Below are positions 1 to 64,000 of a stretch of DNA of 64,000 nucleotides, in pieces. The position numbers and the translations under genes are program-made. The DNA is from Myxococcus fulvus (lineage in GTDB: Bacteria; Myxococcota; Myxococcia; Myxococcales; Myxococcaceae). The stretch lies in contig NZ_FOIB01000009.1 of NCBI RefSeq assembly GCF_900111765.1, forward strand, positions 62,001 through 126,000. The letters are read 5' to 3'. The notes under the pieces were generated by a model, which saw only the letters and a program-made list of their open reading frames with translations, ran no database searches and was not told the origin of the DNA. The first letter of the stretch is position 1. Every line of letters begins with the position of its first letter.

Positions 1-1332
1 CTGGAAGTCCCGGGGCCCCAGCTCGCTGGCGGAGAAGGAGACCTCATCGAGCAGCCGCTCGAGCACGGTGTGCAGGCGGCGGGCGCCGATGTTCTGCGTG
101 CGCTCGTTCGCCTGCTGGGCGATGCGCGCCAGCTCCGTCACCGCGTCGTCGGTGAAGGACAGGCGCACGCCCTCGGTGGAGAGCAGCGCGGTGTACTGGC
201 GCAAGAGGGAGTTCTTCGGCTCGCGCAGGATGCGGATGAGGTCGTCGCCGGAGAGCGGCTCCAGCTCCACGCGGATGGGGAAGCGGCCCTGCAATTCCGG
301 GATGAGGTCGCTGGGCTTGGAGACGTGGAAGGCGCCCGCGGCGATGAAGAGCATGTGGTCCGTCTTCACCATGCCGTACTTGGTGTTGACGGTGGAGCCC
401 TCGACGATGGGGAGGATGTCGCGCTGCACGCCCTCGCGCGAGACGTCCGGGCCTCCCCCGCCCTTGCCGCCGCCGTCGCGGCTGGCGATCTTGTCGATCT
501 CGTCGATGAACACGATGCCGCTCGACTCGGCGCGCGCCACGGCCTCGCGCTGGACGCGGTCCGGGTCCACCAGCTTCTGGGCCTCCTCCTGGCGCAGGAG
601 CTGGAGCGCCTCCGGCACGCGCACCCGACGACGACGCGTCTTGCTCATGCCCGGCATGTTCTTGAAGAGGTCCTGCAGGTTGACGCCGATCTCCTCCATG
701 CCCTGGCCGGAGAAGCCGCGCATGAAGGTGGGCGCGCTGTCGCTCGTCTCCAGCTCCACGAACTGGTCATCCAGCGTGCCCGCGCGCAATTGGGCGCGCA
801 GCTTCTCGCGCTCGTTGTCGCCCAGGCGCTGGGGCGCGGGCTGCGGGGGCGGCGGCGCGAAGCCGAACGGCGGCGGCGAGGACGGCGTGCGCGGCGTGCC
901 GTTGTTCTGCAGCAGCTCCATCAACCGGTCCTCGGCCAGCTCCTCGGCGCGGGGGCGGACCTTCTCCGTCTCCTCCTCGCGCACCAGGCCGATGGCGGCC
1001 TCGACGAGGTCGCGAATCATCGACTCCACGTCGCGGCCCACGTAGCCCACCTCCGTGAACTTGGAGGCCTCCACCTTGACGAACGGCGCCTGCGCCAGCT
1101 TCGCGAGCCGCCGGGCGATCTCCGTCTTCCCCACGCCCGTGGGGCCGATCATGATGATGTTCTTCGGGTGGATTTCGTCGCGCAGGTCGTCGGAGACCTG
1201 CTGGCGGCGCCAGCGGTTGCGCAGGGCGATGGCCACCGCGCGCTTGGCGGCGTTCTGCCCGACGATGTAGCGGTCCAGCTCGCCCACCACCTCACGAGGC
1301 GTGAAGGCGGACGTCTTGCGCGATTCGGCCAC
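1..1332 (-). CDS. hslU: HslU, ATPase subunit of the HslUV protease (C-terminus cut by window edge)
   Basis: This is the AAA+ unfoldase that feeds substrates into the HslV peptidase ring in the cytoplasm. The translated 444 codons start at a GTG ([16 protein letters not shown]), then show the conserved RYIVGQ segment, Walker A GPTGVGKT at residues 63-70, the family I-domain insertion (Pro/Gly-rich, near residues 140-240) and Walker B with [10 protein letters not shown]. The family is usually about 440-460 residues, so only roughly the last 20 residues, including the C-terminal tail that docks into HslV, are missing. It sits 10 bases after hslV, so the two are almost certainly co-transcribed. 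The GTG start is chosen because the conserved N-terminus begins there and a GGAG-type site lies just upstream. Confidence 0.96.
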
Positions 1333-1342
1333 GGGGAGGCTC

Positions 1343-1870
1343 CTAGAGCTCTTCGATGGAGATGTTGGAGTTGGTGTAGATGTCGATTTCGCCCGCGATG
1401 GAGAGCGACTGCTGCGCCACCTCGCGAGCGGACAGCTGCGTGTGGGCCATCAGCGCCCGGGCGGCGGCGAACGCGTAGGGGCCCCCGCTGCCCACCGCGG
1501 CGATGCCGTGGTCCGGCTCGATGACGTCCCCGGCGCCGGACAGGATGAACGTCTTGTCCTTGTCCGCCACGACGAGCAGCGCCTCCAGCCGGCGCAGGAA
1601 GCGGTCCGTGCGCCAGTCCTTGCCCAGCTCGACGCAGGCGCGCGCCATGTTCTTCTGGTGCTCCTTGAGCTTGCCCTCGAAGCGCTCGAACAGGGTGAAG
1701 GCATCGGCGGTGCTGCCCGCGAACCCGGCGAGGACCTGGCCCTCGCCCAGCCTGCGGACCTTCTTCGCCGTGTTCTTCATCACCGTCTTTTCGAGCGAGA
1801 CCTGACCGTCACTGGCGATGGCGACCTTTCCGTCGCGTCGCACGCAGAGAATGGTGGTGCCGTGGAACAT
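1343..1870 (-). CDS. hslV: HslV, threonine peptidase subunit of the HslUV protease
   Basis: This 175-residue proteasome-beta-like protein forms the proteolytic chamber capped by HslU. The N-terminus reads [12 protein letters not shown]. By family knowledge the short propeptide is removed so that Thr5 becomes the catalytic nucleophile, as in the Bacillus homologue CodW, which also carries a propeptide, whereas E. coli removes only Met. The conserved [22 protein letters not shown] and [14 protein letters not shown] segments are all present, and the protein ends in the typical IYTN...SIEEL. It lies between xerC and hslU in one minus-strand unit. Length and motifs are intact. Confidence 0.97.
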
Positions 1871-1942
1871 GGAGCGGGTTTAACAAGCCGCGCCCCGCGT
1901 TTCCAAGGAACACCGCCCGCCTGTCCGCTCCCGCACCGTTTC

Positions 1943-2845
1943 TCAGGCGCGGGGGTGGGCTGCGTCGTAGACCTGCTGGAGCTGTTCCCAGCTGACGTGG
2001 GTATACCGCTGCGTGGTGGACAGGCTCGCGTGGCCCAGCAGCTCCTGGATGCTGCGGATGTCCGCGCCCCCACCGAGCAGGTGCGTGGCGAACGAGTGAC
2101 GCAACGCGTGCGGACTCACCTTGCGCGCCAGCGCGCACTTGAGCACGTGCTGGTCCAGGTGTCGGCGGATGCTCCGGGGCGTCAGCCGGCCGCCGCGGAA
2201 GTTGAGGAAGATGGCCTCCGGCGCCTGTCCTGGCTTCGGCTCCGCGAGCAGCTCGCCCCGGCGCGCCAGGTACGCCTCCAGCGAGCGGATGGCCTGCGCG
2301 TTGACGGGGACCAGGCGCTCCTTGCTGCCCTTGCCCATGACCCGGACGATGCGGCCGCTCCGGTCCACGGCGAGCAGGTCCAAATCACACAGCTCGCTGA
2401 TGCGCAGGCCGCCGCCGTAGAGCATCTCCAGAATCGCCTTGTCGCGCAGGCCGAGCACGGACTTCAAATCGTGCACGTCGAGCAGCGCGAAGACCTCCTC
2501 CACCGGCAGCACCTTGGGGAGCGCCTTGGGCAGCTTCGGGCTCTTCACCAGTTTGGCGGGGCTGGCGGGCAACAGCTTCTGGCGCACCAGGTACTTGTAG
2601 AAGGACTTGATGGAGGCCAGGCGCCGCGCGCGGCTGGCGGGCGCGTGGTCCACGCTCAGCGTGCCCAGGTAGCCGCGAATCGCCGCGTGCGTGCCGGCGA
2701 GCAGGGACGACTTCATCCGCTCGACCAGGTAGCGCTCGTAGTCCACCAGGTCGACCAGGTAGTTGCGCACCGTGTGCGGGGACGAGCCCTTCTCGTCCTC
2801 CAGGTGGACCCGGAACTTCTCCAAGAGCGGCGACAGGTTCGTCAT
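1943..2845 (-). CDS. xerC: XerC-type site-specific tyrosine recombinase
   Basis: This is a 300-residue chromosome-dimer-resolution recombinase. An N-terminal SAM-like core-binding domain covers about residues 1-90 and the catalytic domain about 110-295. All catalytic positions are readable: R148 in GLRISE, K172 in MGKGSK, H246 and R249 in HALRH, H272 in LLGHASL and nucleophile Y281 in RYTHV. It is the first gene of a xerC-hslV-hslU unit, matching the codV-codW-codX order known from Bacilli. That synteny supports XerC rather than a phage integrase, as do the lack of adjacent phage genes and the GC content matching its neighbours. The XerC/XerD choice rests on context. Confidence 0.92.
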   Translation of the reverse strand: MTNLSPLLEKFRVHLEDEKGSSPHTVRNYLVDLVDYERYLVERMKSSLLAGTHAAIRGYLGTLSVDHAPASRARRLASIKSFYKYLVRQKLLPASPAKLVKSPKLPKALPKVLPVEEVFALLDVHDLKSVLGLRDKAILEMLYGGGLRISELCDLDLLAVDRSGRIVRVMGKGSKERLVPVNAQAIRSLEAYLARRGELLAEPKPGQAPEAIFLNFRGGRLTPRSIRRHLDQHVLKCALARKVSPHALRHSFATHLLGGGADIRSIQELLGHASLSTTQRYTHVSWEQLQQVYDAAHPRA

Positions 2846-2855
2846 GGCGAGGTGG

Positions 2856-2883
2856 AGCGTAGGGGGCCCGGAGAGCCTCGCAA
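2856..2883 (-). promoter_or_regulatory. Candidate promoter of xerC-hslVU
   Basis: On the minus strand TTGCGA (2878-2883) and TACGCT (2856-2861) are separated by 16 bases, and the xerC ATG follows 10 bases after the -10. It overlaps the left arm of the terminator-like hairpin of the upstream gene. The match is partial and was found by eye. Confidence 0.35.
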
Positions 2884-2896
2884 GATTCCGGGCCCC
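2863..2896 (-). terminator. Terminator-like hairpin after the EF-hand membrane protein gene
   Basis: The arms GGGGCCCGGA (2863-2872) and TCCGGGCCCC (2887-2896) are perfectly complementary over 10 bp with a 14-base loop. It lies 10 bases beyond the stop codon of the minus-strand gene starting at 5173. There is no clear T run, so it may be a weak or Rho-assisted terminator. Confidence 0.55.
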
Positions 2897-2905
2897 ACGA
2901 AACCC

Positions 2906-5173
2906 CTACTTCGTCGGCACGGCCGGGGCGGTGGGCACGACCACGGGCGCGACGGGAGGCGTGGGCAGCAGCGCCACGCACGTGGCGTCCGACAGCCAGG
3001 CCTTCTGACACATCCAGGTGAGGATGGGGTTGCGCACCTGCCAGAGCAGGATGAACAGCACCAGCGCCGCGAGCCCCAGGCGGGACCACCAGGACAGGCC
3101 CTCCTGCTCGCCGTCCTCGTCCTGCTGGGCGAGCAGCGCCGGGCGGACCATGTCGCGGTGGTCCACGCGCGCGCCCTTGGGCAGCCGGGGCCGGCGCGTC
3201 ACCAGCGTGGACAGCCCCCGCGTGAGCATCAGCCGGTCATTGAGCGCCCAGCCGGAGCCCTCCAAGAGCAGCGCCAGGTTGCGCCGACGCAGCTTCAGCC
3301 AGCCGAGCAGCCCCGCCGGCGCCATGACGGCGATGGCGATGAGCGACGCGGCGGTGATGACATCCCCCAACGTCAGGGACTTCACCTGCGAGACGATGAA
3401 CGCGAACGAGGAGCCGAGCGCCGCCGCCGCGATGCTGCCGGCCGCGATGACACCCGCGAGCCCACCGGGCGCCGCGGCCGGTGCGGGCGCTGGCGCCGCG
3501 GCGGCCGGAGCCGGAGGCGCGGTGGGTGACGGGGCCGCGGCCACCGTCTTCGCGTAGCCCTCCTCCAGCGTCGCGTCGAAGGTCTTCTCGCCGGCGGTGG
3601 CCATGCCCTCCACCTTGCTGGTGATGAAGCCGGCCATGCGCGTGAAGGGCATGGTCATCGACTCCCACAGCGACACGGGCTGGCGGATGACGTGCGTCAC
3701 CGTGGCGTCGTGCTCCTGGTTGTCCACGTCGTAGAAGACGCCGCGCTTGCCCACGACCAGGTCCGTGCTGCGGCCGCGCGTGACGGGCACCGCCACCTCG
3801 TAGCCGGGCGTGCCGTCCTTGGGCGCGACCATCACGTAGAGGACGCACGTGGTGCCCTGGCTCGTCAGCGCGGCGTGCTCGGCGCGGTTCTTCGCGAGCA
3901 CCGACAGCGTGTACTTGCGCCCGCCGAGGATGAGCGTCCCCCGCTCCATCAGCGCCGGGGCCTTGGGCAGGTACAGGTTGGGCATGCTGATGAAGTTGTT
4001 GGCGAACACCAGCAGCCAGCGCTGGTAGAGCACCAGTCGCTCCAGCTCGACGATGGACGCGAGCGTGGGCGCCAGCGCGAGGTCCGCCTGGCTCGCGGCG
4101 TCGAGCGCGTCCACGTCCGCGAGCGACACCGTCTCCAGCGAGCCGGCCAGCTTGTGCAGGGGGTTCGCGTCGCGCGTCGCGAACCACGCGAGCACCGCGT
4201 CCGCCTTCGCCACCAGCTCGCGCCACGCCGTGTCCGTCAGGCGCTCCGAGTCCCCCGTCAGCGGCGCCGCGACGTCGCGACGGAACGCCTGGAGCTGCTC
4301 GTACGCGGGGCCGCGCAAGAGGCGCGACCACTCGAGCACGCCCGCCGCGTCGGGAGGAGCAATCGGCAGGTCGCCCGCGGCCTTGTTCAGCGCGGCCGTG
4401 TCACCCAGCGCGCCTTCCACCCGCTCCGCGCGCAGCCGCAGGGCCGCCGCCGCCTCGGGCTGCGCGGCGACGAGCCGGCACTGCAGGAAGTACGCGTCCA
4501 GGAGCGGCGACACCTCGCGGATGCGCTTCGCGCGCGCCTCGCTCTCCTCGCCCCAGACGAAGACGTCGCCGCGCTTGCCCAGGTGGGTGAGCAGCGCCTG
4601 ACGCTCGTCGCGGAAGCGCTGGAGCATGGGCTTGTCCACGCCCGCCTCACCCGCGCGGTTCTTCACCTCGGGGAACGACGCCATGATGTCCCGGGCGAGC
4701 GGCCGCAGGGACTCCGGCAGGCGGTCCGGGGCGATGATGCCGTCGCCGTTCTGCCCCGCCTTGCGCAGGGCCTCGTCGCTGGCGCGGACCTGGGCCAGCG
4801 AGATGCGGCCCGTGTCCGCCGCGCCCACGGTGCGCAGAATCATCTCCGCCGCGCTCCGCAGCGGAGCCCCCTCCGGGGACAGCGCGCCGAGCTCCAGCAC
4901 GTCGCTGCTCGCGTCCGCGCCGCGCCGGTCCTTCAGGTGCCGAGCGGCCCAGTCCACCGCGGTGCGGACCTCCGCCACGCGGACCCGGCCATTGCCATCC
5001 GTGTCGAGGAACTTGAGGAAGACCGGGTCACAGCTCAAGCCCTCCAACGGGCACGCCGTGGCAATCCACTGCGTCTCGGGGATGCGCGAGGCCTCCACGA
5101 GCACGTCGAAAGTGGGGATGTCGACCTGGAGCGAGCCGCCATAGCGGCGATACGTGAGAGGAGTCGAAGTCAT
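2906..5173 (-). CDS. EF-hand protein with C-terminal membrane segments, function unknown
   Basis: This 755-residue protein is not recognised as a whole. Residues 57-68 form a canonical 12-residue EF-hand loop (DTDGNGRVRVAE) with D, D, N and E at the calcium-ligand positions. A weaker second loop (QNGDGIIAPD) follows about 100 residues later. A long, mostly soluble middle is followed by a Pro/Ala-rich linker, two adjacent hydrophobic segments (GVIAAGSIAAAALG and VITAASLIAIAVMAPAGLLGW), a basic stretch, and a last hydrophobic helix near the C-terminus. This suggests calcium-influenced folding of a membrane-anchored protein. No signal peptide is apparent. The ATG at 5173 is chosen. An in-frame GTG seven codons earlier (5194) is possible. 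Confidence 0.75.
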   Translation of the reverse strand: MTSTPLTYRRYGGSLQVDIPTFDVLVEASRIPETQWIATACPLEGLSCDPVFLKFLDTDGNGRVRVAEVRTAVDWAARHLKDRRGADASSDVLELGALSPEGAPLRSAAEMILRTVGAADTGRISLAQVRASDEALRKAGQNGDGIIAPDRLPESLRPLARDIMASFPEVKNRAGEAGVDKPMLQRFRDERQALLTHLGKRGDVFVWGEESEARAKRIREVSPLLDAYFLQCRLVAAQPEAAAALRLRAERVEGALGDTAALNKAAGDLPIAPPDAAGVLEWSRLLRGPAYEQLQAFRRDVAAPLTGDSERLTDTAWRELVAKADAVLAWFATRDANPLHKLAGSLETVSLADVDALDAASQADLALAPTLASIVELERLVLYQRWLLVFANNFISMPNLYLPKAPALMERGTLILGGRKYTLSVLAKNRAEHAALTSQGTTCVLYVMVAPKDGTPGYEVAVPVTRGRSTDLVVGKRGVFYDVDNQEHDATVTHVIRQPVSLWESMTMPFTRMAGFITSKVEGMATAGEKTFDATLEEGYAKTVAAAPSPTAPPAPAAAAPAPAPAAAPGGLAGVIAAGSIAAAALGSSFAFIVSQVKSLTLGDVITAASLIAIAVMAPAGLLGWLKLRRRNLALLLEGSGWALNDRLMLTRGLSTLVTRRPRLPKGARVDHRDMVRPALLAQQDEDGEQEGLSWWSRLGLAALVLFILLWQVRNPILTWMCQKAWLSDATCVALLPTPPVAPVVVPTAPAVPTK

Positions 5174-5367
5174 GCGCGCGGCGGACCTAAGCACACCCGA
5201 GGACCCTCGGGCGACACCGCGCGAGGGACGCCAGGGTTGTCATCCCGGACCCGGTGTCTCCGGGCCAGGACGACCGCGTGGGCCAAGCCACCGGAACGAC
5301 GTGGCGCACGGTGGCGAGAGGTCTGCACCTGCCGGCGGCACACCGCTTCACCTCCGCGAGGGAGCCG

Positions 5368-5679
5368 ATGCACACCGCCGCCGCCACCGAGTACGACGAC
5401 CGTTTCCACCTGAGCCGCAAGCGCTACCTCCAGCTCCTCGCGCTCTCCAGCCTGTGGTTCACGGTGAACGACACCCCACTGCTGCCCGTGGGGTTCTTCT
5501 TCGCGCTGCGCTTCGTGGGCGCGAACTACGAGACGACCTTCTTCCACTCGCTGCGCACCGGCCACAAGGTGGTGTTCGCGTGCCTGGGCGTGGCGCTCTT
5601 CTCGCTGCTCGTCTTCGGCCCGCACACGGGCTTCAGCATCGGGGCCGGAGGCGTGAGCTTCCAGCTCACGCTCCGGTGA
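5368..5679 (+). CDS. Small membrane protein, function unknown
   Basis: This 103-residue protein is not recognised. It has a polar start (MHTAAATEYDDRFHLSRKRY), then two hydrophobic stretches, SSLWFTVNDTPLLPVGFFFAL and VVFACLGVALFSLLVFG, consistent with one or two transmembrane helices. The ATG at 5368 follows a GAGGGAG site by about 5 bases. A longer in-frame reading from 5254 has a disordered, non-conserved-looking start and is not used. It is transcribed divergently from the EF-hand gene and converges on the beta-propeller lipoprotein gene, leaving only 15 bases between stop codons. Confidence 0.6.
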   Translation: MHTAAATEYDDRFHLSRKRYLQLLALSSLWFTVNDTPLLPVGFFFALRFVGANYETTFFHSLRTGHKVVFACLGVALFSLLVFGPHTGFSIGAGGVSFQLTLR

Positions 5680-5694
5680 GCCCCGGGCCTCTCG

Positions 5695-7353
5695 TCAGGG
5701 CAGCGCGCTCACGCTGTAGACGCCCGCCTTGGGCCCCTGCGCGATGATGTAGACGGCGCGCGAGTCCTCCTTGCCGCCGAAGTACACGGGCACCTGGACG
5801 CCCTGGTCCAACGGCTTTCGCGCCTGCGTCTTCGCGTCGTACACGGCGATGTCGTACGTGTCCGAGTCCATCCGGGCGTACGTGGCCAGCACGCGCTTGC
5901 CATCCGCGGACAGCTTGTAGCTGAAGATGCCCTGGAGCCACGTCCGCGGCTCGGCCTTCTGGGGCAGTTCCAGCGCCTTGAAGTCACACGCGCGGCCGTT
6001 GCGGATGCAGTTCGAGCGGAACACCACCTGGCCGTTGCCGGGCATGAAGCCGTAGCCGAACACGCCCCGGTGGACCTTCTCCGCCTTCTCCGCGCCCAGC
6101 GGATAGAGCATCAGGTCCACCGAGTACTCGGGCTTGAGGAAGCGCGACAGGAAGGCCACGTAGCTCGCGTCCGCGCCCCACACGAAGTTGGGCACCCGGT
6201 CCCCCACCCGCTTGGGCGCGCCGTCCGGCAGCGATGCCACCGCCATCAACCCCGCGCGCGCCGTCACGTCGTACTTGTCCAGGAAGCCCACCGCCTGCGA
6301 GTCGGGCGAGAACGCGAAGGTCTCCACGCGCTCGCCCACCTTGCGGCCCGGGCCGCCCGCCGCGGGGCCCACGTACAAGTCCCCCGGCACGTCCGGCTTG
6401 CCGTTCTCCGAGCGCGCCAGCCACTTGCCGTCCGGCGAGAAGCCGAACGACTGCGACGCGACGGCCAGCCGCTTGGGCTTCTCCGCGGGCAGCTCCGCCA
6501 GGTAGAGGTCATAGAGCCCGCGCACCGACTCGCTGCGCACCTGGAAGGCCACGCGCTGGCCATCCGGCGACACCGCGTAGTCGCCCACCTGGTCCGCCAG
6601 CTTGCGCGGCGCGACCTCCGGCTTGTCCACGGTCACCACCGCCAGGCCACCCGCCGCGGACAGCCGCCGCTTGAACAGGAGCGCCTTGCCGTCGGCGGTG
6701 AACTGCGCCGTGCTCACCTCGGCCGCCACGTCGACGAAGGGCCCCGCGGGCAGCGGCCCCAGCTTCAGCTTGCCGCCGTCGACGAACGCCACCTTGGAGC
6801 CGTCCGGCGAGGGCAGCATGTAGCTGACCGCCGTGCCGAGCACCGCCGGCTCCGCCTTCGCGTCGTCGAGCGTCGCCACGTTGAGCGTGCCCGACTGCGA
6901 GGCCGGGTTGTAGCCGGTGAGGTACAGCGCGTAGCGCGAGTCGGCCGAGAACAGGAGCCCGCCGGGCACGTTCGTCACGCTGTCGCCCAGCTTGCGAGGC
7001 TCCCCGCCCTCCACCGACACCACGCGCAGCTCGCCCAGCAGCATCTGCGGCGGCACACCGTCCAGCCGCGGCTTCTGCCCGTTCATGAGGTACGTGGCGA
7101 AGCGGCCATCCGACGTCAGCCGCAGGTCCGCCGCGCGGCCCGCGTCCAGGAGCAGCCCCTGCCCCGCGCCCGCCGGAGCCCGTCCGGAGGGGCTCGGCGC
7201 GGCGGGCGCGCTCGGCGCCGCCGCCGAGGGAGTCGCGGCCGACGGGCTCCCCGCCGGCTTCGCGTCCTCGCTCTTCTTGCATCCGCCGCCAGCCACCACG
7301 AGCGAGGCGACCAGCCCCGCGCCCAGAAGTCGTCCCAGCCTCGGCCGAATCAT
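5695..7353 (-). CDS. Lipoprotein with WD40/TolB-like beta-propeller repeats
   Basis: This 552-residue envelope protein begins with a lipoprotein signal ([25 protein letters not shown], Cys25), then an Ala/Pro/Ser-rich linker, then repeated propeller blades of the PD40/TolB type, recognised by repeats such as [51 protein letters not shown] and [13 protein letters not shown]. These folds usually bind other proteins, and no enzymatic motif was seen. The ATG overlaps the trmFO stop codon as ATGA, with an AGGAG site inside the end of trmFO, so translation is probably coupled. The pairing with trmFO may be merely positional. Confidence 0.8.
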
Positions 7354-8723
7354 GCGCTCCTCTGCTCCTCGTGCTCCGGGGCGCCCGATGCCGGGACACC
7401 CGCGTGTGGCAGCCACGCCGCCAGGTCCGTCCTCGCGCGGGCCGAATACGCCACCCGCTTCTCCGCCTTCTTCATCCGCCCCGTCAGCGGCGGGAAGAGG
7501 CCGAAGATGATGTTGGAGGGCTGATGCGGGTAGTCCGGCGGGTGCGCTTCGCCCGTCACATGACGGAACAGCGCGCCCAGCGCCGTCGTCGCCGGGGGCG
7601 GGACCCACGGCTTGCCGCTCAGCCGCGCATGCAGCGCCAGCGCCACCAGGTAGCCGCACGCCGCGCTCTCCACGTACCCCTCCACGCCCGACACCTGCCC
7701 CGCGAAGAACACCCGGGGCTCGCTCTTGAGCGACAAGTCGGCCGACAACAGGCGCGGCGAGTCGATGAACGTGTTGCGGTGGATCTGCCCCATCCGCAGG
7801 AAGTCCGCGTTCTGCAGGCCCGGGATGCAGGTGGTGAAGATGCGCTTCTGCTCACCCCACGTCAGGCGCGTCTGGAAGCCCACCATGTTCCACGCCGTGC
7901 CCGCGCGGTCCTCCATGCGCAGCTGCACCACGGCATGGGGCTCCCTGCCCGTGCGCGGGTCCCTGAGCCCCACCGGCTTCATCGGCCCGTAGGCCAGCGT
8001 GTCGTCGCCGCGTTCCGCCATCACCTCGATGGGCAGACAGCCTTCGAAGTATTTCGGTTCCTCGAAACTGTGCGGGACCACCTTCTGGCCCGCCTTCAGC
8101 TCCGCGATGAACCGGTAGTACTCCTCGCGGTTCATCGGCAGGTTCAGGTAGTCGTCGCCGCCGCCCTTGCCATAGCGGCTCTGCCGGAAGGCCACCGTCA
8201 GGTCGATGGAGTCCGCCGACAGGATGGGGGCGATGGAGTCATAGAAATAGAGCTTCTGCCCCACGTGCCGCTCCAGCTCGCGCGTGAGGGCGTCGGACGT
8301 CAGCGGCCCGGTGGCCACCACCACGGGCCCGTCCTCGGGCAGCGTCTCCACCTCGCCCGCCACCAGCTCCACGCTGCCGGAGTCCCTCAGCGCCTGGGTG
8401 ATGGCCTGGGAGAACCCCTCGCGCTCCACCGCCAGCGCGTCGCCCGCGGGCACCCGGTGCGCATCCGCGCTCGACAGCACCACCGAGCCCAGGTCCCGCA
8501 GCTCCGCGTGCAAGAGGCCGATGGCGCTCTCCGGGTTGTCCGAGCGCAGCGAGTTGCTGCACACCAGCTCCGCGAGCGAATCCGATTTGTGCGCCGGCGA
8601 GCGCTTGTGGGGCTTCATCTCGCGCAGCACCACCGGCACGCCCCGGCGGGCGAGCTGGTACGCGCACTCGGTGCCCGCAAGGCCGCCGCCAATCACCGTC
8701 ACCCGCTGCTTCACGTCCGACAT
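7350..8723 (-). CDS. trmFO: TrmFO, folate/FAD-dependent tRNA (uracil-54-C5) methyltransferase
   Basis: This 457-residue cytoplasmic flavoprotein makes ribothymidine at tRNA position 54 using methylene-tetrahydrofolate. The dinucleotide-binding motif [10 protein letters not shown] is at residues 10-19, followed by family-typical segments: [10 protein letters not shown], the region around [33 protein letters not shown] and the C-terminal [12 protein letters not shown]. Length fits the family (about 440-460). The ATG at 8723 is used because it has a GGGAGG site 6 bases upstream and starts right before the FAD motif. A longer reading from 8768 is not needed. It heads an operon with the beta-propeller lipoprotein. 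Confidence 0.96.
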
Positions 8724-9009
8724 CCGCGTCCTCCCGGGAGCGCCCACGCGCGCGTGCCCGTCAGCCAACAGTTAGCAGGACTGGCACGCCCTGTCCCGAC
8801 CGTGAATCCACGAGCGTCAACCCGGCGTCGGGACAAGCCCCCCGTGTCCGCCCGCCCGCCCCCCGAGCCACCTCTGCCCCCCGTTGGAAGGCGCGGTTTC
8901 CGCACCTGGGTTGCACCCCTACGTTTCTCGCGTTCGTCGCTCGGGGCCGCGTGCATCCGGGCGAGCGCAAGACGCACTCGAAGCAGCATCCACGAAGACG
9001 AGGCCCATC

Positions 9010-9396
9010 ATGAGCCGAGCCCAAGACTTGCTGAGGGTACGCGAGATACTCCAGCGCCGCAGGCGGGAAATCCTCACCACGAGCCAGGGCACGCACCGCG
9101 AGCTGACGGCCCTCAAGGAGCAGGAGCGGGATCCCGAATACGAGGAGAACGCCCAGTCGGAGCTGGCGGACTACACCCTGTCCAGCCTGATGGAGGCCCA
9201 GCGACGCGAGGTCATGCTCATCGACGCCGCGCTGCGGCGCATGGACATGGGCGTCTTCGGCGAGTGCGTGGACTGCGGCCTGGAGATCTCCAAGGAGCGC
9301 CTGGAGGCCCTGCCCTTCGCCATCCGCTGTGAGGAGGACGCCACCGCGCACGAGCAGGAGATGCGCGGCGGCCACCACGCCATGCCGTCCCTCTAG
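9010..9396 (+). CDS. DksA/TraR-family protein with a degenerate zinc finger
   Basis: This 128-residue protein has the DksA layout of an N-terminal coiled coil (about residues 5-75) and a C-terminal zinc-finger-like region. Members of this family bind the RNA polymerase secondary channel and adjust transcription with ppGpp. The finger reads CVDC then, 17 residues later, CEED, so the fourth zinc-ligand Cys is replaced by Asp, and metal binding may be lost or altered. The tip region contains acidic residues (RDPEYEENAQSE), as in DksA. The ATG at 9010 follows an AGACGAGG-type site. It is monocistronic, facing a shared terminator. Confidence 0.85.
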   Translation: MSRAQDLLRVREILQRRRREILTTSQGTHRELTALKEQERDPEYEENAQSELADYTLSSLMEAQRREVMLIDAALRRMDMGVFGECVDCGLEISKERLEALPFAIRCEEDATAHEQEMRGGHHAMPSL

Positions 9397-9417
9397 GACG
9401 ACGCGGGCCACGGACCG

Positions 9418-9447
9418 GGCGCTCCCTGACTCACGCCAGGGGGCGCC
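9418..9447. terminator. Bidirectional terminator between the DksA-like gene and the TolQRR operon
   Basis: The arms GGCGCTCCCTG (9418-9428) and CAGGGGGCGCC (9437-9447) form an 11 bp stem with one G-U pair and an 8-base loop, between the convergent stop codons at 9396 and 9449. Confidence 0.7.
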
Positions 9448-9448
9448 T

Positions 9449-10030
9449 TCAGTCTCCGTCCTTCTTGAGGACGACGAAGCGGTAGTTCTCCAGCTCGTTC
9501 TGCCCCGCCGTGTAGAGCACGCTCAGGAGCAGGTCATACGGCACCTTGCGGTCCGCGATGACGGACAGCTCCTGGCTGAAGGGCGCCTGCGGATTGCGCT
9601 CCGCGATGTACTTGAGCTTCTCCACTTCCTTCTTCAGCCGCGCGTCGAGCGGGAGCACCAGCCGACCCTGGAGGGCCTCGGCCGGGAGCTGACCGTTCAC
9701 CAGCCGCAGCACCTCGCGCTCGCCCACGAGGATGCTCTTGGGGGTGATCGTGACGGCCACCGTGTCCCGGGGCGTCGCGCGCGTGGTGGACACGGGGGGA
9801 CGCACGTCCTCGGACGCCGTCACCGCCGCGGACGACGAGGCGAAGGACTTGAGCAGGAACACCAGGAGGATGGTCATCATGTCCATCATCGCGGTGATGT
9901 TCAGCTCCTTGATCTCCCCCGCCGCCTCGCGCTCCTTGCGCTTCTTGCGCGCCAGGGCCCGGCGGTAGCGCAGCCGCGCGAGGGCCTCCTCGTCGACGAC
10001 CTCCGGCACGTGCGGCATCGTCTCGGCCAT
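9449..10030 (-). CDS. ExbD/TolR-family motor protein (second TolR of the operon)
   Basis: This 193-residue inner-membrane protein has a basic cytoplasmic start (RYRRALARKKRKERE), one transmembrane helix beginning NITAMMDMMTILLVFLLKSF, and a periplasmic domain of about 125 residues. Asp50 in the helix sits where TolR/ExbD proteins carry the proton-pathway aspartate, so the motor function looks intact. It follows the first TolR gene by only 3 bases and a TolQ gene before that. By family knowledge TolQ/TolR pairs use proton flow to drive periplasmic or envelope movements. The partner machine is not identified here. Confidence 0.9.
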   Translation of the reverse strand: MAETMPHVPEVVDEEALARLRYRRALARKKRKEREAAGEIKELNITAMMDMMTILLVFLLKSFASSSAAVTASEDVRPPVSTTRATPRDTVAVTITPKSILVGEREVLRLVNGQLPAEALQGRLVLPLDARLKKEVEKLKYIAERNPQAPFSQELSVIADRKVPYDLLLSVLYTAGQNELENYRFVVLKKDGD

Positions 10031-10033
10031 GGC

Positions 10034-10555
10034 TCAGGTCCCCGCCAGCGTGACGTCGGGGAACAGCAGGCGGCGCTGGGCGCCCTGCTCCTCGCGGATG
10101 GCGTCCATCGTCTGGATGAGCGCATCGTAGGGGATGTCCGCGTCCGCGCCGACGATGACCTTGGTCTCCTTGGGGAACTCCGACTTGATCTTCACCATCC
10201 ACGCGTTGAGCGCGGCGTAGTCGAAGTCGCCGTCCGCGCGGGTGGGCACCGTGGGCGCCCCGGCCTCGCCGAGGATGGCGTTCTCGCTGCTGACGAAGTG
10301 GCCCTTGCGCGAGATGAGCACCGACAACGTCAGCTTCGGCTCGTCGCTCGCCGACTCCTGCGTCATGCCCGCCGACGGGGGGCCGTACGCCGGCGCGCTC
10401 ACGTTCAGGATGCCGAACGAGGCCAGGCCGGTGATCGACAGCAGCATGAAGATGATGAGGTTCATGAGGATGTCGAGGTACGGGACGACGTTCAGCTCGC
10501 CCGACTCCTCTTCCTCGCGGACCTTCAGCTTTCGGCGGGAGTAGTAGAACGCCAT
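10034..10555 (-). CDS. ExbD/TolR-family motor protein (first TolR of the operon)
   Basis: This 173-residue protein has the TolR layout: a short basic/acidic cytoplasmic start (MAFYYSRRKLKVREEEES), a transmembrane helix with VVPYLDILMNLIIFMLLSI, and a periplasmic domain. Asp28 in that helix matches the conserved TolR/ExbD proton-carrying residue. The ATG at 10555 is chosen because the conserved sequence starts there. The open frame continues upstream only by reading through the tolQ gene in another phase. It lies 20 bases after the TolQ stop and 3 bases before the next TolR start. Two different TolR subunits with one TolQ resembles the arrangement of the myxococcal gliding motor aglRQS, but that identity is not shown here. 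Confidence 0.9.
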   Translation of the reverse strand: MAFYYSRRKLKVREEEESGELNVVPYLDILMNLIIFMLLSITGLASFGILNVSAPAYGPPSAGMTQESASDEPKLTLSVLISRKGHFVSSENAILGEAGAPTVPTRADGDFDYAALNAWMVKIKSEFPKETKVIVGADADIPYDALIQTMDAIREEQGAQRRLLFPDVTLAGT

Positions 10556-10575
10556 GGACGCGCGCTCCGGCCGCG

Positions 10576-11316
10576 CTACGACGCGCGAGCCTCGAGCTCC
10601 GTGGCCGCCGGGTCCGCGGCGCCGCGCCTGGACAGCAGGTTCTCCAGCTTCAGCGCGTGCAGCTCCAGGCTCTCCACCATGCCCTTGGCGTACGACGTGA
10701 GGAACAGGTGGAAGACGATGCACAGCACCGCGATGGAGAGCGCGAAGGCCGTGTTGTTCATCGCCTTGGAGATGCCCTCCGACAGGAGCACCTGCTTCTG
10801 CTCCGCCGGCACGTTGCCCAGCGCCTGGAACGTCCCGATGAGGCCGAAGATGGTGCCCACCAGGCCCACCAGCGTGGCGATGTTCGCCAGGGACCACAGC
10901 CAGGGGATGCGCTTGGTCACATGCGGGCTGTACTCGACGATGGCCTCTTCGACGCCCTTGGCCACCTCGATCTCACCCCGGTTCGCGTTCACCAGCCCCG
11001 CGCGGATGACCTTCGCCAGGGGCGCGTTGGGCGCCATGGCGCAGACCTTCACCGCCCGGTCCAGGTTGCCGCTGCGCACCAGCTTGGAGATCTGCTCCAT
11101 GAAGGGCGCGGGGTTCAGGTTGTAGCGGAACACCAGCGTGACGATGCGCTCGGTGGCCACCGCCAGCGCGCACGCCAGCCAGAACAGGTTCACGAACATG
11201 AACGGACCGCCATCCTTGAAGAACTTGATGACGGAGTCCGTGACGCCCAGCTTACCGGCGTCCGCGGCCGCGAGGCTCGCGTTGACCAGCCACTCGCTGA
11301 CCACCGAGGAAATCAT
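10576..11316 (-). CDS. TolQ/ExbB/MotA-family proton channel protein
   Basis: This 246-residue inner-membrane protein has three hydrophobic helices at about residues 38-58 (FMFVNLFWLACALAVATERI), 143-165 (LWSLANIATLVGLVGTIFGL) and 190-212 (NTAFALSIAVLCIVFHLFL), with a cytoplasmic loop between the first two. The GLVGTIFGLIGTF signature is typical of the MotA/TolQ/ExbB family. It is the first gene of a three-gene operon with two TolR proteins, and a strong promoter lies directly upstream with its -10 only 7 bases before the ATG. By family it forms the stator ring. The force-receiving partner is not encoded nearby. Confidence 0.92.
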   Translation of the reverse strand: MISSVVSEWLVNASLAAADAGKLGVTDSVIKFFKDGGPFMFVNLFWLACALAVATERIVTLVFRYNLNPAPFMEQISKLVRSGNLDRAVKVCAMAPNAPLAKVIRAGLVNANRGEIEVAKGVEEAIVEYSPHVTKRIPWLWSLANIATLVGLVGTIFGLIGTFQALGNVPAEQKQVLLSEGISKAMNNTAFALSIAVLCIVFHLFLTSYAKGMVESLELHALKLENLLSRRGAADPAATELEARAS

Positions 11317-11323
11317 TGGCCGG

Positions 11324-11353
11324 GTTGTAGGGCGGGCCCGCCGAAGCTGTCAA
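11324..11353 (-). promoter_or_regulatory. Promoter of the TolQ-TolR-TolR operon
   Basis: On the minus strand TTGACA (11348-11353) and TACAAC (11324-11329) are 18 bases apart, a good sigma-70-type match. The tolQ ATG begins 7 bases after the -10, so the predicted transcript starts at or almost at the start codon and has little or no leader. Confidence 0.7.
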
Positions 11354-11391
11354 GCCACGGACGGGCCAGCCCCCTGTAAACACTTGGGTTT

Positions 11392-13968
11392 TCAGGCAGC
11401 CGAGCTGGTCCCCGGGTCCGTGGGGACGCCCGGCTGCTCCGCGACCTCCCGCCGGTAGTCGCACTCCTTGTTGGGGCAGGAGATGTACGCCCCGTCCCGC
11501 TTGGAGAACTTCTGCAGCAGGTACGGCGACGCGCACTGGGGGCAGGACTCGGCGAGCGGCCTGTCCCACGCGGCGAAGCGGCAGTCCGGGTAGCGGTTGC
11601 AGCCGAAGAAGATCTTCCCCCGGCCGCTGCGGCGCTCCGTCAGGTAGCCCTGCTTGCACTCCGGGCAGTTGACGCCGATGGAGATGGGCTTGGACGTCTT
11701 GCAGTCCGGGTAGCCCGAGCACGCCATGAAGCGCCCGAAGCGGCCGCGCTTGATGACCATGGGCTTGCCGCACTTCTCGCACAGCTCGTCCGTCGTCTCC
11801 TCCTCGACGATGACGATCTTCCCCTCGGCGTCCCGCTTGAAGTCCTTGGTGTTCTTGCAGTCGGGGTAGTTCGAACAGGCGAGGAAGTGCCCCATCTTTC
11901 CGAACTTGATGACGAAGGGGTTGCCGCACTTCTCACAGGCGATGTCGGTCTTGATCTCCTCGCGCTTGACGTCGCGCATCTCCGCCTTCGCCTTCTCGAG
12001 CGTGTCCTTGAAGGGCCCGTAGAAGTCGCGCAGCACCGACACCCACTTGGCGCCGCCCTCGGAGATCTGGTCGAGCTTCTCCTCCATCGTCGCCGTGAAG
12101 GTGACGTCCAGTTCGTGAGGGAAGTGCTTGACGAGCATCTCGTTCGTCATCTGCCCCAGGTCCGTGGGCCGGAAGCGGCTCTCCAGCTTCTCCACGTACT
12201 TCTTGTCCTGGATGGTGGAGAGGATGGCCGCGTACGTGGACGGTCGTCCAATGCCCTTCTCCTCCAGCTCCTTCACCAGCGTGGCCTCGCTGAAGCGCGG
12301 GGGCGGCTGGGTGAAGTGCTGCTCGTGCAGGAGCTTCTGCAGGCCCAGCTTGTCGCCGTCGTTGAGCACCGGCAGGTCGCCCACGGCGTCGGCGCCCTCG
12401 GCGCCCTCCTCGCCCGCGGCCTTGGCCTTCTCCTTCTCCGACTCCTCCTCCGGCGTCAGGCCCGCGCCGTACACCGCGAGGTAGCCGGGGAACTTCAGCG
12501 TGCTGCCGGAGGCGCGGAACGTGGCCCGGCCCGCGGCGATGTCCGCGCTCGTCTGGTCGTACACGGCGGGCTTCATCTGGCACGCCACGAAGCGGTTCCA
12601 GATGAGCTCGTAGAGCCGGAACATGTCCTGCTCGTCCATGGCGTCGAAGAACGGACGCACCCGCTCCGGCGGGTACTCCAGCGACGTGGGGCGGATGGCC
12701 TCGTGGGCGTCCTGCGCGCTCTTGCGCGACTTGTAGACCACCGGCTCCTCGGGCAGGTACTCCGCGCCGTACTTCGTGCCGATCATCTCCCGCACCTGCT
12801 TCACGGCGTCGTCGGACAGACGCGTGGAGTCCGTGCGCATGTACGTGATGAGCGCCGTCTGGCCCTCCTCGCCGAGGGGCACGCCCTCGTAGAGCTTCTG
12901 GGCCAGCGTCATCGTCTTCTTCGCGGTGAAGGACAGCCGGTTGGCCGCCTCCTGCTGCAGCTTGGACGTGATGAAGGGCGCGGGCGCGTTGCGGCGGCGC
13001 TCACGGCGGTCCACCTTGGCCACGCTGAAGGCGGCGCCCTGCAGCTCGGAGACGAGCGCCTCCGTGTTGACGCGGTCCTTCAGCTCCACCTTCTTGCCGT
13101 CCACCTTGGACAGCTTGGCCTTGAACGGCGGCGGGCCGGACGGGCCCTCCAAGAGCGCGTCCAGCGTCCAGTACTCCTCGGGGACGAAGGCCTTGATCTC
13201 CGCCTCGCGCTCCACGATGAGCCGCACCGCCACCGACTGCACGCGGCCGGCGGACAGGCCCCGGCGGATCTTCTGCCAGAGCAGCGGGGAGATCTGATAG
13301 CCCACCAGACGGTCCAGGATGCGGCGCGTCTGCTGCGAGTCGTAGTTGTCCTGGTTCAGCTCACGCGGCTGGGCGATGGCTTCCTGGATGGCCTTCTTGG
13401 TGATTTCGTTGAAGGTCACCCGCATCGCGTCCGGGTGCGCCAGCTCTTCCTTGATGTGCCACGCAATGGCCTCGCCCTCGCGGTCGGGGTCCGTGGCCAG
13501 GAAGACCTTGTCGGCGGACTTCGCCATCTTCTTCAGCTCGTTGAGCACCTTCTCCTTGCCCTTGATGACCTCGTACTCGGGCTGGAAGTCGTGCTCCACG
13601 TCGACGCCGATCTTGCTCTTGGGCAGGTCCTTCACGTGCCCCACGGACGCCTTCACCGTGTAGCCGGAGCCCAGGTACTTCTTGATGGTCTTCGCCTTCG
13701 CGGGCGACTCCACGACGACCAGGTAGTGCGGCCCCTTGCCGCGCGGCGTGGCCTCCTCCTCGGCGTCCGCCTCCACGGAGGGCAGCTCGTCGTCACCCTT
13801 CTTCGTCGCGCGCCGGCGGGCAGCGGTCTTCTTCGCCGCGGTCTTCTTCGCCGCGGCCTTCTTGGCCGCAGGCTTCTTCTTGGCGGCGGTGCGACCGGTC
13901 GCCTTGCCGGGCGCCTTCTCCTCGGTCGCCTCGGTCTCTTCCGCCTTCTTCTTCGTCCGCGTGGCCAT
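11392..13968 (-). CDS. topA: DNA topoisomerase I
   Basis: This 858-residue type IA topoisomerase relaxes negatively supercoiled DNA. After an Ala/Lys-rich, histone-tail-like N-terminal extension (about residues 1-75) comes the Toprim domain (YLVVVESPAKAKTIKKYLG), then the core with active-site Tyr376 in ITYMRTDSTR. The C-terminus has four zinc-ribbon modules, three with the full C-x2-C ... CSNYPDC-type pattern and a last one ending in CPNKEC. The ATG at 13968 follows a TAGGAGAG site, and the gene lies 11 bases after the dprA stop, so it is probably co-transcribed with dprA. The basic tail is longer than in E. coli TopA. Confidence 0.96.
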   Translation of the reverse strand: MATRTKKKAEETEATEEKAPGKATGRTAAKKKPAAKKAAAKKTAAKKTAARRRATKKGDDELPSVEADAEEEATPRGKGPHYLVVVESPAKAKTIKKYLGSGYTVKASVGHVKDLPKSKIGVDVEHDFQPEYEVIKGKEKVLNELKKMAKSADKVFLATDPDREGEAIAWHIKEELAHPDAMRVTFNEITKKAIQEAIAQPRELNQDNYDSQQTRRILDRLVGYQISPLLWQKIRRGLSAGRVQSVAVRLIVEREAEIKAFVPEEYWTLDALLEGPSGPPPFKAKLSKVDGKKVELKDRVNTEALVSELQGAAFSVAKVDRRERRRNAPAPFITSKLQQEAANRLSFTAKKTMTLAQKLYEGVPLGEEGQTALITYMRTDSTRLSDDAVKQVREMIGTKYGAEYLPEEPVVYKSRKSAQDAHEAIRPTSLEYPPERVRPFFDAMDEQDMFRLYELIWNRFVACQMKPAVYDQTSADIAAGRATFRASGSTLKFPGYLAVYGAGLTPEEESEKEKAKAAGEEGAEGADAVGDLPVLNDGDKLGLQKLLHEQHFTQPPPRFSEATLVKELEEKGIGRPSTYAAILSTIQDKKYVEKLESRFRPTDLGQMTNEMLVKHFPHELDVTFTATMEEKLDQISEGGAKWVSVLRDFYGPFKDTLEKAKAEMRDVKREEIKTDIACEKCGNPFVIKFGKMGHFLACSNYPDCKNTKDFKRDAEGKIVIVEEETTDELCEKCGKPMVIKRGRFGRFMACSGYPDCKTSKPISIGVNCPECKQGYLTERRSGRGKIFFGCNRYPDCRFAAWDRPLAESCPQCASPYLLQKFSKRDGAYISCPNKECDYRREVAEQPGVPTDPGTSSAA

Positions 13969-13979
13969 GACTCTCCTAC

Positions 13980-15101
13980 CTAGAGCTTCTCGTACAACCT
14001 GCCCGGGTGCTGGAGGACCAGCCCCGTCATCTCCAGCTCCACCAGCGCGCTCACCAGCGCGGCCGGCGTGAGGGTGCTCCCGGTCAGCACCTCGTCGAAC
14101 GTCCGGGGAATCCGGTCCAACACCGCATAGGCCCCGCGTGCTTCCGCGGAGAGCCGGGCCCATGAATCCTCCCTGCCCGGCGCCACCATCCACCCAGGGT
14201 CAACACCCACCGCCCGCCAGACGTCCTTCACGTCCAGGCACGCGCTCGCGTGGCCCTCTCGCAACAGCGCGTTGCAGCCCGCCGCCCCCTCCTGCCGCAC
14301 GTCCCCGGGCATCGCGAGGACGGGCCGTCCCTGCGCCCGCCCCGCCCGGGCCGTGTACAGGCTCCCCGACTCCGCCCCCGCCCTCACCACCAGGACCGCA
14401 TCCGATGCGCCGGAGATGAGGCGGTTGCGCCGGGGGAACGTCGTGGTGCTCGCCCGGACACCAGGCGGCAGCTCGCTGAAGAACACCCCGCCCCGCTCCA
14501 GGAAGTGGGGCAGCAGGCGGGCCTGCGCCGGGTCCAACGCGTCCAGCGCCGACCCCAGGAACGCCCAGGTCTCTCCCCTCGCATCCAGCGCGCCCCAATG
14601 GCACGCGCGGTCCACGCCCGCCGCCGCTCCGGAGACCACCCCCACCCCACCCTCGGCCACCTGCCGGGCCAGCGAGCGGGCGAACGGCAGGAAGCCCTGA
14701 TCCGGACGCCGGCTGCCCACCATCGCCACCCGTCGGCGCGGGGGACCCGGCTGGCCTCGGAAGAACAGCAGCGGCGGCGCGTCCTCGACGTCCCGCAGCC
14801 GCTCCGGGTAGGCCCGCTCATCCGCGAACGCCACCCGCGTCCCGCTCCTCCGACACTGCTCCAGGAGCCGCTCCGCCAGGGCTGGCAGCCCCGCCACCGC
14901 CGCCAGCTTCTGGCGGACCTGTGGGGAAACCGGCGCGTCGGACACCCAGTCCCGTACAGGAGTCGAGGCCAGGGGGGCGAGGCGGCCATCAGCGAACGCG
15001 CGCAGGGCGACCAGCGTCCTCGGCCCCAGGCCGGGAACGGCCCAGAGCGCCAGGCATGCCTGCTGCTCCGCCGTGAGGCTGTCCGTCTCTGCGTCCGCCA
15101 T
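13980..15101 (-). CDS. dprA: DprA, DNA-processing protein
   Basis: This 373-residue protein loads RecA on incoming single-stranded DNA during natural transformation. An N-terminal SAM-like region contains the helix-hairpin PGLGPRTL. The Rossmann-like DprA core starts with AMVGSRRPDQG and has VSGAAAGVDRACHWGAL, FFSELPPGV and the FPRRNRLISG motif. A winged-helix region closes the protein (VLDRIPRTFDEVLTGSTLTPAALV...LEMTGLVLQHPG). The ATG at 15101 is chosen because the SAM-like domain begins just after it and a GGAGCGGGGG site lies upstream. An upstream in-frame reading to 15188 crosses a TATATA promoter-like site and is unlikely. It precedes topA by 11 bases. Confidence 0.95.
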   Translation of the reverse strand: MADAETDSLTAEQQACLALWAVPGLGPRTLVALRAFADGRLAPLASTPVRDWVSDAPVSPQVRQKLAAVAGLPALAERLLEQCRRSGTRVAFADERAYPERLRDVEDAPPLLFFRGQPGPPRRRVAMVGSRRPDQGFLPFARSLARQVAEGGVGVVSGAAAGVDRACHWGALDARGETWAFLGSALDALDPAQARLLPHFLERGGVFFSELPPGVRASTTTFPRRNRLISGASDAVLVVRAGAESGSLYTARAGRAQGRPVLAMPGDVRQEGAAGCNALLREGHASACLDVKDVWRAVGVDPGWMVAPGREDSWARLSAEARGAYAVLDRIPRTFDEVLTGSTLTPAALVSALVELEMTGLVLQHPGRLYEKL

Positions 15102-15236
15102 ACCGACCCCCGCTCCAGACCCACCTATATAGAAGATGGGTCCCCTGGGAGGGGCGCGACACATAAACACCGGGCCGCCACCGGTCAAGCACTCAACCCC
15201 TCCGGCGTGGAGGGGGATGCACTTTTCCTGCCGGAC

Positions 15237-16469
15237 TCAGCGGCTGGCGCTGGGCGCCGGCGCCGCGCCGCTCGGACGCATGAGCGCGCGATCTCCCGTG
15301 GAGACCTCTTCCAGGGAGTTCATCATCAGGCAGTTGTTGGTGCGCTCCTTCACCTCGGTCACCATGCACGTGCCGATGCGCTCCCAGGGCAGCGCCTTGT
15401 CCGCCTCCGACTGGGCCGGCTTCACCTTCTTGCCCAGCACCGCGCGCGCCGGATCTCCCTGGCGCAGGATGACGAAGGTGTTGCCCAGCTGCACGCCGTC
15501 CGCGCTGCCCTTGTCCAGGACGATGGTGTTGTGCTCGCCCAGGAGCGTCAGGTACGGCACCAGCGAGGTGATGACCGTGGCGTTGAGGTCCTTGGAGTTC
15601 GTGTTCGGACGCGGGGCCACGCGCTCCGTCAGCTTCTCGCCGTAGGGGCCCACCAGGAAGCCACGCTCGATGCCGTCCCACGTGTCGACGATCTGCGCCG
15701 TCACCAGGCCCTTGTCCACGCGCACCACGCGCAGCGTGCCCGCGAAGTCCGTCAGGTAGCCCAGCTTGGCGCCCGTGCGCGGGTGGTGCACCGCCTGCGT
15801 GGTGTGGAAGACGACGTAGCGGTCGCCCACCTTCGCGTCCGCCTTGCGCTTGAAGCGCACGTAGACGTTGTCGGGGAAGGACAGCATGTGCGCGCCGTTG
15901 GGCGAGCCCTCGATGCGGCCCGCCTCGTCCAGCTCACGCGGCGTCACGAAGCCCTGCGTCGTCACGGGGCGCGACGAGGACACGTCGTAGCCGATCTTCC
16001 CCGTCACGGTGACGGTGTTGTCGGCGAACTCCGTGGGCGCGACCACGTCCCCCGGGTCCTGCTCGGTCTCCACGCGCTGGGGGACCTCCTCGCCCGAGCC
16101 GAAGAAGCGCACCTGGTTGCCCGGGTAGATCCAATGCGGGTTGGCGATCTCCGGGTTGTAGGACCAGACCTTCGGCCAGTACCAGGGGCTGTCCAGGTAG
16201 CGCTGGGACAAATCCCACAGGGTGTCACCCTCCTGCACCGTGTGGACGGTGCCCGGCGCGCTCTCGCGGCCCTTGGGCGCGCCCGGGGGCAGCTGCACGG
16301 TGGTGCCGCCGGAGGGAGGCTCGGGGGCCTCGTCCATGACCTCGGCGCCTTCAGTCTCTCCGCCAGCCTCCGTGTCGTCCTGCTCGCCACCCTCCTGCTG
16401 CGCGAGCGCGCTCCAAGCGGGGGCGACGGCGAGGCTCAACATCAGCGAGGTGAGGATCCGGGAGCGCAT
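15237..16469 (-). CDS. Secreted LysM-domain protein, function unknown
   Basis: This 410-residue exported protein has a Sec signal peptide at residues 1-24 (ends AWSALA-QQ), an acidic Glu/Asp-rich linker (about 25-70), and one LysM domain at about 75-122 (HTVQEGDTLWDLSQRYLDSP...PGNQVRFF), predicted to bind peptidoglycan. The C-terminal 280 residues have no recognised fold but are rich in beta-type sequence (VRFKRKADAKVGDRYVVFHT). The ATG follows an AAGGAAG site. It lies 26 bases downstream of the CpoB-like lipoprotein gene and is probably co-transcribed with it, so an envelope or cell-wall role for the pair is inferred. Confidence 0.85.
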   Translation of the reverse strand: MRSRILTSLMLSLAVAPAWSALAQQEGGEQDDTEAGGETEGAEVMDEAPEPPSGGTTVQLPPGAPKGRESAPGTVHTVQEGDTLWDLSQRYLDSPWYWPKVWSYNPEIANPHWIYPGNQVRFFGSGEEVPQRVETEQDPGDVVAPTEFADNTVTVTGKIGYDVSSSRPVTTQGFVTPRELDEAGRIEGSPNGAHMLSFPDNVYVRFKRKADAKVGDRYVVFHTTQAVHHPRTGAKLGYLTDFAGTLRVVRVDKGLVTAQIVDTWDGIERGFLVGPYGEKLTERVAPRPNTNSKDLNATVITSLVPYLTLLGEHNTIVLDKGSADGVQLGNTFVILRQGDPARAVLGKKVKPAQSEADKALPWERIGTCMVTEVKERTNNCLMMNSLEEVSTGDRALMRPSGAAPAPSASR

Positions 16470-16495
16470 CGCACGACTTCCTTTCGATGAAGACT

Positions 16496-17368
16496 TCACT
16501 GCGAGAGCGCGGCGAGCCGCTGCTCCGCCTGCGTGGCGGCGGCCGTCCCCGGGAACTGGGTGACGACGCGCGTGTAGAGAGCCCGGGCATCCGCGGCCTG
16601 GTTGAGCCGCACCCGACACTCGGCGAGCCGGAGCATGCCGTCCAACACGGCGTCTCCGGCGGGATACGTGGCGATCAGCCGCTCGAACGTGCTGGCGGCG
16701 TCCTTGAAGTCGTTGAGCCCCATCTGCCCCAGCCCGCTGAAGTACAGCGCGTTGTCCGCGCGCGGGTGGCGGGGGTTCTCCTCGGAGAAGGTGCGCAGGC
16801 GCTGCACGCCCCCCTCCACGTTGCCGGTGCGCAGCATGGACACGTACTTCTCGTAGTCCGCGTCGAGCACGTCCGGGTCCGGCTGGTCCGCGGGGTCCTC
16901 GCCCCGCGTGCTCACCATGGTGGCGCCGCCCGGGGAGGAGATGGCGGCCACGGGCGCGGAGTCCTCGCCCACCGGGCTGATGAACATCTCCATCTGCTCG
17001 GAGTCCGGCTCCACCACCGCCACCTGCGTGTTGAGCTTGGGCGCGGGCTCGAAGCGCGGCTTGAGCTTCACCACGGACAGCTCCGGCGTGGACATCAGCG
17101 CCCCACCCGACTCCACCGCGGTGACGGGCACCGTCGCGGAGGGCGCGGTCCGGGCGGCGCTGGGGGACGTGCGCGCGCGGTCCACGGCGGCATGGGCCTC
17201 CAGGCGCTCCAACCGCTCCACCAGCCGGGACTGCGACTCACGCAGCGCGCGCACCTCGGCCGTCAGCGCCCCGACGTCCGCCTGGGAGGCGGCGTTGTTG
17301 GCACAGGCGCACAGCGCGCACAGCGGCGCGGCGACGAGCAGGCGGAAGATGACGGAGCGCGCGAGCAC
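16496..17368 (-). CDS. CpoB/YbgF-like TPR lipoprotein
   Basis: This protein of about 290 residues has a lipoprotein signal (VLARSVIFRLLVAAPLCALCAC, lipidated Cys22), a coiled coil near residues 30-60 (VRALRESQSRLVERLERLEA), a Pro/Ser-rich linker, and C-terminal tetratricopeptide-like repeats (about residues 175-285) with NALYFSGLGQMGLNDFKDAASTFERL and LYTRVVTQFPG. This coiled coil plus TPR layout matches CpoB, which links the Tol-Pal system to cell-wall synthesis, but pal, tolA and tolB are not adjacent. The start is uncertain. GTG at 17368 gives the best signal peptide and has a GAGG site, while longer readings reach 17431. Confidence 0.8.
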   Translation of the reverse strand: MLARSVIFRLLVAAPLCALCACANNAASQADVGALTAEVRALRESQSRLVERLERLEAHAAVDRARTSPSAARTAPSATVPVTAVESGGALMSTPELSVVKLKPRFEPAPKLNTQVAVVEPDSEQMEMFISPVGEDSAPVAAISSPGGATMVSTRGEDPADQPDPDVLDADYEKYVSMLRTGNVEGGVQRLRTFSEENPRHPRADNALYFSGLGQMGLNDFKDAASTFERLIATYPAGDAVLDGMLRLAECRVRLNQAADARALYTRVVTQFPGTAAATQAEQRLAALSQ

Positions 17369-17452
17369 GGGCCTCGATGGACGCAGGGGAATTCCCCCGC
17401 GAGGATAGGAAGGCACGTCCAAGAGCGTCAAGAAAACGGCCGGAAGCCGCCC

Positions 17453-18217
17453 CTAGAACCGGTTCACCACCAGGTTCAGGTGCCGCCCGGTGCGCCCCGC
17501 GTCACGGCGGTGGGAGAAGAACCGCGAGGGCTCACACGCGGTACAGGCCTGTAGCACGTCCACGTGCTCCGGCCGCAGCCCCGCGCCCACCAGCGTCATC
17601 CGCACCGCCCGGCTCAGGTCCAACCGGACGCGCCCGGACGGCTCCACCTCCACGACGTCCGCGCCGAAGCGCTGGGTGAAGCGCTGCCCCAACTCCTCCG
17701 ACACCTCGTAGCAGCAGCGCTGGATGGAGGGCCCCACCGCCGCGAGCAACCGCTCTGGCCGGGCCCCACGCGCCACCAGCGTCTCCACGGCGCGCGCGCT
17801 GATGACCAGGTCCGTCCCCTTCCACCCAGAGTGGATCGCCGCCACGCGCCGCCCGTCCGGGTCCACCAACACCACCGGCACACAGTCCGCCGTGCCCACC
17901 GCCACCCAGGTGCCGGGGACTTCCGTCCACAGCGCGTCCGCCTCGCCCTCCACCGGCCGCAGCGCTTCGTCCACCTGCTCGACGCGCGCCTCCAGCACCA
18001 CGTCGCCATGCACTTGTGACACGCGGGACAGCGCGCCCAGCGGCGCTCCCGCCGCGCCCGCGAGCCGGCGCAGGTTCTCCTCCACCTTCTCCCGCGCGTC
18101 TCCCGTGGAGAAGCCCAGGTTCAGCGAGGCGAACGGGCCCTCGGACACCCCACCCGCGCGCGTCGCGAAGCCGTGAGGGACTGGGAGCAGTCGGGACGTC
18201 AGCAACTCAATCGACAT
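17453..18217 (-). CDS. pgeF: PgeF/YfiH-family multicopper-like protein
   Basis: This 254-residue protein belongs to the YfiH/LACC1 family (formerly 'laccase domain' or 'polyphenol oxidase'), whose members act on purine nucleosides and, in E. coli, edit wrongly made peptidoglycan precursors. The metal/active-site signature is visible as SQVHGDVV, then VGTADCVPVVLVD, AIHSGWKGT, VGPSIQRCCYEV and ACTACEPSRFFSHRRD with RTGRH. Length matches the family. The ATG at 18217 follows a GAGG site. It is followed downstream on the same strand by the CpoB-like gene, 84 bases away. Confidence 0.93.
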   Translation of the reverse strand: MSIELLTSRLLPVPHGFATRAGGVSEGPFASLNLGFSTGDAREKVEENLRRLAGAAGAPLGALSRVSQVHGDVVLEARVEQVDEALRPVEGEADALWTEVPGTWVAVGTADCVPVVLVDPDGRRVAAIHSGWKGTDLVISARAVETLVARGARPERLLAAVGPSIQRCCYEVSEELGQRFTQRFGADVVEVEPSGRVRLDLSRAVRMTLVGAGLRPEHVDVLQACTACEPSRFFSHRRDAGRTGRHLNLVVNRF

Positions 18218-18322
18218 GGGGAAGCCTCTTCTAACCTCCCCTCCCCGCGCGACGCACGCGGACGTCGGCTCGCGCCAGCCGGTTGCGCCAACGGAATGAT
18301 AAATTTCCGATGGAAGTACGTT

Positions 18323-18351
18323 TGACAGTCCGCGTCAGCCCATTGACAATT
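18323..18351 (+). promoter_or_regulatory. Candidate promoter of the heme-GGDEF gene
   Basis: TTGACA (18323-18328) and GACAAT (18346-18351) are 17 bases apart. The predicted start of transcription is about 50 bases before the ATG. A second TTGACA (18344-18349) overlaps the -10 but has no good partner. Confidence 0.5.
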
Positions 18352-18409
18352 CCGCGGACTCTTCGTGAAACGAGTGTCGTCTTTTCGAACGAAGTGACGC
18401 GAACGCGCC

Positions 18410-20335
18410 ATGCCCCTGGGTCCCGACACCGTAGGCCGGAAGCTCCTCTGGAGCATCGCTCTGCCGGGACTGGTGGTGGCGCTGCTGGGTGTCGGCCACT
18501 TCTGGCGTGAGGCGCGGGTGGCGGTGCAGGACGCCACCCAGGTGGAGTCGCTCGCGCTCGCGGAGTTCGTCGCCTCCACCTTCATGCTGCCGCAGCCTCC
18601 TGGCGCCGCGGCTCACGGGGCGGTGACGGAGGTCTTGCACTCGGACACGCGGCTGTTCCGCTCGGTCGAGGACGTGCGCGTGCTGACGGCGGACGGCATC
18701 ATCCGCTGGTCTCGCAACCCGTCCGAGGTGGGCACGAAGCACCGCGAGGCCGCGAGGCTCACCCGCCCCGGGCCGGAGACGGCGCGCTCGGCGGACGGTG
18801 TCACGGAGGTGGTGCGTCCCCTGGGAGGACCGGAGTGCGGTGGCTGTCACACGCGCGGTGAGGTCCCCGGCGAGAGCGTGCTGCAGATGCGGATGTTGGA
18901 GCCCGCGCTGCACCAGCAGCTCACGCACGTGTTCGGCGGCGCGCTGGCGTCCATGGCGCTGTTCGCCATCCTGCTCGCGCTGGTCATCGCGCTCTCGCTG
19001 CACTTCAACCTCACGCGGCCGCTGCGTCGGCTGAGCGCGGCGATGGGGCGCGCGGAGGCCGGAGACCTGCTGGTGCGCGCGGACGTGCGCGGCACGGATG
19101 AGATCGCCAGGCTGGGCGCCGCCTTCAACCAGATGCTCGCGCGGCTCACCGCCATGAAGGCGGAGGAGATCGACACCCACCGCGATCTGGAGCTGGTGAA
19201 GGAGAAGCTCGCGCTCAAGGACGAGTTGGAGGACCGCCTGCGGGAGCTGTCGCTGCTGTTCGACATCACCCGCTCGCTCAACGACACGCTGGAGCTGGAC
19301 GAGCTGCTCGACGGTGTCACCCGGCTGGTGGTGGAGCGGCTGCAGATTCCCGAGTTCTCCATCATGCTCCTCAACCCGGAGGGCGCGCTGGAGGTGCGGC
19401 AGGCGTGGCCGGAGCACCGCGGCTCGGAGGGCCTCACCTTCGCGCTGGGCGAGGGCGCGTGTGGACGCGCGGCGCAGACGCACAAGGCGGTGTACCTGCC
19501 GGACGTGGCGGACCCGACGAGCATCTTCGCGCGCCGGGGACTGTCGGCGGACGCGCTGAGCACGGGCGCGCTGCTGGCGGTGCCCATGGTGCACGCGGGC
19601 ACGCTCCTGGGCGTGGTGAACTTCCAGCGGCCGCACATCGCCAGCTTCTCCGCCGGGGAGATCGAGCTGCTCACCGCGGTGGCGGACATCGCCGCGGCCG
19701 CCGTGAAGAACGCGCGGCTGCACGCGGAGACGGTGAAGCTCACCATGACGGACCCGCTGACGGGGGTCCCCAACCGGCGCCACCTGTTCCAGCGCATGGA
19801 GCTGGAGCTGGCGCGGGCGCAGCGCTTCGGCACGCCGCTGGCGCTGCTCATGGTGGACGTGGACCACTTCAAGCGCCTCAATGACCTGGCGGGCCACCGC
19901 GTGGGCGACGAGACGCTCCGCCGCGTCTGCGACATCCTGCGCACGCGCGTGCGCAAGGTGGACACGCTGGCGCGCTACGGCGGCGAGGAGTTCGTCCTGC
20001 TGCTGCCCCAGACCACCAAGCAGGACGCGATGGACGTGGCGGAGAAGCTGCGGCGCGCGGTGGCGGAGCACCTGGTGCTCTCGCAGCCGGGGCTGCCCGG
20101 AGGACACGTCACCGTCTCCGTCGGCGTGTCCCACTTCCCCAGCGACGCCTCCACGCAGGAGGGCCTGGTCGACAGCGCGGACGCGGCCCTCTATTGCAGC
20201 AAGCGCACGGGCCGCAACCGAACCACGGCGTTCGAGATGGGGATGGAGATCCACCCCGGCCGTGAGCGCGGGCCCCATGCGCCTCCCGCGGAGGCCGCCG
20301 CGACGACGCCTCCGGGTGGCGTGGCCAAGGCCTGA
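18410..20335 (+). CDS. Membrane diguanylate cyclase with periplasmic c-type heme motif, HAMP and GAF
   Basis: This 641-residue signalling enzyme makes cyclic di-GMP from GTP. Domains in order: a transmembrane helix at about residues 13-30; a periplasmic sensor at about 31-175 carrying a CGGCH heme-attachment motif (C143, C146, H147); a second helix at about 176-198; HAMP (199-250); a short coiled coil; GAF (about 280-440); and GGDEF (about 445-610). The active-site loop is GGEEF (524-528), an accepted functional variant, and an RxxD inhibitory site (RKVD, 515-518) sits exactly five residues before it. The heme suggests redox or gas sensing. It stands alone and converges on the GDSL esterase gene. 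Confidence 0.93.
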   Translation: MPLGPDTVGRKLLWSIALPGLVVALLGVGHFWREARVAVQDATQVESLALAEFVASTFMLPQPPGAAAHGAVTEVLHSDTRLFRSVEDVRVLTADGIIRWSRNPSEVGTKHREAARLTRPGPETARSADGVTEVVRPLGGPECGGCHTRGEVPGESVLQMRMLEPALHQQLTHVFGGALASMALFAILLALVIALSLHFNLTRPLRRLSAAMGRAEAGDLLVRADVRGTDEIARLGAAFNQMLARLTAMKAEEIDTHRDLELVKEKLALKDELEDRLRELSLLFDITRSLNDTLELDELLDGVTRLVVERLQIPEFSIMLLNPEGALEVRQAWPEHRGSEGLTFALGEGACGRAAQTHKAVYLPDVADPTSIFARRGLSADALSTGALLAVPMVHAGTLLGVVNFQRPHIASFSAGEIELLTAVADIAAAAVKNARLHAETVKLTMTDPLTGVPNRRHLFQRMELELARAQRFGTPLALLMVDVDHFKRLNDLAGHRVGDETLRRVCDILRTRVRKVDTLARYGGEEFVLLLPQTTKQDAMDVAEKLRRAVAEHLVLSQPGLPGGHVTVSVGVSHFPSDASTQEGLVDSADAALYCSKRTGRNRTTAFEMGMEIHPGRERGPHAPPAEAAATTPPGGVAKA

Positions 20336-20359
20336 AGCCGGGGTACCCCACCGCTTCAG
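20332..20359. terminator. Bidirectional hairpin between the GGDEF and GDSL genes
   Basis: CTGAAGC (20332-20338) pairs with GCTTCAG (20353-20359), with an inner GGGGTACCCC palindrome between them. It spans both convergent stop codons. Confidence 0.6.
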
Positions 20360-20958
20360 CGCGACACGAGCGTGCGCACCGTGGGCAGCATCAGGTCCGC
20401 CCACTCCTCGTAGCCCTCATCCGAGGGATGGAACCCGTCCTGCGAGAAGAAGTGCGTCGAGCGCGGGAACATCTCCCGGCTGGCCGAGTGCAGGTCCACC
20501 AGGTGCAGCCCCTCCGCGCGCGCCACCTCGGCGATGGCCGCGTTGAAGGGCTCGATGCGGCCCTCGTAGAGAGTGCTCGGCACCATCTGGGCAATCGGCG
20601 CCAGCGCCATGTCCGCGATGTTGACCAGCGCGAGCGGCGCGCCGGTCTGCTTGAGCCTGCGCGCAATCCGCTCCAGGTCCTCGCGGAAGTCCTCCAGCGC
20701 GGTGCCGCGCCAGATGTCGTTGGTGCCCACGCCCAGTGTCACCAGCGTCGGCTGCACGGCCACCGCCGCCTTGACCTGTCCGGTGAAGACATCCCGGATG
20801 CGCGCGCCGCTGACGCCCAGGTTCGTCAATCCGAGTGACAGCCCGTCCCGACGCAATCGCGAGGCGAGGCGCTCCGGATAGCCCCCGCCCCGCGTCGCGC
20901 CCACGCCCACCGCCGTGCTGTCCCCGAGCGCGACGTAGTTGACGCTCATGTGCTCCAT
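20356..20958 (-). CDS. SGNH/GDSL-family hydrolase
   Basis: This 200-residue esterase/lipase-like protein has block I ALGDSTAVGVG (nucleophile Ser; GDST instead of GDSL), the block II Gly in NLGVSGARI, block III GTNDIW, and block V DGFHPSDEGY with the catalytic Asp and His. No signal peptide is visible, so it probably acts in the cytoplasm. The start lies 8 bases after the htrA stop, with GGAGGG spanning the junction, so the two genes are probably translated from one mRNA. The ATG three codons later (20949) is an equally plausible start. The substrate cannot be inferred. Confidence 0.9.
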   Translation of the reverse strand: MEHMSVNYVALGDSTAVGVGATRGGGYPERLASRLRRDGLSLGLTNLGVSGARIRDVFTGQVKAAVAVQPTLVTLGVGTNDIWRGTALEDFREDLERIARRLKQTGAPLALVNIADMALAPIAQMVPSTLYEGRIEPFNAAIAEVARAEGLHLVDLHSASREMFPRSTHFFSQDGFHPSDEGYEEWADLMLPTVRTLVSR

Positions 20959-20966
20959 TCCCTCCG

Positions 20967-22424
20967 CTACGGAACGCGCAGCGCGCGCAGCAGGCGGCCG
21001 CCACCGGGCCCCGTCACGCGCAGCAGCAACGTGCTGCCCGCGGGCGCGGCGCGAATCGCCTTGGCCAGGTCATCCGCGCGGGCCACCGGCTTGCGATTGA
21101 CCTCCACCACCACCATGCCCGCCTCGAGCTGCGCGCGGTCCGCGGGAGAGCCGGGCACCACGTCGGTGATGAGCGCGCCCTGGCGATCCGTGAAGCCGGC
21201 CTGCTGCGCCGTGCGAGCATCCAGGTTCTGCAGGCTGACGCCCACGCGGCGGGAACTCTCCTGCGACTCGTCCCCCTCCTGCTTGCGCGCGGCCACGCCC
21301 TCCAGGTCTGGCCGCGTGCCGAGCGTCACCTTCACGTCCTGCTTCTTGCCCTCGCGGAACACCGTCATCGTGGACGTGCTGCCCGGACGCTTGAGCGCCA
21401 CCGTGCGCGTGAGCTGGCCGCTGGACGTCACCTGCTGTCCGTCGATGGCGGTGACGACGTCGTCCGACTTCAGCCCCGCCTTCGCCGCGGGCGAGCCCGG
21501 GTTCACCTGCGTGAGGATGGCGCCCTCGGTGACGGGCAGCTTGAGCGCGCCCGCCAGGTCCCGCGTCAAATCCTGGATGCCGACGCCCAGCCACGCGCGC
21601 GTGACGGAGCCGTCCTTCTCCAGCTGCGGCACCAGCGCCTTCACCAGGTTGCTGGGCACCGCGAAGCCGATGCCGGTGCCACCGCCGACGATGGCCGTGT
21701 TGATGCCGACGACCTCGCCCTTCATGTTGAACAGCGGACCGCCGGAGTTGCCCGGGTTGATGGCGGCGTCCGTCTGGAGGAACTCGTCATACTGGCTCGC
21801 GCCGATGTCGCGCGCGCGCGCCGAGACGATGCCCAGGCTGACGCTGGAGGCCAGGCCGAATGGGTTGCCGATGGCGACCACCCAGTCCCCCACGCGCAGC
21901 GCGTCCGAGTCGCCCAGCTTCACCGTGGGCAGCCCCTCCACCTTGTCCTTGAGCTTCACCAGCGCGACGTCCGTCAGAGGGTCCCTCCCCACGACGGTGC
22001 CGGCGAACGAGCGCCCGTCATCCAGGCGCACGGTGATGGAGACGGCGCCCTCCACCACGTGGTTGTTCGTGAGGACGATGCCCGTCGGCTCGATGATGAA
22101 CCCGGAGCCCGCGCCCTGGCGCAGCGGCTCCCGCCCGCCCCGCCCGCCGCCGAAGAAGCGGTCGAAGAGCGGGTTGTCATCCATGCCACCGCCCATCCCC
22201 CTGGGACCGCCGCCCCCGCGCGCCTGCACGTCCACGTTGACGACGGCGGACTTCACCGATTCCACCAGCGGAGCCAGGGACGGCAGTGCCTGCGCCTCCC
22301 GCGTCGCGGGCTGGAGGTTGCCCGGCGGGGTCTGAGCCGGAGCCTGGGCCCAGGAGACCGACGGGACGGCGAGCAGGAGCGCGCCGACCAGGGCCCTGCG
22401 GAACATGACGGGAGAACGGTTCAT
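20967..22424 (-). CDS. htrA: HtrA/DegP-type periplasmic serine protease
   Basis: This 485-residue envelope quality-control protease has a Sec signal peptide (residues 1-26, ends SVSWA-QA), a Gly-rich loop with a Phe (about 68-98) typical of the LA-loop region, and a trypsin-like domain with catalytic His122 (TNNHVVEG), Asp152 (DPLTDVALVKL) and Ser227 (NPGNSGGPL). Two PDZ domains follow (about 285-380 and 395-480; LGVGIQDLTRDLA and GVSLQNLDARTAQ). The ATG at 22424 is chosen. A GTG two codons earlier is possible. It is followed directly by the GDSL hydrolase gene. Whether it corresponds to DegP, DegQ or DegS cannot be decided by eye. Confidence 0.95.
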   Translation of the reverse strand: MNRSPVMFRRALVGALLLAVPSVSWAQAPAQTPPGNLQPATREAQALPSLAPLVESVKSAVVNVDVQARGGGGPRGMGGGMDDNPLFDRFFGGGRGGREPLRQGAGSGFIIEPTGIVLTNNHVVEGAVSITVRLDDGRSFAGTVVGRDPLTDVALVKLKDKVEGLPTVKLGDSDALRVGDWVVAIGNPFGLASSVSLGIVSARARDIGASQYDEFLQTDAAINPGNSGGPLFNMKGEVVGINTAIVGGGTGIGFAVPSNLVKALVPQLEKDGSVTRAWLGVGIQDLTRDLAGALKLPVTEGAILTQVNPGSPAAKAGLKSDDVVTAIDGQQVTSSGQLTRTVALKRPGSTSTMTVFREGKKQDVKVTLGTRPDLEGVAARKQEGDESQESSRRVGVSLQNLDARTAQQAGFTDRQGALITDVVPGSPADRAQLEAGMVVVEVNRKPVARADDLAKAIRAAPAGSTLLLRVTGPGGGRLLRALRVP

Positions 22425-22501
22425 ATGCACCCCAAGCTAAAGCCGAAATGCGGTCCCGCAAGCGAAACGGCCTGTGGGCGGTCATCCAGCGGAACGTGGT
22501 G

Positions 22502-24091
22502 TCAGCCAGGCCGGTAGAGGCGGTAGTCCAGCTCCGGGAAGACGTTGTCGCGCGCCTCCAGCCCGGTGAGCCAGGGCTCGTCCAGGGTGCCCGCGCGGAG
22601 CTCGTCGTGCAGGCGGAGGAAGTGGCGCACGTGCTCCTGGGTGCGGCGCTTGGCGTAGTCCACCATGGTGCCCGTCTTCATGATGAAGGCCCAGTCGGAG
22701 CTCTGGGCGAGCAGCAGCTCGCGCGCGGCCTGGTTGAGCGCGCGCCGCTGCGAATCGGTGGCCTCCGGGAAGTCCCGGGCCAGCTCCACCATCTTCCGCG
22801 CGCAGTGGTTCAGGTGTCGGTAGACCCAGTCGTTGCTGTCATCCAGCCACATGTGCGCGTAGCCGCCCGCGCCCCACGAGGACATCGGCGGCGTGGCCAC
22901 CTGATTCTCCGGGTGGTCTCGCAGGTCGTCCGCCGGCGTCACCAGGTCGAAGGTGGACTGGGCGCGCGCGGCCTGACGGATGAAGGACTCGAGGAACCAC
23001 GGGCCCTCGAACCACCAGTGGCCGAAGAGCTCCGCGTCGTACGGGGCCACCACCACGGGCTTGCGGCCTCCGAGTCGCGAGGCGAGGTACTCGAGCTGCC
23101 GCTGCCGGTTGAAGAGGAAGTTGCCGGCGTGGACCTCGGCGCGTGCTCGGGCTCGGGCCGGGTCATACGGCTGCTTCTCGTTCGTCTTGCCGGTGATGCG
23201 GTAGTACTTGAAGCCGGTGTTCTTCCGGTCCCCCGTGGGCTGGATGTACGGGCGGATGTAGTCCTGCTCCAGGTCCCAGCCGATGTCCCGGTAGAACTCG
23301 CGGTACTCGGGGTCGCCGGGGTAGCCGTACTCGGAGCTCCAGACCTGCTGACTGCTCTCGGGGTCTCTCGCGTACGCGGCGACGCCGGCCTCGGTGAAGA
23401 TGGGCGCGTAGGGCCCGTGGAGCGGACGCGGCGTGGCGTCCGTGAGGCCGTGCGTGTCGACGAAGAAGTACCGGATGCGCTCGGCGGCGAGCACGCGCTC
23501 CAGGCCCGGGAAGTAGCCGCACTCGGCCAGCCAGATGCCCGCGGGGTCCTTCCCGAAGTTCTGCCGGTAGTGGTTGGCGGCGACCGACACCTGCGCGCGC
23601 ACGGCCTCGGGGACCTGCTGCATCAGCGGCAGGAAGCCGTGGGTCGCGTTGCACGTGAGGATGTCCAGGTGGCCCGCGTCCTGGAGTCGGCGGAACGCGG
23701 AGACGAGGTCGCCTCGGTAGCGGTCGTGGAAGGCGCGGCGCAGCGACTCGAAGTGGTCGCGGTGGAAGCGCGCCAGGGGACCGAAGGTGGCGTCGGTCTT
23801 CGTGCGGTGGACCTCGCGTTCCCCCAGCTCACAGAGCTGGTCGAGCTTCCTCGCGTAGCGCTTCATCAACAGCTCGTCGCGCAGCATCGTGACGAGCGTG
23901 GGTGACAGCGTCATCGCCAGGCGGAACGGGACGCCGTCCTCCGCCAGGGAGTCGAACGCGAGGAGCAACGGGAGGTAGGTCTCGGAGATGGCCTCGTAGA
24001 GCCAGTCCTCCTCGAGGAAGTCCTCGTGCTCGGGATGGCGGACGAACGGCAGGTGCGCGTGGAGGACGAGAGAAAGGGAGCCCAGGCTCAT
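22502..24091 (-). CDS. GH57-family 1,4-alpha-glucan branching enzyme
   Basis: This 529-residue glycoside hydrolase 57 protein has the branching-enzyme length and layout: an N-terminal distorted barrel beginning SLVLHAHLPFVRHPE, a Glu nucleophile at position 190 in GIWLAECGY, and the acid/base Asp at position 352 in APYDAELFGHWWFEGP. A C-terminal helical region (about 410-529) contains WGAGGYAHMWLDDSNDWVYRHL. By family it forms alpha-1,6 branches in glycogen-like glucan in the cytoplasm. It is 25 bases downstream of the DUF4912 gene and divergent from a GT4 glycosyltransferase, which points to a shared polysaccharide pathway. Substrate specificity is inferred from family only. Confidence 0.9.
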   Translation of the reverse strand: MSLGSLSLVLHAHLPFVRHPEHEDFLEEDWLYEAISETYLPLLLAFDSLAEDGVPFRLAMTLSPTLVTMLRDELLMKRYARKLDQLCELGEREVHRTKTDATFGPLARFHRDHFESLRRAFHDRYRGDLVSAFRRLQDAGHLDILTCNATHGFLPLMQQVPEAVRAQVSVAANHYRQNFGKDPAGIWLAECGYFPGLERVLAAERIRYFFVDTHGLTDATPRPLHGPYAPIFTEAGVAAYARDPESSQQVWSSEYGYPGDPEYREFYRDIGWDLEQDYIRPYIQPTGDRKNTGFKYYRITGKTNEKQPYDPARARARAEVHAGNFLFNRQRQLEYLASRLGGRKPVVVAPYDAELFGHWWFEGPWFLESFIRQAARAQSTFDLVTPADDLRDHPENQVATPPMSSWGAGGYAHMWLDDSNDWVYRHLNHCARKMVELARDFPEATDSQRRALNQAARELLLAQSSDWAFIMKTGTMVDYAKRRTQEHVRHFLRLHDELRAGTLDEPWLTGLEARDNVFPELDYRLYRPG

Positions 24092-24116
24092 GGTCGGTCG
24101 GAAGGTCCGTGGAGGT

Positions 24117-26588
24117 TCACGAGCGGCCGCCGCCCGAGGGCGGCTTCCGATGCGAGGGCTCGTTCGAGACAGCGGTTGGAGGACTCCTGACCTCCAGGAC
24201 GCGCTCGGAGGCGGCGCGGTCCCTGGCGTCCGACGACCCGGGGGGCGCGTCGAAGAAGCCCGACACGGGGATGACCGAGGCGGGCTCGTCGTGTTGCGGC
24301 GGCGCTGGCTCGCGAGTCTCGCGTGAGCGTGCCTCGAAGTAGCCGGACTCCGGCGAGGTGGGCGTCACGGCGCCGGGGAGCTCACGGGTACCGCGTGGCG
24401 CCTCGCTGTTCGCCGGTGTGGATGCGCCAGACACCGCAGGGCCCTGGTGAAGGTCAGAACCATCGCGCGAGGACGTGTCCCCGTAGCGCAGGTCCGAGGC
24501 CTCCAAGGCTCGCGACGTCACCTCGACGTGGCGGGACGCCGACACATCGCCATGAGGCGGGCCCGAGACGACCACGGGAGACGCGAGGGGCATGAAGTCC
24601 GAGCTGGTCATCGCTCGCGGAGGTGACGCGAGGTACTGCCAGCCCGCGGCGTCGCCGTAGGCCCAATCCGATGCACCCGAGGCTCGCGGAGGTGACTCCA
24701 GGTAGCGCCAGCCGGACGCCCCCGGGACCTGTGCGGAAACATCGAAGTACCGCATGTCCGAAGCGCCCGGAGCACGTGTGGGCGATTCGAAGTACCGCCG
24801 GTCGGACGCCTGCGGCGTGGTGCCACCCGGGGCGTCGATGTACCGCATGTCCGATGCGCCCGGAGCCCGACCGACCTCCAGATACGCATACGTGGGGCGC
24901 GGGCCTTCGACGGGTGGACGGGCTCCTTCGAGCCTGCCCACCGAGGGCGCTTGATATCGCTGGTCCGAAGCCCCGGGAGCGCGCGGCTGCCCCACTTCGA
25001 GATACACGAGCGTGCGCGGCGCGGGAGGCGCGAGGGGCGGCTGCTCCGCGTAGCGCATGTCCGAGGCGCCGGCCATCCGAGCCTGGGCTTCGAGGTAGCG
25101 CTGCGAGGCGACGTAACGCTGATCCGAGGCGCCCGGCGCGCGTCCGATGCCAGCGAGGTGCGGCCCCGAGGATTCGCCCGGGAGCACGCCCTCGACACCG
25201 AAGCGCTCGCGATGGACGACGGGGATGTCCTTCACCCCCGCGCTTCCTGGCAGCTCCACGCGGTGCCAGGTGACGTACTCGCGCTCCTCCACCGGAGGCA
25301 CCTGGCGCTTGGGAACGGGAGGCGCCTCGGGCTCCACGGGGACCGGGCGACGCATGAACCGCACGGTGGTGTCGGTCGACACGCCCGCCGGAGGAACCGC
25401 CACACGATTGCTGGAGCCACCGATTCTACGCGAGCGCCCGTCGCGCCCGACGAAGTGCGCCTCGATGCGGTACAGGCGTCCGGAGGGGAGCCCGTGGATG
25501 TAGTAACCGCGCGTCTCGAGCACGCAGTCGAGCTCGCGCACGAGCGCGTCTCCATCGAAGACCCTCAACACGGAGCGAGGTGAATCGAGGTCACGCATCG
25601 CGCGCGTCCGCGTCGCGGCGCTGAAGTCCCAGAGCGCGAAGAGCGTGTTCGGATCTCTCGCGAGCAACAACACCGTGTCGTCCTGGTACTCGGAGGGCAA
25701 CGCATCCTGCGCGGCGGTGTGCCCCTCGCCTCGCTCCGCGGACACGGGCGGGTGCTCGACCTTCTCCTGGAGGTGGTGACGTCGGGCCTCGCCCTCGCCG
25801 GCGACACGGGCGACGAAGAAGCCTTCGATGACCGGCTCCGCGCGATGCTGCTCGACGGGAGCAGGCCCGGGCGGCGCAGCCTGGGATGGCGCGGAGGAAC
25901 TCGTCGGCTCTGAAGGAGTGGGTGCCGAGCCCTCGGCCTCCGCTTGCGCGGGTTCACGAGGCGCTCGGGGCTTGGGCGGAAAGTTCACCACCTGCGCGGG
26001 CCGGGCCGAGGGAGGACCGCCGGGCTTCTCGGAGGCGCGCTTCGCGGCCACGCGCTTGGGGGCGGACACCCTCCCCTGCTCCGAGGGCTCCTCCACCCGG
26101 GAACGACCCGGCTTCGGTTTCGACTCGACGGGCGCCTTCGCCACCGGGGCCGCCCCAGTCACCCTCTTCGAGGCCGGCGTCTCCTTCGTGGCGCCTCCGC
26201 GAGCCGCCGGGGCCTTGGCCTTGGCGGACACGGCCGGGCCCTTTGACGCGGGGGCCTTCGCCGGGGGCGCCGCCTTCGCGGGGGCCCGTGGCCTGGCGGT
26301 CTTGGAGGTCGGCGCGGGGGCCTTGGCCGCGGCGGCCTTCACCGGCGGAGCGGGTCGGGTCGCGATTTTCGCCGGGACCGGAGTTTTTTCAGCCGGGGCC
26401 TTCTTCGCGGCGGCCTTCTTCCCGGGAATCTTGATGCCCGCCAGCCGGGCGAGCTTCGCCAGCGCGGGCACGAAGGCGGCCAGGGCGGCGATCAACTCTT
26501 CCTTCTTGAGCTTGCTGTATCCGCTCCCCAGGTGCTTCCGAGCCAGCTCTCGCAGGGAGCCGACGGTGACGCTCTTGAGGTCGTCCAT
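24117..26588 (-). CDS. DUF4912 protein with Rho-N-like start, basic linker and GASDxRY repeats
   Basis: This protein has about 823 residues. Its N-terminal 45 residues resemble the Rho termination-factor N-terminal/SAP helix pair (VGSLRELARKHLGSGYSKLKK). An Ala/Lys/Pro-rich, histone-H1-like linker follows to about residue 290. The DUF4912 domain (about 297-416) starts EYQDDTVLLLARDPNTLFAL and ends near TTVRFMRRP. The C-terminal half is low complexity and carries about nine degenerate copies of GASDxRY (nt 24480-25130). No enzyme motif was seen. DUF4912 genes are known beside GH57 and GT4 genes, as here. The ATG is used. A GTG two codons upstream (26594) has better spacing to an AAAGG site. 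Confidence 0.85.
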   Translation of the reverse strand: MDDLKSVTVGSLRELARKHLGSGYSKLKKEELIAALAAFVPALAKLARLAGIKIPGKKAAAKKAPAEKTPVPAKIATRPAPPVKAAAAKAPAPTSKTARPRAPAKAAPPAKAPASKGPAVSAKAKAPAARGGATKETPASKRVTGAAPVAKAPVESKPKPGRSRVEEPSEQGRVSAPKRVAAKRASEKPGGPPSARPAQVVNFPPKPRAPREPAQAEAEGSAPTPSEPTSSSAPSQAAPPGPAPVEQHRAEPVIEGFFVARVAGEGEARRHHLQEKVEHPPVSAERGEGHTAAQDALPSEYQDDTVLLLARDPNTLFALWDFSAATRTRAMRDLDSPRSVLRVFDGDALVRELDCVLETRGYYIHGLPSGRLYRIEAHFVGRDGRSRRIGGSSNRVAVPPAGVSTDTTVRFMRRPVPVEPEAPPVPKRQVPPVEEREYVTWHRVELPGSAGVKDIPVVHRERFGVEGVLPGESSGPHLAGIGRAPGASDQRYVASQRYLEAQARMAGASDMRYAEQPPLAPPAPRTLVYLEVGQPRAPGASDQRYQAPSVGRLEGARPPVEGPRPTYAYLEVGRAPGASDMRYIDAPGGTTPQASDRRYFESPTRAPGASDMRYFDVSAQVPGASGWRYLESPPRASGASDWAYGDAAGWQYLASPPRAMTSSDFMPLASPVVVSGPPHGDVSASRHVEVTSRALEASDLRYGDTSSRDGSDLHQGPAVSGASTPANSEAPRGTRELPGAVTPTSPESGYFEARSRETREPAPPQHDEPASVIPVSGFFDAPPGSSDARDRAASERVLEVRSPPTAVSNEPSHRKPPSGGGRS

Positions 26589-26721
26589 AGGCACCGTTCG
26601 CCTTTAGGTCGCTGGCACTGGAGGGTCAACGTGCCAGCATTGCTTGTGTTCGTCGCCCGACCCCCTCAGCTTCTCATCAACCGATGACACCCACGATGCG
26701 GCTGGGTATTCTGCCCCCGCT

Positions 26722-29700
26722 TTGAGCGACCTGCCCAGACTGCTCCTGTGCAGCTTCGACGTCATCCCCGGCCCATCCGGCTCGTCACGCCGTTTGACCG
26801 AGTACCTCAAGGCGTTGCCCGACCGCTTCTCTGTGGTGGTGCTATCGGCGAAGACGCCTGACCACTCCCATATCGAGAAATACCAGGGCGCTCGGCTGCT
26901 GCGCGTGCCGGTAGGCTCGGGGGACCTCGCCTCGCGAATCCAGGCCTTCGAGCGGGCCGTCCGGCGCCAGCTCGAGAGCGAGGACTACGCGCTCGCCCAC
27001 TTCACGGACCCCTTCGGGGGTTACGCGTTGTGCGAGCTCAAGGGGGACTACGGCTACCGCCTCATCTATGAGGCGCAGACCTTCCCGTCCCAGGAGCTGC
27101 GCTACACGCACCCGCAGACGGAGGGCGACCGGCGCTTCCTGTCGAAGGTCCGCAGGCAGGAGCTGTTCTGCCTGATGAACGCGGACCGCATCATCACCGG
27201 CTCCGAGACGACGCGCTCGTACATCCAGTCCCTCGGCGCGAGCGAGGAGCTCATCCGTGTCGTGCGAGCCCCCGTGGACCTGGGGCCCTTCTCGCCCGAC
27301 GTGCTGGGCGCTCCGGACGGGGAGCCGCTGCGGCTGATGTACCTGGGCAGTCACGTGGGCTGGCAGGGGCTGCCCACGCTGCTGCGCGCCGTGGCGCTGG
27401 CGGCGAAGCAGGTGGAGGTGCGGCTGACGCTCGTGGGCGCGCAGCACCCGGACTGGCAGCCGCACCTGGACGAACTGGTGAAGGAGCTCGGCCTGAAGGA
27501 CCAGGTGGAGTTCCAGCCTCCGGTGCACCACGACGACGTGGCGAAGGTGCTGGCGCTGGCGGACGTGGGCGTGCTGGCGCTCGACGACGTGGAGCGCAAC
27601 CGGCTGCAGGGCGGACCGCTGGCGAAGGTGTCCGAGTATTGCGCCGCGGGCCGGCCCATCATCGCCGCCGACCTGCCGGTATGCCGAGAGCTCATCCCGG
27701 CGGACGCGGCGGTGTTCTTCCCCGTCGGCGACAGCCAGGCGATGGCCGACCGCATCGTCGAGCTGGCGCGCGACGTCCCGCGGCGAATCGAGCTGGGGCA
27801 GCGGGCGCGGGAGCACGCCGAGTCGGCGCTCGACGCGGGTGTCATCCGCGGTCAGTTGCTGGATATCTACGACTCGCTGTTGGACAAGCGCTCGGTCCCC
27901 GTGTCGGGCCGGAGCGAGGATGACCTGCCCGCGGCGACGATGGTGACGGGCACGCCGACCAGTCGGCTCGCGTCGCTGCTGCCGCCCGACAGCGGGCGCA
28001 TCAAGGTTCCGCAGCCGGCGAAGCGAGAGCCCGTCGAGGAGAAGCCCGCCGAGCCCCCGTCCGAGGCGGCCGCCGAGGAGCCCCCCGTGGTGATGGGGAT
28101 GGTGCTCGAGGATGGGTTCGATACGCGGCTCATCAAGACGGAGCCGGACGCGCGGCCCATCGAGCCTCCCGTCGTCATGGGGCTGCCGCTGCGTGAGCGC
28201 GCCGCGCAGACGTCGAGTCCGAGCGCCTCTTCGTCGACCTCGGTCCCGACGACTTCCGAGCCCACGCCGGTGACCGCGCAGGGGATCCCTCCGGATCCGA
28301 CGCCGGTCACGCCCCGTCGCACGACGGAGCCCGAGGAGCCGGAGCAGGACGCACCTGAAGCATCACCTCGTCGAGAGGATGCGCACGAGGAGGGCGCGGC
28401 AGAAGAGCGGCTCTCGAAGGTCCCGCCGCATGGGACGCCCCGGCTTGGGGATGAGCCACCGGCGCCGACGCCCGTGGAGTCGCAATCGGCGAGGTTCCCG
28501 GACGAGTCGCGCGAGGAGATGGGCGCGAAGGAGGTCCGGGACGAACGCGCCGAGGAACCTTCTTCGCCAACGCCCGTGGTCCGCGCGCCCGCTCCGCTTC
28601 CGATGGATGAGCCGCCGTCCCCCACGCCCATCATCCGCATGCCGGCCTCCCTGAGGGATGACCGGGGCGCGCTGGCACGGGACGGAGGGTCCTATTCCAA
28701 CGGTCGCCATTCGACGCGAGAGGAGCCGCCTTCACCGACGCCCATCATCAAGGCGCCCGCGCCATTGCCGTTCGACGAGCCGCCCGCGCCCACGCCCATC
28801 GTCAAGGCGCCCGCGCCGCTGCCGAGGGATGAGCCGCCTTCGCCCACGCCCATCGTGCGCAGCCCCCTCGCATCGCGAGCGGAGGACGACGCACCGGCAC
28901 CGACTCCGATCATCCCCGCGCGCTCGGTGCTCGCGAGTCGGAGCACGTCCGCACGGGTCGAGACACCGTCGCGTCGGATGGCGCCCCTCACGTCGCAGAC
29001 GAAGGGCGCACCGGATGGGGACCGAGGATCGACGCGAGCCGACTCGGAGCGTCCGTCGGTTCGTGGGGCACCCGTACCGGATCCGGAGCGTCCCGCAGGG
29101 CGCACGGGGGCGTCAGCGGACTCCGAGCCACCCTCGGTTCGCGGCACACCCCTCCCCGACGCGGAGCGCCCCAACGGGCGCACGGGTGCGGATTCCGAAC
29201 GTCCCTCTGTCCGAGGCACGCCCGCGCCCGAACCCGAGCGCCCCAGCGGACGCGCGAGCGCGGACCCTGAACGCCCCTCCGTGAGAGGCACCCCCGTCCC
29301 CGAGCCAGAGCGCCCCTCCGGACGTACGAGCGCGGACTCGGAACGCCCATCGGTCCGAGGTGCGCCTGTCCCTGAACCGGAGCGGCCCTCGACGCGAGGC
29401 ACGCCCGCGCCCGAACCCGAGCGTCCCTCCGGGCGCACAGCCTCCATCACGGATGAGCGGCCCTCGACGCGAGGCACTCCTGTCCCCGAACCCGAGCGCC
29501 CCAGCGGACGCGCGAGCGCGGACTCCGATCGCCCCTCCGTCCGAGGAACCCCCGTCCCCGAACCGGAACGCCCCTCCGGGCGCACCCCCACAGTCCCCGA
29601 GCCCGAACGGGCCTCCGTGCGCATCCCGAATCCCGACTCGGAGCGGCCTTCGGTCCGAAGCCCCCTGCCAGAGCTGGCCGCTCGCGGCCACACCACCGAC

Positions 29701-30534
29701 CCGGAGCGCAACACCCCGCGCCCCTCCGGCATCGTCGAACCGGAGCGTCCCCGCACGGGTGAGACGGATCGCCTCCCGCCCCTCGTCCGTCCCAGCCCGC
29801 CCCCCGACCTCTCGCGCAGCGGATCACGCGGCAGCGCGCTCGACCCGGATCGCCCCCCGCCCATCCTCACCCCGGGAGCCGGCACTCCTTCCGTCGGAAA
29901 GTCCTCCCTGCTGGGCGACCTCCCGCCTCCCGACACCGACCGAGCCCCCCCCCCCCCCCCCCCTCGCGCCACCAGCGCCCCGCCGCCCGTTCCCCGGCAG
30001 CGGCCGCCGCGCCTCTTGTCCATCGACGGGCCCCCTCGACTGGAGCCCATCGACACGTCCGCGTCCCGCCCCGGTCTGCCCGCCATCAGGTCCCCCGAAT
30101 CCGAGGACGAACCGGAGGAGATCTCCGAGGACGAGGCCCACGCCATCGAGGATGGCGAGGAGGCGGGCCCCACTCCGCCCCACTCGCGCCCACGTCTGGA
30201 CGACGAACCGGACGAAATCAGCAGCGACGAGGTCGAGGACGCCGAGGTCTCCGCCAGCAGCGCCGCCCAGCTCGTCGAGGACGAGGACGACCTCCAGGAA
30301 GCCGACGCGGACCCCATCCCCGACGAGAACGAGGGCCCCCCGCCCGAGCCGCTCTCCTCGACGCTGAACCCCTGGTTCGCCCAGCTCGCCCACGGCTACT
30401 GTCCACCGGAAGGCACTCAGTTCGCGCGCCACACGCCCCCCACCACCTTCCCAGGGCGGGACGACGACGCGGATCCATCCCGAACGCCCTCCGCCCCCCG
30501 TGCACCAGGCGTCGTTCGTGGCAAGGGCTCGTGA
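26722..30534 (+). CDS. GT4-family glycosyltransferase with a very long disordered repeat tail
   Basis: About 1270 residues. Residues 1-380 are a GT-B glycosyltransferase: a GPSGSSRR nucleotide-site-like loop near the start, HFTDPFGGY and YEAQTFPSQELRY in the N-terminal half, then the GT4 half with RLMYLGSHVGWQGLPTLLRA, LTLVGAQHPDW and the KVSEYCAAGRPIIAADLP donor-site region. The remaining 890 residues are Pro/Ser/Arg/Glu-rich and disordered, with PPSPTPII and ERPSxRG repeats, a 19-C run, and a C-terminal peptide NPWFAQLAHGYCPPEG that looks conserved. No ATG fits the start. TTG 26722 lies 8-9 bases after a TATTCT -10 element. An alternative TTG is at 26644. It is divergent from the DUF4912-GH57 pair. 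Confidence 0.85.
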   Translation: MSDLPRLLLCSFDVIPGPSGSSRRLTEYLKALPDRFSVVVLSAKTPDHSHIEKYQGARLLRVPVGSGDLASRIQAFERAVRRQLESEDYALAHFTDPFGGYALCELKGDYGYRLIYEAQTFPSQELRYTHPQTEGDRRFLSKVRRQELFCLMNADRIITGSETTRSYIQSLGASEELIRVVRAPVDLGPFSPDVLGAPDGEPLRLMYLGSHVGWQGLPTLLRAVALAAKQVEVRLTLVGAQHPDWQPHLDELVKELGLKDQVEFQPPVHHDDVAKVLALADVGVLALDDVERNRLQGGPLAKVSEYCAAGRPIIAADLPVCRELIPADAAVFFPVGDSQAMADRIVELARDVPRRIELGQRAREHAESALDAGVIRGQLLDIYDSLLDKRSVPVSGRSEDDLPAATMVTGTPTSRLASLLPPDSGRIKVPQPAKREPVEEKPAEPPSEAAAEEPPVVMGMVLEDGFDTRLIKTEPDARPIEPPVVMGLPLRERAAQTSSPSASSSTSVPTTSEPTPVTAQGIPPDPTPVTPRRTTEPEEPEQDAPEASPRREDAHEEGAAEERLSKVPPHGTPRLGDEPPAPTPVESQSARFPDESREEMGAKEVRDERAEEPSSPTPVVRAPAPLPMDEPPSPTPIIRMPASLRDDRGALARDGGSYSNGRHSTREEPPSPTPIIKAPAPLPFDEPPAPTPIVKAPAPLPRDEPPSPTPIVRSPLASRAEDDAPAPTPIIPARSVLASRSTSARVETPSRRMAPLTSQTKGAPDGDRGSTRADSERPSVRGAPVPDPERPAGRTGASADSEPPSVRGTPLPDAERPNGRTGADSERPSVRGTPAPEPERPSGRASADPERPSVRGTPVPEPERPSGRTSADSERPSVRGAPVPEPERPSTRGTPAPEPERPSGRTASITDERPSTRGTPVPEPERPSGRASADSDRPSVRGTPVPEPERPSGRTPTVPEPERASVRIPNPDSERPSVRSPLPELAARGHTTDPERNTPRPSGIVEPERPRTGETDRLPPLVRPSPPPDLSRSGSRGSALDPDRPPPILTPGAGTPSVGKSSLLGDLPPPDTDRAPPPPPPRATSAPPPVPRQRPPRLLSIDGPPRLEPIDTSASRPGLPAIRSPESEDEPEEISEDEAHAIEDGEEAGPTPPHSRPRLDDEPDEISSDEVEDAEVSASSAAQLVEDEDDLQEADADPIPDENEGPPPEPLSSTLNPWFAQLAHGYCPPEGTQFARHTPPTTFPGRDDDADPSRTPSAPRAPGVVRGKGS
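28590..28880 (+). repeat. PPSPTPII/IK peptide-coding repeats in the glycosyltransferase tail
   Basis: There are five or so imperfect tandem units encoding (D/E)EPP(S/A)PTPI(I/V)(R/K)xPAPLP, about 50-60 bases each. They are direct in-frame repeats inside the disordered tail. Confidence 0.75.
29040..29720 (+). repeat. ERPSxRG peptide-coding repeats in the glycosyltransferase tail
   Basis: More than a dozen imperfect units built on SERPSVRGxPxPEPERPSGR run in frame across about 680 bases. Such runs are prone to length change by slippage or recombination. Confidence 0.8.
29945..29963 (+). repeat. Run of 19 C inside the glycosyltransferase gene
   Basis: An unbroken C19 tract encodes six Pro. The frame stays open across it as given, so any one-base slip would change the C-terminal 190 residues. 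The exact length should be treated as uncertain. Confidence 0.85.
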
Positions 30535-30562
30535 AGCAGCCAACCGAGCACCCTCCGGAAAG

Positions 30563-30592
30563 TTTCCAAGCGTCGCTCCCGCCCAGTAGGAT
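30563..30592 (+). promoter_or_regulatory. Candidate promoter of aglZ
   Basis: TTTCCA (30563-30568) and TAGGAT (30587-30592) are 18 bases apart, about 40 bases upstream of the ATG. Both are partial matches. Confidence 0.4.
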
Positions 30593-30633
30593 GTCGCGGT
30601 TTTCACTGCACTTTTTACGGGTGAAAGGGCTTC

Positions 30634-33600
30634 ATGGAGCGCCGCGTCCTCATCGTTGAAAGCCAGAACGACTTCGCCCTCAGCATGGCGACCGTGCTCA
30701 AGAGCGCGGGTTACCAGACCGCCATGGCGGCGACCGCGACGGATGCGCAGCGCGAGCTGGAGAAGCGCCGACCGGATCTCGTCGTCCTTCGGGCCGAGCT
30801 TCCGGATCAATCCGGTTTCACGCTGTGCGGGCAGATCAAGAAGGGCAAGTGGGGCCAGAACCTCAAGGTCCTACTCCTCTCCTCCGACACGGGCGTCGAG
30901 GGCCTGACGCAGCACCGGCAGACGCCGGGCGCCGCGGACGGCTACCTCGTCATCCCCTTCGAGATGGGGGAGCTGGCCACGATGAGCACGGGCATCATGC
31001 CGCCGGGCCAGGACGAGTCGGATGCATCGCTCGACGCCGCGCTCGCCGGTAACGCGCCGCGCGAGGCGCCGCCCCCCATGCCCGGCATCCGCACCAGCGC
31101 CGGCGGTCCGCCCAAGCTCCCCAAGCGCGAGCGCCGCAGCGCGATGACAGAGGAGGACCGCGCCTTCCTGGACCGCGCCTTCCAGTCCATCGCCGACCGC
31201 AAGGCGGAGCTGCTCGCCGAGTCGCGTCAGCTCAAGCGCCCTCCCCCGCGCCGCGAGCTGATGGGCACGCCGGAGGGGAAGATTCAAATCCTCCGCGACG
31301 AGCTCAAGACGCGCGAGGCCCAGCTGGCCCGCCTCTCCGAGATCTGGAGCGTGCGCGAGCGCGAGCTGCTCTCCGGCGAGGACCGCCTCCACGAGAAGGA
31401 CGTGGAGCTGCAGGGCCTCAAGATGCAGGTGGACGACCTGCTGCGGCGCTTCAACGAGGCCCAGCAGGCCATGCTCCAGAAGGAGCGCGAGCACGGCGCC
31501 ACCGTCGACGACCTGCTGCTGCAGAAGTTCTCCTCGGAGAAGGACCTCATCGAGGTCGTCGCCTCCAAGGAGAAGGACATCAACCTGCTGCGCAAGGAGG
31601 TCCACAACCGCGACGACGACCTCGCGCGGCGGGGCGCCGAGCTGGAGCACCTGCGCGGCGAGTACGAGAAGCTCGACAAGCACCTCAACGTCGTCACGCT
31701 GGAGTTCGAGGTCAAGGAGCAGAAGCTCCAGGACAGCGTGCGCGCGCACGAGGCCGAAGAGGCCCGGCTGGGCAAGCGCGGTGACGACTTCGAGGCGGAG
31801 CTGGGCCGCACCGTCAGCGAGCGCGACCAGCGCTACGCCGAGCTGGACGGCGAGATCCAGGCCCTCCAGGAGCGGCTGCAGCAGACCGAGCAGGAGCGCG
31901 ACTCCACCGTGCGCGGCCTGGAGACGCGCGCCGCCTCCGCCGAGGAGCACGGCGCCCGCGCCGACGCGGAGATCACCCGGCTGAACGCGGAGCGCGACGC
32001 GCTCGAGGCGCGGCTCAGCCAGCAGGTGGCGGACCTGGAGACGGACCTCGCGCGCACCACCGGCGAGCGGGATCAGCTCCGGCTGGACAAGGACGCCCAG
32101 GAGGCGGAGCTCAGCCAGCGCATCGAGGACCGCGACGCCAAGATCTCGGCGTTGGACCGCGAGCTGTCGGAGACCATCGCCCGCAACGAGCGCACCGAGG
32201 CGGACCTCAACTCCAGCATCCAGCAGCAGCTGGAGCGCATCGGCGAGCTGGAGGGCGAGGTCGAGGCCGTCAAGGCGCACCTGGCCGACCGCGAGGCCGA
32301 GCTCACCGGGGAGCTGCAGGCGCTCACCGACGCGAAGAACGCGCTGGAGGAGGACCTCACCGGCCGCCTGGAGGCGCTGACCGTCGCCAAGGACGCGCTG
32401 GAGGAGGACCTCACCCGCCAGCTCGAGGAGGTCCGCTCCGCCAAGGCCGAGCAGGAGGCCGACCTCACCGGGCAGATCCAGGCCCTCACCTCGCAGCTCG
32501 AGGAGGCCCAGAACCAGGGTGAGCAGCTCCAGGCGCGCGTCGCGTCGCTGGAGGACACCGTTGCCCAACGCGAGTCCACCATCGAGGGACTCCAGGGCGA
32601 TGTCGCCACGCGGGATCAGCGCATCTCCGAGCTGACCGGGGACCTGGAGGCCACCAGCCAGACGCTGGCGCAGACACAAGGGACGCTGGCGCAGACCGAG
32701 CAGCAGCTCGCGGACACACAGGGCACCCTCGCCTCCACCGAGCAGTCACTGGCCGAGACGCGCGGCGAGCTGGAGGCCACCAGCCAGTCGCTGTCCGAGA
32801 CGCAGACGCGCCTGGCCCAGACGGAGGAGGCGCTGTCCTCCACGCGCGGGGAGCTGGACGCCACCAGCCAGACGCTCGCGCAGACGCAGGACACCCTCTC
32901 CCGCACCGAGCAGCAGCTCGCGGACACGCAGAACACGCTCGCGAACACGGAGCAGTCGCTCTCCGAGACGCGCGGCGAGCTGGACGCCACCAGCCAGACG
33001 CTGGCGCAGACGCAAGGGACGCTGGCGCAGACCGAGCAGCAGCTGGCGCAGACACAAGGCACGCTCTCGCAGACCGAGGGCAGCCTGGCCGAGACGCGCG
33101 GCGAGCTGGAGGCCACCAGCCAGACGCTCACCCAGACGCAGAACACGCTGGAGGAGACGCGCGACGAGCTCGGCACCACCACCGCGCACCGGGATCAGCT
33201 CAAGCTGGAGCTGGACGAGACGCGCACGGTGCTCCAGGAGACGCAGGCCTCGCTGTCCCGGACCACGGGCGAGCGGGATCAACGCGTCGCCGAGCTCCAC
33301 GCCCTGGGCGAGGCCAAGGACGCGCTGGAGCAGCTGCTCACCGGACAGATCGGCCAGCTGCGCGGCGAGCTGTCGGAGACGCTGGGCAACTACGAGGCGG
33401 AGCGCGCCGCGCACGAGAAGCTCGCCGCGGAGACGAGCGCCACCATCGAGGCGCTCACCGGGGAGCGTGACGGGCTGCGCTCGGAGCTGGAGGCCACCAG
33501 CCAGACGCTGGAGCAGGTGCAGGGCCAGCTCGCCGCCACCCGCGACGCGCTGTCGCGCGAGCAGCAGGCGCACACCACCAGCCGTCAGCAGGCGGCCAGC

Positions 33601-34995
33601 ACCCAGTCCTCGCTGGAGGGCGAGCTCAACGAGGCGCGCAACCAGGCGGAGGAGCTGGGCGAGCAGCTCACCATCACCAAGCACGAGCTGGGCGCCCGCG
33701 TCGCGGACGTCACCCAGCTCACCGCGCAGCTCGCCCAGGTGGAGGACACCCGCGCGAACCTGAAGGAGCGCCTGGACGCCCTCACCGAGGAGTCCCAGCG
33801 CCGCGAGGAGCTGCTCCAGAACGACCTGGCCAACAAGGGCAAGGAGCTCTCGGACACGCTGCGCAAGCTCACCCAGGTGACGCAGGAGAAGATGCGTCAG
33901 GCCGAGGTGCTCAACCGCGAGGTCGCCACCCGCACCGAGCAGGTGAAGGTCCTGGAGACCAAGCTCCAGACGCAGGCCACCGACGCCAAGCGCCACGCGG
34001 ACGGGCTCGGCCAGCAGATGGCCGGCCTGAACAACCAGCTGGAGCTGGCGAAGAAGGCGCTCGGCGAGCGCGAGGAGCAGCTGCGCGCGGCGGGCACGAG
34101 CCACCAGAAGCTGACCCAGGAGCGCGACGGCCTCGCCGGTCAGCTCCAGCAGGCGCAGGCCGCCCAGGCGCAAGCGGCGCAGGCCCAGCAGCAGGAGCGC
34201 GCCGAGGCGAAACGCGCGTCCGACGAGCTGGCGGCGAAGCTGGCCAAGGCCGAGCAGCGCATCGCCCAGCTCACCCAGGAGGCCCAGGCGAAGGCGGCCG
34301 ACGCGGACGCCAAGGCCAAGGACCTGCAGGGACAGCTCGCCACCCGCACCAAGAAGGTGCAGGACCTGGAGCTGGCGGTGGAGAACGCGCAGGGCGCCAA
34401 GGCCCGCGCGGAGAAGGACCTGGCCGCCAAGGTGGCCGCCGCCGAGGGCAAGGCCAACGAGGCCGCCGCCCGCCTCGCCACCGCCCAGAAGGAGCGCAAG
34501 GACCTGGAGGCGCGTCAGCTGCGCGAAATCGAGGAGCTCAACACCAAGCAGAAGGCGGAGCTCGAGCGTCGCGAGGCCATCAAGCTGCAGGAGGTCACCC
34601 GCCTGCAGCAGTCCGTCCAGGAGAAGAGCAAGGCGCTCAAGGTCGCCGAGCTGGAGCTGGCTCGCTACAAGAGCAAGGCCCCCGCCGCCACGCCCGCCCC
34701 CGTCGCCGCCAAGGCCGCCAAGGCTCCGGCTCCCGTCGAGGACGACGAACTGGCCACCCGCCCGCAGCTCAACCAGGTCATCCCCGCGGCCGCCGCCCCC
34801 GCTCCCGCCAAGGCCGCCAAGGCCGCCGCGAAGCCCGCCGCCGCGAAGAAGGCCGCCGCTCCCGCTCCCGCCCCTGCCCCGCTGGGTGGCGACGATTCGG
34901 ACCCCTCGGACCGCACCATGCTCATCCAGCTGCCCGCCCAGGCCGCCAAGGAGGATGACGACTGGACGGCCCTGGTGGACGAGCTGGACAAGTAG
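30634..34995 (+). CDS. aglZ: AglZ-like gliding-motility regulator: pseudo-receiver plus giant coiled coil
   Basis: This 1453-residue protein has an N-terminal receiver-like domain (about 1-118) with a broken phosphorylation site: the phospho-acceptor position is Arg53 (VVLRAELP) and the conserved Lys of the KPF motif is Ile107 (VIPFE). A Pro-rich linker is followed by about 1150 residues of nearly continuous coiled coil (about 210-1375), then an Ala/Lys/Pro-rich stretch and an acidic tail with SDRTMLIQLPAQ. This is the architecture of Myxococcus AglZ (about 1395 residues), which organises gliding-motility focal adhesions with MglA and Frz signalling. FrzS is similar but much shorter. An AAAGGG site precedes the ATG. 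Confidence 0.88.
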   Translation: MERRVLIVESQNDFALSMATVLKSAGYQTAMAATATDAQRELEKRRPDLVVLRAELPDQSGFTLCGQIKKGKWGQNLKVLLLSSDTGVEGLTQHRQTPGAADGYLVIPFEMGELATMSTGIMPPGQDESDASLDAALAGNAPREAPPPMPGIRTSAGGPPKLPKRERRSAMTEEDRAFLDRAFQSIADRKAELLAESRQLKRPPPRRELMGTPEGKIQILRDELKTREAQLARLSEIWSVRERELLSGEDRLHEKDVELQGLKMQVDDLLRRFNEAQQAMLQKEREHGATVDDLLLQKFSSEKDLIEVVASKEKDINLLRKEVHNRDDDLARRGAELEHLRGEYEKLDKHLNVVTLEFEVKEQKLQDSVRAHEAEEARLGKRGDDFEAELGRTVSERDQRYAELDGEIQALQERLQQTEQERDSTVRGLETRAASAEEHGARADAEITRLNAERDALEARLSQQVADLETDLARTTGERDQLRLDKDAQEAELSQRIEDRDAKISALDRELSETIARNERTEADLNSSIQQQLERIGELEGEVEAVKAHLADREAELTGELQALTDAKNALEEDLTGRLEALTVAKDALEEDLTRQLEEVRSAKAEQEADLTGQIQALTSQLEEAQNQGEQLQARVASLEDTVAQRESTIEGLQGDVATRDQRISELTGDLEATSQTLAQTQGTLAQTEQQLADTQGTLASTEQSLAETRGELEATSQSLSETQTRLAQTEEALSSTRGELDATSQTLAQTQDTLSRTEQQLADTQNTLANTEQSLSETRGELDATSQTLAQTQGTLAQTEQQLAQTQGTLSQTEGSLAETRGELEATSQTLTQTQNTLEETRDELGTTTAHRDQLKLELDETRTVLQETQASLSRTTGERDQRVAELHALGEAKDALEQLLTGQIGQLRGELSETLGNYEAERAAHEKLAAETSATIEALTGERDGLRSELEATSQTLEQVQGQLAATRDALSREQQAHTTSRQQAASTQSSLEGELNEARNQAEELGEQLTITKHELGARVADVTQLTAQLAQVEDTRANLKERLDALTEESQRREELLQNDLANKGKELSDTLRKLTQVTQEKMRQAEVLNREVATRTEQVKVLETKLQTQATDAKRHADGLGQQMAGLNNQLELAKKALGEREEQLRAAGTSHQKLTQERDGLAGQLQQAQAAQAQAAQAQQQERAEAKRASDELAAKLAKAEQRIAQLTQEAQAKAADADAKAKDLQGQLATRTKKVQDLELAVENAQGAKARAEKDLAAKVAAAEGKANEAAARLATAQKERKDLEARQLREIEELNTKQKAELERREAIKLQEVTRLQQSVQEKSKALKVAELELARYKSKAPAATPAPVAAKAAKAPAPVEDDELATRPQLNQVIPAAAAPAPAKAAKAAAKPAAAKKAAAPAPAPAPLGGDDSDPSDRTMLIQLPAQAAKEDDDWTALVDELDK
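32638..33180 (+). repeat. Heptad-based tandem repeats within aglZ
   Basis: In-frame units of 126 bases (42 residues) and 84 bases (28 residues), each starting G(D/E)L(E/D)ATSQ(T/S)L, repeat about five times. All units are multiples of seven residues, so copy number can change without breaking the coiled-coil phase. Confidence 0.85.
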
Positions 34996-35002
34996 CCCGC
35001 CT

Positions 35003-35028
35003 GGGGCCGCCTCGCACGGGGCGGCCCC
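35003..35028 (+). terminator. Hairpin after aglZ
   Basis: GGGGCCGCC (35003-35011) pairs perfectly with GGCGGCCCC (35020-35028), 8 bases after the stop codon. No T run follows. A second perfect 7 bp hairpin (GCGACTC/GAGTCGC) lies at 35112-35130. Confidence 0.6.
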
Positions 35029-35159
35029 GCCGGCTTCCCGTCACCCTGGCTGTCTGGAGTCCCGGCACCCGCCGGAAGGCCGGCTGTCCGCCGACCGGGA
35101 GGGCCTCGGGAGCGACTCGCGTGGAGTCGCGACATCCGTGCCCTACCTGGGTGAAAAAC

Positions 35160-35381
35160 TCAGAGGACGGCGCGCGCGTCGCGCACCAGCTCCTTGAAGT
35201 GCAGTGAGGCGAGGACGTCGCGGAGGGAGGCCTCACGGCCCACGCTGTGCGCCTGCGCCTGCGCCTCACGCCAGCGGGCCATCAGCGTCCGCAGCGTGAT
35301 GTACGCCAGCAGCAGCGGGAAGCCTCCCGGCAACAGGAGCACCGCCACCGCCATCACCATCCTCATCCACGCCCACACCAT
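35160..35381 (-). CDS. Small membrane protein, function unknown
   Basis: This 73-residue protein is not recognised. Residues 5-32 are hydrophobic (VMAVAVLLLPGGFPLLLAYI), predicting one or two short membrane segments. The rest is a basic, then mixed helical tail (LMARWREAQAQAHSVGRE...LHFKELVRDARAVL). The ATG at 35381 has a GAGG site 9 bases upstream. A longer reading exists but its extra residues look non-coding. It lies antisense between aglZ and the MoxR gene. Confidence 0.5.
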   Translation of the reverse strand: MVWAWMRMVMAVAVLLLPGGFPLLLAYITLRTLMARWREAQAQAHSVGREASLRDVLASLHFKELVRDARAVL

Positions 35382-35578
35382 GACCACGGACCTCGCTGCT
35401 TTCCCTTCGTGAGTTGCGCCACTGAGATGCACGGTGCGTGCCCACGGTGCGCAAATAATTTCCCTCTCTTTTTCCGCAGGGTTGGGGAGCAGCGGGGCAA
35501 GACAGCCGCGACGCGAGGGCGAGGATCCTGGCATTTTTGCCGCAGTCGCCTGAAAGGGCCTCGGTTAAGTTCCGCCGC

Positions 35579-36517
35579 GTGAGCACCCCAGAGACGGCCA
35601 AGGTCCGCGGCTTTGACAGCGTGGCGGACGCGGAGAAGCAGCTCGAGCAGGTGGGATACCTGCCCTCACCGGAGATCGCCACCGCGGCCTTCCTGGCGGA
35701 CCGGATGGACAAGCCCATCCTGGTGGAGGGCCCCGCCGGCGTGGGCAAGACGGAGCTGGCGCGCGCCATGGCCGCCGCGCTGGGCCGCGAGCTCATCCGG
35801 CTCCAGTGCTACGAGGGGCTGGACGAGGCCAAGGCCCTCTACGAGTGGGAGTACGCCAAGCAGCTGCTCTACACCCAGCTGCTCAAGGACAAGATTGGGG
35901 AGATGGTGGACGGCACCCAGTCCCTGGCGGAGGCCGCCGACCGGCTGGCGTCCGGCGACGCGGTGTTCTTCTCCGAGCGCTTCCTCTTGCCCCGCCCCAT
36001 CCTGCGCGCGCAGCTCTCCGAGCGCCCCGCCCTGCTGCTGGTGGACGAGATCGACAAGGCGGACCCGGAGTTCGAGGCCTTCCTGCTGGAGGTCCTCTCC
36101 GACAACGCCGTCACCATTCCGGAGCTGGGCACGTTCCGCGCGAAGCACATCCCCCGCGTGCTGCTCACGTCGAACGCCGCGCGCGAGCTGTCCGACGCGC
36201 TCAAGCGCCGCTGCCTGCACCTGCACATCGACTTCCCGGACCGCGAGCGCGAGCTGCGCATCGTCCGCTCCCGGCTGCCGCAGGTGCCGCAGGTGCTCGC
36301 CGAGCAGGTGGTGGAGGCCGTCGCCGCCATCCGCGCGCTGGACTTGAAGAAGGCGCCGTCCATCAGCGAGACGCTGGACTGGGCGCAGAGCCTGGTGCTG
36401 CTCAACGCGGACCAGCTCACCTCGGACGTGGTGGCCTCCACGCTCAACCTCGTCCTCAAGTACGAAGGCGACATCGAGAAGGCGCGCGCCAACCTGCCGC
36501 AGATTGCCCAGGCGTGA
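35579..36517 (+). CDS. MoxR-type AAA+ ATPase
   Basis: This 312-residue ATPase of the MoxR/CoxD type usually remodels or activates partner complexes. Walker A is GPAGVGKT (51-58), Walker B is LLLVDEIDK (about 152-160), and an Arg-rich sensor region contains LLTSNAARELSDALKRRCL. The C-terminal lid contains APSISETLDWAQSLVLLNAD, characteristic of this family. The GTG at 35579 is chosen because the conserved sequence begins there and a TTAAGT element lies 8 bases before it. A TTG-initiated extension from 35537 is unlikely. MoxR genes normally precede a VWA-domain gene. Here a patatin gene follows instead, 93 bases on. Confidence 0.9.
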   Translation: MSTPETAKVRGFDSVADAEKQLEQVGYLPSPEIATAAFLADRMDKPILVEGPAGVGKTELARAMAAALGRELIRLQCYEGLDEAKALYEWEYAKQLLYTQLLKDKIGEMVDGTQSLAEAADRLASGDAVFFSERFLLPRPILRAQLSERPALLLVDEIDKADPEFEAFLLEVLSDNAVTIPELGTFRAKHIPRVLLTSNAARELSDALKRRCLHLHIDFPDRERELRIVRSRLPQVPQVLAEQVVEAVAAIRALDLKKAPSISETLDWAQSLVLLNADQLTSDVVASTLNLVLKYEGDIEKARANLPQIAQA

Positions 36518-36610
36518 GGTGCGTCGGGACACCCGGGCCCACGTGAGCCGGGGCGTCCTCGCGCCGGTGTATGCTCGGGCGGCCCGCTCTCCTCGAGGCC
36601 CCGGCCGCTC

Positions 36611-38026
36611 GTGCTCCTGAAGGAACGCTTCCAGATCAACCGCCCGCTCGAGGAGCAGGAGCTGACGCTCGTGCGCGCGTGCGTGGACAGCCCCGGCCTG
36701 CTCGACGCGCGCGAGGAGGCCGTGCTGCGCACCGCGCTGTCGCTCGCGAAGCTCTACAAGGTCCAGCACGGCGGCCTCGACGTGGGCGTGGGCGCGCAGC
36801 TCACGCCCTTCCGTGAGGAGGTGGAGCGGCGGCTCGGCCCGGTGCTGAACGGAACCCGGCCTCCGACGCGGGACAGGCTGGTGCCGCACGTGCGGGACTT
36901 GCGCGAGCACGCGGCCCGCGCGCGCGACGGCGTGCTGGCGCGACTTCGCGGACGCGTGCCGCCCGAGGCGTTGGACCGGGAGCTGCGGCACAAGGAGCTC
37001 GTCATGGTGACGGGCGGCGGAGGCGGCACCGCCTTCGTCTACCTGGGCGTGATGAGCCTCCTGGCCGAGCACGCGCTGGAGCCCCGGCTGCTCGCGGGCG
37101 CGTCCATGGGCGCGGTGCTCGCGCTGATGCGCTCGCGCATGGCGCGCTTCGACCCCACGGAGATGATCAACATCGTCCGGGGCCTGTCCTTCCGGAAGCT
37201 CTTCCGCTTCATCTCCACGGAGAGCCGCTACGGCCTGCCCGCGGCGCTGCGGCTGTTCCTGCGCGCGGGCCTGGGCCGCTTCTTCGGCGCCGGTCCCGAG
37301 GGCAGCGGCATGCGGCTCAAGGACCTCCCCGTCCCCACGCTCATCGCCGTGGGCGGCATCCGCCGGGGCATGCTGCCCAGGCCGCTCGAGTATTACGAGC
37401 GCCTGCTCGGCACCAGCCCCCTGGGGCTGCTCGACCCCGTGGGGGTCGCGCGCCGCATCCAGGCCTCCATGGGCGCCATGGCGGAGCTCTTCACGCGCCC
37501 CGAAATCACGATGCGCCTGCACCTGGGCACCGACGACGCGAGCGGCGAGTTCGACGCGCTCGACGCCGCGGGCTTCTCCTCCGCCCTGCCCGGCGTCATC
37601 CACTACGACGTGCTGCGTGAGGACCCGCGCATGCACTCGCTGCTCGACGGGCTGATGGCGCACCACGGCATCGCGCGCTTCATCGACGGAGGCCTCGTCG
37701 ACAACCTCCCCGCGAAGGCCGCCTGGAAGGCCGTGGCCAAGGGCCGCATCGGCACGCGCAACACCTTCATCCTCGCGCTGGACGGCTTCGCGCCCCGGCT
37801 CGCCACGCCCTTCTGGCTGCCGCTGCAGCGGCTCGCGGCGATGACGGTGGCACCCAACCTGCCCTACGCGCATCACATCAAGCGCTTCCCTCGCACGCTC
37901 TCACCGCTCGACGTCGTGCCCTCCGTGGAGCTCGCCTCCAAGGCCCTCCACTTCGGCCGCAAGGCCATGGCGGACGACCTGCCGTGGCTCCGACGCATGC
38001 TGACCCCCTTGCCCGCCGTGCTCTGA
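36611..38026 (+). CDS. Patatin-like phospholipase
   Basis: This 471-residue lipid acyl hydrolase has the glycine-rich oxyanion segment VTGGGGGTAFVYLGV (about 133-147), nucleophile Ser165 in GASMG, and the dyad Asp359 in FIDGGLVDN. About 125 residues precede the catalytic domain and are helical and charged without recognised motif. No signal peptide or membrane segment is evident. The GTG start lies after a Pro/Leu-coding region with a TATGCT element further upstream, and the predicted protein is intact. It probably belongs with the MoxR gene in one unit, but a functional link is only inferred. Confidence 0.88.
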   Translation: MLLKERFQINRPLEEQELTLVRACVDSPGLLDAREEAVLRTALSLAKLYKVQHGGLDVGVGAQLTPFREEVERRLGPVLNGTRPPTRDRLVPHVRDLREHAARARDGVLARLRGRVPPEALDRELRHKELVMVTGGGGGTAFVYLGVMSLLAEHALEPRLLAGASMGAVLALMRSRMARFDPTEMINIVRGLSFRKLFRFISTESRYGLPAALRLFLRAGLGRFFGAGPEGSGMRLKDLPVPTLIAVGGIRRGMLPRPLEYYERLLGTSPLGLLDPVGVARRIQASMGAMAELFTRPEITMRLHLGTDDASGEFDALDAAGFSSALPGVIHYDVLREDPRMHSLLDGLMAHHGIARFIDGGLVDNLPAKAAWKAVAKGRIGTRNTFILALDGFAPRLATPFWLPLQRLAAMTVAPNLPYAHHIKRFPRTLSPLDVVPSVELASKALHFGRKAMADDLPWLRRMLTPLPAVL

Positions 38027-38050
38027 ATTCCGGGGAACGGCTTTCACGCT

Positions 38051-38079
38051 TTGACCTCATAGCGTGTGGTGGCTAGAAG
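38051..38079 (+). promoter_or_regulatory. Promoter of ilvE
   Basis: TTGACC (38051-38056) and TAGAAG (38074-38079) are exactly 17 bases apart, giving a leader of about 35 bases with an AAGGA ribosome-binding site before the ATG at 38121. Confidence 0.7.
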
Positions 38080-38120
38080 GGCGGGGCAGTTCCACTTTTT
38101 CAGGGCGAAGGAACCCCCGC

Positions 38121-39068
38121 ATGAGCTCCACCTCGACCAGCGTATTGCGTGCCGACCAGATCTGGCTCGACGGCAAATTGGTGAAATGGGACGAGGGCCA
38201 TGTCCATGTGATGACGCACGCCCTGCACTACGGGCTGGGCGCGTTCGAGGGCATCCGCGCGTACCGCACGCATGATGGCCGGCTGGCGGTGTTCCGCCTG
38301 CGCGAGCACATCCGCCGGCTGCTCGACTCGGCGCACATCATCATGCTGAAGATTCCGTACTCCGAGGACGAGCTCGTCGAGGCGTGCCTGGACGTGCTGC
38401 GCAAGCAGAAGGACCTCTTCGCCAACGGCGCGTACCTGCGGCCGGTGGCCTTCATGGGCGACGGCGCCATGGGCCTGGGCGCCATCAACCCCACCCGCGT
38501 CGCCGTGACGGCGTGGGATTGGGGCGCGTACCTGGGCGACAAGGGCATCCGCGAGGGCATCCGCGCCAAGGTGAGCTCCTTCACCCGCATGCACGTGAAC
38601 GTGAACATGGTGCGCGGCAAGATTTCGGGCCAGTACGTCAACTCCATCCTCGCCAAGCGCGAGGCGTTGCTCGGCGGATATGACGAAGCCATCCTCCTGG
38701 ACATCAGCGGCTTCGTGGCCGAGGCGTCCGGCGAGAACATCTTCATGGTGAACAAGAAGGGCGTCATCAAGACGCCGCCCCTGTCCTCGCCCATCCTCGA
38801 CGGCATCACCCGCGACACCGTGCTGAAGATCCTCCGCGACAGCGGCCGCGAAGTGGACGAGGTCACCTTCACCCGCGACGCGCTCTACATCTGCAACGAG
38901 ATCTTCTTCACCGGCACCGCCGCCGAAATCACCCCGGTGCGCGAGGTGGACGACCGCATGGTCGGCACCGGCAAGCCCGGCCCCATCGGCACCTTCGTGC
39001 AGGAGACGTACTTCCGCACGGTCCGGGGCCAGGAGCCGCGGTACGCCGAGTGGCTCACCTACGTCTGA
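38121..39068 (+). CDS. ilvE: Branched-chain amino acid aminotransferase
   Basis: This 315-residue class IV PLP aminotransferase performs the last step of Leu/Ile/Val synthesis. The conserved LHYGLGAFEGIRAY (about 36-49) starts the fold. The PLP lysine is Lys179 in NSILAKREA, followed by DEAILLD...GFVAEASGENIFMV, the SPILDGITRDTV phosphate-binding region and ICNEIFFTGTAAEITPV. The ATG at 38121 follows an AAGGA site by 8 bases. An in-frame GTG at 38064 overlaps the promoter and is rejected. It is a single gene with its own promoter. Confidence 0.95.
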   Translation: MSSTSTSVLRADQIWLDGKLVKWDEGHVHVMTHALHYGLGAFEGIRAYRTHDGRLAVFRLREHIRRLLDSAHIIMLKIPYSEDELVEACLDVLRKQKDLFANGAYLRPVAFMGDGAMGLGAINPTRVAVTAWDWGAYLGDKGIREGIRAKVSSFTRMHVNVNMVRGKISGQYVNSILAKREALLGGYDEAILLDISGFVAEASGENIFMVNKKGVIKTPPLSSPILDGITRDTVLKILRDSGREVDEVTFTRDALYICNEIFFTGTAAEITPVREVDDRMVGTGKPGPIGTFVQETYFRTVRGQEPRYAEWLTYV

Positions 39069-39218
39069 CGCCCCACCCGTCCGGCTCCCGGCGCCCCTGA
39101 CGGCCCGGGAGTCCGACGGCCCGTCCCCCACCCGAGGGCCCTTCGCCCCGGTGAGCGGAGACCCTCCCCCATCGTCGCCTGCCCTCCACCCACCGGATTG
39201 GGCTAGAAAGGGCTCCCG

Positions 39219-40556
39219 ATGGCACCCGCCGGTCCCGCATACGACGACAATCCGTTCAAGCTTGAGAACCCGTCCATCCTGGACATCGCTCCGGCCGAGC
39301 CGAAGTCGGTGGAGGAGACGGGGCTGAAGATGGGCCTGCTCGCGGACATCGCGCTCAAGTTCCTCTACTACTCCGGCACGGGCACCGGCATGGGCATCGC
39401 CGACGAGATGCGGCTGCCGTGGCCGGGCGTCGTCGAGCACGTGGTGGACTTCCTCGCCACGGAGAAGCTGGTGGACCTGCGGGGCGGCAAGGGCTTCGGC
39501 CGCGCCTCCGTGGAGTTCGTCCTCACGGAGAAGGGGCGCGAGTACGCGCGCGACGCGCTCACCCGCACGACGTACGTGGGCCCCGCCCCCGTGCCCATCG
39601 AGCAGTACAACGCGCTCATCACCAGCCAGACCGAGGAGACGCCCGTCGTCAGCCAGGAGGAGCTGGTGATGGCGCTCAGCCATCTCACCGTGCCCGCGGA
39701 GCTGATGGACAAGCTGGGCCCGGCGGTGAACTCCGGCCGCTCGCTCTTCCTCTACGGCCCGCCCGGCAACGGCAAGACGAGCCTGGCCGAGGCCGTCTCC
39801 CACATGTTCGGCGGCGAGGTGTACGTCCCGCACTGCCTGGAGATCGGCAATCAGATCATCCAGGTGCATGACCACCTCATCCACACCCCCGTCCCGCTGG
39901 AGCTGGGCCGCGACACCTCCGGCCGCCGGCAGACCTTCGAGATGGACAACCGGTGGATGCTCTGCCGCAGGCCCGCCGTCGTCGTCGGCGGCGAGCTCAC
40001 GCTGGAGACCCTGGACCTCATCTACTCGGAGAGCACCCGCTTCTACGAGGCCCCGTTCCAGGTGAAGGCCAACGGCGGCATGCTCCTCATCGACGACTTC
40101 GGCCGCCAGAAGGTCCACCCCACGGACCTGCTCAACCGGTGGATCGTCCCGCTGGAGAAGCGCGTCGACTTCCTTACCCTGCATACCGGGAAGAAGTTCG
40201 AAATCCCGTTTGATCAGCTTCTCGTGTTTTCAACGAATCTTGATCCGAAGGAGCTGGTGGACGAGGCCTTCCTTCGGCGCATCAAGTACAAGATTGAGGT
40301 CGGCAATCCGGACGAGGAGTCCTACCGGGAGATCTTCCGCCGGGTGTGTGAGGCGGCGGGCATCCCCTATGTGGACCAGGCCGTCACGTACCTCGTCGAG
40401 CACTACTACAAGCCGCGGACCATGCAGCTGCGCGCCTGTCATCCCCGGGATTTGGTGGGTCTCATCAAGGACGCGGCGCGCTACCGGCAGATCCCGCCCG
40501 CCCTCTCCAAGGACCTGCTCGACCAGGCGTGCGAGGTCTTCCTCGTCAATCTCTAA
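39219..40556 (+). CDS. AAA ATPase with N-terminal winged-helix-like region
   Basis: This 445-residue protein is predicted to be cytoplasmic. Residues 40-115 resemble a winged helix (LPWPGVVEHVVDFLATEKLVDLRGG...FVLTEKGREYARDAL). The AAA domain has Walker A GPPGNGKT at 180-187, Walker B GGMLLIDDFGR (about 285-295), and a sensor region VFSTNLDPKELVDEAFLRRIKYK. An ATG follows a TAGAAA element by 9 bases. It precedes a Fic-fold gene by about 115 bases. Within the gene, codons at about 40170-40260 use many A/T third positions, unlike the rest. The specific role is unknown. Confidence 0.85.
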   Translation: MAPAGPAYDDNPFKLENPSILDIAPAEPKSVEETGLKMGLLADIALKFLYYSGTGTGMGIADEMRLPWPGVVEHVVDFLATEKLVDLRGGKGFGRASVEFVLTEKGREYARDALTRTTYVGPAPVPIEQYNALITSQTEETPVVSQEELVMALSHLTVPAELMDKLGPAVNSGRSLFLYGPPGNGKTSLAEAVSHMFGGEVYVPHCLEIGNQIIQVHDHLIHTPVPLELGRDTSGRRQTFEMDNRWMLCRRPAVVVGGELTLETLDLIYSESTRFYEAPFQVKANGGMLLIDDFGRQKVHPTDLLNRWIVPLEKRVDFLTLHTGKKFEIPFDQLLVFSTNLDPKELVDEAFLRRIKYKIEVGNPDEESYREIFRRVCEAAGIPYVDQAVTYLVEHYYKPRTMQLRACHPRDLVGLIKDAARYRQIPPALSKDLLDQACEVFLVNL

Positions 40557-40565
40557 CGGAATTCG

Positions 40566-40594
40566 TTGTTACAACCGTGCGGAATTTCTAGAAT
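40566..40594 (+). promoter_or_regulatory. Candidate promoter of the Fic-like gene
   Basis: TTGTTA (40566-40571) and TAGAAT (40589-40594) are 17 bases apart, starting 10 bases after the preceding stop codon. The predicted transcript start is near 40601, which favours the GTG at 40671 with its AGAAGGAG site over the ATG at 40599. Confidence 0.6.
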
Positions 40595-40670
40595 CCGCAT
40601 GCCGTTGTATCGCTCGGCCGCACGCTATGGCCACTCTTGGGTGGCTCGGCGCAAGAAGGAGCCGCAGTCC

Positions 40671-41513
40671 GTGAAGGAACGCTACCAGGACATCGACGAG
40701 AAGAACGAGGCGCTGCGCGATTACCTCGAGATCTTCAAGGACAAGCAGCAGGCGCGTGACTTCCTCGAGCAGTTCGAGATGTCGTGGATCTACCACGACG
40801 CCGCGTTGGAAGGCGTGGTCTACACCCACCAGGAGCTGAGGGCCGCGCTGTATCCGCAACGCGCGAGCGCCGAGGCCTCGATGATTCCGGTGGTGCTCGA
40901 GATCCGCAACCACAAGGCCGTCTGCGACTTCATCCGCGAGGAAGCCGCGGGCGCCAAGAAGCAGGCGCAGATCACCCTCACCACCATCAAGCGGATGCAC
41001 GACCTCTTCCTCGGGAACACCCCCGAGGCACTGGCCGAGCGCGCGCGCATGGAGCGACGGGAGCGCACGGAGAAGGAGCTCGCCAAGGAGCGTGAGCGCT
41101 CGGGGCTGCGCAAGGACATGCCGCTGCACCGCACGTACTTCCACGACATCCACCAGCCCGCGAAGATCCAGCCCGCAATGGAGAAGCTCGTGGACTACAC
41201 GGCCAGCGCGGAGTTCCGCGAGTTCCACCCCATCAAGCAGGCCGCGACCGTGCAGCACATGTTCCTGCAGATCTTCCCCTTCACCGAGCACAGCGGGAAG
41301 GTGGGGCGCATGTGCAGCAACCTCATCCTGCTGCGCAACAACTACATGCCGGCGGTCATCCACTCCATCGATCGGCAGCGCTATTACGAGTGCTTCCGCG
41401 GCCCGGCGGCGCAGTTCCGCACGGTGCTGATGGACGCGATGGAGAACTCGCTCGACAACGGCGTGAAGTACTTCCGGGACCTGGGCCGCAAGTACAAGGC
41501 CATCAACAACTAG
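40671..41513 (+). CDS. Fic-domain protein with an altered active-site loop
   Basis: This 280-residue protein shows the Fic fold clearly: EFHPIKQAATVQHMFLQ, then the active-site helix and RMCSNLILLRNNYMPAVI, and RQRYYECFRG. The normal AMPylation motif HPFxxGNGRxxR is replaced by FPFTEHSGKVGR at residues 202-213, so the catalytic His is Phe and the phosphate-binding GNGR is rewritten. A helix with ALEG near residue 47 resembles part of the inhibitory motif. It is probably not a standard AMP-transferase. The GTG at 40671 has an AGAAGGAG site. An ATG at 40599 would add 24 residues but overlaps the promoter. It pairs with the AAA ATPase gene upstream. Confidence 0.85.
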   Translation: MKERYQDIDEKNEALRDYLEIFKDKQQARDFLEQFEMSWIYHDAALEGVVYTHQELRAALYPQRASAEASMIPVVLEIRNHKAVCDFIREEAAGAKKQAQITLTTIKRMHDLFLGNTPEALAERARMERRERTEKELAKERERSGLRKDMPLHRTYFHDIHQPAKIQPAMEKLVDYTASAEFREFHPIKQAATVQHMFLQIFPFTEHSGKVGRMCSNLILLRNNYMPAVIHSIDRQRYYECFRGPAAQFRTVLMDAMENSLDNGVKYFRDLGRKYKAINN

Positions 41514-41733
41514 GTCGCCTCCCATCAGGAAGACCAGGCCCCCTCCGGCCGGCAAGAGCCGCCGTCCGGAAGGGTGGGCCTCCGCACCCGGAGCAGGAAG
41601 GCGTCCGGCCACCCGGCCTTCCGCCCCTCCGTGAACGTCGGCCGGGGCATCTGCAACTTTGGTGTGCGGCAGACACCCCGCACCAGCCGGCCCCTCGAAA
41701 CCCGGAGCCGGAGGAAGTAAAGAAGACCACTCC

Positions 41734-42855
41734 ATGCCCGTGACACAGTCCTTCAACAGCCGCCGTGCCCAGGGAGCCTCGGGGGGCGAGCTGACGGAGC
41801 CTCCGCCACCGCGACTGGCCCTGCTGTCGGCGCGGGACAAGCTGGAGCGGCTGCTCGAGGTGGCCAAGGGCCATCGCAAGGCGCTCATCCTCACCCACGA
41901 CAACCCGGATCCGGACTCGCTGGCCGCCGCGGTGGCGCTCGCCCACCTGCTCGAGCGCCGGGCGAACCTGGAGGCCCAGGTGGGCTACGGGGGCATCATC
42001 GGCCGGGCGGAGAACATCGCCTTCGTGAAGGTGCTGCGGCTGCCCGTCTCGCACGTGTCGCAGCTGGACTTCGACGAGTACGACCTGTTCGGCCTGGTGG
42101 ACACGCAGCCCAAGGTGGGCAACCACTCGCTGCCCGCGCGCATGGAGGCGCACCTGGTGGTGGACCACCATCCGCTGCGTGAGGAGAGCCTGGCCTCGCC
42201 CTTCGCGGACGTGGGCGGCGACTTCGGCGCCACGTCCACCATGCTGGTGGAGTACCTGCGCGCCGCGCGCGTGGAGCCCTCGGTGGAGGTCGCCACCGGC
42301 CTGTTCTACGGCATCAAGGCGGACACGCGGGACCTGGGTCGCGAGACGACGCAGACGGACATCGACAGCTACCTGTGGCTGTTCCCGCGCATGGACAAGT
42401 CGATGCTCGCGCAGATCGAACACCCGGAGCTGCCGGCGCGCTACTTCCAGCTGTACCACACGGCCTTCGAGCGGGCGAAGGTGTACGGCACCGCCATCGT
42501 CACGGACCTGGAGGAGGTCTACTCCCCGGACATGGTGGCGGAGGTGGCCGAGCGGCTGATGTTCCTCGAGGGCACCAAGTGGTCGCTGGCCTTCGGCACA
42601 TACCGCAACCAGCTCTACTTCAGCCTGCGCGTGAAGGACCGGCGGATGAACGCGGGCCGGCTCATCCGCGAGATCTTCGAGGACTACGGCGGCTCGTCCG
42701 GAGGCCACGGCAGCATGGCGGGCGCGCGGCTGCCGTTGTCGGGCAAGGCGGCGCAGCGCAAGGCGCTCAAGCGCGAGCTGGTGAACCGCTTCCTCGAGGC
42801 CTTCGGCGTCGCCGACGAGCGGCCCGTGTCGCTCTTGTCCGCGCAGGACTCGTGA
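41734..42855 (+). CDS. DHH/DHHA1-family phosphoesterase
   Basis: This 373-residue protein belongs to the DHH superfamily, whose members include nano-RNases and pAp phosphatases. After about 45 disordered residues it has motif I LTHDNPDPDSLA (54-65), motif II LFGLVDTQP (118-126), motif III VVDHHP (143-148) and the later GIKADTRD metal motif. The C-terminal DHHA1-type substrate motif is GGSSGGHGSMAGARLP. All metal ligands look intact. An ATG follows GGAGGAAG. Its stop codon overlaps the start of the cysteine desulfurase gene as GTGA, so the two are translationally coupled. The exact substrate is unknown. Confidence 0.9.
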   Translation: MPVTQSFNSRRAQGASGGELTEPPPPRLALLSARDKLERLLEVAKGHRKALILTHDNPDPDSLAAAVALAHLLERRANLEAQVGYGGIIGRAENIAFVKVLRLPVSHVSQLDFDEYDLFGLVDTQPKVGNHSLPARMEAHLVVDHHPLREESLASPFADVGGDFGATSTMLVEYLRAARVEPSVEVATGLFYGIKADTRDLGRETTQTDIDSYLWLFPRMDKSMLAQIEHPELPARYFQLYHTAFERAKVYGTAIVTDLEEVYSPDMVAEVAERLMFLEGTKWSLAFGTYRNQLYFSLRVKDRRMNAGRLIREIFEDYGGSSGGHGSMAGARLPLSGKAAQRKALKRELVNRFLEAFGVADERPVSLLSAQDS

Positions 42856-43997
42856 TCTACTGGGACCACAACGCCGCCGCGCCCGTGCGCGCGGAGGTGG
42901 CCTCGCTGCTCGCGCGCGCCTTCTCGCAAGGGGGCCACGGCAACGCGTCCAGCGTGCACGCGGCCGGACGCGAGGCCCGCGCGAGGCTGGATGCCGCCCG
43001 GGCCCGAGTGGCGCGGGTGCTGGGCTGTGAGCCGAAGGAGATCTGCTTCACCGCCTCCGGCAGCGAGGCGGACGCGCTCGCGCTGGTGGGCGCCTTCCAC
43101 GCGCGTCCCGTGGCGGAGCGGCGGCGGGTGGTGACATCCTCGGTGGAGCACCCCGCCCTGCTCGGCGCGGTGGCGCGGCTGGAGCGCGAGGGCGCGCAGG
43201 TGGAGCGGGTGGCGCCGGGCGCGGACGGACGGGTGCGCGAGGAGGACCTGCTCGCGGCGCTGACGCCGGACACCGCGCTGTGCTCACTGATGTGGGCCAA
43301 CAACGAGACGGGCGTGGTGCAGCCCGCGGCGGAAATCTCGCGCGCGTGTCGCAAGCAGGGCGTGCTCTTCCACACGGACGCGGTGCAGGCGGCGGGCAAG
43401 GTGCCGCTGTCGTTGCGCGAGGTGGACGCGGACCTCTTGTCCCTGTCCGCGCACAAGTTCGGCGGCCCCTCGGGTGTCGGCGTGCTGGTGGTGCGCAAGG
43501 GCGTGGACGTGCAGGCCCTCACGCCGGGACACCAGGAAGGCGGCCGGCGCGGTGGGACGCAGAACATCCCGCATGCGGAGGCGCTCGCGCTCGCGCTGGA
43601 GCTGGCCGCGAGCGAGCAGCCCCAGGTGGCCTCGCATGTCGGCGCGCTGAGAGATGCCTTCGAGCAAGCGGTGCTCGCCGAGGTGCCGGGCGTGGCGGTC
43701 AACGGCGCGGGCGCGCCGCGCGTGCCCAACACCAGCAACCTGCGCTTCGACGGTGTCGAGGGCGAGGCGCTGCTCATCGCGTTGGACCTGGAGGGAATCT
43801 GCGTGTCGATGGGCGCCGCGTGTGCCTCCGGAACGCTGACGCCCTCGCATGTGCTCCGGGCCATGGGCCTGACGGCGGCCGAGGCCCGAGGCAGCCTGCG
43901 CTTCAGCCTGGGCTCCGAGACGCGCGAGGACGACGTGCGCCAGGTCGTCGACGCCCTGCGTCGTCACGTCCCCACCGTCAGGGCGCTCGCAGGCTGA
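42852..43997 (+). CDS. Cysteine desulfurase, NifS/IscS family
   Basis: This 381-residue class V PLP enzyme removes sulfur from cysteine for iron-sulfur cluster or thio-nucleoside synthesis. It starts VIYWDHNAAAPV (GTG start), has TASGSEADALAL and SSVEHPAL, the PLP lysine Lys202 in SAHKFGGPSG, GGRRGGTQN, and the catalytic Cys324 in MGAACASGTLTPSHVL. Start and length are fixed by the 4-base GTGA overlap with the DHH gene. No iscU, iscR or mnmA lies nearby, so its sulfur acceptor is unclear. It is probably co-regulated with the DHH phosphoesterase. Confidence 0.93.
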   Translation: MIYWDHNAAAPVRAEVASLLARAFSQGGHGNASSVHAAGREARARLDAARARVARVLGCEPKEICFTASGSEADALALVGAFHARPVAERRRVVTSSVEHPALLGAVARLEREGAQVERVAPGADGRVREEDLLAALTPDTALCSLMWANNETGVVQPAAEISRACRKQGVLFHTDAVQAAGKVPLSLREVDADLLSLSAHKFGGPSGVGVLVVRKGVDVQALTPGHQEGGRRGGTQNIPHAEALALALELAASEQPQVASHVGALRDAFEQAVLAEVPGVAVNGAGAPRVPNTSNLRFDGVEGEALLIALDLEGICVSMGAACASGTLTPSHVLRAMGLTAAEARGSLRFSLGSETREDDVRQVVDALRRHVPTVRALAG

Positions 43998-44012
43998 GGC
44001 CGTGAGTGGCCC

Positions 44013-44040
44013 GCCGCGCTTGCAGAGTGCAAGACGCGGC
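44013..44040 (+). terminator. Hairpin after the cysteine desulfurase gene
   Basis: GCCGCGCTTGCA (44013-44024) pairs with TGCAAGACGCGGC (44028-44040) with one bulged base and a 3-base loop, 16 bases after the stop codon. No T run follows. Confidence 0.65.
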
Positions 44041-44183
44041 GACAGGTGCAATGGACGCGGCCGCACATCATGAGCGCGAGCATCCGGCGTTGAATGCCCC
44101 ATCCCCCCTGGGGTGCATGGTCCTTGAACATGCCCGCTCCGGTGGAAACCATCCTTTTCGCTGCCGATGCACGGGGGGAACAC

Positions 44184-45728
44184 ATGGGGATGGGCTCAGG
44201 GTGGAAGCAGTGGCTGACGCATCGATTCGCGGTGCTCGTGGGAGGGCTCGCGCTCGCGTGCGCACCGGGCATGGAGGGCTCGGGGCAGGAGGCGTCCTCG
44301 ACGGTGGAGGGAGCCACGCGGGTCGCGAGCGCGCCGCTGTGGGATGAGGACGCGACGCCGCTCGAGGCCGCGAGTGCGTTTCGAGATCGCTGCCCGGGCC
44401 CGGAGGCGGCGCGCGGCGCCACGCTCCACGTCGCGAACACGGGACCTCGGGATGCCGACGCGCCGCTCGGCTCTCCGGCCAATCCCTTCACCACCATCAT
44501 GGCGGCGGTGAGGGAGGCCCACCCGGGGAACATCATCCAGGTCCATGCGGGCATCTATCCGGAGCAGGTCGCCCTCACGCCGCTGAAGGCGCGCGCCGGC
44601 ACGGCCTCGGCGCCCATCGTCCTGCGAGGTGAGCGCGCCTCGCGCCCCGTCATCGTCCCCTCCTCCACCGACGTGGGCAGCCTGGTGATGCTGAGCCAGC
44701 CCTATTGGGTGGTCGAGCTCGTCGAGGTGGACGTGCGCGAGCGGCCCTCGTTCGCCGCGCTGTTCGAGGACGACACCACGTGCACGCAGCTCACCGATTC
44801 GGTGCTCCACGGCGGGCGCGCGGGCGGTGGTGTCGTCGTCAGCGACGCCTCACGGCTGCTCATCTCCGGCAACAAGGTGCACGACTTCTCGCGGTGGGGT
44901 CAGGACTCCCACGCCGTCGTGGTGAAGGGCACGTCGCGCGAGGTCTTCATCGTGGGGAACGATTTGCATGACGCCTCGGGAGACGCCGTGCAGTGCCAGC
45001 CCAACGAGGGCCGCCCCTCGGCGCTCTTCATCGAGGGGAACCAGATGCACGACTGCGGGGAGAACGGCATCGACGTGAAGGCGTGTGACAACCTGGCCAT
45101 CCAGAGCAACGTGTTCTTCCGCTTCCCGAACCTGGAGCGCTTCCCGTGGCAGGCGACGACGTCCGCGGCGGAGGCGGTGCTGGTGCACGAGGACGCCACG
45201 AACATCCGCATCATCGGCAACGCCATCTTCCATGCGGGGCGGGGCATCTCCATCGGCGGCATCTCCCCCGTGGACAATCCGGTGGACGTGCTGGTGAAGG
45301 GCAACGTGGTGACGGACATCTTCAACTTCGCGAACCGGGCCAACGGCCAGGGCATCCGAATCGTCCGGGCGCACCGGGTGCGGGTGCTCGACAACATCAT
45401 CGAGCGGACGGAGGACTCGGGGCTGCGGCTCGCCGCGGACGAGCCGCTCGTCGTCACGGACCTGCAGGTCTACGGCAACACGCTGCGCGACATGACGAGC
45501 TTCGTGAAGCTGGGACGCGACACCGCGCGCCCGGGCCTGCGGATGGACCACAACCGCTACGAGGGGACGGACGGCAAGTTCAGCGCCTTCGGGCTGCTGT
45601 CCATCGGCAACTTCACCACCTGGCAGGACCGGCTGGCCCCCTTCGACCTGGAGCAGGGCTCCTTGCGCATCACCGCCGAGCCCGAGCCCGACAGCGGGAA
45701 CCTGCCACCGATGCTGGACGGGGAATGA
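44184..45728 (+). CDS. Secreted right-handed beta-helix protein
   Basis: This 514-residue exported protein begins with a lipoprotein-like signal (HRFAVLVGGLALAC, Cys26). A DUF1565-type start follows (DAPLGSPANPFTTIMAAVREAHPGNIIQVHAGIY), then a parallel beta-helix of about 15 turns marked by repeated (I/V)xGNxxHD-type rungs such as LLISGNKVHDF, VFIVGNDLHDAS, LFIEGNQMHDCG, NIRIIGNAIFHAG and VRVLDNIIERT. This fold occurs in polysaccharide lyases and secreted surface proteins. No lyase catalytic residues were identified by eye. An ATG follows a GGGGGGA site. It is monocistronic and converges on the small gene at 45765-45947. Confidence 0.85.
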   Translation: MGMGSGWKQWLTHRFAVLVGGLALACAPGMEGSGQEASSTVEGATRVASAPLWDEDATPLEAASAFRDRCPGPEAARGATLHVANTGPRDADAPLGSPANPFTTIMAAVREAHPGNIIQVHAGIYPEQVALTPLKARAGTASAPIVLRGERASRPVIVPSSTDVGSLVMLSQPYWVVELVEVDVRERPSFAALFEDDTTCTQLTDSVLHGGRAGGGVVVSDASRLLISGNKVHDFSRWGQDSHAVVVKGTSREVFIVGNDLHDASGDAVQCQPNEGRPSALFIEGNQMHDCGENGIDVKACDNLAIQSNVFFRFPNLERFPWQATTSAAEAVLVHEDATNIRIIGNAIFHAGRGISIGGISPVDNPVDVLVKGNVVTDIFNFANRANGQGIRIVRAHRVRVLDNIIERTEDSGLRLAADEPLVVTDLQVYGNTLRDMTSFVKLGRDTARPGLRMDHNRYEGTDGKFSAFGLLSIGNFTTWQDRLAPFDLEQGSLRITAEPEPDSGNLPPMLDGE

Positions 45729-45764
45729 CACCTCGCGCGCGGCGCGGTGAGCCGTCCCTCCGCG

Positions 45765-45947
45765 CTACCACTGCTGGTCTGGCAGCGACTTCTCGCGCAC
45801 CTCTTCGTCCGGCTGGCCATAGCCAGGCATCCCGTCCTCGCGAGGCTCCTCGGGCCGGGCGGGCAGCCGCTCGGGCTGCTCCTCACGCGTCTTGCGCTCG
45901 GGGGCGGACTCTTCGGGCTTCGGCGGCTGCGGCTTCTGGGTGGCCAT
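45765..45947 (-). CDS. Small disordered protein, function unknown
   Basis: This 60-residue protein (MATQKPQPPKPEESAPERKT...) is Pro/Glu/Arg-rich, with no hydrophobic segment. The ATG at 45945-45947 has a GAGGA site 6 bases upstream, which is the main support for its being real. It lies downstream of the kinase gene, separated by about 120 bases. Confidence 0.5.
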   Translation of the reverse strand: MATQKPQPPKPEESAPERKTREEQPERLPARPEEPREDGMPGYGQPDEEVREKSLPDQQW

Positions 45948-46066
45948 GGCGGTCCTCGCGAGGGGGCGCCGCGCGCACCTGGCGCGGCATGCGAGGAAGT
46001 TCGCCATCCTCGCGCCCGCGTGGGACTGCCACCATCGAGGCGACAGCGGGGCGCGTGGCCGCTCCC

Positions 46067-47059
46067 CTACTCCGTACCCGAGGGGCCCGAGGAAGGCGGA
46101 GCCACCACCACCGCGGGCATGATGTCGCTGGCGCCGAACAACCCGCGCACCACCGCGGCGATGGCCAGCGGCGTCCCCACGCGCTCGTCGTAGTGCGGCG
46201 CGAGCGCCTGGGCGAAGGACTCCGCCGTGGTGAACCGGTCCTCGGGGCGCTCGGAGAAGGCGCGCCGCACGACGTCCTCGAGCGCCTCCGGCACCTCCGG
46301 ACGCAGCTCGCGCAGCGGCCGGTACGTGCGGGAGCGGATGGCCTGGAAGACCTCGTCCGGTGTGGCGCCCGTGAACGGACGCTCCAGCGTGAGCAGCTCG
46401 TAGAGCACCACCGTCGCCGCCCACAGGTCCGCCTCCGGGCTCACCTCGCCCAGCAGCGACTCCGGGGAGAGGTAGTACGGCTTGCCCAGCACCTCGCCCT
46501 CCTGGAGCTTGCCGTCCACGAGCACGCGCGAGACGCCGAAGTCCCCCAGCTTGATCTCCCCCACGCGGGAGATGAACAGGTTCGACGGGGACACGTCGCA
46601 GTGGACGATGCCCAGCGGCTCGCCCTGCGCGCCCGTGGCCGAGTGCGCGTACGCCAGCGCCTCCAGCAGCACCTTGCCCAGGTACACCGCGAAGTCGAGC
46701 GGCAGGGGGATGCCTCGCACCTTGCAGCGGCGGAGGATCTGCCCCAGGTCCCGCCCGTCCACCAACTCCATGACGATGAAGTAGATGCCCTCCAGCTCAC
46801 CGGCATCCAACACCGTCACGATGTTCGGGTGGTGCAGCTGCTTGGACAGCTGCGCCTCGCGCGAGAACAACGTCACCGAGTCCGGGTCCGCCGTCAGCGC
46901 CGGCAACAGCCGCTTGAGCGCGACGGTCCACCCCTCGCGCGGGCCCGACAGCACGCGCGCGCGGTACACCTCCGCCATGCCGCCCTTGCCGAGCACGGAG
47001 AGGATTTCATAGGGGCCGAAGACCCGCTGGGCTTTCGGAGGCGAGGGCGTCTGGCTCAC
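46067..47059 (-). CDS. PknB-type Ser/Thr protein kinase
   Basis: This 330-residue cytoplasmic kinase has a G-loop LGKGGMAEVYRA (23-34), Lys49 (VALKRL), alpha-C Glu68, a catalytic loop HCDVSPSN with Asp155 and Asn160 (HCD in place of HRD), and DFG at 173-175. The activation segment ends in PYYLSPESLLG. No transmembrane helix or sensor domain follows. The C-terminal 40 residues are a short hydrophobic/Pro-rich tail. The GTG at 47059 overlaps the stop codon of the upstream TPR gene as GTGA, so translation is coupled to it. An apparently continuous upstream open frame to 48043 is an artefact of the frameshift in that gene. Confidence 0.93.
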   Translation of the reverse strand: MSQTPSPPKAQRVFGPYEILSVLGKGGMAEVYRARVLSGPREGWTVALKRLLPALTADPDSVTLFSREAQLSKQLHHPNIVTVLDAGELEGIYFIVMELVDGRDLGQILRRCKVRGIPLPLDFAVYLGKVLLEALAYAHSATGAQGEPLGIVHCDVSPSNLFISRVGEIKLGDFGVSRVLVDGKLQEGEVLGKPYYLSPESLLGEVSPEADLWAATVVLYELLTLERPFTGATPDEVFQAIRSRTYRPLRELRPEVPEALEDVVRRAFSERPEDRFTTAESFAQALAPHYDERVGTPLAIAAVVRGLFGASDIMPAVVVAPPSSGPSGTE

Positions 47060-48016
47060 GGGCTCGAGCTTCCGGCTCCCGCCGACTCGCGGCCCGGCGC
47101 GCGCTTGCGATTCTTCACCGACTTCTGCGCCAGCTCGATGTCCGAGGCGAGCGCCCGCACCAGCACCGCCTCCCAGGGCTTCGGGCTCTCCGGCGCCCAG
47201 TTCCCTTCCAGCGCCTTGCGCAAGAGCGGCGCGACGCGCCCCTTGAAGCCCTGCTGCTCGGCCGCGTACGCCTGCCACGCGTAGACATCCGGCCGCGCCG
47301 GCGGCACCGGGCGGATCCGCTCCAGGTACTCCACCGCCCGGACCGCGTTGCCCGAGCCCAGGTTGCTGGCCGCCATGCCCACCAGCGCGTCGATGTCCCT
47401 GTTGTCCTCGGCCAGCGCCGCCTCGAAGCGCGCCCGGGCCATGTCCCACTTGCCGTTCGCCAGCAGGTTCTGCCCCAGCTCCACCGGCCGGGTCCCCAGG
47501 GGCTGGGGCCGCGCCGCCGCGGCGTCCTTCACCGGCGCCACGGACGCCTCCGAGTCGTCGGTCGCGGCGGGCGCCTCCTCCTCGCGCTCCACCGGCTCCG
47601 CCCCCCCGGACTCCGCGCAGCGTCAGCACCGAGTCCTTCAACCCCGGCGAATGACACTTGGGCGGCAGTCGGAAGTGCGCGCTGAGCACCAGCGAGTTGG
47701 GGTTGTAGACGGCCAGCGCCGTGAAGGGCCTCACCCCCACGCAGTCCGGCGGGGGGCCCTCCAGGCACAGCTGCACCGTGGCCACCAGGACGTTGCCCTG
47801 GAACTCTCCGGACAGGACTTCCGTGGCGGGGGCGAACTTGCAGCCACCTCCGGACCCGGCGGACAAGCCCACCAGGCGCTCGCCTTCCATGTGCAGGTCC
47901 ACCTGCCCGTAGGTATCCCCCGTGTAGGGGCCTGCGAGCTTCGGTCCCGCCCAGGCGAGGCCGGAGGCGACGGAAAGAGCCGTCACGAGTCCCTTGTTTA
48001 GAAGCGAGGGCGGCAT
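47056..48016 (-). pseudogene. Secreted TPR protein gene interrupted by a +1 frameshift in a G7 run
   Basis: The first part (48016 to about 47607) encodes a Sec signal peptide (MPPSLLNKGLVTALSVASGLAWA) and a beta-rich domain with several Cys (GGGCKFAPATEVL, LCLEGPPPDCVGV). The second part, in the next frame, is a TPR-like region (LLANGKWDMARARFEAALAEDN..., about 165 residues) that ends at 47056. The two join if one G is removed from the seven at 47601-47607 (C on the plus strand). The intact product would be about 319 residues. The start is supported by a strong promoter 23 bases upstream. It is coupled to the kinase by GTGA. It could be a real mutation, a phase-variable tract or an assembly error. 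Confidence 0.7.
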
Positions 48017-48038
48017 GTGCGGGGTGTGGGGGACTGCC

Positions 48039-48068
48039 ATCATAGGGGGCCTGCGCCCGCCTTGTAAA
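48039..48068 (-). promoter_or_regulatory. Promoter of the TPR gene and kinase
   Basis: On the minus strand TTTACA (48063-48068) and TATGAT (48039-48044) are 18 bases apart. The ATG at 48016 lies 22 bases after the -10, which excludes the ATGs at 48040 and 48043 as starts. Confidence 0.65.
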
Positions 48069-48082
48069 CGCGCGAGGACGCC

Positions 48083-48111
48083 TTGACCTCGCCGCCCTCC
48101 ATCCTTATCAT
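48083..48111 (+). promoter_or_regulatory. Promoter of 6S RNA
   Basis: TTGACC (48083-48088) and TATCAT (48106-48111) are exactly 17 bases apart. The predicted start of transcription, about 48118, coincides with the first strand of the 6S RNA terminal helix. Confidence 0.7.
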
Positions 48112-48117
48112 TTCAAA

Positions 48118-48327
48118 AGGTGGTCACGAGTTTTCGCTGTAATTTCGGGACCTTGGTGGCACTGTAGCTTTGTTTCAAGGGCTGTCCCCTGCGGGGCGCG
48201 TGATGCCCAGCAGAAATTCGAACCGATACGTCCATTCCGGGGTCCGTTTCGGTCGCCATGTGCAAGCCCTCCCTCCTCGCGGGGGATGAGGGAAGCCTGC
48301 GGCGGCATGATTTCGGTTCCCACCTGG
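48118..48327 (+). ncRNA. ssrS: 6S RNA
   Basis: This RNA of about 210 bases mimics an open promoter and binds RNA polymerase holoenzyme. Evidence: AGGTGG (48119-48124) pairs with CCACCT (48319-48324) as a closing helix. GCTGTCCCCTGCG pairs with CGCGGGGGA around the upper stem, leaving a large central bubble. The 3' strand contains GCCTGCGGCGGCAT, identical to E. coli 6S RNA. Directly downstream is 5-formyltetrahydrofolate cyclo-ligase, the classic neighbour. The ends are estimated from the promoter and closing helix. The rest of the 380-base gap (48017-48397) holds only the two promoters and the leader of the cyclo-ligase gene. Confidence 0.88.
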
Positions 48328-48397
48328 CTTTTGAGGGTTCAATGGACGCTGGGCACACGGCCATGCGGCGGGGGACTTTTTCTGTGGAGCGGCGGCG

Positions 48398-49024
48398 GTG
48401 AGCGAGACGGTGGTGGAAGAGGCGGCGGCGGCGAGGAAGCAGACGCTGCGGGATGAGTTGACGGCGCGCCGCAAGGCGATGACGCCCGATCTCATCGATA
48501 CGCGGGGTCTCAAGGTCCAATCTCGATTCCTGGCGACGAAGTACTACGAGAAGGCGCGGTATGTGGCGCTCTACGCCCCCATCAAGGGCGAGGTCCCCAC
48601 GCAGGACATCCTCAAGGCGGCGTTGCAGGACGGGAAGGTCGTCTGCTACCCGCTGTCCCATGTGCACGGGCGAATCCTCTCCTTCCGGGCCATCAAGTCG
48701 GAGCTGGAGCTGGAGCCCGGGCGACTGGGCGTGAGGGAGCCGACGAACGCGTCGGACCTCATCGCGGTGGAGCAGATCGACCTGTTCGTGGTGCCGGGAC
48801 TGGGCTTCACGGAGGACGGCAAGCGGCTGGGGCGCGGAGGCGGCTACTACGACGCCACCCTGCGCGCGGCGAGTCCCCGGAGCAGGCGCGTGGGGCTGGC
48901 CTTCAAGGAGCAGCTGGTCTCCGTCCTGCCCACGACGGGTGACGACGTGGACATGGACCTCGTGGTGACCGAGTCCGAGGTCTACCGCGGCCTGCATCGC
49001 GAGCCAGAGTTCCTGGATACGTGA
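48398..49024 (+). CDS. 5-formyltetrahydrofolate cyclo-ligase
   Basis: This 208-residue enzyme converts 5-formyl-THF to 5,10-methenyl-THF with ATP in the cytoplasm. Family marks are the N-terminal RDELTARRKAM (basic substrate-binding helix), YVALYAPIKGEVPT, IDLFVVPGLGFTEDGKRLGRGGGYYDATL (the GRGGGYYD loop binds ATP) and VGLAFKEQLV. It starts with GTG at 48398, with a GGAGC site. Its stop overlaps the ymdB start (GTGA), so the two are coupled. Its place just after 6S RNA matches the arrangement seen in many bacteria. Confidence 0.94.
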   Translation: MSETVVEEAAAARKQTLRDELTARRKAMTPDLIDTRGLKVQSRFLATKYYEKARYVALYAPIKGEVPTQDILKAALQDGKVVCYPLSHVHGRILSFRAIKSELELEPGRLGVREPTNASDLIAVEQIDLFVVPGLGFTEDGKRLGRGGGYYDATLRAASPRSRRVGLAFKEQLVSVLPTTGDDVDMDLVVTESEVYRGLHREPEFLDT

Positions 49025-49812
49025 AGGTCCTCTTCATGGGAGACGTGGTGGGTCGTCCGGGGCTTCAAGCCGTCCGCGCCCTCCTGCCACGTCTGAAGGC
49101 CACCCATGGCATCGAAGTGACCATCGCCAACGCGGAGAACAGCGACCAGGGTGCCGGCATCTCTCCGGAGACGGCCGACACCCTGCTGTCCGCGGGCGTG
49201 GACCTGCTCACGAGCGGCAACCACTTCTGGTCCAAGAAATCCATCATCCCCTGGGTGACGGCGCGGCCGGACAAGCTGCTCCGGCCCGCGAACTACCCCA
49301 AGGACACCCCGGGCAAGGGCCATGGCCTGGTGACGCTCCCGGACGGGCGCGCGCTGGGGGTCATCAACCTGGAGGGCCGCGTCTTCATGCGTCCCCACGA
49401 CAACCCCTTCGAGGTGGTGCTGGGGTTGGTGGAGGAGCTGAAGAAGCGAACGCCGTGCGTCCTCGTGGACATGCACTGCGAGGCCTCCAGCGAGAAGAAC
49501 GCCATGGGGGCGCACCTGGACGGGCGGGTGTCCGTCGTGGTGGGCACGCACACGCACGTGCAGACGGCGGATGAGCGCATCCTCCCCGGCGGCACGGCCT
49601 TCATCACCGACGTGGGCATGTGTGGCCCGCTCGACTCCGTCATCGGGATGAAGAAGGAGCAGTCGCTGGCGCGCTTCCTGGGGCAGAAGCACGCGCCCTA
49701 TGAAGTGGCGGAGCGGCTCGTCTACCTGCAGGGCGTGGTGGTGGACATCGACGACGCCACCGGCCGCGGCCGGAGCATCGAGCGCGTGCGCGTCCACCTG
49801 CCGGGTACCTGA
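49021..49812 (+). CDS. ymdB: YmdB-type metallophosphoesterase
   Basis: This 263-residue di-metal phosphoesterase belongs to the TIGR00282/YmdB family. Known members hydrolyse 2',3'-cyclic nucleotides and affect biofilm and RNA turnover. Metal ligands are visible: Asp8 (FMGDVVG), Glu39 and Asn40 (NAENS), Asn67-His68 (SGNHFW), His152 (VDMHCEA) and His177/His179 (GTHTHVQT). The length is typical. The GTG start overlaps the previous gene's stop codon. It is followed 59 bases later by tyrS. Confidence 0.93.
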
Positions 49813-49871
49813 ACTTCCGGAAGCGGAAGGCTCGCGTGCAGGGCGGAGGTTTCGGTTATGGTCCGCCGGCC

Positions 49872-51134
49872 ATGAATCAGGACGCACTGCGCAAGGCGAC
49901 CCCCGAGGAGCAGTTCGAAGAAGTCACCCGCGGCACGGTGGACCTCCACTCGCCCGAGGACCTGAAGAAGAAGCTCCAGTATTCGTATGACTCGGGCAAG
50001 CCGCTGGTCATCAAGGCGGGGTTCGACCCGAGCCGGCCGGACCTGCACCTGGGCCACTCGCTGCTGCTCACGCGCATGCGGCGCTTCCAGGACTTCGGCC
50101 ACTCGGTGGTGTTCCTCATCGGTGACTTCACGGCGCTGATTGGAGACCCCACGGGGCGCAACGCCACGCGTCCGGCGCTCACCCGCGACGAGGTGAAGGC
50201 CAACGCGGAGACGTACAAGCAGCAGGTCTTCAAGGTGCTGGACGCGGACAAGACGACGGTCCGCTTCAACTCCGAGTGGCTCGACAAGCTCGGCACCGAG
50301 GGGATGATTCGCCTGGCGTCGCGCTACTCGCTGCAGCGCATGTTGGAGCGTGACGACTTCAAGAAGCGCTACCGGGACAACGTCTCCATCGCCATCCACG
50401 AGCTGCTCTACCCGCTGCTGCAGGGCTACGACTCCGTGGCGCTGAAGTCGGACGTGGAGCTGGGCGCGACGGACCAGCTCTTCAACCTGCTGGTGGGCCG
50501 GCAGCTCATGCGCGAGGAGAGCATGGCGCCGCAGGTCATCATGACGGGCCCCATCCTCGAGGGCCTGGGTGCCCGCCTCATCGACGGCAAGATCGTCGGC
50601 GACAAGATGTCCAAGAGCCTGGACAACTACGTGGGCGTCAGCGAGCCGGCGGACACCATGTTCGGCAAGCTGATGAGCATCACCGACGACCTGATGTGGC
50701 GCTACTACGAGCTGCTCTCCTCGAAGACGCTCAAGGAAGTCACGGAGCTGAAGGCCAAGGTGGCGAGCGGCGAGGTGCACCCCAAGGCTGCGAAGGTGGC
50801 CTTCGCCCGGGAGATGACGGCGCGCTTCCACGACGAGGAGGCGGGCCGCAAGGCGGAGGAGGACTTCGAGAAGCGCTTCGCGAAGAAGGAGCTGTCCGCG
50901 GACGCGCTGCCCCAGGTGGACGTGTCGCTGGGCGGCGCGCCCACGCTGCCGCTGACGAAGGTGCTGGCCGAGGCGAAGCTGGTGGCGTCGTCGACCGAGG
51001 GCCGGAAGATGCTGGCCCAGGGCGGCGTGCGGGTGAACGGCGAGAAGGCCACGGATCCGAAGGCGGAGCTCGGCGCCGGCGAGTACACGCTCCAGGTGGG
51101 CAAGCTGAAGGCGGCGCGCGTCAAGCTGGCGTGA
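49872..51134 (+). CDS. tyrS: Tyrosyl-tRNA synthetase
   Basis: This 420-residue class I synthetase has the HIGH motif as HLGH (59-62), the tyrosine site around [17 protein letters not shown], and the second ATP motif as KMSKS (245-249). The KMSKS form places it with the TyrZ-type bacterial enzymes rather than the KFGKT type of E. coli. A C-terminal S4 tRNA-binding domain is at about 350-420 ([24 protein letters not shown]). The ATG at 49872 lies 9 bases after a TATGGT element. An upstream in-frame reading from 49836 is rejected because it overlaps that element. Confidence 0.96.
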
Positions 51135-51181
51135 ATTCCCACCGGGGGTGGTGCGTCCCTGGTGCCCGAGGAGTGGCCCGT

Positions 51182-51206
51182 CCCGTCCCTCGTGTCGAGG
51201 GGCGGG
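51182..51206 (+). terminator. Terminator hairpin after tyrS
   Basis: CCCGTCCCTCG (51182-51192) pairs with CGAGGGGCGGG (51196-51206) with one G-U pair and a TGT loop. It lies between tyrS and the promoter-like TACAGT of the next gene. Confidence 0.65.
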
Positions 51207-51234
51207 GTGGGATTGGGATACAGTCCCGCGCACC

Positions 51235-52371
51235 ATGCGTCTTTCCGCCGCCCTGAGCCTCGGTCTGCTGCTGAGCGCCCTCCCCGCCCTCGCGGGCCCG
51301 GGCGCGTTCGTCTCCGAGTCCTCCGTCGACGCGGTGGAGCAGCCCGAGTCCTCCCGCGTCGTCTTCACCGTGGAGGCCGGGAAGACGTATCCGTTGATCA
51401 AGAAGGGCGGGCCTGCTCGAGCGTGGTGCAAGCTGCGGGGCCCCTCCGCCGAGGGCTGGGTGCTGTGCGAGGGCGCCGAGGAGTCCGCGGCCCCGTCGGC
51501 ACCGAGCGCGGCCACGCTGGCGGCGGCGGACCGGGCGGATGCGTCCGAGCGTGCACGCAGTCGTGAGAGGCAACTGGCGGAGCGTGAGGAGGAGGGCCGC
51601 GCGCCCGTCGTCGTCACCGCGCCGAGCGCCGAGGCTCCCCGCTACGCCGCGGAGACGAAGCCCGCCGTGTCGTGGAAGGCGGCCACGGGCTGCGCGACGA
51701 CGTGCTCGCGAGAGCCGCTGTTCGCCAAGCCCCCTCCCCTGTCCGCGATGGACCGGGAGGTGTTGGATTTGTGCCCCGCGCGGCCGGACGTGAGCGTGAG
51801 CGCGGCGGACGTGCGGCGCTTCGTCACCCGGCACTACGACGACTCGCGGCTCCAGACGGCGTTGTCCGCGGCGGGGCGTCCTGGCAACCGGCAGGCGAAC
51901 ATCGACTGGCTGACGAGCCTCTGGGTGAGCACGGGGCCGCGCAACGCCTTCACGCACGTGTTCTGTGGGGATGACTGGCAGCGTGGCCCCATCGGCGGGC
52001 TGCACTTCCTGCCGCGCTACGCCCAGCTCGAGGCGGAGGGACGCATCTGCTACGGCGGCCCGGTGCGCGGGGGTTCCGCGAAGACGAAGGAGCAGTACCT
52101 CATCCGCTTCCAGGGCGTGGCCCCGTGGTCCTGCGGCGAGAAGCGCGTGGGCGGGTTCACCGACTCGCAGGACGCGGTGGGCCTGTTGTCGATCGGGACG
52201 CGGGCCTTCGCGCGCTGCTGCGCTCGGGATGGGGCGAAGAAGGAAGGTGGCGTGTACGCCGCGAAGGACCTGGGCAACACGCGCTGGCAGATCTGGTGCG
52301 GTACGCGCAACGGCACCTACGGCATCGCGACGCTGCACCCCACCGACAACGCCGCCACCTGCGGCGAGTAG
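51235..52371 (+). CDS. Secreted SH3b plus EndoU-like nuclease domain protein
   Basis: This 378-residue exported protein has a Sec signal at residues 1-20 (LLLSALPALA-GP), an SH3b-like segment at about 25-80 (FTVEAGKTYPLIKKG...RAWCKLRG...GWVLCEG), a charged coiled linker (90-130), and a C-terminal domain from about 170. The pair His241 (FTHVFCGD) and His257 (GGLHFLPRY), with LIRFQGVAPW and a final GTRNGTYGIATLHP, resembles bacterial EndoU RNase domains. Several Cys suggest disulfides. The ATG follows a TACAGT element by 10 bases. EndoU domains are often toxin tips, but no immunity gene is evident. The domain call is moderate. Confidence 0.75.
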   Translation: MRLSAALSLGLLLSALPALAGPGAFVSESSVDAVEQPESSRVVFTVEAGKTYPLIKKGGPARAWCKLRGPSAEGWVLCEGAEESAAPSAPSAATLAAADRADASERARSRERQLAEREEEGRAPVVVTAPSAEAPRYAAETKPAVSWKAATGCATTCSREPLFAKPPPLSAMDREVLDLCPARPDVSVSAADVRRFVTRHYDDSRLQTALSAAGRPGNRQANIDWLTSLWVSTGPRNAFTHVFCGDDWQRGPIGGLHFLPRYAQLEAEGRICYGGPVRGGSAKTKEQYLIRFQGVAPWSCGEKRVGGFTDSQDAVGLLSIGTRAFARCCARDGAKKEGGVYAAKDLGNTRWQIWCGTRNGTYGIATLHPTDNAATCGE

Positions 52372-52383
52372 CCACCCCGGACG

Positions 52384-53784
52384 TCAGGGCGCGACGTACT
52401 CGCGAGGCCTGTAGCCCAGCCGGGTGACTTCGAGCTGCCCGTGCGCGAGCGGATCCTGGAACACGCAGACCAGATTGGGCAGGTCTTCACAGGCCGAGGG
52501 CACCATCCACTTGGTGATGCGCTGGATGAGCTCGTCGGTCATCGTCCTGTCCGCGAAGCGCTCATAGCGGACGTGGATGAAGCGCGACAGCGCCAGCGGG
52601 GCCATCCACGACGTCGTCGCCGCGGTGATGGGGAAGATGTCCACGCCGAAGCTGTCCACCTGGAGCCACGGCGTCGCGTTGTGCGTGAAGGGGCGCGTCG
52701 GGAGCACGCCGCTGTTCAGGTACACGTCGACGTTCTCGCGCGCGGGCCACCCTTCCAGCTTCGACGCGTCTCCCCGCCCCGAGGCATCGAGTCCTGAGTC
52801 GAGCGTCGTGAAGAAGCCCACGCGCAGCCGGTTCGGGTACTCCGCCGACGGGTAATCGTAGGGGTAGTCCAGCGGATCCTTGGCGTCGATGGCGGCCTGC
52901 GCGGTGAAGACACCGGGCGTGGCGAAGAGCACCTGCGCGATGGGGGCGTAGGCGGCCAGCTTCGCGCGAAGGACCTCCACTCCCGGCGCCTCTCCCGAGC
53001 AGTACTGGGGCCAGGTGCGCCTCAGGGTGTCGACCGTCTCGCCCAGGCTCAGGTTCACGAAGCGGACGTCGTGTCGCTCGATGATGCTCCGCAGCCCCGT
53101 GGCCGCGCGCTGCGCCCTCCCCCGCAGTCGCTCCAAAGCCCCGGGCTCACCGGTAGGCTCGCAGAACTCCGAGCGCGACAACTCATAGAGGCCCGGATGG
53201 TCCATCACGACGATGGGCTGCCGGGGGTTGGCCTCCACCAACAGGGAGAACACGGTGTTGCCGTGTCCCACGCTCTGTCGACCCTGCGCGGGATAGTGGG
53301 CCCGCAGCGGCTCCGCCAGCGCGCGCAGCGCTTCGGCCGGGATGAAGTCCTCGGTGGCGAAGGTGGTCAGCGCCTCGTGGAGCTTGGGAGGAAGCAGCCA
53401 CTCCGGGTCCGCCGGGACGACGTCACCACCCTCCAGCGCCTGGTAATACCCCTGGAGCCGGTTGCGATAACGCAAGAGCCTCGGGGACAACGTGGTGAAG
53501 TCGTCGACGATGAGCAGCGCCTCGCCCGTGCTGTCCTTCATGGCGAAGTCGCGCGTCGGCGCGAACGGCACCGTCACGCTGGGACACCCGCGGGTGTCCT
53601 CCCCCTGGTAGCACGTGTCCGCGAGGACCTCCGTCCTCAGCGCCTCCAATCGCGCGGCGCGCTCGGGGGACAGCTGGTACCCGGGAACAGGGGCGGGAGG
53701 CTCCGCGTCGCCATCGGAGCACGCCACACCGAGACACAGCAGCAGCCACCCACTCGACCGACACAGACCGCGCGACAAGGACAT
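52384..53784 (-). CDS. Divergent subtilase-like lipoprotein, function unknown
   Basis: This 466-residue exported protein has an N-terminal signal with Cys22 after LGVA. No family is certain, but three segments occur in S8 subtilase order: Asp near 94-95 (ALLIVDDFTTL), His174 (SVGHGNTVFSLL, compare HGTxV), VNLSLGE (compare the INLSLG strand), and Ser392 in ATTSWMAPLALSRF (compare GTSMAAP). The glycine before TS is lost and insertions are large, so activity is doubtful. It runs convergent to the EndoU-like gene with 12 bases between stops, and is 56 bases downstream of the macroglobulin gene. What else it could be: an unrelated alpha/beta lipoprotein. Confidence 0.65.
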   Translation of the reverse strand: MSLSRGLCRSSGWLLLCLGVACSDGDAEPPAPVPGYQLSPERAARLEALRTEVLADTCYQGEDTRGCPSVTVPFAPTRDFAMKDSTGEALLIVDDFTTLSPRLLRYRNRLQGYYQALEGGDVVPADPEWLLPPKLHEALTTFATEDFIPAEALRALAEPLRAHYPAQGRQSVGHGNTVFSLLVEANPRQPIVVMDHPGLYELSRSEFCEPTGEPGALERLRGRAQRAATGLRSIIERHDVRFVNLSLGETVDTLRRTWPQYCSGEAPGVEVLRAKLAAYAPIAQVLFATPGVFTAQAAIDAKDPLDYPYDYPSAEYPNRLRVGFFTTLDSGLDASGRGDASKLEGWPARENVDVYLNSGVLPTRPFTHNATPWLQVDSFGVDIFPITAATTSWMAPLALSRFIHVRYERFADRTMTDELIQRITKWMVPSACEDLPNLVCVFQDPLAHGQLEVTRLGYRPREYVAP

Positions 53785-53840
53785 GACGACACTCGCTTCC
53801 AGGAGACCCGGGCCCGCTCGGCCCGGGCCCCGGAGCGAGC

Positions 53841-56800
53841 CTACTTCGCCGCGCCCACCGTGATCACCGCTCCCGACGAGTACGCGGTGAACTCCGGCGC
53901 GTACATGGACTGCACGGTGGCGGGCCCCACGCGGAACGTCCCCGCCATGTTGGCGCGCAGCCGGTACTTGAAGGTGTATTCACCCGCAGGCAGCCACTCG
54001 AAGAAGAAGTTCGAGCCCGAGTCCCGCGTCTCCTCGTACCAGACGATGCCCAGGTCCCACTGGTGCCGGGACTGCACGTTCTCCGGCTCCAGGCCCGCCG
54101 CGCGCGGATCTCGCAGGTGGACGTACTCCGCCGCGTGCTTGGTGCGCAGCGACAGCTGCACCTCCACCTCGTCACCCGGGGCAATCATCGCGCCCTCCTT
54201 CAGCGGCTGGAGCACCACCTGCTTGCCCTCGCGCTCGCGACGGAAGTAGCGCCGCGACACCTGGAAGAAGTCCCCCCGGTCCTCCTCGGGCAGCATCTCC
54301 GTGGAGAAGTGCCACGTGGCAGACGCGAAGGCGAAGCCCTTGGTCGTCTTCTCCACCACCACGCTGCTCATGGTCTCCGGCTGGAGCTCCGGCCCGGGCA
54401 CCACGACCTGGTTCTTCTTCCCCGTGTACGCGTCCGGGGCGAACTCCATCCGCACCACGCGCGGGCCCACCGTCACCTTCGCGTCCTCGCGGATGCCCAG
54501 CGCGCCCTCGGCCTCCAGGTACTTCACCAGCGCGTAGAGCGCCTCGGCCGTGGCCCGCGTGGACTTCCAGTGGTTGAGCTTCTTGTCGAGCAAGAGCCAC
54601 TGCACCAGTCCCTCGCGACGGGTGTCCTTCGGCCGGAGCTCCGTCAGCGTGCGCAGCGCGAAGGCGTGCGTCTCCGTGGTGTCGTTGTACCAGAGCCAGC
54701 TTCGGTCCTCGGGCGCCCAGTACGTACCGAGCTCCTCGCTCGTCTTCGCCGAGTCCATCACGCTGTCCCAGACCTTCAGCGCGTCCGTGTTGCGCCCCGC
54801 GCGCTTGAGCGTCAGGGACAGGTAGCCCTTCAGGTACGGCGAGTGCTTCTTCCAGTGCGTGAAGCTGAAGGCGAGCATCGCCTTGCGCTCGTCCTCGGTC
54901 AGCGCGTCGCCCGTGTAGCTCGCGTTCGGATAGTTGGACGCCACGTAGTTGAGGAAGGTGAGGAACTCCCAGCCCACCCCCTTCTTCATCAGCTTCTCGG
55001 AGTACTCCTCACGGTAGTGCCGGGCCACGTACTCCCACGCACGGCTCGTCATGTCCGCCGGGACCTCCACGCCGTACTCCATGGCGCGCGACAGGCCGTG
55101 CAGGATGTAGAGCGTCATGTACGGCGACGGCGGGCCACCGGGCCACCAGGGGAAGCCGCCGCTGGACGTCTGCGCCTTGCGCAGCTTCGCCATCGCCGAG
55201 TCCCGCTCCGCGCGCGCCACCTTCGGGTCCAACACCTTCACCAGGCCCGCGTTGCCCTCGCGGCCGCCCTTGGCCATCTCCAGCCAGGGCGTCTCCTCCA
55301 GGGCCATCTTCCGGTTCGGGTCCACCGCGTCCCAGGTCTCGAACTGGCTCTCGCGCTGGCTCATCTCCTTCGCCATCTTCGCGACGGCCGGGTACTTGTC
55401 GTAGAGGCTGCCCAGGATGCCGGAGGACACGAAGCGGTTGAGCGTCTGCTCCGAGCACTCGTAGGGGTAGTCCACCAGGTACGGCAGCGCCTGGAGCGCG
55501 GAGTAGAAGAGCTGCGTGTCCACCGTGACGACGAGCTGCTCGTTCACCCGCGTGGAATCTCCGCCGTTCTTCAAGTCGTCGAAGCGCATCGTCTTCGAGC
55601 CCGGGCCCTTGAGCGTCACGAAGCGCGACTGCGCCAGGTGCACGCGGCCGGGAAGCACGGGCAAGGGCCGCAGCTCTCCGTCGCTCAAGTCACCCGAGCG
55701 GGCCTCCACGCGGAAGGCCACCTGCCCCACGCGCGTCGGCGTGGTGAGCGGGAAGCGCAGGCTGGTCCCCCGCCCCGCCGCCACCGTGAAGGCCTGCGAC
55801 GCGTTCTTCACGCCGAACTCCGACAGCAGGCTCTTGCGCGTGTCCGGGTCGATGATGTCCAGCGTGAGCGTGCCCTGCTTCTGCTGCTCGGAGGCGTTGT
55901 TCACCACCACCTCCAGCACCGCGCGGTCTCCCTCGCGCAGGAAGCGCGGCACGTACGGCCGCACCATCAGCTCCTTGATGCTGCGCGTGGTGCGCTGCGC
56001 CGAGCCACCCTTCAAGTCCCGCGTGAGGCCGTGGACCCAGACGTTCCAGGCCGTCACCGAGTCGGGCACCGTGAACTCCAACGACGCGGACCCGTCGTTG
56101 CCCGTGATGAGGTGCGGCACCCAGAACGCCGTCTCCGCGAAGTTGGAGCGCAGCCCGCTGGACGGCGCCTCGGCCTGGCCACCCGGGTTGGGCTTCTCCG
56201 CCTTCGCCTTCTGCTCCATGGGCGGCGTCGGAGGAGGAGGCGGCGGAGCCCCCTCGGAGGCATCCTGCTCGCGCATCACCCTCGACTCGTTCCGGGCCAT
56301 CTCCGGAGCCGCCGCGGACGGACTGGCGACGCCACCGACGCTCATGCGCGCGGACCGGTGCCGACGCCCGGGTCCTCCCACGCCATAGCCATCATCGAAC
56401 CGCAGCCGGTCCGACGATGGCGGCGTCCACGAGGAGAACTCTCCGTAGCCCTGTGACACCAGCCACTGGGCATGCGACATGGTCAGCGAGGTCCCCAGGT
56501 CCACCGACTCCGCGCGATTGGGGTAGAGGCTGGCGACGCTCGGCGGCGTGTGCGGCGCGAACAGGTCCAGGGACTGGTCGTACATATACGCGAGCAGCTC
56601 CGCGGCGCCCGCCTCCACCTTCGCGCCCTGGGGCCCCTTCACCGTCACGCGCCAGGTCTCCTTGGCGCCGGGGCGGATCTTGTCGCGGAACGTGGAGAAC
56701 TCCAGCTGCAGCTCCTTGTTGTCCCACGGCACGAACACGTGCTCGGTGAAGCGCACGAACTGCCAGTCGCGCACGGCCACGAGCACCGCCGTGAAGCCGC

Positions 56801-59800
56801 CGCGCATCGCCTCCGTCACCGGAATCTCCACCACCGACGCGGCCTCGCCCGCCACCAGCGCCTTGCGCAGGATGCGCTTGTCGCCCTGGTACAGGTCCAG
56901 CACCAGCGGCTGTCCCTCGAAGCCGGACGTGGCCAGCAGGCGCGCCTTCTCGCCCACGCGCACCGAGGACTTCTCCACCACCAGCGCCGCGGCGAGCTCG
57001 GCCGGCGACTTCGTTCCGGCCACCAGCAGCTCGCGTGCCACGGTGAAGGTCTGCCCGAAGGCGTCCTTCGTCTCGTAGTGCAGCCGATAGGCACCGGCCT
57101 CGAGCGCGGGCAGCGTCACCTTGGCCACGCCGTCCTGGCCGTGCTGGACATTGCCCTTGGCGCGCTCGGCGCCATCCGCCCACCGTGCCAGCACCGACTC
57201 GGGCTTGTACGTCTGCGTCCAGCGCGGCTGGAGCGCGTCCCCCGGCGTGGGCGAAGGCGCGGCGGCGGGGTCCTGCTTCAGGTTCGGCGGCGTGGGAATC
57301 GGCTCATCCGCCGGCAGCAGCGGCTGCGCGGGCTGCTTGAGCGACACCAGGCGCCAGCGGCCCTCACCGGGCTGCGGCGCGCCGTCCAGCGTGGAGCGGA
57401 CGAGCCGCACCTCGGACTTCGCGCCCTGGGACAGGAAGCCCGTGTCCGTCTCCACTCGGCCCTCCACCGCGACGAAGCCCAGGCGGAACGCCCGCTCCGC
57501 CGAGCGCGTCTCGCCGCCCTCGTCGGTGGCGTCCGCCTCCACGCGGTAGCGCCACGTCAGCCCGGGCGTGCTCGCGGAGCGCTCGTCCGCCTCCGGCGTG
57601 AAGGTGATGTCGAAGCCGCCGTCCTCCTTCACCGACGACGAGCCCGCGGCGACCAGCTGCCGCTGCTGCGAGATGAAGCGCGTGTCGTACCACCACCACC
57701 AGGGCAGCACCGGCTCGCGGTACGCGCGCCAGCGCACCGTGCCGGACGCCACAGGCAGCCCGAAGTAGTAGCGCGCCTCGCCCTTGAAGGTCGCCGGCCG
57801 GTTGAGCCGCATGGGCGAGTCCGGGTCCTTCAGCGTCACCTCGAAGGTGGGCCGCTTGTACTCCTCCACGCGCACCAACGTGCTGCCGCCCGAATCGACC
57901 TGGACCTGCCACGCGCCCAGCAGTCGCCCCGTGGGAATCGTGAACTCACCCGCGGCGGAGCCGAAGTCATTCGTGCGGACCTCCTTCGACGCCACCTCCT
58001 GGTAGTTCGGGTCGATCAGCCGCACCTTCACCGAGGTGTGCGGCATCGTCTCGTAGCGCGACTGGCTCGTCTGGCCGGTGTACGCCACCACCTTCCACTG
58101 CAGCTTCTGCAGCGGCCGGTAGACGCTGCGGTCCGTGAAGACGAGCGACGACACGACCTCCCGCGGCTCCGAGAAGGGATAGAAGTTCACCCCGTTGAGC
58201 AGCATCAGCGCGGACTTCCCCTCGCCCACCACCACGATGAACGTCTGGTAGCTCGGGCCCTTCGGCGCGTCGAACGACACCTCGCCCTGGGCATTGCTCT
58301 TCGCCCGAGCCACGGTGCGCAAGCCCTGGCGGTAGTCCATCTGGACCAGGCGCACGGATACGTCGGGCGCGGCGACGCCCGTGTCGCCCTTCACGATGCG
58401 CGCGTCCACGCCCTGGCCCCGGATGTTGCGGGTGATGGCCACCCACGGCGTCACCGAGAGGAACGAGGCCTCGATGCGGTTGCCCTTCTCACGGAAGTCC
58501 TCCCGCGCGGACGCGACGATGACGTACGTGCCCACGTCCTTCAGCGGCGGCGTGACGAAGGTGCGGTGCTGCTGGAAGTCGGGCGTGGCGGGCAGCTGCG
58601 TGGTCCACGAGGCCAGGGGCTTCGCGCTCCGGATGATGCGCAGGAGCGCGTCGCCGTACGGCAGCAGGTTGTAGTCGTCGATCTTCTTCAGCCGCGCCTC
58701 GACATCCAGCGGGTACGCCCGGAAGTAGAGCGCCGGCACGTTGCGGTGGGTGACCTCCACCGAGCGACGATTCGCCCCGTCCGACTGCATGGAGACGACG
58801 CGGAAGTCCGGCGCCTCCAGCGACTCCACCAGCGTCCGGCACCGCGAGGCCCCCAGGGACTTGGGGAACGCCGCCATGCCCGCCTTGCCGAGCGCGTGCG
58901 CGCGCACCGCGTGGCCCGCCGCGTTCTCCTGCTCCGCCAAGAGCCCCTGCCCCATGGACCACCAGGGCACGTCCTTGAAGCCCGCCAGGTGCGCGGCCAG
59001 GTGCTCGCGGATGCGCGTGCGGTCCTCCGCGTCGGTGATGTGCTGATGGAGCACCTCGTAGCGACGCAGCCGCGCCTCCAGCGCCGCCTCGCGCCGTCCG
59101 CCCGCGCGGTGCCAGGACTCCAAGTCCCCCAGCACCGCGGCCACCTTCACCAGCGGGTGGATGTTCGGGTCCGTCAGGTCCACCACCGGCGTGCCCTCCA
59201 GCAGCGAGCGCAAGTCCAGCTTGAAGACCTCGTTGGCCTGCTCGGGCAGCCAGTGCGTGCTGTCGGCGAGCAGCTCCACGCGCAGGTACGTGACGGCGTC
59301 GCGCAGCGTGGGCCGGATGCCCTCCGGGTACGTGTTCAGCTGCAGGTACTCGGACAGCACCTTCACCGGCTCCTGGCCCAGCGCCTGCCGCTGCTTCCAG
59401 AGGTCCTCGTACGCGCGCTGCGCCTCGGTGATGAGCTGCGAGTACGTCCACGCCTTCAGGTCCACCGGCCCCGAGGACGCCACCTGCTCGCGCTGGCGGA
59501 CCTCCCAGCTGTAGACGCGCGCGTACGTGACGAGCGAGTTGGCGTAGTAGAGGTTCAGCGCGGCGCGAGACAGCTGCCCCTTGGGCCAGGGCTCCTCGCG
59601 CAGGAAGCGCACCGCTGTTTCGTAGCCGTGCAGCGCCCTGCGCAGGCGCACCGTGCGCAAGAGCGCGCGGGTCCACTCGGCCTCGTCCTGTCCTTCCCGC
59701 GCCTTGACGAGCCGGGCCTCCGCGCCCTTCGCGGCGGCCTCGTACTGCTGATTCGACTCCAGCGCGTCGATGTCCTTCCACGAGGGAGGCGCCTTCGCCG

Positions 59801-59891
59801 CCGCGGCGCCGAGCGCGAGCGGGGCGAAGAGCAGCAGGGACACGAACGACAGCGCGACAGTGGATGCCCAGGTCCGGAGGGTGTGGTGCAT
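53841..59891 (-). CDS. Bacterial alpha-2-macroglobulin with thioester motif
   Basis: This 2016-residue protein has a Sec signal (about residues 1-29, LLLFAPLALGA) and no lipobox, so it is probably soluble in the periplasm or secreted. It has about 250 helical residues, then MG/bait-region beta domains (MG2-like SVYRPLQKLQWKVVAYTG), a Pro/Lys-rich insert (PPPPPTPPMEQK), the A2M segment LMVRPYVPRFLREGD, and the thioester motif CSEQ at 1479-1482 in PYECSEQTLNRF. The alpha-alpha barrel follows. The intact Cys and Gln predict covalent trapping of proteases. The usual partner PBP1C is not adjacent. A TAGAGT element ends 7 bases before the ATG. Confidence 0.93.
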   Translation of the reverse strand: MHHTLRTWASTVALSFVSLLLFAPLALGAAAAKAPPSWKDIDALESNQQYEAAAKGAEARLVKAREGQDEAEWTRALLRTVRLRRALHGYETAVRFLREEPWPKGQLSRAALNLYYANSLVTYARVYSWEVRQREQVASSGPVDLKAWTYSQLITEAQRAYEDLWKQRQALGQEPVKVLSEYLQLNTYPEGIRPTLRDAVTYLRVELLADSTHWLPEQANEVFKLDLRSLLEGTPVVDLTDPNIHPLVKVAAVLGDLESWHRAGGRREAALEARLRRYEVLHQHITDAEDRTRIREHLAAHLAGFKDVPWWSMGQGLLAEQENAAGHAVRAHALGKAGMAAFPKSLGASRCRTLVESLEAPDFRVVSMQSDGANRRSVEVTHRNVPALYFRAYPLDVEARLKKIDDYNLLPYGDALLRIIRSAKPLASWTTQLPATPDFQQHRTFVTPPLKDVGTYVIVASAREDFREKGNRIEASFLSVTPWVAITRNIRGQGVDARIVKGDTGVAAPDVSVRLVQMDYRQGLRTVARAKSNAQGEVSFDAPKGPSYQTFIVVVGEGKSALMLLNGVNFYPFSEPREVVSSLVFTDRSVYRPLQKLQWKVVAYTGQTSQSRYETMPHTSVKVRLIDPNYQEVASKEVRTNDFGSAAGEFTIPTGRLLGAWQVQVDSGGSTLVRVEEYKRPTFEVTLKDPDSPMRLNRPATFKGEARYYFGLPVASGTVRWRAYREPVLPWWWWYDTRFISQQRQLVAAGSSSVKEDGGFDITFTPEADERSASTPGLTWRYRVEADATDEGGETRSAERAFRLGFVAVEGRVETDTGFLSQGAKSEVRLVRSTLDGAPQPGEGRWRLVSLKQPAQPLLPADEPIPTPPNLKQDPAAAPSPTPGDALQPRWTQTYKPESVLARWADGAERAKGNVQHGQDGVAKVTLPALEAGAYRLHYETKDAFGQTFTVARELLVAGTKSPAELAAALVVEKSSVRVGEKARLLATSGFEGQPLVLDLYQGDKRILRKALVAGEAASVVEIPVTEAMRGGFTAVLVAVRDWQFVRFTEHVFVPWDNKELQLEFSTFRDKIRPGAKETWRVTVKGPQGAKVEAGAAELLAYMYDQSLDLFAPHTPPSVASLYPNRAESVDLGTSLTMSHAQWLVSQGYGEFSSWTPPSSDRLRFDDGYGVGGPGRRHRSARMSVGGVASPSAAAPEMARNESRVMREQDASEGAPPPPPPTPPMEQKAKAEKPNPGGQAEAPSSGLRSNFAETAFWVPHLITGNDGSASLEFTVPDSVTAWNVWVHGLTRDLKGGSAQRTTRSIKELMVRPYVPRFLREGDRAVLEVVVNNASEQQKQGTLTLDIIDPDTRKSLLSEFGVKNASQAFTVAAGRGTSLRFPLTTPTRVGQVAFRVEARSGDLSDGELRPLPVLPGRVHLAQSRFVTLKGPGSKTMRFDDLKNGGDSTRVNEQLVVTVDTQLFYSALQALPYLVDYPYECSEQTLNRFVSSGILGSLYDKYPAVAKMAKEMSQRESQFETWDAVDPNRKMALEETPWLEMAKGGREGNAGLVKVLDPKVARAERDSAMAKLRKAQTSSGGFPWWPGGPPSPYMTLYILHGLSRAMEYGVEVPADMTSRAWEYVARHYREEYSEKLMKKGVGWEFLTFLNYVASNYPNASYTGDALTEDERKAMLAFSFTHWKKHSPYLKGYLSLTLKRAGRNTDALKVWDSVMDSAKTSEELGTYWAPEDRSWLWYNDTTETHAFALRTLTELRPKDTRREGLVQWLLLDKKLNHWKSTRATAEALYALVKYLEAEGALGIREDAKVTVGPRVVRMEFAPDAYTGKKNQVVVPGPELQPETMSSVVVEKTTKGFAFASATWHFSTEMLPEEDRGDFFQVSRRYFRREREGKQVVLQPLKEGAMIAPGDEVEVQLSLRTKHAAEYVHLRDPRAAGLEPENVQSRHQWDLGIVWYEETRDSGSNFFFEWLPAGEYTFKYRLRANMAGTFRVGPATVQSMYAPEFTAYSSGAVITVGAAK

Positions 59892-59940
59892 GGTCGGCAC
59901 TCTAGACACAGGTGGCCGCCCCACCGTTCCACATTGCGGA

Positions 59941-60567
59941 TCAACTCGCGGGGGGCGCCCCCTCCGACGGCGCCTTGCGGCGCAGCCCCACCAGGTAGAC
60001 CTCCATGCTGGCGCCACGCGTCGCCTCGGGGCGGACCACCTTCACCTCCTCGAAGAGGGCGCGCACCTGGTCGCGGAAGTCCTCGAAGTCGCCCCCCATG
60101 AACACCTTCGCCACGAAGGACGAGCCGGGCCGGCCCCGCTTCTGCGCCAGCTCCAGCGCCTTGCCCGCCAGCCGAAGGCTGCGCGCCTCGTCCGTGGCCT
60201 TGATGCCGCTCGTCTTGGGCGCCATGTCGGAGATGACCGCGTCGAACAGGCCGTCATGCAGCGCGGTGAGCTTCGCGTCGAAGTCGTCCGCGAGCACGTC
60301 CAGCACCGCCGTGCGCACGTGCCGCTGGGTGAAGGGACGGATGGCGACGATGTCCACGCCAATCACCTGCCCCGTCCCGCCCACCGCGTCCGCGAGAATC
60401 TGGAGGAACCCTCCAGGCGCGGCCCCCAGGTCCAGCACCACATGGCCCTTCTTCACCATGGGGAAGCGTTTGATGAGCTCGTCGACCTTGAAGGCGGACC
60501 TCGCTCGGAGGCCCTCCTGCTTGGCTTTCTGGAAATAGTGGTCTTTAGGACGGTAGGGCTTGCCCAT
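59941..60567 (-). CDS. rlmE: RlmE, 23S rRNA 2'-O-methyltransferase (FtsJ/RrmJ)
   Basis: This 208-residue SAM-dependent enzyme methylates U2552 of 23S rRNA late in ribosome assembly. It has the SAM motif DLGAAPGG (46-53) and the K-D-K-E catalytic set at Lys27 (SAFKVDE), Asp114 (ISDMAPKTSG), Lys154 (VAKVFMGG) and Glu189 (ASMEVYLV). The ATG at 60567 starts the conserved GKPYRPKDHYF region. A GTG seven codons earlier is unlikely. It lies 49 bases upstream of the macroglobulin gene. Confidence 0.96.
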   Translation of the reverse strand: MGKPYRPKDHYFQKAKQEGLRARSAFKVDELIKRFPMVKKGHVVLDLGAAPGGFLQILADAVGGTGQVIGVDIVAIRPFTQRHVRTAVLDVLADDFDAKLTALHDGLFDAVISDMAPKTSGIKATDEARSLRLAGKALELAQKRGRPGSSFVAKVFMGGDFEDFRDQVRALFEEVKVVRPEATRGASMEVYLVGLRRKAPSEGAPPAS

Positions 60568-60664
60568 GTCAGGGGGGCTCCCTACCATCCGCTACTGTCT
60601 TCGGGAAGCCGGGGCAGTCGTGGGTGTCGAGGCCCGCGCAATGGCGATTCCGGAGGACGAGGCG

Positions 60665-61081
60665 ATGGGCACCCGGAGCTTGACGCTGGCGCTGTGCTTC
60701 ACCCTGCTCTCCTCGGGCGGGGCGGTCTACTGCTACACCCGGGCGGATGCGCTCCAGGTGCAGGGCCAGTGGCTGATGGAGCGCGGCACCGCCCAGGCCC
60801 AGGAGTACGCCCACCGGCTGGACGACAAGGCCGCCGCCGCCCAGCTCAAGACGTTCTCCGAGCGCCGCGGGGTGATGGAGAAGGCGCACCTGTGGGAGCG
60901 CGGGATGATGCTGGCCGTGCTGGCCGCCGCCCTGTCCCTGGTGGGCGCCTACGTGCTGTTCCTCCTCAAGCGCCTGGATGATCAGCTCCTGGATGCCCTC
61001 GGGGAGCTGCGCCCCTCCGCGCCGCCCTCGCCCGCTCCCTCGGAGCGCACCCCGGCGCTCGTGTCCAGCCTCCAACGCTAG
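60665..61081 (+). CDS. Small two-helix membrane protein, function unknown
   Basis: This 138-residue protein is not recognised. It has hydrophobic helices at about residues 4-22 (RSLTLALCFTLLSSGGAVYC) and 80-100 (MMLAVLAAALSLVGAYVLFLL). Between them lies a helical stretch of about 55 residues rich in Gln/Ala/Glu, probably periplasmic, and a Pro/Ser-rich tail follows the second helix. The ATG at 60665 follows GGAGGACGAGG. An ATG at 60641 would add eight acidic residues and is less likely. Confidence 0.65.
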   Translation: MGTRSLTLALCFTLLSSGGAVYCYTRADALQVQGQWLMERGTAQAQEYAHRLDDKAAAAQLKTFSERRGVMEKAHLWERGMMLAVLAAALSLVGAYVLFLLKRLDDQLLDALGELRPSAPPSPAPSERTPALVSSLQR

Positions 61082-61142
61082 GCCTCCCGGCCGTCACGCC
61101 ACGCTGGCAGAATGTCCCCCCTGCTCTCTCGTGGAGGTGGTC

Positions 61143-61430
61143 ATGGCCGGCTGTGCGCACTGTGGACACACGCTCGACATCATCGCCAACCAGGTCGGCC
61201 GCAGCGACACGTGTCCGAAGTGTGACGAGGACGTGCGCTCGTGTCGCAACTGCCGGCACTACGACGCGAGCTTCGCCAAGGAGTGCAAGGAGCCCTTCGC
61301 GGAGGTGCCCTCCGACAAGGACGGCGCCAACTTCTGCGAGCTGTTCCAGATTGGCGAGGGCGGCCTGCACGCGAAGGCGAGCCGCGACGCGCTCATGAGC
61401 GCCGCCGAGGCCCTGTTCAGGAAGCGCTGA
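61143..61430 (+). CDS. Small zinc-ribbon protein, function unknown
   Basis: This 95-residue protein has paired Cys motifs C4-x2-C7 (GCAHCG) and C24-x2-C27 (TCPKCD), forming one likely zinc ribbon. A second cluster follows: C34-x2-C37 (SCRNCRHY), C48 and C65. The C-terminus is helical and Ala-rich. The ATG has a GGAGGT site 5 bases upstream, an almost perfect ribosome-binding site, and a CAGAAT element lies about 28 bases upstream. Metal binding is inferred from the Cys pattern. The role is unknown. Confidence 0.8.
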   Translation: MAGCAHCGHTLDIIANQVGRSDTCPKCDEDVRSCRNCRHYDASFAKECKEPFAEVPSDKDGANFCELFQIGEGGLHAKASRDALMSAAEALFRKR

Positions 61431-61462
61431 GGCCCATCGGGCCCGTGATAGACGCTGGGGGC

Positions 61463-61771
61463 ATGAACCGAAAACTCATCGGACTGCTGGCGCTGCTCGT
61501 GCTCCCCGGCTGCTACACGGCGGCCGCCACCACCGCCGCCGTGCCCAAGGAGCGGGCCACCGAGTGCGTGAAGATCTGCACCGACCTGGACATGGAGTTG
61601 GGCGCCGTCGTCATCATCCGCAACTCCGCCGGGTGCGTGTGCTCGCCCAAGGACAAGGCGGCGACGCCGGAGGGCGCGGGCGCGGCGGCCGCGGGGAGCG
61701 CCGCGGCGCAGGTGCTCGAGCAGGAGCAGCAGAGCGGCACCTACGCCTCGCAGCAGGGCGGCGTCCGCTGA
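61463..61771 (+). CDS. Small lipoprotein, function unknown
   Basis: This 102-residue lipoprotein has signal MNRKLIGLLALLVLPGC, with the lipidated Cys17 in an LPGC lipobox. The mature part has three further Cys (ECVKICTD, GCVCSPKD) and an Ala/Gly/Gln-rich tail. It lies 32 bases after the zinc-ribbon gene and may share its transcript. No family was recognised. Confidence 0.75.
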   Translation: MNRKLIGLLALLVLPGCYTAAATTAAVPKERATECVKICTDLDMELGAVVIIRNSAGCVCSPKDKAATPEGAGAAAAGSAAAQVLEQEQQSGTYASQQGGVR

Positions 61772-61784
61772 AGGAGCACGCCCA

Positions 61785-61809
61785 GGCGGACCGGACACCC
61801 AAGTCCGCC
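61785..61809. terminator. Hairpin between the small lipoprotein and acyl-CoA dehydrogenase genes
   Basis: GGCGGAC (61785-61791) pairs with GTCCGCC (61803-61809) between two convergent stop codons. Confidence 0.5.
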
Positions 61810-61829
61810 CGAGCCGCGCTCACGGCCTT

Positions 61830-62969
61830 CTAGAAGCCGTAGAGCTTGGAGATGATCTCCTTCATCACCTCGGAGGTGCCACCGCCGATGGTGATGAGGC
61901 GCACGTCGCGCCACATGCGGGCGACGGGCGTCTCCTCCACGTAGCCCATGCCGCCGTAGAACTGCTGGGCGTCGTAGGCCACGCGCTGGGCCAGGTCGCC
62001 CGCGAACAGCTTCGCCATGGAGATCTCCTTCACGGGGTTCTCCTTCCGGTCGAAGAGGTCCACCGCGTGGTACGTCAGCCGCTTGGCCGCCTCGATGGCC
62101 GTCAGGTGCTCCACGAACTTGTGGCGCCACACCTGGAACTTCATCAGCGGCCGGCCGAACGCCTCGCGCTCGTTGCCGTACTGGATGGCGTCCTCCATCA
62201 TCCGCTCCATGCCGGCCACCGCGGTGATGGCGCCCACCAGGCGCTCGCCCTGGAAGTTCGTCATGATGTGGTAGAAGCCCTCGTTCTCCTCGCCCAGCAC
62301 GTAGCGCGCGGGGATGCGGCAGTCCTCGAAGTACAGGACGGCCGTGTCCGAGGACAGGTTGCCCACCTTGTCGAGCTTCTTGGAGACGCCGAAGCCCTTC
62401 ACGTCCGTGGGGAACGTCACCAGGGAGATGCCGCCGTAGCCGGCCTCGCCCGTGCGCACCGCCAGCGTGATGAAGTCCGCGCGCGTGCCGTTGGTGATCC
62501 ACATCTTCGAGCCGTTGATGACGTAGTCGTCGCCGTCCCTGCGCGCCGTCGTCTTGATGCTCGCCACGTCCGATCCGCAGCCCGGCTCGCTCACGCCCAG
62601 CGCGGCGATCTTCTCGCCCTTGAGCGCCGGCTCCAGGAACTCCTTCTTCTGCTCGTCGGTGCCGATCTCGTTGATGATGGGCGTGGCCATCTGGCTCTGC
62701 ACCAAGAGCGCCATGTTCACGCCCGCGTTCTTGCTGTAGCTGAGCTCCTCGCAGAACGCCGTGACGTACCAGTAGTCCAGGCCGCTGCCGCCGAAGCGTG
62801 GATCATGGTTGATGCCGAGGAAGCCCAGCTCCGCGCACTTCTTGAACAGCTCGCGCGGGAAGATGCCGGCCCGGTCCCACTCCAGCCCGTACGGCGCCAT
62901 CTCCTTGTCGACGAAGGCTCGCACCGTCCTGCGAAACGCCTCGTGCTCCTCGGTGAACGGGTTCGGCAT
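61830..62969 (-). CDS. Acyl-CoA dehydrogenase
   Basis: This 379-residue flavoprotein catalyses the alpha,beta-dehydrogenation of acyl-CoAs. Family marks: FAD/substrate segments [20 protein letters not shown] and [34 protein letters not shown], and [36 protein letters not shown], in which the Glu of VEETPV is at the family's catalytic position and the GGTSE segment contacts FAD. The ATG at 62969 has a GGAGGAG site 8 bases upstream. A GTG two codons earlier is less likely. An 18-base palindrome lies about 40 bases upstream. Chain-length preference cannot be told. Confidence 0.95.
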
Positions 62970-63010
62970 GCACACTCCTCCCTGGAGAAATCCCGGGGGT
63001 ACCTCGGGGG

Positions 63011-63028
63011 ATTGACTCGCGAATCAAT
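63011..63028. promoter_or_regulatory. Operator-like palindrome upstream of the acyl-CoA dehydrogenase gene
   Basis: ATTGACTCG-CGAATCAAT is symmetric at 8 of 9 positions. Size and form fit TetR-family operators that control fatty-acid breakdown genes, but no regulator gene is in the window. Confidence 0.5.
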
Positions 63029-63193
63029 ACGCAGCCCCGTCCGCTGGGCAACACCCGTGACGCAACCGGTAGAGTGACGCAGTGAGCCAACCTGCTCGCC
63101 CTCCAGGGCAGGTCCCGCAGAAAGTCCTGCTTGCCCGGTAGGCAGGTGTTAGGTAGGCCCGGCAGGAGATAGTCCGCATCACGGAGTATCCCC

Positions 63194-63221
63194 TTGACAG
63201 ACAGTTCAGTCTCTGTAGTTT
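63194..63221 (+). promoter_or_regulatory. Promoter with overlapping inverted repeat for the RND adaptor gene
   Basis: TTGACA (63194-63199) and TAGTTT (63216-63221) are 16 bases apart. ACAGACAGT and AGTCTCTGT (63197-63216), matching at 7 of 9 symmetric positions, overlap the -35 and spacer, as expected for a repressor site. Confidence 0.5.
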
Positions 63222-63307
63222 CTGGGGCGCAGAATTTCCATGGCATCAAGCCGGAGCAGCGACCTGGAGGAGTCCAGGTAACGCGAGCCGGCAGGAGCAG
63301 GACGATC

Positions 63308-64000
63308 GTGATTCGACGCATGTGGATGGCCGCGGTACTGGCGGCGGTGATTTCGACGGGCTGCGGCAAGGGTGGAGCCCAGCCGACCCTGCCCCAGCAG
63401 ACGGGCCCGGCGGCGATGGGTGTGAAGGCGATTGCCCCCGCCACGGAGCTGGAGGCCAGCGTGACGCGCGTCACCGGTCAGGTCCGCTCCAAGCAGGAGG
63501 CGACGCTCAGCCCGCAGGCCAGCGGCACCATCGCGAAGATGCTGGTGAAGGTGGGCGACAAGGTGAAGAAGGGCCAGGCCCTGGCGGTGCTGGACACCTC
63601 CAACATCCTCATCGGCGTGGAGCAGGCGCGCGCGGTGAAGGCGGCCGCGGAGGCCGGGCTGCAGTTGGCGACGAACAACCTGGAGCGCACCCGCAAGGTG
63701 GCCGAGGGTGGCGGCATCGCCGCGGCCGGGTTGGATCAGGCGGAGATCGGCCAGAAGCAGGCGGCGGCCCAGGCGGCCCAGGCCACGGCGGCGCTGCGCA
63801 TGGCGGAGGAGAACCTGCGCGACATGTCCATCGTCGCCCCGTTCGACGGCGTCATCACCGCGCGGCTCAAGAGCCTGGGTGACTCGGTGGCCATGACGCC
63901 CCCCACCGCGGTCTTCACCCTGGTGGACACCACGGGCCTGGAGGTCCGCGCGCTCGTGCCTGAGTCCGTGGTGGACAAGGTCAAGCCCGGCGCGAAGACG
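63308..64000 (+). CDS. RND efflux periplasmic adaptor (membrane fusion protein), 3' end cut
   Basis: The visible 231 residues start with a lipoprotein-like signal (RRMWMAAVLAAVISTGC, Cys19), then the barrel-sandwich half KQEATLSPQASGTIAKMLVKVGDKVKKGQALAVLDT, an alpha-hairpin (about 100-165, rich in Gln/Ala) and the second lipoyl-like half DMSIVAPFDGVITARLKSLGDSV, with the start of the beta-barrel domain (VFTLVDTTGLEVRALVPESV). This is the adaptor that joins an inner-membrane RND pump to an outer-membrane channel. The pump gene is expected beyond the right edge. The GTG at 63308 has an AGGA site 6 bases upstream. An ATG four codons later is possible. Confidence 0.92.
   Translation, partial: MIRRMWMAAVLAAVISTGCGKGGAQPTLPQQTGPAAMGVKAIAPATELEASVTRVTGQVRSKQEATLSPQASGTIAKMLVKVGDKVKKGQALAVLDTSNILIGVEQARAVKAAAEAGLQLATNNLERTRKVAEGGGIAAAGLDQAEIGQKQAAAQAAQATAALRMAEENLRDMSIVAPFDGVITARLKSLGDSVAMTPPTAVFTLVDTTGLEVRALVPESVVDKVKPGAKT

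Follow-up and report, generated by a model that had tools for sequence, protein, structure and literature searches.

A divergent start region common to a DUF4912-GH57 gene pair and a GT4 gene with a conserved terminal peptide beside a predicted AglZ-type gene in Myxococcus fulvus

One divergent start region is common to two gene modules in the window, the whole 64,000-nucleotide stretch of Myxococcus fulvus DNA that we analysed: a DUF4912-GH57 pair, and a GT4 glycosyltransferase gene followed by a gene that we predict to be of AglZ type. We hold with moderate confidence that the first module is a DUF4912-guided AmyC-type GH57 enzyme and that the second is a GT4 enzyme whose terminal peptide tethers it to a partner. 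This explanation starts from the observed gene pairings, tail anatomy and peptide conservation and from a predicted FN3-like fold. It gives DUF4912, a little-studied family, a firm partner in the AmyC-type GH57, and it draws attention to a glycosyltransferase, encoded beside a predicted AglZ-type gliding protein, whose docking-like peptide is sharply conserved.

Layout of the locus

The genes for GH57 (22502..24091, minus strand), DUF4912 (24117..26588, minus strand; 823 aa from ATG 26588 or 825 from GTG 26594) and GT4 (TTG 26722 to 30534, plus strand) lie where an earlier note on this DNA had put them, and their Pfam domains were confirmed. The AglZ-type gene follows at 30634..34995 on the plus strand, and an HtrA/Do-type serine protease gene (20967..22430, minus strand; TIGR02037, 455.6 bits) is a syntenic neighbour on the other side. 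A further neighbour cluster, c6, also recurs. Its representative (687 aa) has no Pfam match and overlaps GH57 on the opposite strand in the locus read; the cluster most probably reflects a spurious antisense ORF.

For GT4, TTG 26722 is the preferred start codon. All four aligned rows that extend to this point conserve it, and two of them (L035 and L037) have an indel of 1 nt just before it. Hence, 133 nt separate the divergent starts, in keeping with the roughly 130 bases of the earlier note. This region contains a sigma-70-like promoter, ATGACA-17-TATTCT (26684..26712, plus strand), which is a consensus match only and was found once against 0.0 expected in shuffled sequence. GATGACA is conserved in seven aligned rows and TAT(T/C)CT in the four rows extending that far. 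The match ends 9 nt before the GT4 start, and the RNA from this putative promoter may be nearly leaderless.

The GH57 enzyme and DUF4912

DUF4912 and GH57 form a strong pair that is widespread over bacterial phyla. We fetched 60 Myxococcota DUF4912 loci, chosen from 131 matches, and in every one of them DUF4912 is followed directly, on the same strand, by an AmyC-type GH57 gene. Likewise, 65 of the 80 GH57 loci compared across many phyla have DUF4912 directly upstream on the same strand (64 by script, and L142 added by hand since its GH57 ORF runs on upstream). Nine of the other 15 loci are cut by contig ends and six are true misses; 12 of these 15 genomes without the adjacent pair have a DUF4912 match somewhere. 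Of 195 Myxococcota genomes, 128 contain both, 13 contain GH57 without DUF4912, 54 contain neither, and no genome has DUF4912 by itself. All pair counts given here are raw counts that ignore kinship among the genomes. Among the control genomes, B. subtilis has DUF4912 without BE_C and Thermus has BE_C without DUF4912.

The window GH57 protein exceeds the Pfam cut-offs for both GH57 (107.9 bits) and BE_C (138.3 bits), and its best PDB match is T. maritima AmyC (2b5d) with 568 bits, compared to 290 for the second. E200, C201 and D361 are invariant across 16 aligned sequences (the window protein and 15 relatives), and we take E200 and D361 to be the catalytic Glu and Asp and C201 to be the CSR-3 Cys that PMC6616209 notes. 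The long flexible catalytic loop with its Tyr (Tyr233 of TK1436) is absent from the window GH57, in which the loop is shorter and has a His at the aligned place; a Tyr occupies this short-loop place in 5 of the 16 sequences of the alignment. Branching is not excluded by the short loop because T. maritima AmyC, which also lacks the long loop, branches (PMC6616209). PMC6616209 and PMC10346327 describe AmyC as a glycogen-branching enzyme of family GH57 whose hydrolytic activity is high. Judged from its sequence, the window GH57 is an AmyC-type, loop-less alpha-glucan enzyme with predicted branching or hydrolysing activity.

In the DUF4912 protein, the domain itself (25368..25688, minus strand; PF16258, 56.8 bits against a Pfam cut-off of 29.4) is flanked by a basic linker of 247 residues and a tail of 410 residues. 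The protein begins with a Rho_N/SAP-like segment (26481..26582, minus strand), whose 17.6 bits to Pfam Rho_N (PF07498) are under the 24.9 cut-off; 3 of 8 other DUF4912 proteins scanned have such a stretch at E 0.0015 or better, with 29.1 bits in L107. The disordered linker contains a short conserved segment, EPVIEGFFVARVAGEGEARRHHLQEK (25761..25838, minus strand); of 25 listed DUF4912 proteins from Myxococcota, 18 have it by a simple pattern search. The C-terminal tail (24120..25349, minus strand) carries eight SDx(R/A)Y repeats of the APGASDxRY type and a PPSGGGRS end.

No solved homologue of the domain was found by sequence (best E 0.31). Its AlphaFold2 model (pLDDT 91.7, pTM 0.79) superimposes on an FN3 domain with a VIA Z of 10.2 and an rmsd of 2.9 over 90 residues, and the domain is thus predicted to be an FN3-like beta-sandwich. 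From a set of 66 domain rows, five (the truncated L099, the short L145, L166 with masked sequence and both rows of L133) were left out and the window's own row was added, giving 62. The domain has an invariant Trp. The FN3 fold is generic and, as modelled, points to no ligand. A CBM identity was considered and dropped, as the structure matches listed are FN3 domains almost throughout; two exceptions have some link to polysaccharide, a Yersinia exopolygalacturonase at rank 38 and, with a longer model, Vibrio RbmA at ranks 2, 4 and 5, the latter with an unusable superposition (TM 0.14-0.16, rmsd near 24). The structure matches to these models neither prove nor exclude sugar binding by the domain. 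The open-access literature searched, which leaves preprints and most subscription papers outside, names DUF4912 in one paper, in a cotton gene table.

The GT4 tail, its terminal peptide and the AglZ-type gene

The GT4 catalytic core (393 aa; 26722..27900, plus strand; Pfam and NCBIfam) is followed by a disordered tail of 877 residues (27901..30531, plus strand) with 21% Pro and 14% order-promoting residues; for both GT4 and DUF4912, the disorder of the tails was read from composition only. Compared to L034, the substitutions in the GT4 tail number 60, 37 and 200 by codon position, and the changed codons are 171 synonymous and 84 non-synonymous. As third-position and synonymous changes dominate, the tail is genuinely coding. 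The long tails of the two proteins, to which the earlier note had drawn attention, are real, and they are retained.

The interior of the GT4 tail varies from 130 to 1370 residues across orthologs with a mean identity of 28%. Near the C terminus lies a 33-residue peptide, LNPWFAQLAHGYCPPEGTQFARHTPPTTFPGRD (30364..30462, plus strand). Its mean identity, for a stretch chosen for study since it looked conserved, is 80% (35 sequences), compared to 66% for the catalytic core. Codon changes in the peptide against 34 orthologs (404 synonymous, 169 non-synonymous) indicate that it is constrained at the protein level. A search of the genome itself gave no convincing second copy, the next match having an E of 0.7. 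The peptide or a degenerate form of it is present in 41 of 61 GT4 ORFs and absent from 16, whereas 4 are cut by contig ends; GT4 hits below 190 bits and these 4 ORFs were left out of the peptide count. The GT4s of family f11 have another tail stretch in common, LLGGPP. Neither the peptide nor the AglZ-type gene at 30634 features in the earlier note.

The product of that gene has a pseudo-receiver in residues 1-116, PDLVVLRAELPD, with an Arg at the phospho-Asp place (placed by eye against the receiver pattern). A proline-free stretch of 1136 residues (214-1349; 31273-34680) and SMC-like profile hits are the grounds for calling a coiled coil. FrzS was considered as the gene downstream of GT4 and rejected, as the real FrzS sits on another contig and PDB FrzS 2gkg scores 227 bits to it and 50 bits to the window protein. 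Architecture, synteny and the exclusion of FrzS point to an AglZ-type protein.

Of 62 GT4 loci (GT4 hits below 150 bits left out), 4 have less than 700 nt downstream; in 42 of the other 58, an AglZ-type gene is next after GT4. Of the 58 loci, 40, two of them from one genome, have both the peptide and AglZ, 2 have AglZ alone, 16 have neither and none has the peptide alone, but this is not independent evidence because the peptide and the AglZ adjacency share a phylogeny. The 2 loci with AglZ alone are L209 and L210 (genome sizes 2.7 and 2.3 Mb), in which the GT4 beside the AglZ-type gene is without the peptide, and the 16 are other Myxococcota loci with a related GT4. At L054 and L219, an AglZ-type gene adjoins DUF4912-GH57 and there is no GT4.

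It is possible, if somewhat unlikely, that the peptide acts within GT4, by folding back on the core or by self-association, and that the position of aglZ is inherited gene order with no functional meaning. The peptide tracks one GT4 clade, no other protein of the genome carries it convincingly, and the LLGGPP stretch of the f11 GT4s implies that the tail peptide differs from one core clade to another. However, a peptide merely following its core would not be expected to be better conserved than that core in the same clade, and GT4 keeps its AglZ-type neighbour in families f1, f7 and f8.

The GT4 enzyme class, the proposed explanation and known systems

By profile matches, the window GT4 can be placed in the GT4 superfamily only. 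Its NCBIfam matches include stp3, EpsE, WcaL and MshA but no glgA, and TIGR02149 (glgA_Coryne, GlgM-type) is absent from the 14 families matched at E 0.001 and the 4 matched at 1e-8. No curated NCBIfam cut-off for a surface-polysaccharide class is passed, the best being TIGR04063 with 60 bits against 442. Altered donor-site motifs raised the question of an inactive enzyme, which we dropped as the variant motif is also present in other GT4 enzymes.

The earlier note had combined GH57, DUF4912 and GT4 into one glucan-making complex or condensate, which we now regard as improbable. The three genes do co-occur in a fixed order in Myxococcaceae-type genomes, they share a start region, 26 loci hold all three, and two of the three proteins have disordered arms. 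Of the proposed glucan trio, the DUF4912-GH57 pair stands, but the membership of GT4 is not supported: in 12 genomes GT4 directly precedes the AglZ-type gene without any GH57 or DUF4912 match, and none of the 34 genomes in families f2 and f3 that have DUF4912 has a GT4 match. The association that the note had called known does recur, with a GT4/GT5-like gene near DUF4912-GH57 in 18 of 80 loci of other phyla, but this gene looks like a different, glycogen-synthase-like subgroup. The one representative scanned (L137) has glgA_Coryne as its best NCBIfam match (162.5 bits, under the 302.4 cut-off), and the window GT4 matches just 1 of the 18, at 17.6 bits. Furthermore, canonical GlgB and GlgA are encoded elsewhere in the M. 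fulvus genome. Mostly neutral, fast-drifting tails on ordinary enzymes that act alone are highly unlikely, for all the low identity and variable length of the GT4 interior and the numerous non-synonymous changes in the tails, given the protein-level constraint on the GT4 peptide and the recurrence of the FFVARV segment in the DUF4912 linker.

We therefore return to the two-module explanation, in which we infer the docking, its partner, the glycan made and the effect of DUF4912 on GH57. DUF4912 would be the partner dedicated to GH57; with its FN3-like domain flanked by disordered arms, it most likely keeps the enzyme bound to its glucan or positioned at a site in the cell. GT4 would be a cytosolic glycosyltransferase, nearest to surface-polysaccharide enzymes, in which a disordered tether that differs greatly in length between orthologs connects the core to a single conserved peptide at the end. 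This peptide would dock on a fixed partner and the tether would let GT4 work near the docking site without a fixed distance. Most plausibly, judging by the neighbouring gene, the partner belongs to the AglZ gliding and polarity machinery, and AglZ/MglA is the first candidate. If the peptide does bind this machinery, glycan synthesis would be linked to the direction of movement in myxobacteria. A fuller version, in which AglZ/MglA-held GT4 localises glycan synthesis and re-polarises it with the movement direction and DUF4912 is a general targeting subunit of AmyC-type GH57 across bacteria, is doubtful.

T. maritima AmyC is by far the best solved match to the window GH57, its catalytic loop region is likewise shortened, and the T. 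maritima control genome also has a DUF4912 match. The two differ in that the short loop of AmyC retains a Tyr (Tyr220 in PMC6616209) where the window GH57 has a His, and in that the window DUF4912-GH57 pair adjoins GT4-AglZ. Archaeal GH57 glycogen clusters also have a GT4 gene near the GH57 gene (PMC11046441).

M. xanthus AglZ (MXAN_2991; PMC4546325) similarly combines a receiver without the phospho-Asp with a very long coiled coil; the latter measures about 1076 residues (235 in FrzS), compared to the 1136-residue stretch here. The gene order matches that of the window by the locus tags given in papers (MXAN_2991, AglZ; MXAN_2994, GH57; MXAN_2995, trypsin-like peptidase), and from the order of the tags the GT4 gene would be MXAN_2992; MXAN_2992 and MXAN_2993 had no mention in the open-access literature searched, again without preprints and most subscription papers. 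In PMC12802240, MXAN_2994 is one of 11 proteins for which a proximity-labelling set, in which AglZ was not tested, gave enrichment with EpsW, and by that paper's wording it is not among the proteins that follow EpsW phosphorylation. The same source offers a precedent, in that a signalling protein there controls a polysaccharide enzyme directly: the response regulator EpsW acts on EpsZ, the first EPS enzyme of M. xanthus. EpsW, however, is a phosphorylated single-domain regulator, whereas here the enzyme itself would be tethered.

Gene order and the start of GT4

The GH57 (22502-24091, -), DUF4912 (24117-26588, -) and GT4 (26722-30534, +) genes of this 10.8-Mb genome lie where the earlier note placed them, and the Pfam domains agree with this. 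The order HtrA-GH57-DUF4912-GT4, with HtrA at 20967-22430 (-), recurs in Corallococcus llansteffanensis (locus L134). On the HtrA side lie genes for a GDSL-type lipase (20356-20958, -) and a HAMP-GAF-GGDEF diguanylate cyclase (18410-20335, +). Elsewhere, 53841-60017 (-) encodes an alpha-2-macroglobulin-like bacterial protein of 2058 residues (MG2, bait region, A2M, bMG10).

The predicted GT4 start is best set at the TTG at 26722 (+), which is kept in 4/4 aligned rows extending that far; loci L035 and L037 have a 1-base indel immediately 5' of it. Upstream of this TTG, at a distance of 9 nt, is a sigma-70-like site (ATGACA-17-TATTCT). Its first hexamer is conserved in 7/7 aligned rows and its second is readable in four of the seven, the other three ending earlier. 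Given this spacing, the GT4 RNA, with its start placed by the promoter consensus match, may be nearly leaderless.

The protein encoded 3' of GT4 (30634-34995, +) combines a receiver that lacks the phospho-Asp with 1136 proline-free residues of coiled-coil-like character. It is not FrzS, as FrzS proper (602 aa) was found on a different contig and scores 227 bits against the PDB FrzS, vs 50 bits for the window protein. AglZ, which is MXAN_2991, and FrzS are reported to be paralogues, the coiled coil being 1076 residues long in AglZ and 235 in FrzS (PMC4546325). MXAN_2994 is described as a family-57 glycosyl hydrolase (PMC12802240) and MXAN_2995 as a trypsin-like peptidase (PMC9738627). Hence, the M. 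xanthus tag order matches that of the window: AglZ, (GT4), (DUF4912), GH57, HtrA. From the tag numbering we infer that MXAN_2992 is the GT4 and MXAN_2993 the DUF4912 protein. In the open-access papers searched (preprints and most subscription papers being outside this scope) neither tag was found, and DUF4912 appeared in one paper.

Association of GT4 with the AglZ-type gene

The earlier note had suggested one complex of GT4 with GH57 and DUF4912, and the distribution of the genes does not support this. A threshold of 150 bits left 62 GT4 loci, of which 58 have over 700 nt of sequence downstream; in 42/58 the next gene, on the same strand, is AglZ-type. This holds for 26/26 loci with DUF4912 and GH57, for 2/2 with only one of them and for 14/30 in whose stretch both are missing. 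Of these 14, 12 belong to genomes without a GH57 or DUF4912 match (G069, G070, G071, G106, G143, G144, G147, G148, G150, G151, G152 and G154; several assemblies are drafts), and a GT4 match was found in 0/34 DUF4912-positive genomes of the Myxococcota families f2 and f3. Therefore, GT4 tracks AglZ rather than the glucan pair. There is, however, a counter-case: L054 and L219 have an AglZ-type gene beside DUF4912-GH57 and no GT4.

A comparison of subgroups bears on the same question. Among the best 80 of 589 GH57 matches, loci of other phyla have a GT4/GT5-like gene near DUF4912-GH57 in at least 18/80 cases and an NTP-transferase/phosphomutase fusion in at least 12/80, both lower bounds given that the sequence around GH57 is often short. 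The one representative of those GT4s that was scanned best matched glgA_Coryne (162.5 bits), and the window GT4 matched stp3, EpsE, WcaL and MshA and, in the same scan, not glgA_Coryne; the best scores of both are under the models' own cut-offs and assign no substrate. The window GT4 hits 1/18 of those GT4/GT5-like proteins, at 17.6 bits. By subgroup, it would not be a glycogen synthase.

Between the window and L034, the GT4 tail differs by 60, 37 and 200 substitutions at codon positions 1, 2 and 3; of the changed codons, 171 are synonymous and 84 non-synonymous. In the farther relatives L033 and L037 the tail counts are 225 vs 240 and 193 vs 340, with non-synonymous changes in the majority, whereas changes in the core are mostly synonymous (98 vs 31 and 92 vs 61). 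These counts show that the tails are translated and evolve rapidly. In the GT4 tail Pro is abundant and order-promoting residues make up 14%, vs 34% in the core, and the DUF4912 protein is also low in them (linker 11%, tail 21%); this composition suggests that the tails are disordered.

A 33-residue terminal peptide near the GT4 C terminus (30364-30462, +) was selected for analysis because it looked conserved. Of 61 GT4 ORFs above 190 bits, 41 carry it (35 with HGYCPP and 6 degenerate; L072 and L221 come from the same genome), 16 lack it and 4 are cut by contig ends. Mean pairwise identity in the 35 is 80% for the peptide, 66% for the core and 28% for the tail interior, the length of which ranges from 130 to 1370. 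Codon changes in the peptide of 34 orthologs relative to the window (404 synonymous, 169 non-synonymous) show that it is the protein that is constrained and not a DNA site ahead of aglZ. Across the 58 loci, peptide and AglZ occur together in 40, AglZ without the peptide in 2 (L209, L210), neither in 16 and the peptide without AglZ in 0, a table that is suggestive only because the groups follow the tree. Among the proteins of its own genome, a second convincing carrier was not found (next match E 0.7). The GT4 loci of family f11 (L202-L206, L213) have no AglZ neighbor and no terminal HGYCPP, and their tails have LLGGPP(F/Y) in common instead, which suggests a different docking peptide.

The DUF4912-GH57 pair

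In 195 Myxococcota genomes, DUF4912 was found in 128 (Pfam search) and GH57 in 141 (protein search): both in 128, GH57 only in 13, neither in 54 and DUF4912 never without GH57. By a custom profile, a weak DUF4912 adjoins GH57 in three of these 13 genomes (G107, G111, G146). In 60 hand-chosen loci, out of 131 matches and from 59 genomes, GH57 is directly downstream of DUF4912 on the same strand in 60/60. Three genomes (G041, G046, G048) have two DUF4912 matches apiece and also a further GH57 match (54% identity), which in L068, one of these second loci, adjoins DUF4912.

The GH57 alignment was also scanned against genome contigs, and the best 80 of 589 confirmed matches were used. By title these come from Omnitrophota, Verrucomicrobia, Firmicutes, Nitrospirae, Margulisiibacteriota, Elusimicrobia, Planctomycetota and others, including one Thermoplasmata MAG; some are Myxococcota also in the Myxococcota set (L092, L142). 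DUF4912 is directly upstream of GH57 in 65/80 (64 by script, and by hand L142, the GH57 ORF of which extends upstream). The remaining 15 comprise 9 with less than 900 nt upstream and 6 true misses (L097, L100, L132, L157, L165, L168); in 12 of these 15 genomes DUF4912 is matched at some position, and in 3 it is not. Of 14 control genomes, 3 have DUF4912 (T. maritima, S. elongatus and B. subtilis; above cut-off in two), and BE_C, a wider class than AmyC-type, is present in T. maritima, S. elongatus and Thermus. Hence, the association is strong, but not absolute.

The DUF4912 domain, modelled from 62 sequences (pLDDT 91.7, pTM 0.79), is predicted to be an FN3-like beta-sandwich, matching 8fn9_H with a VIA Z of 10.2 and an rmsd of 2.9 over 90 residues. 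Trp35 and Pro114 (modelled-piece numbering) are invariant; the residue preceding Trp35 is Tyr in at least 90% of rows and Leu in the window. The full-length L101 model (pLDDT 77.2, pTM 0.43) shows an additional beta domain, and its linkers are of low confidence. Outside Myxococcaceae the flanks are variable, some with Rho_N-like segments, and 3/9 proteins scanned have Glucodextran_B matches near the C terminus (1 above cut-off). Such an unchanging domain with varying arms would fit an adaptor. In seven proteins (L114, L133, L135, L137, L152, L153, L164) a hydrophobic N-terminal stretch, by eye membrane-anchor-like, replaces the basic or Rho_N-like arm; six are Firmicutes by title or name and L137 is titled Actinobacteria. 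Loci of other phyla (e.g. L101, L103, L106, L110) share a recurrent LYALSGG...SS segment after the domain, with Y-A-(L/M)-SGG forms, and some (L101, L102, L110) a short VEESK(F/Y)-like segment before it.

Proposed partners and known systems

GT4 would be a tethered enzyme, the terminal peptide of which docks on a partner constant in myxobacteria; because of the conserved gene order, AglZ or an AglZ complex is the first candidate. No link of AglZ to a neighboring glycosyltransferase was found among the titles and abstract openings of the open-access papers listed for AglZ. FrzS, the AglZ paralogue, has been reported to control exopolysaccharide production (PMC3158785), and thus a link between an AglZ-like protein and a glycan has precedent.

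DUF4912 would be the dedicated partner of the AmyC-type GH57 and likely places it either on its glucan or at some site in the cell. The GH57 MXAN_2994 was reported near EpsW in wild-type proximity labelling, as 1 of 11 enriched proteins, and by that paper's wording is not among the proteins tracking EpsW phosphorylation (PMC12802240). Both details of this sole physical hint found speak against overreading.

Canonical glycogen enzymes are encoded elsewhere in the same genome, namely a GH13 branching enzyme (943 bits) and a GT5 glycogen synthase (547 bits). The closest solved match of the window GH57 is T. maritima AmyC (568 bits; next 290), described as a short-loop glycogen-branching enzyme of high hydrolytic activity (PMC6616209); GH57 enzymes without the loop are reported to show more 1,4-transfer (PMC10346327). 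The window GH57 has a short loop like that of AmyC, but a His at the position of the AmyC Tyr, which is Tyr in 5/16 aligned GH57 sequences.
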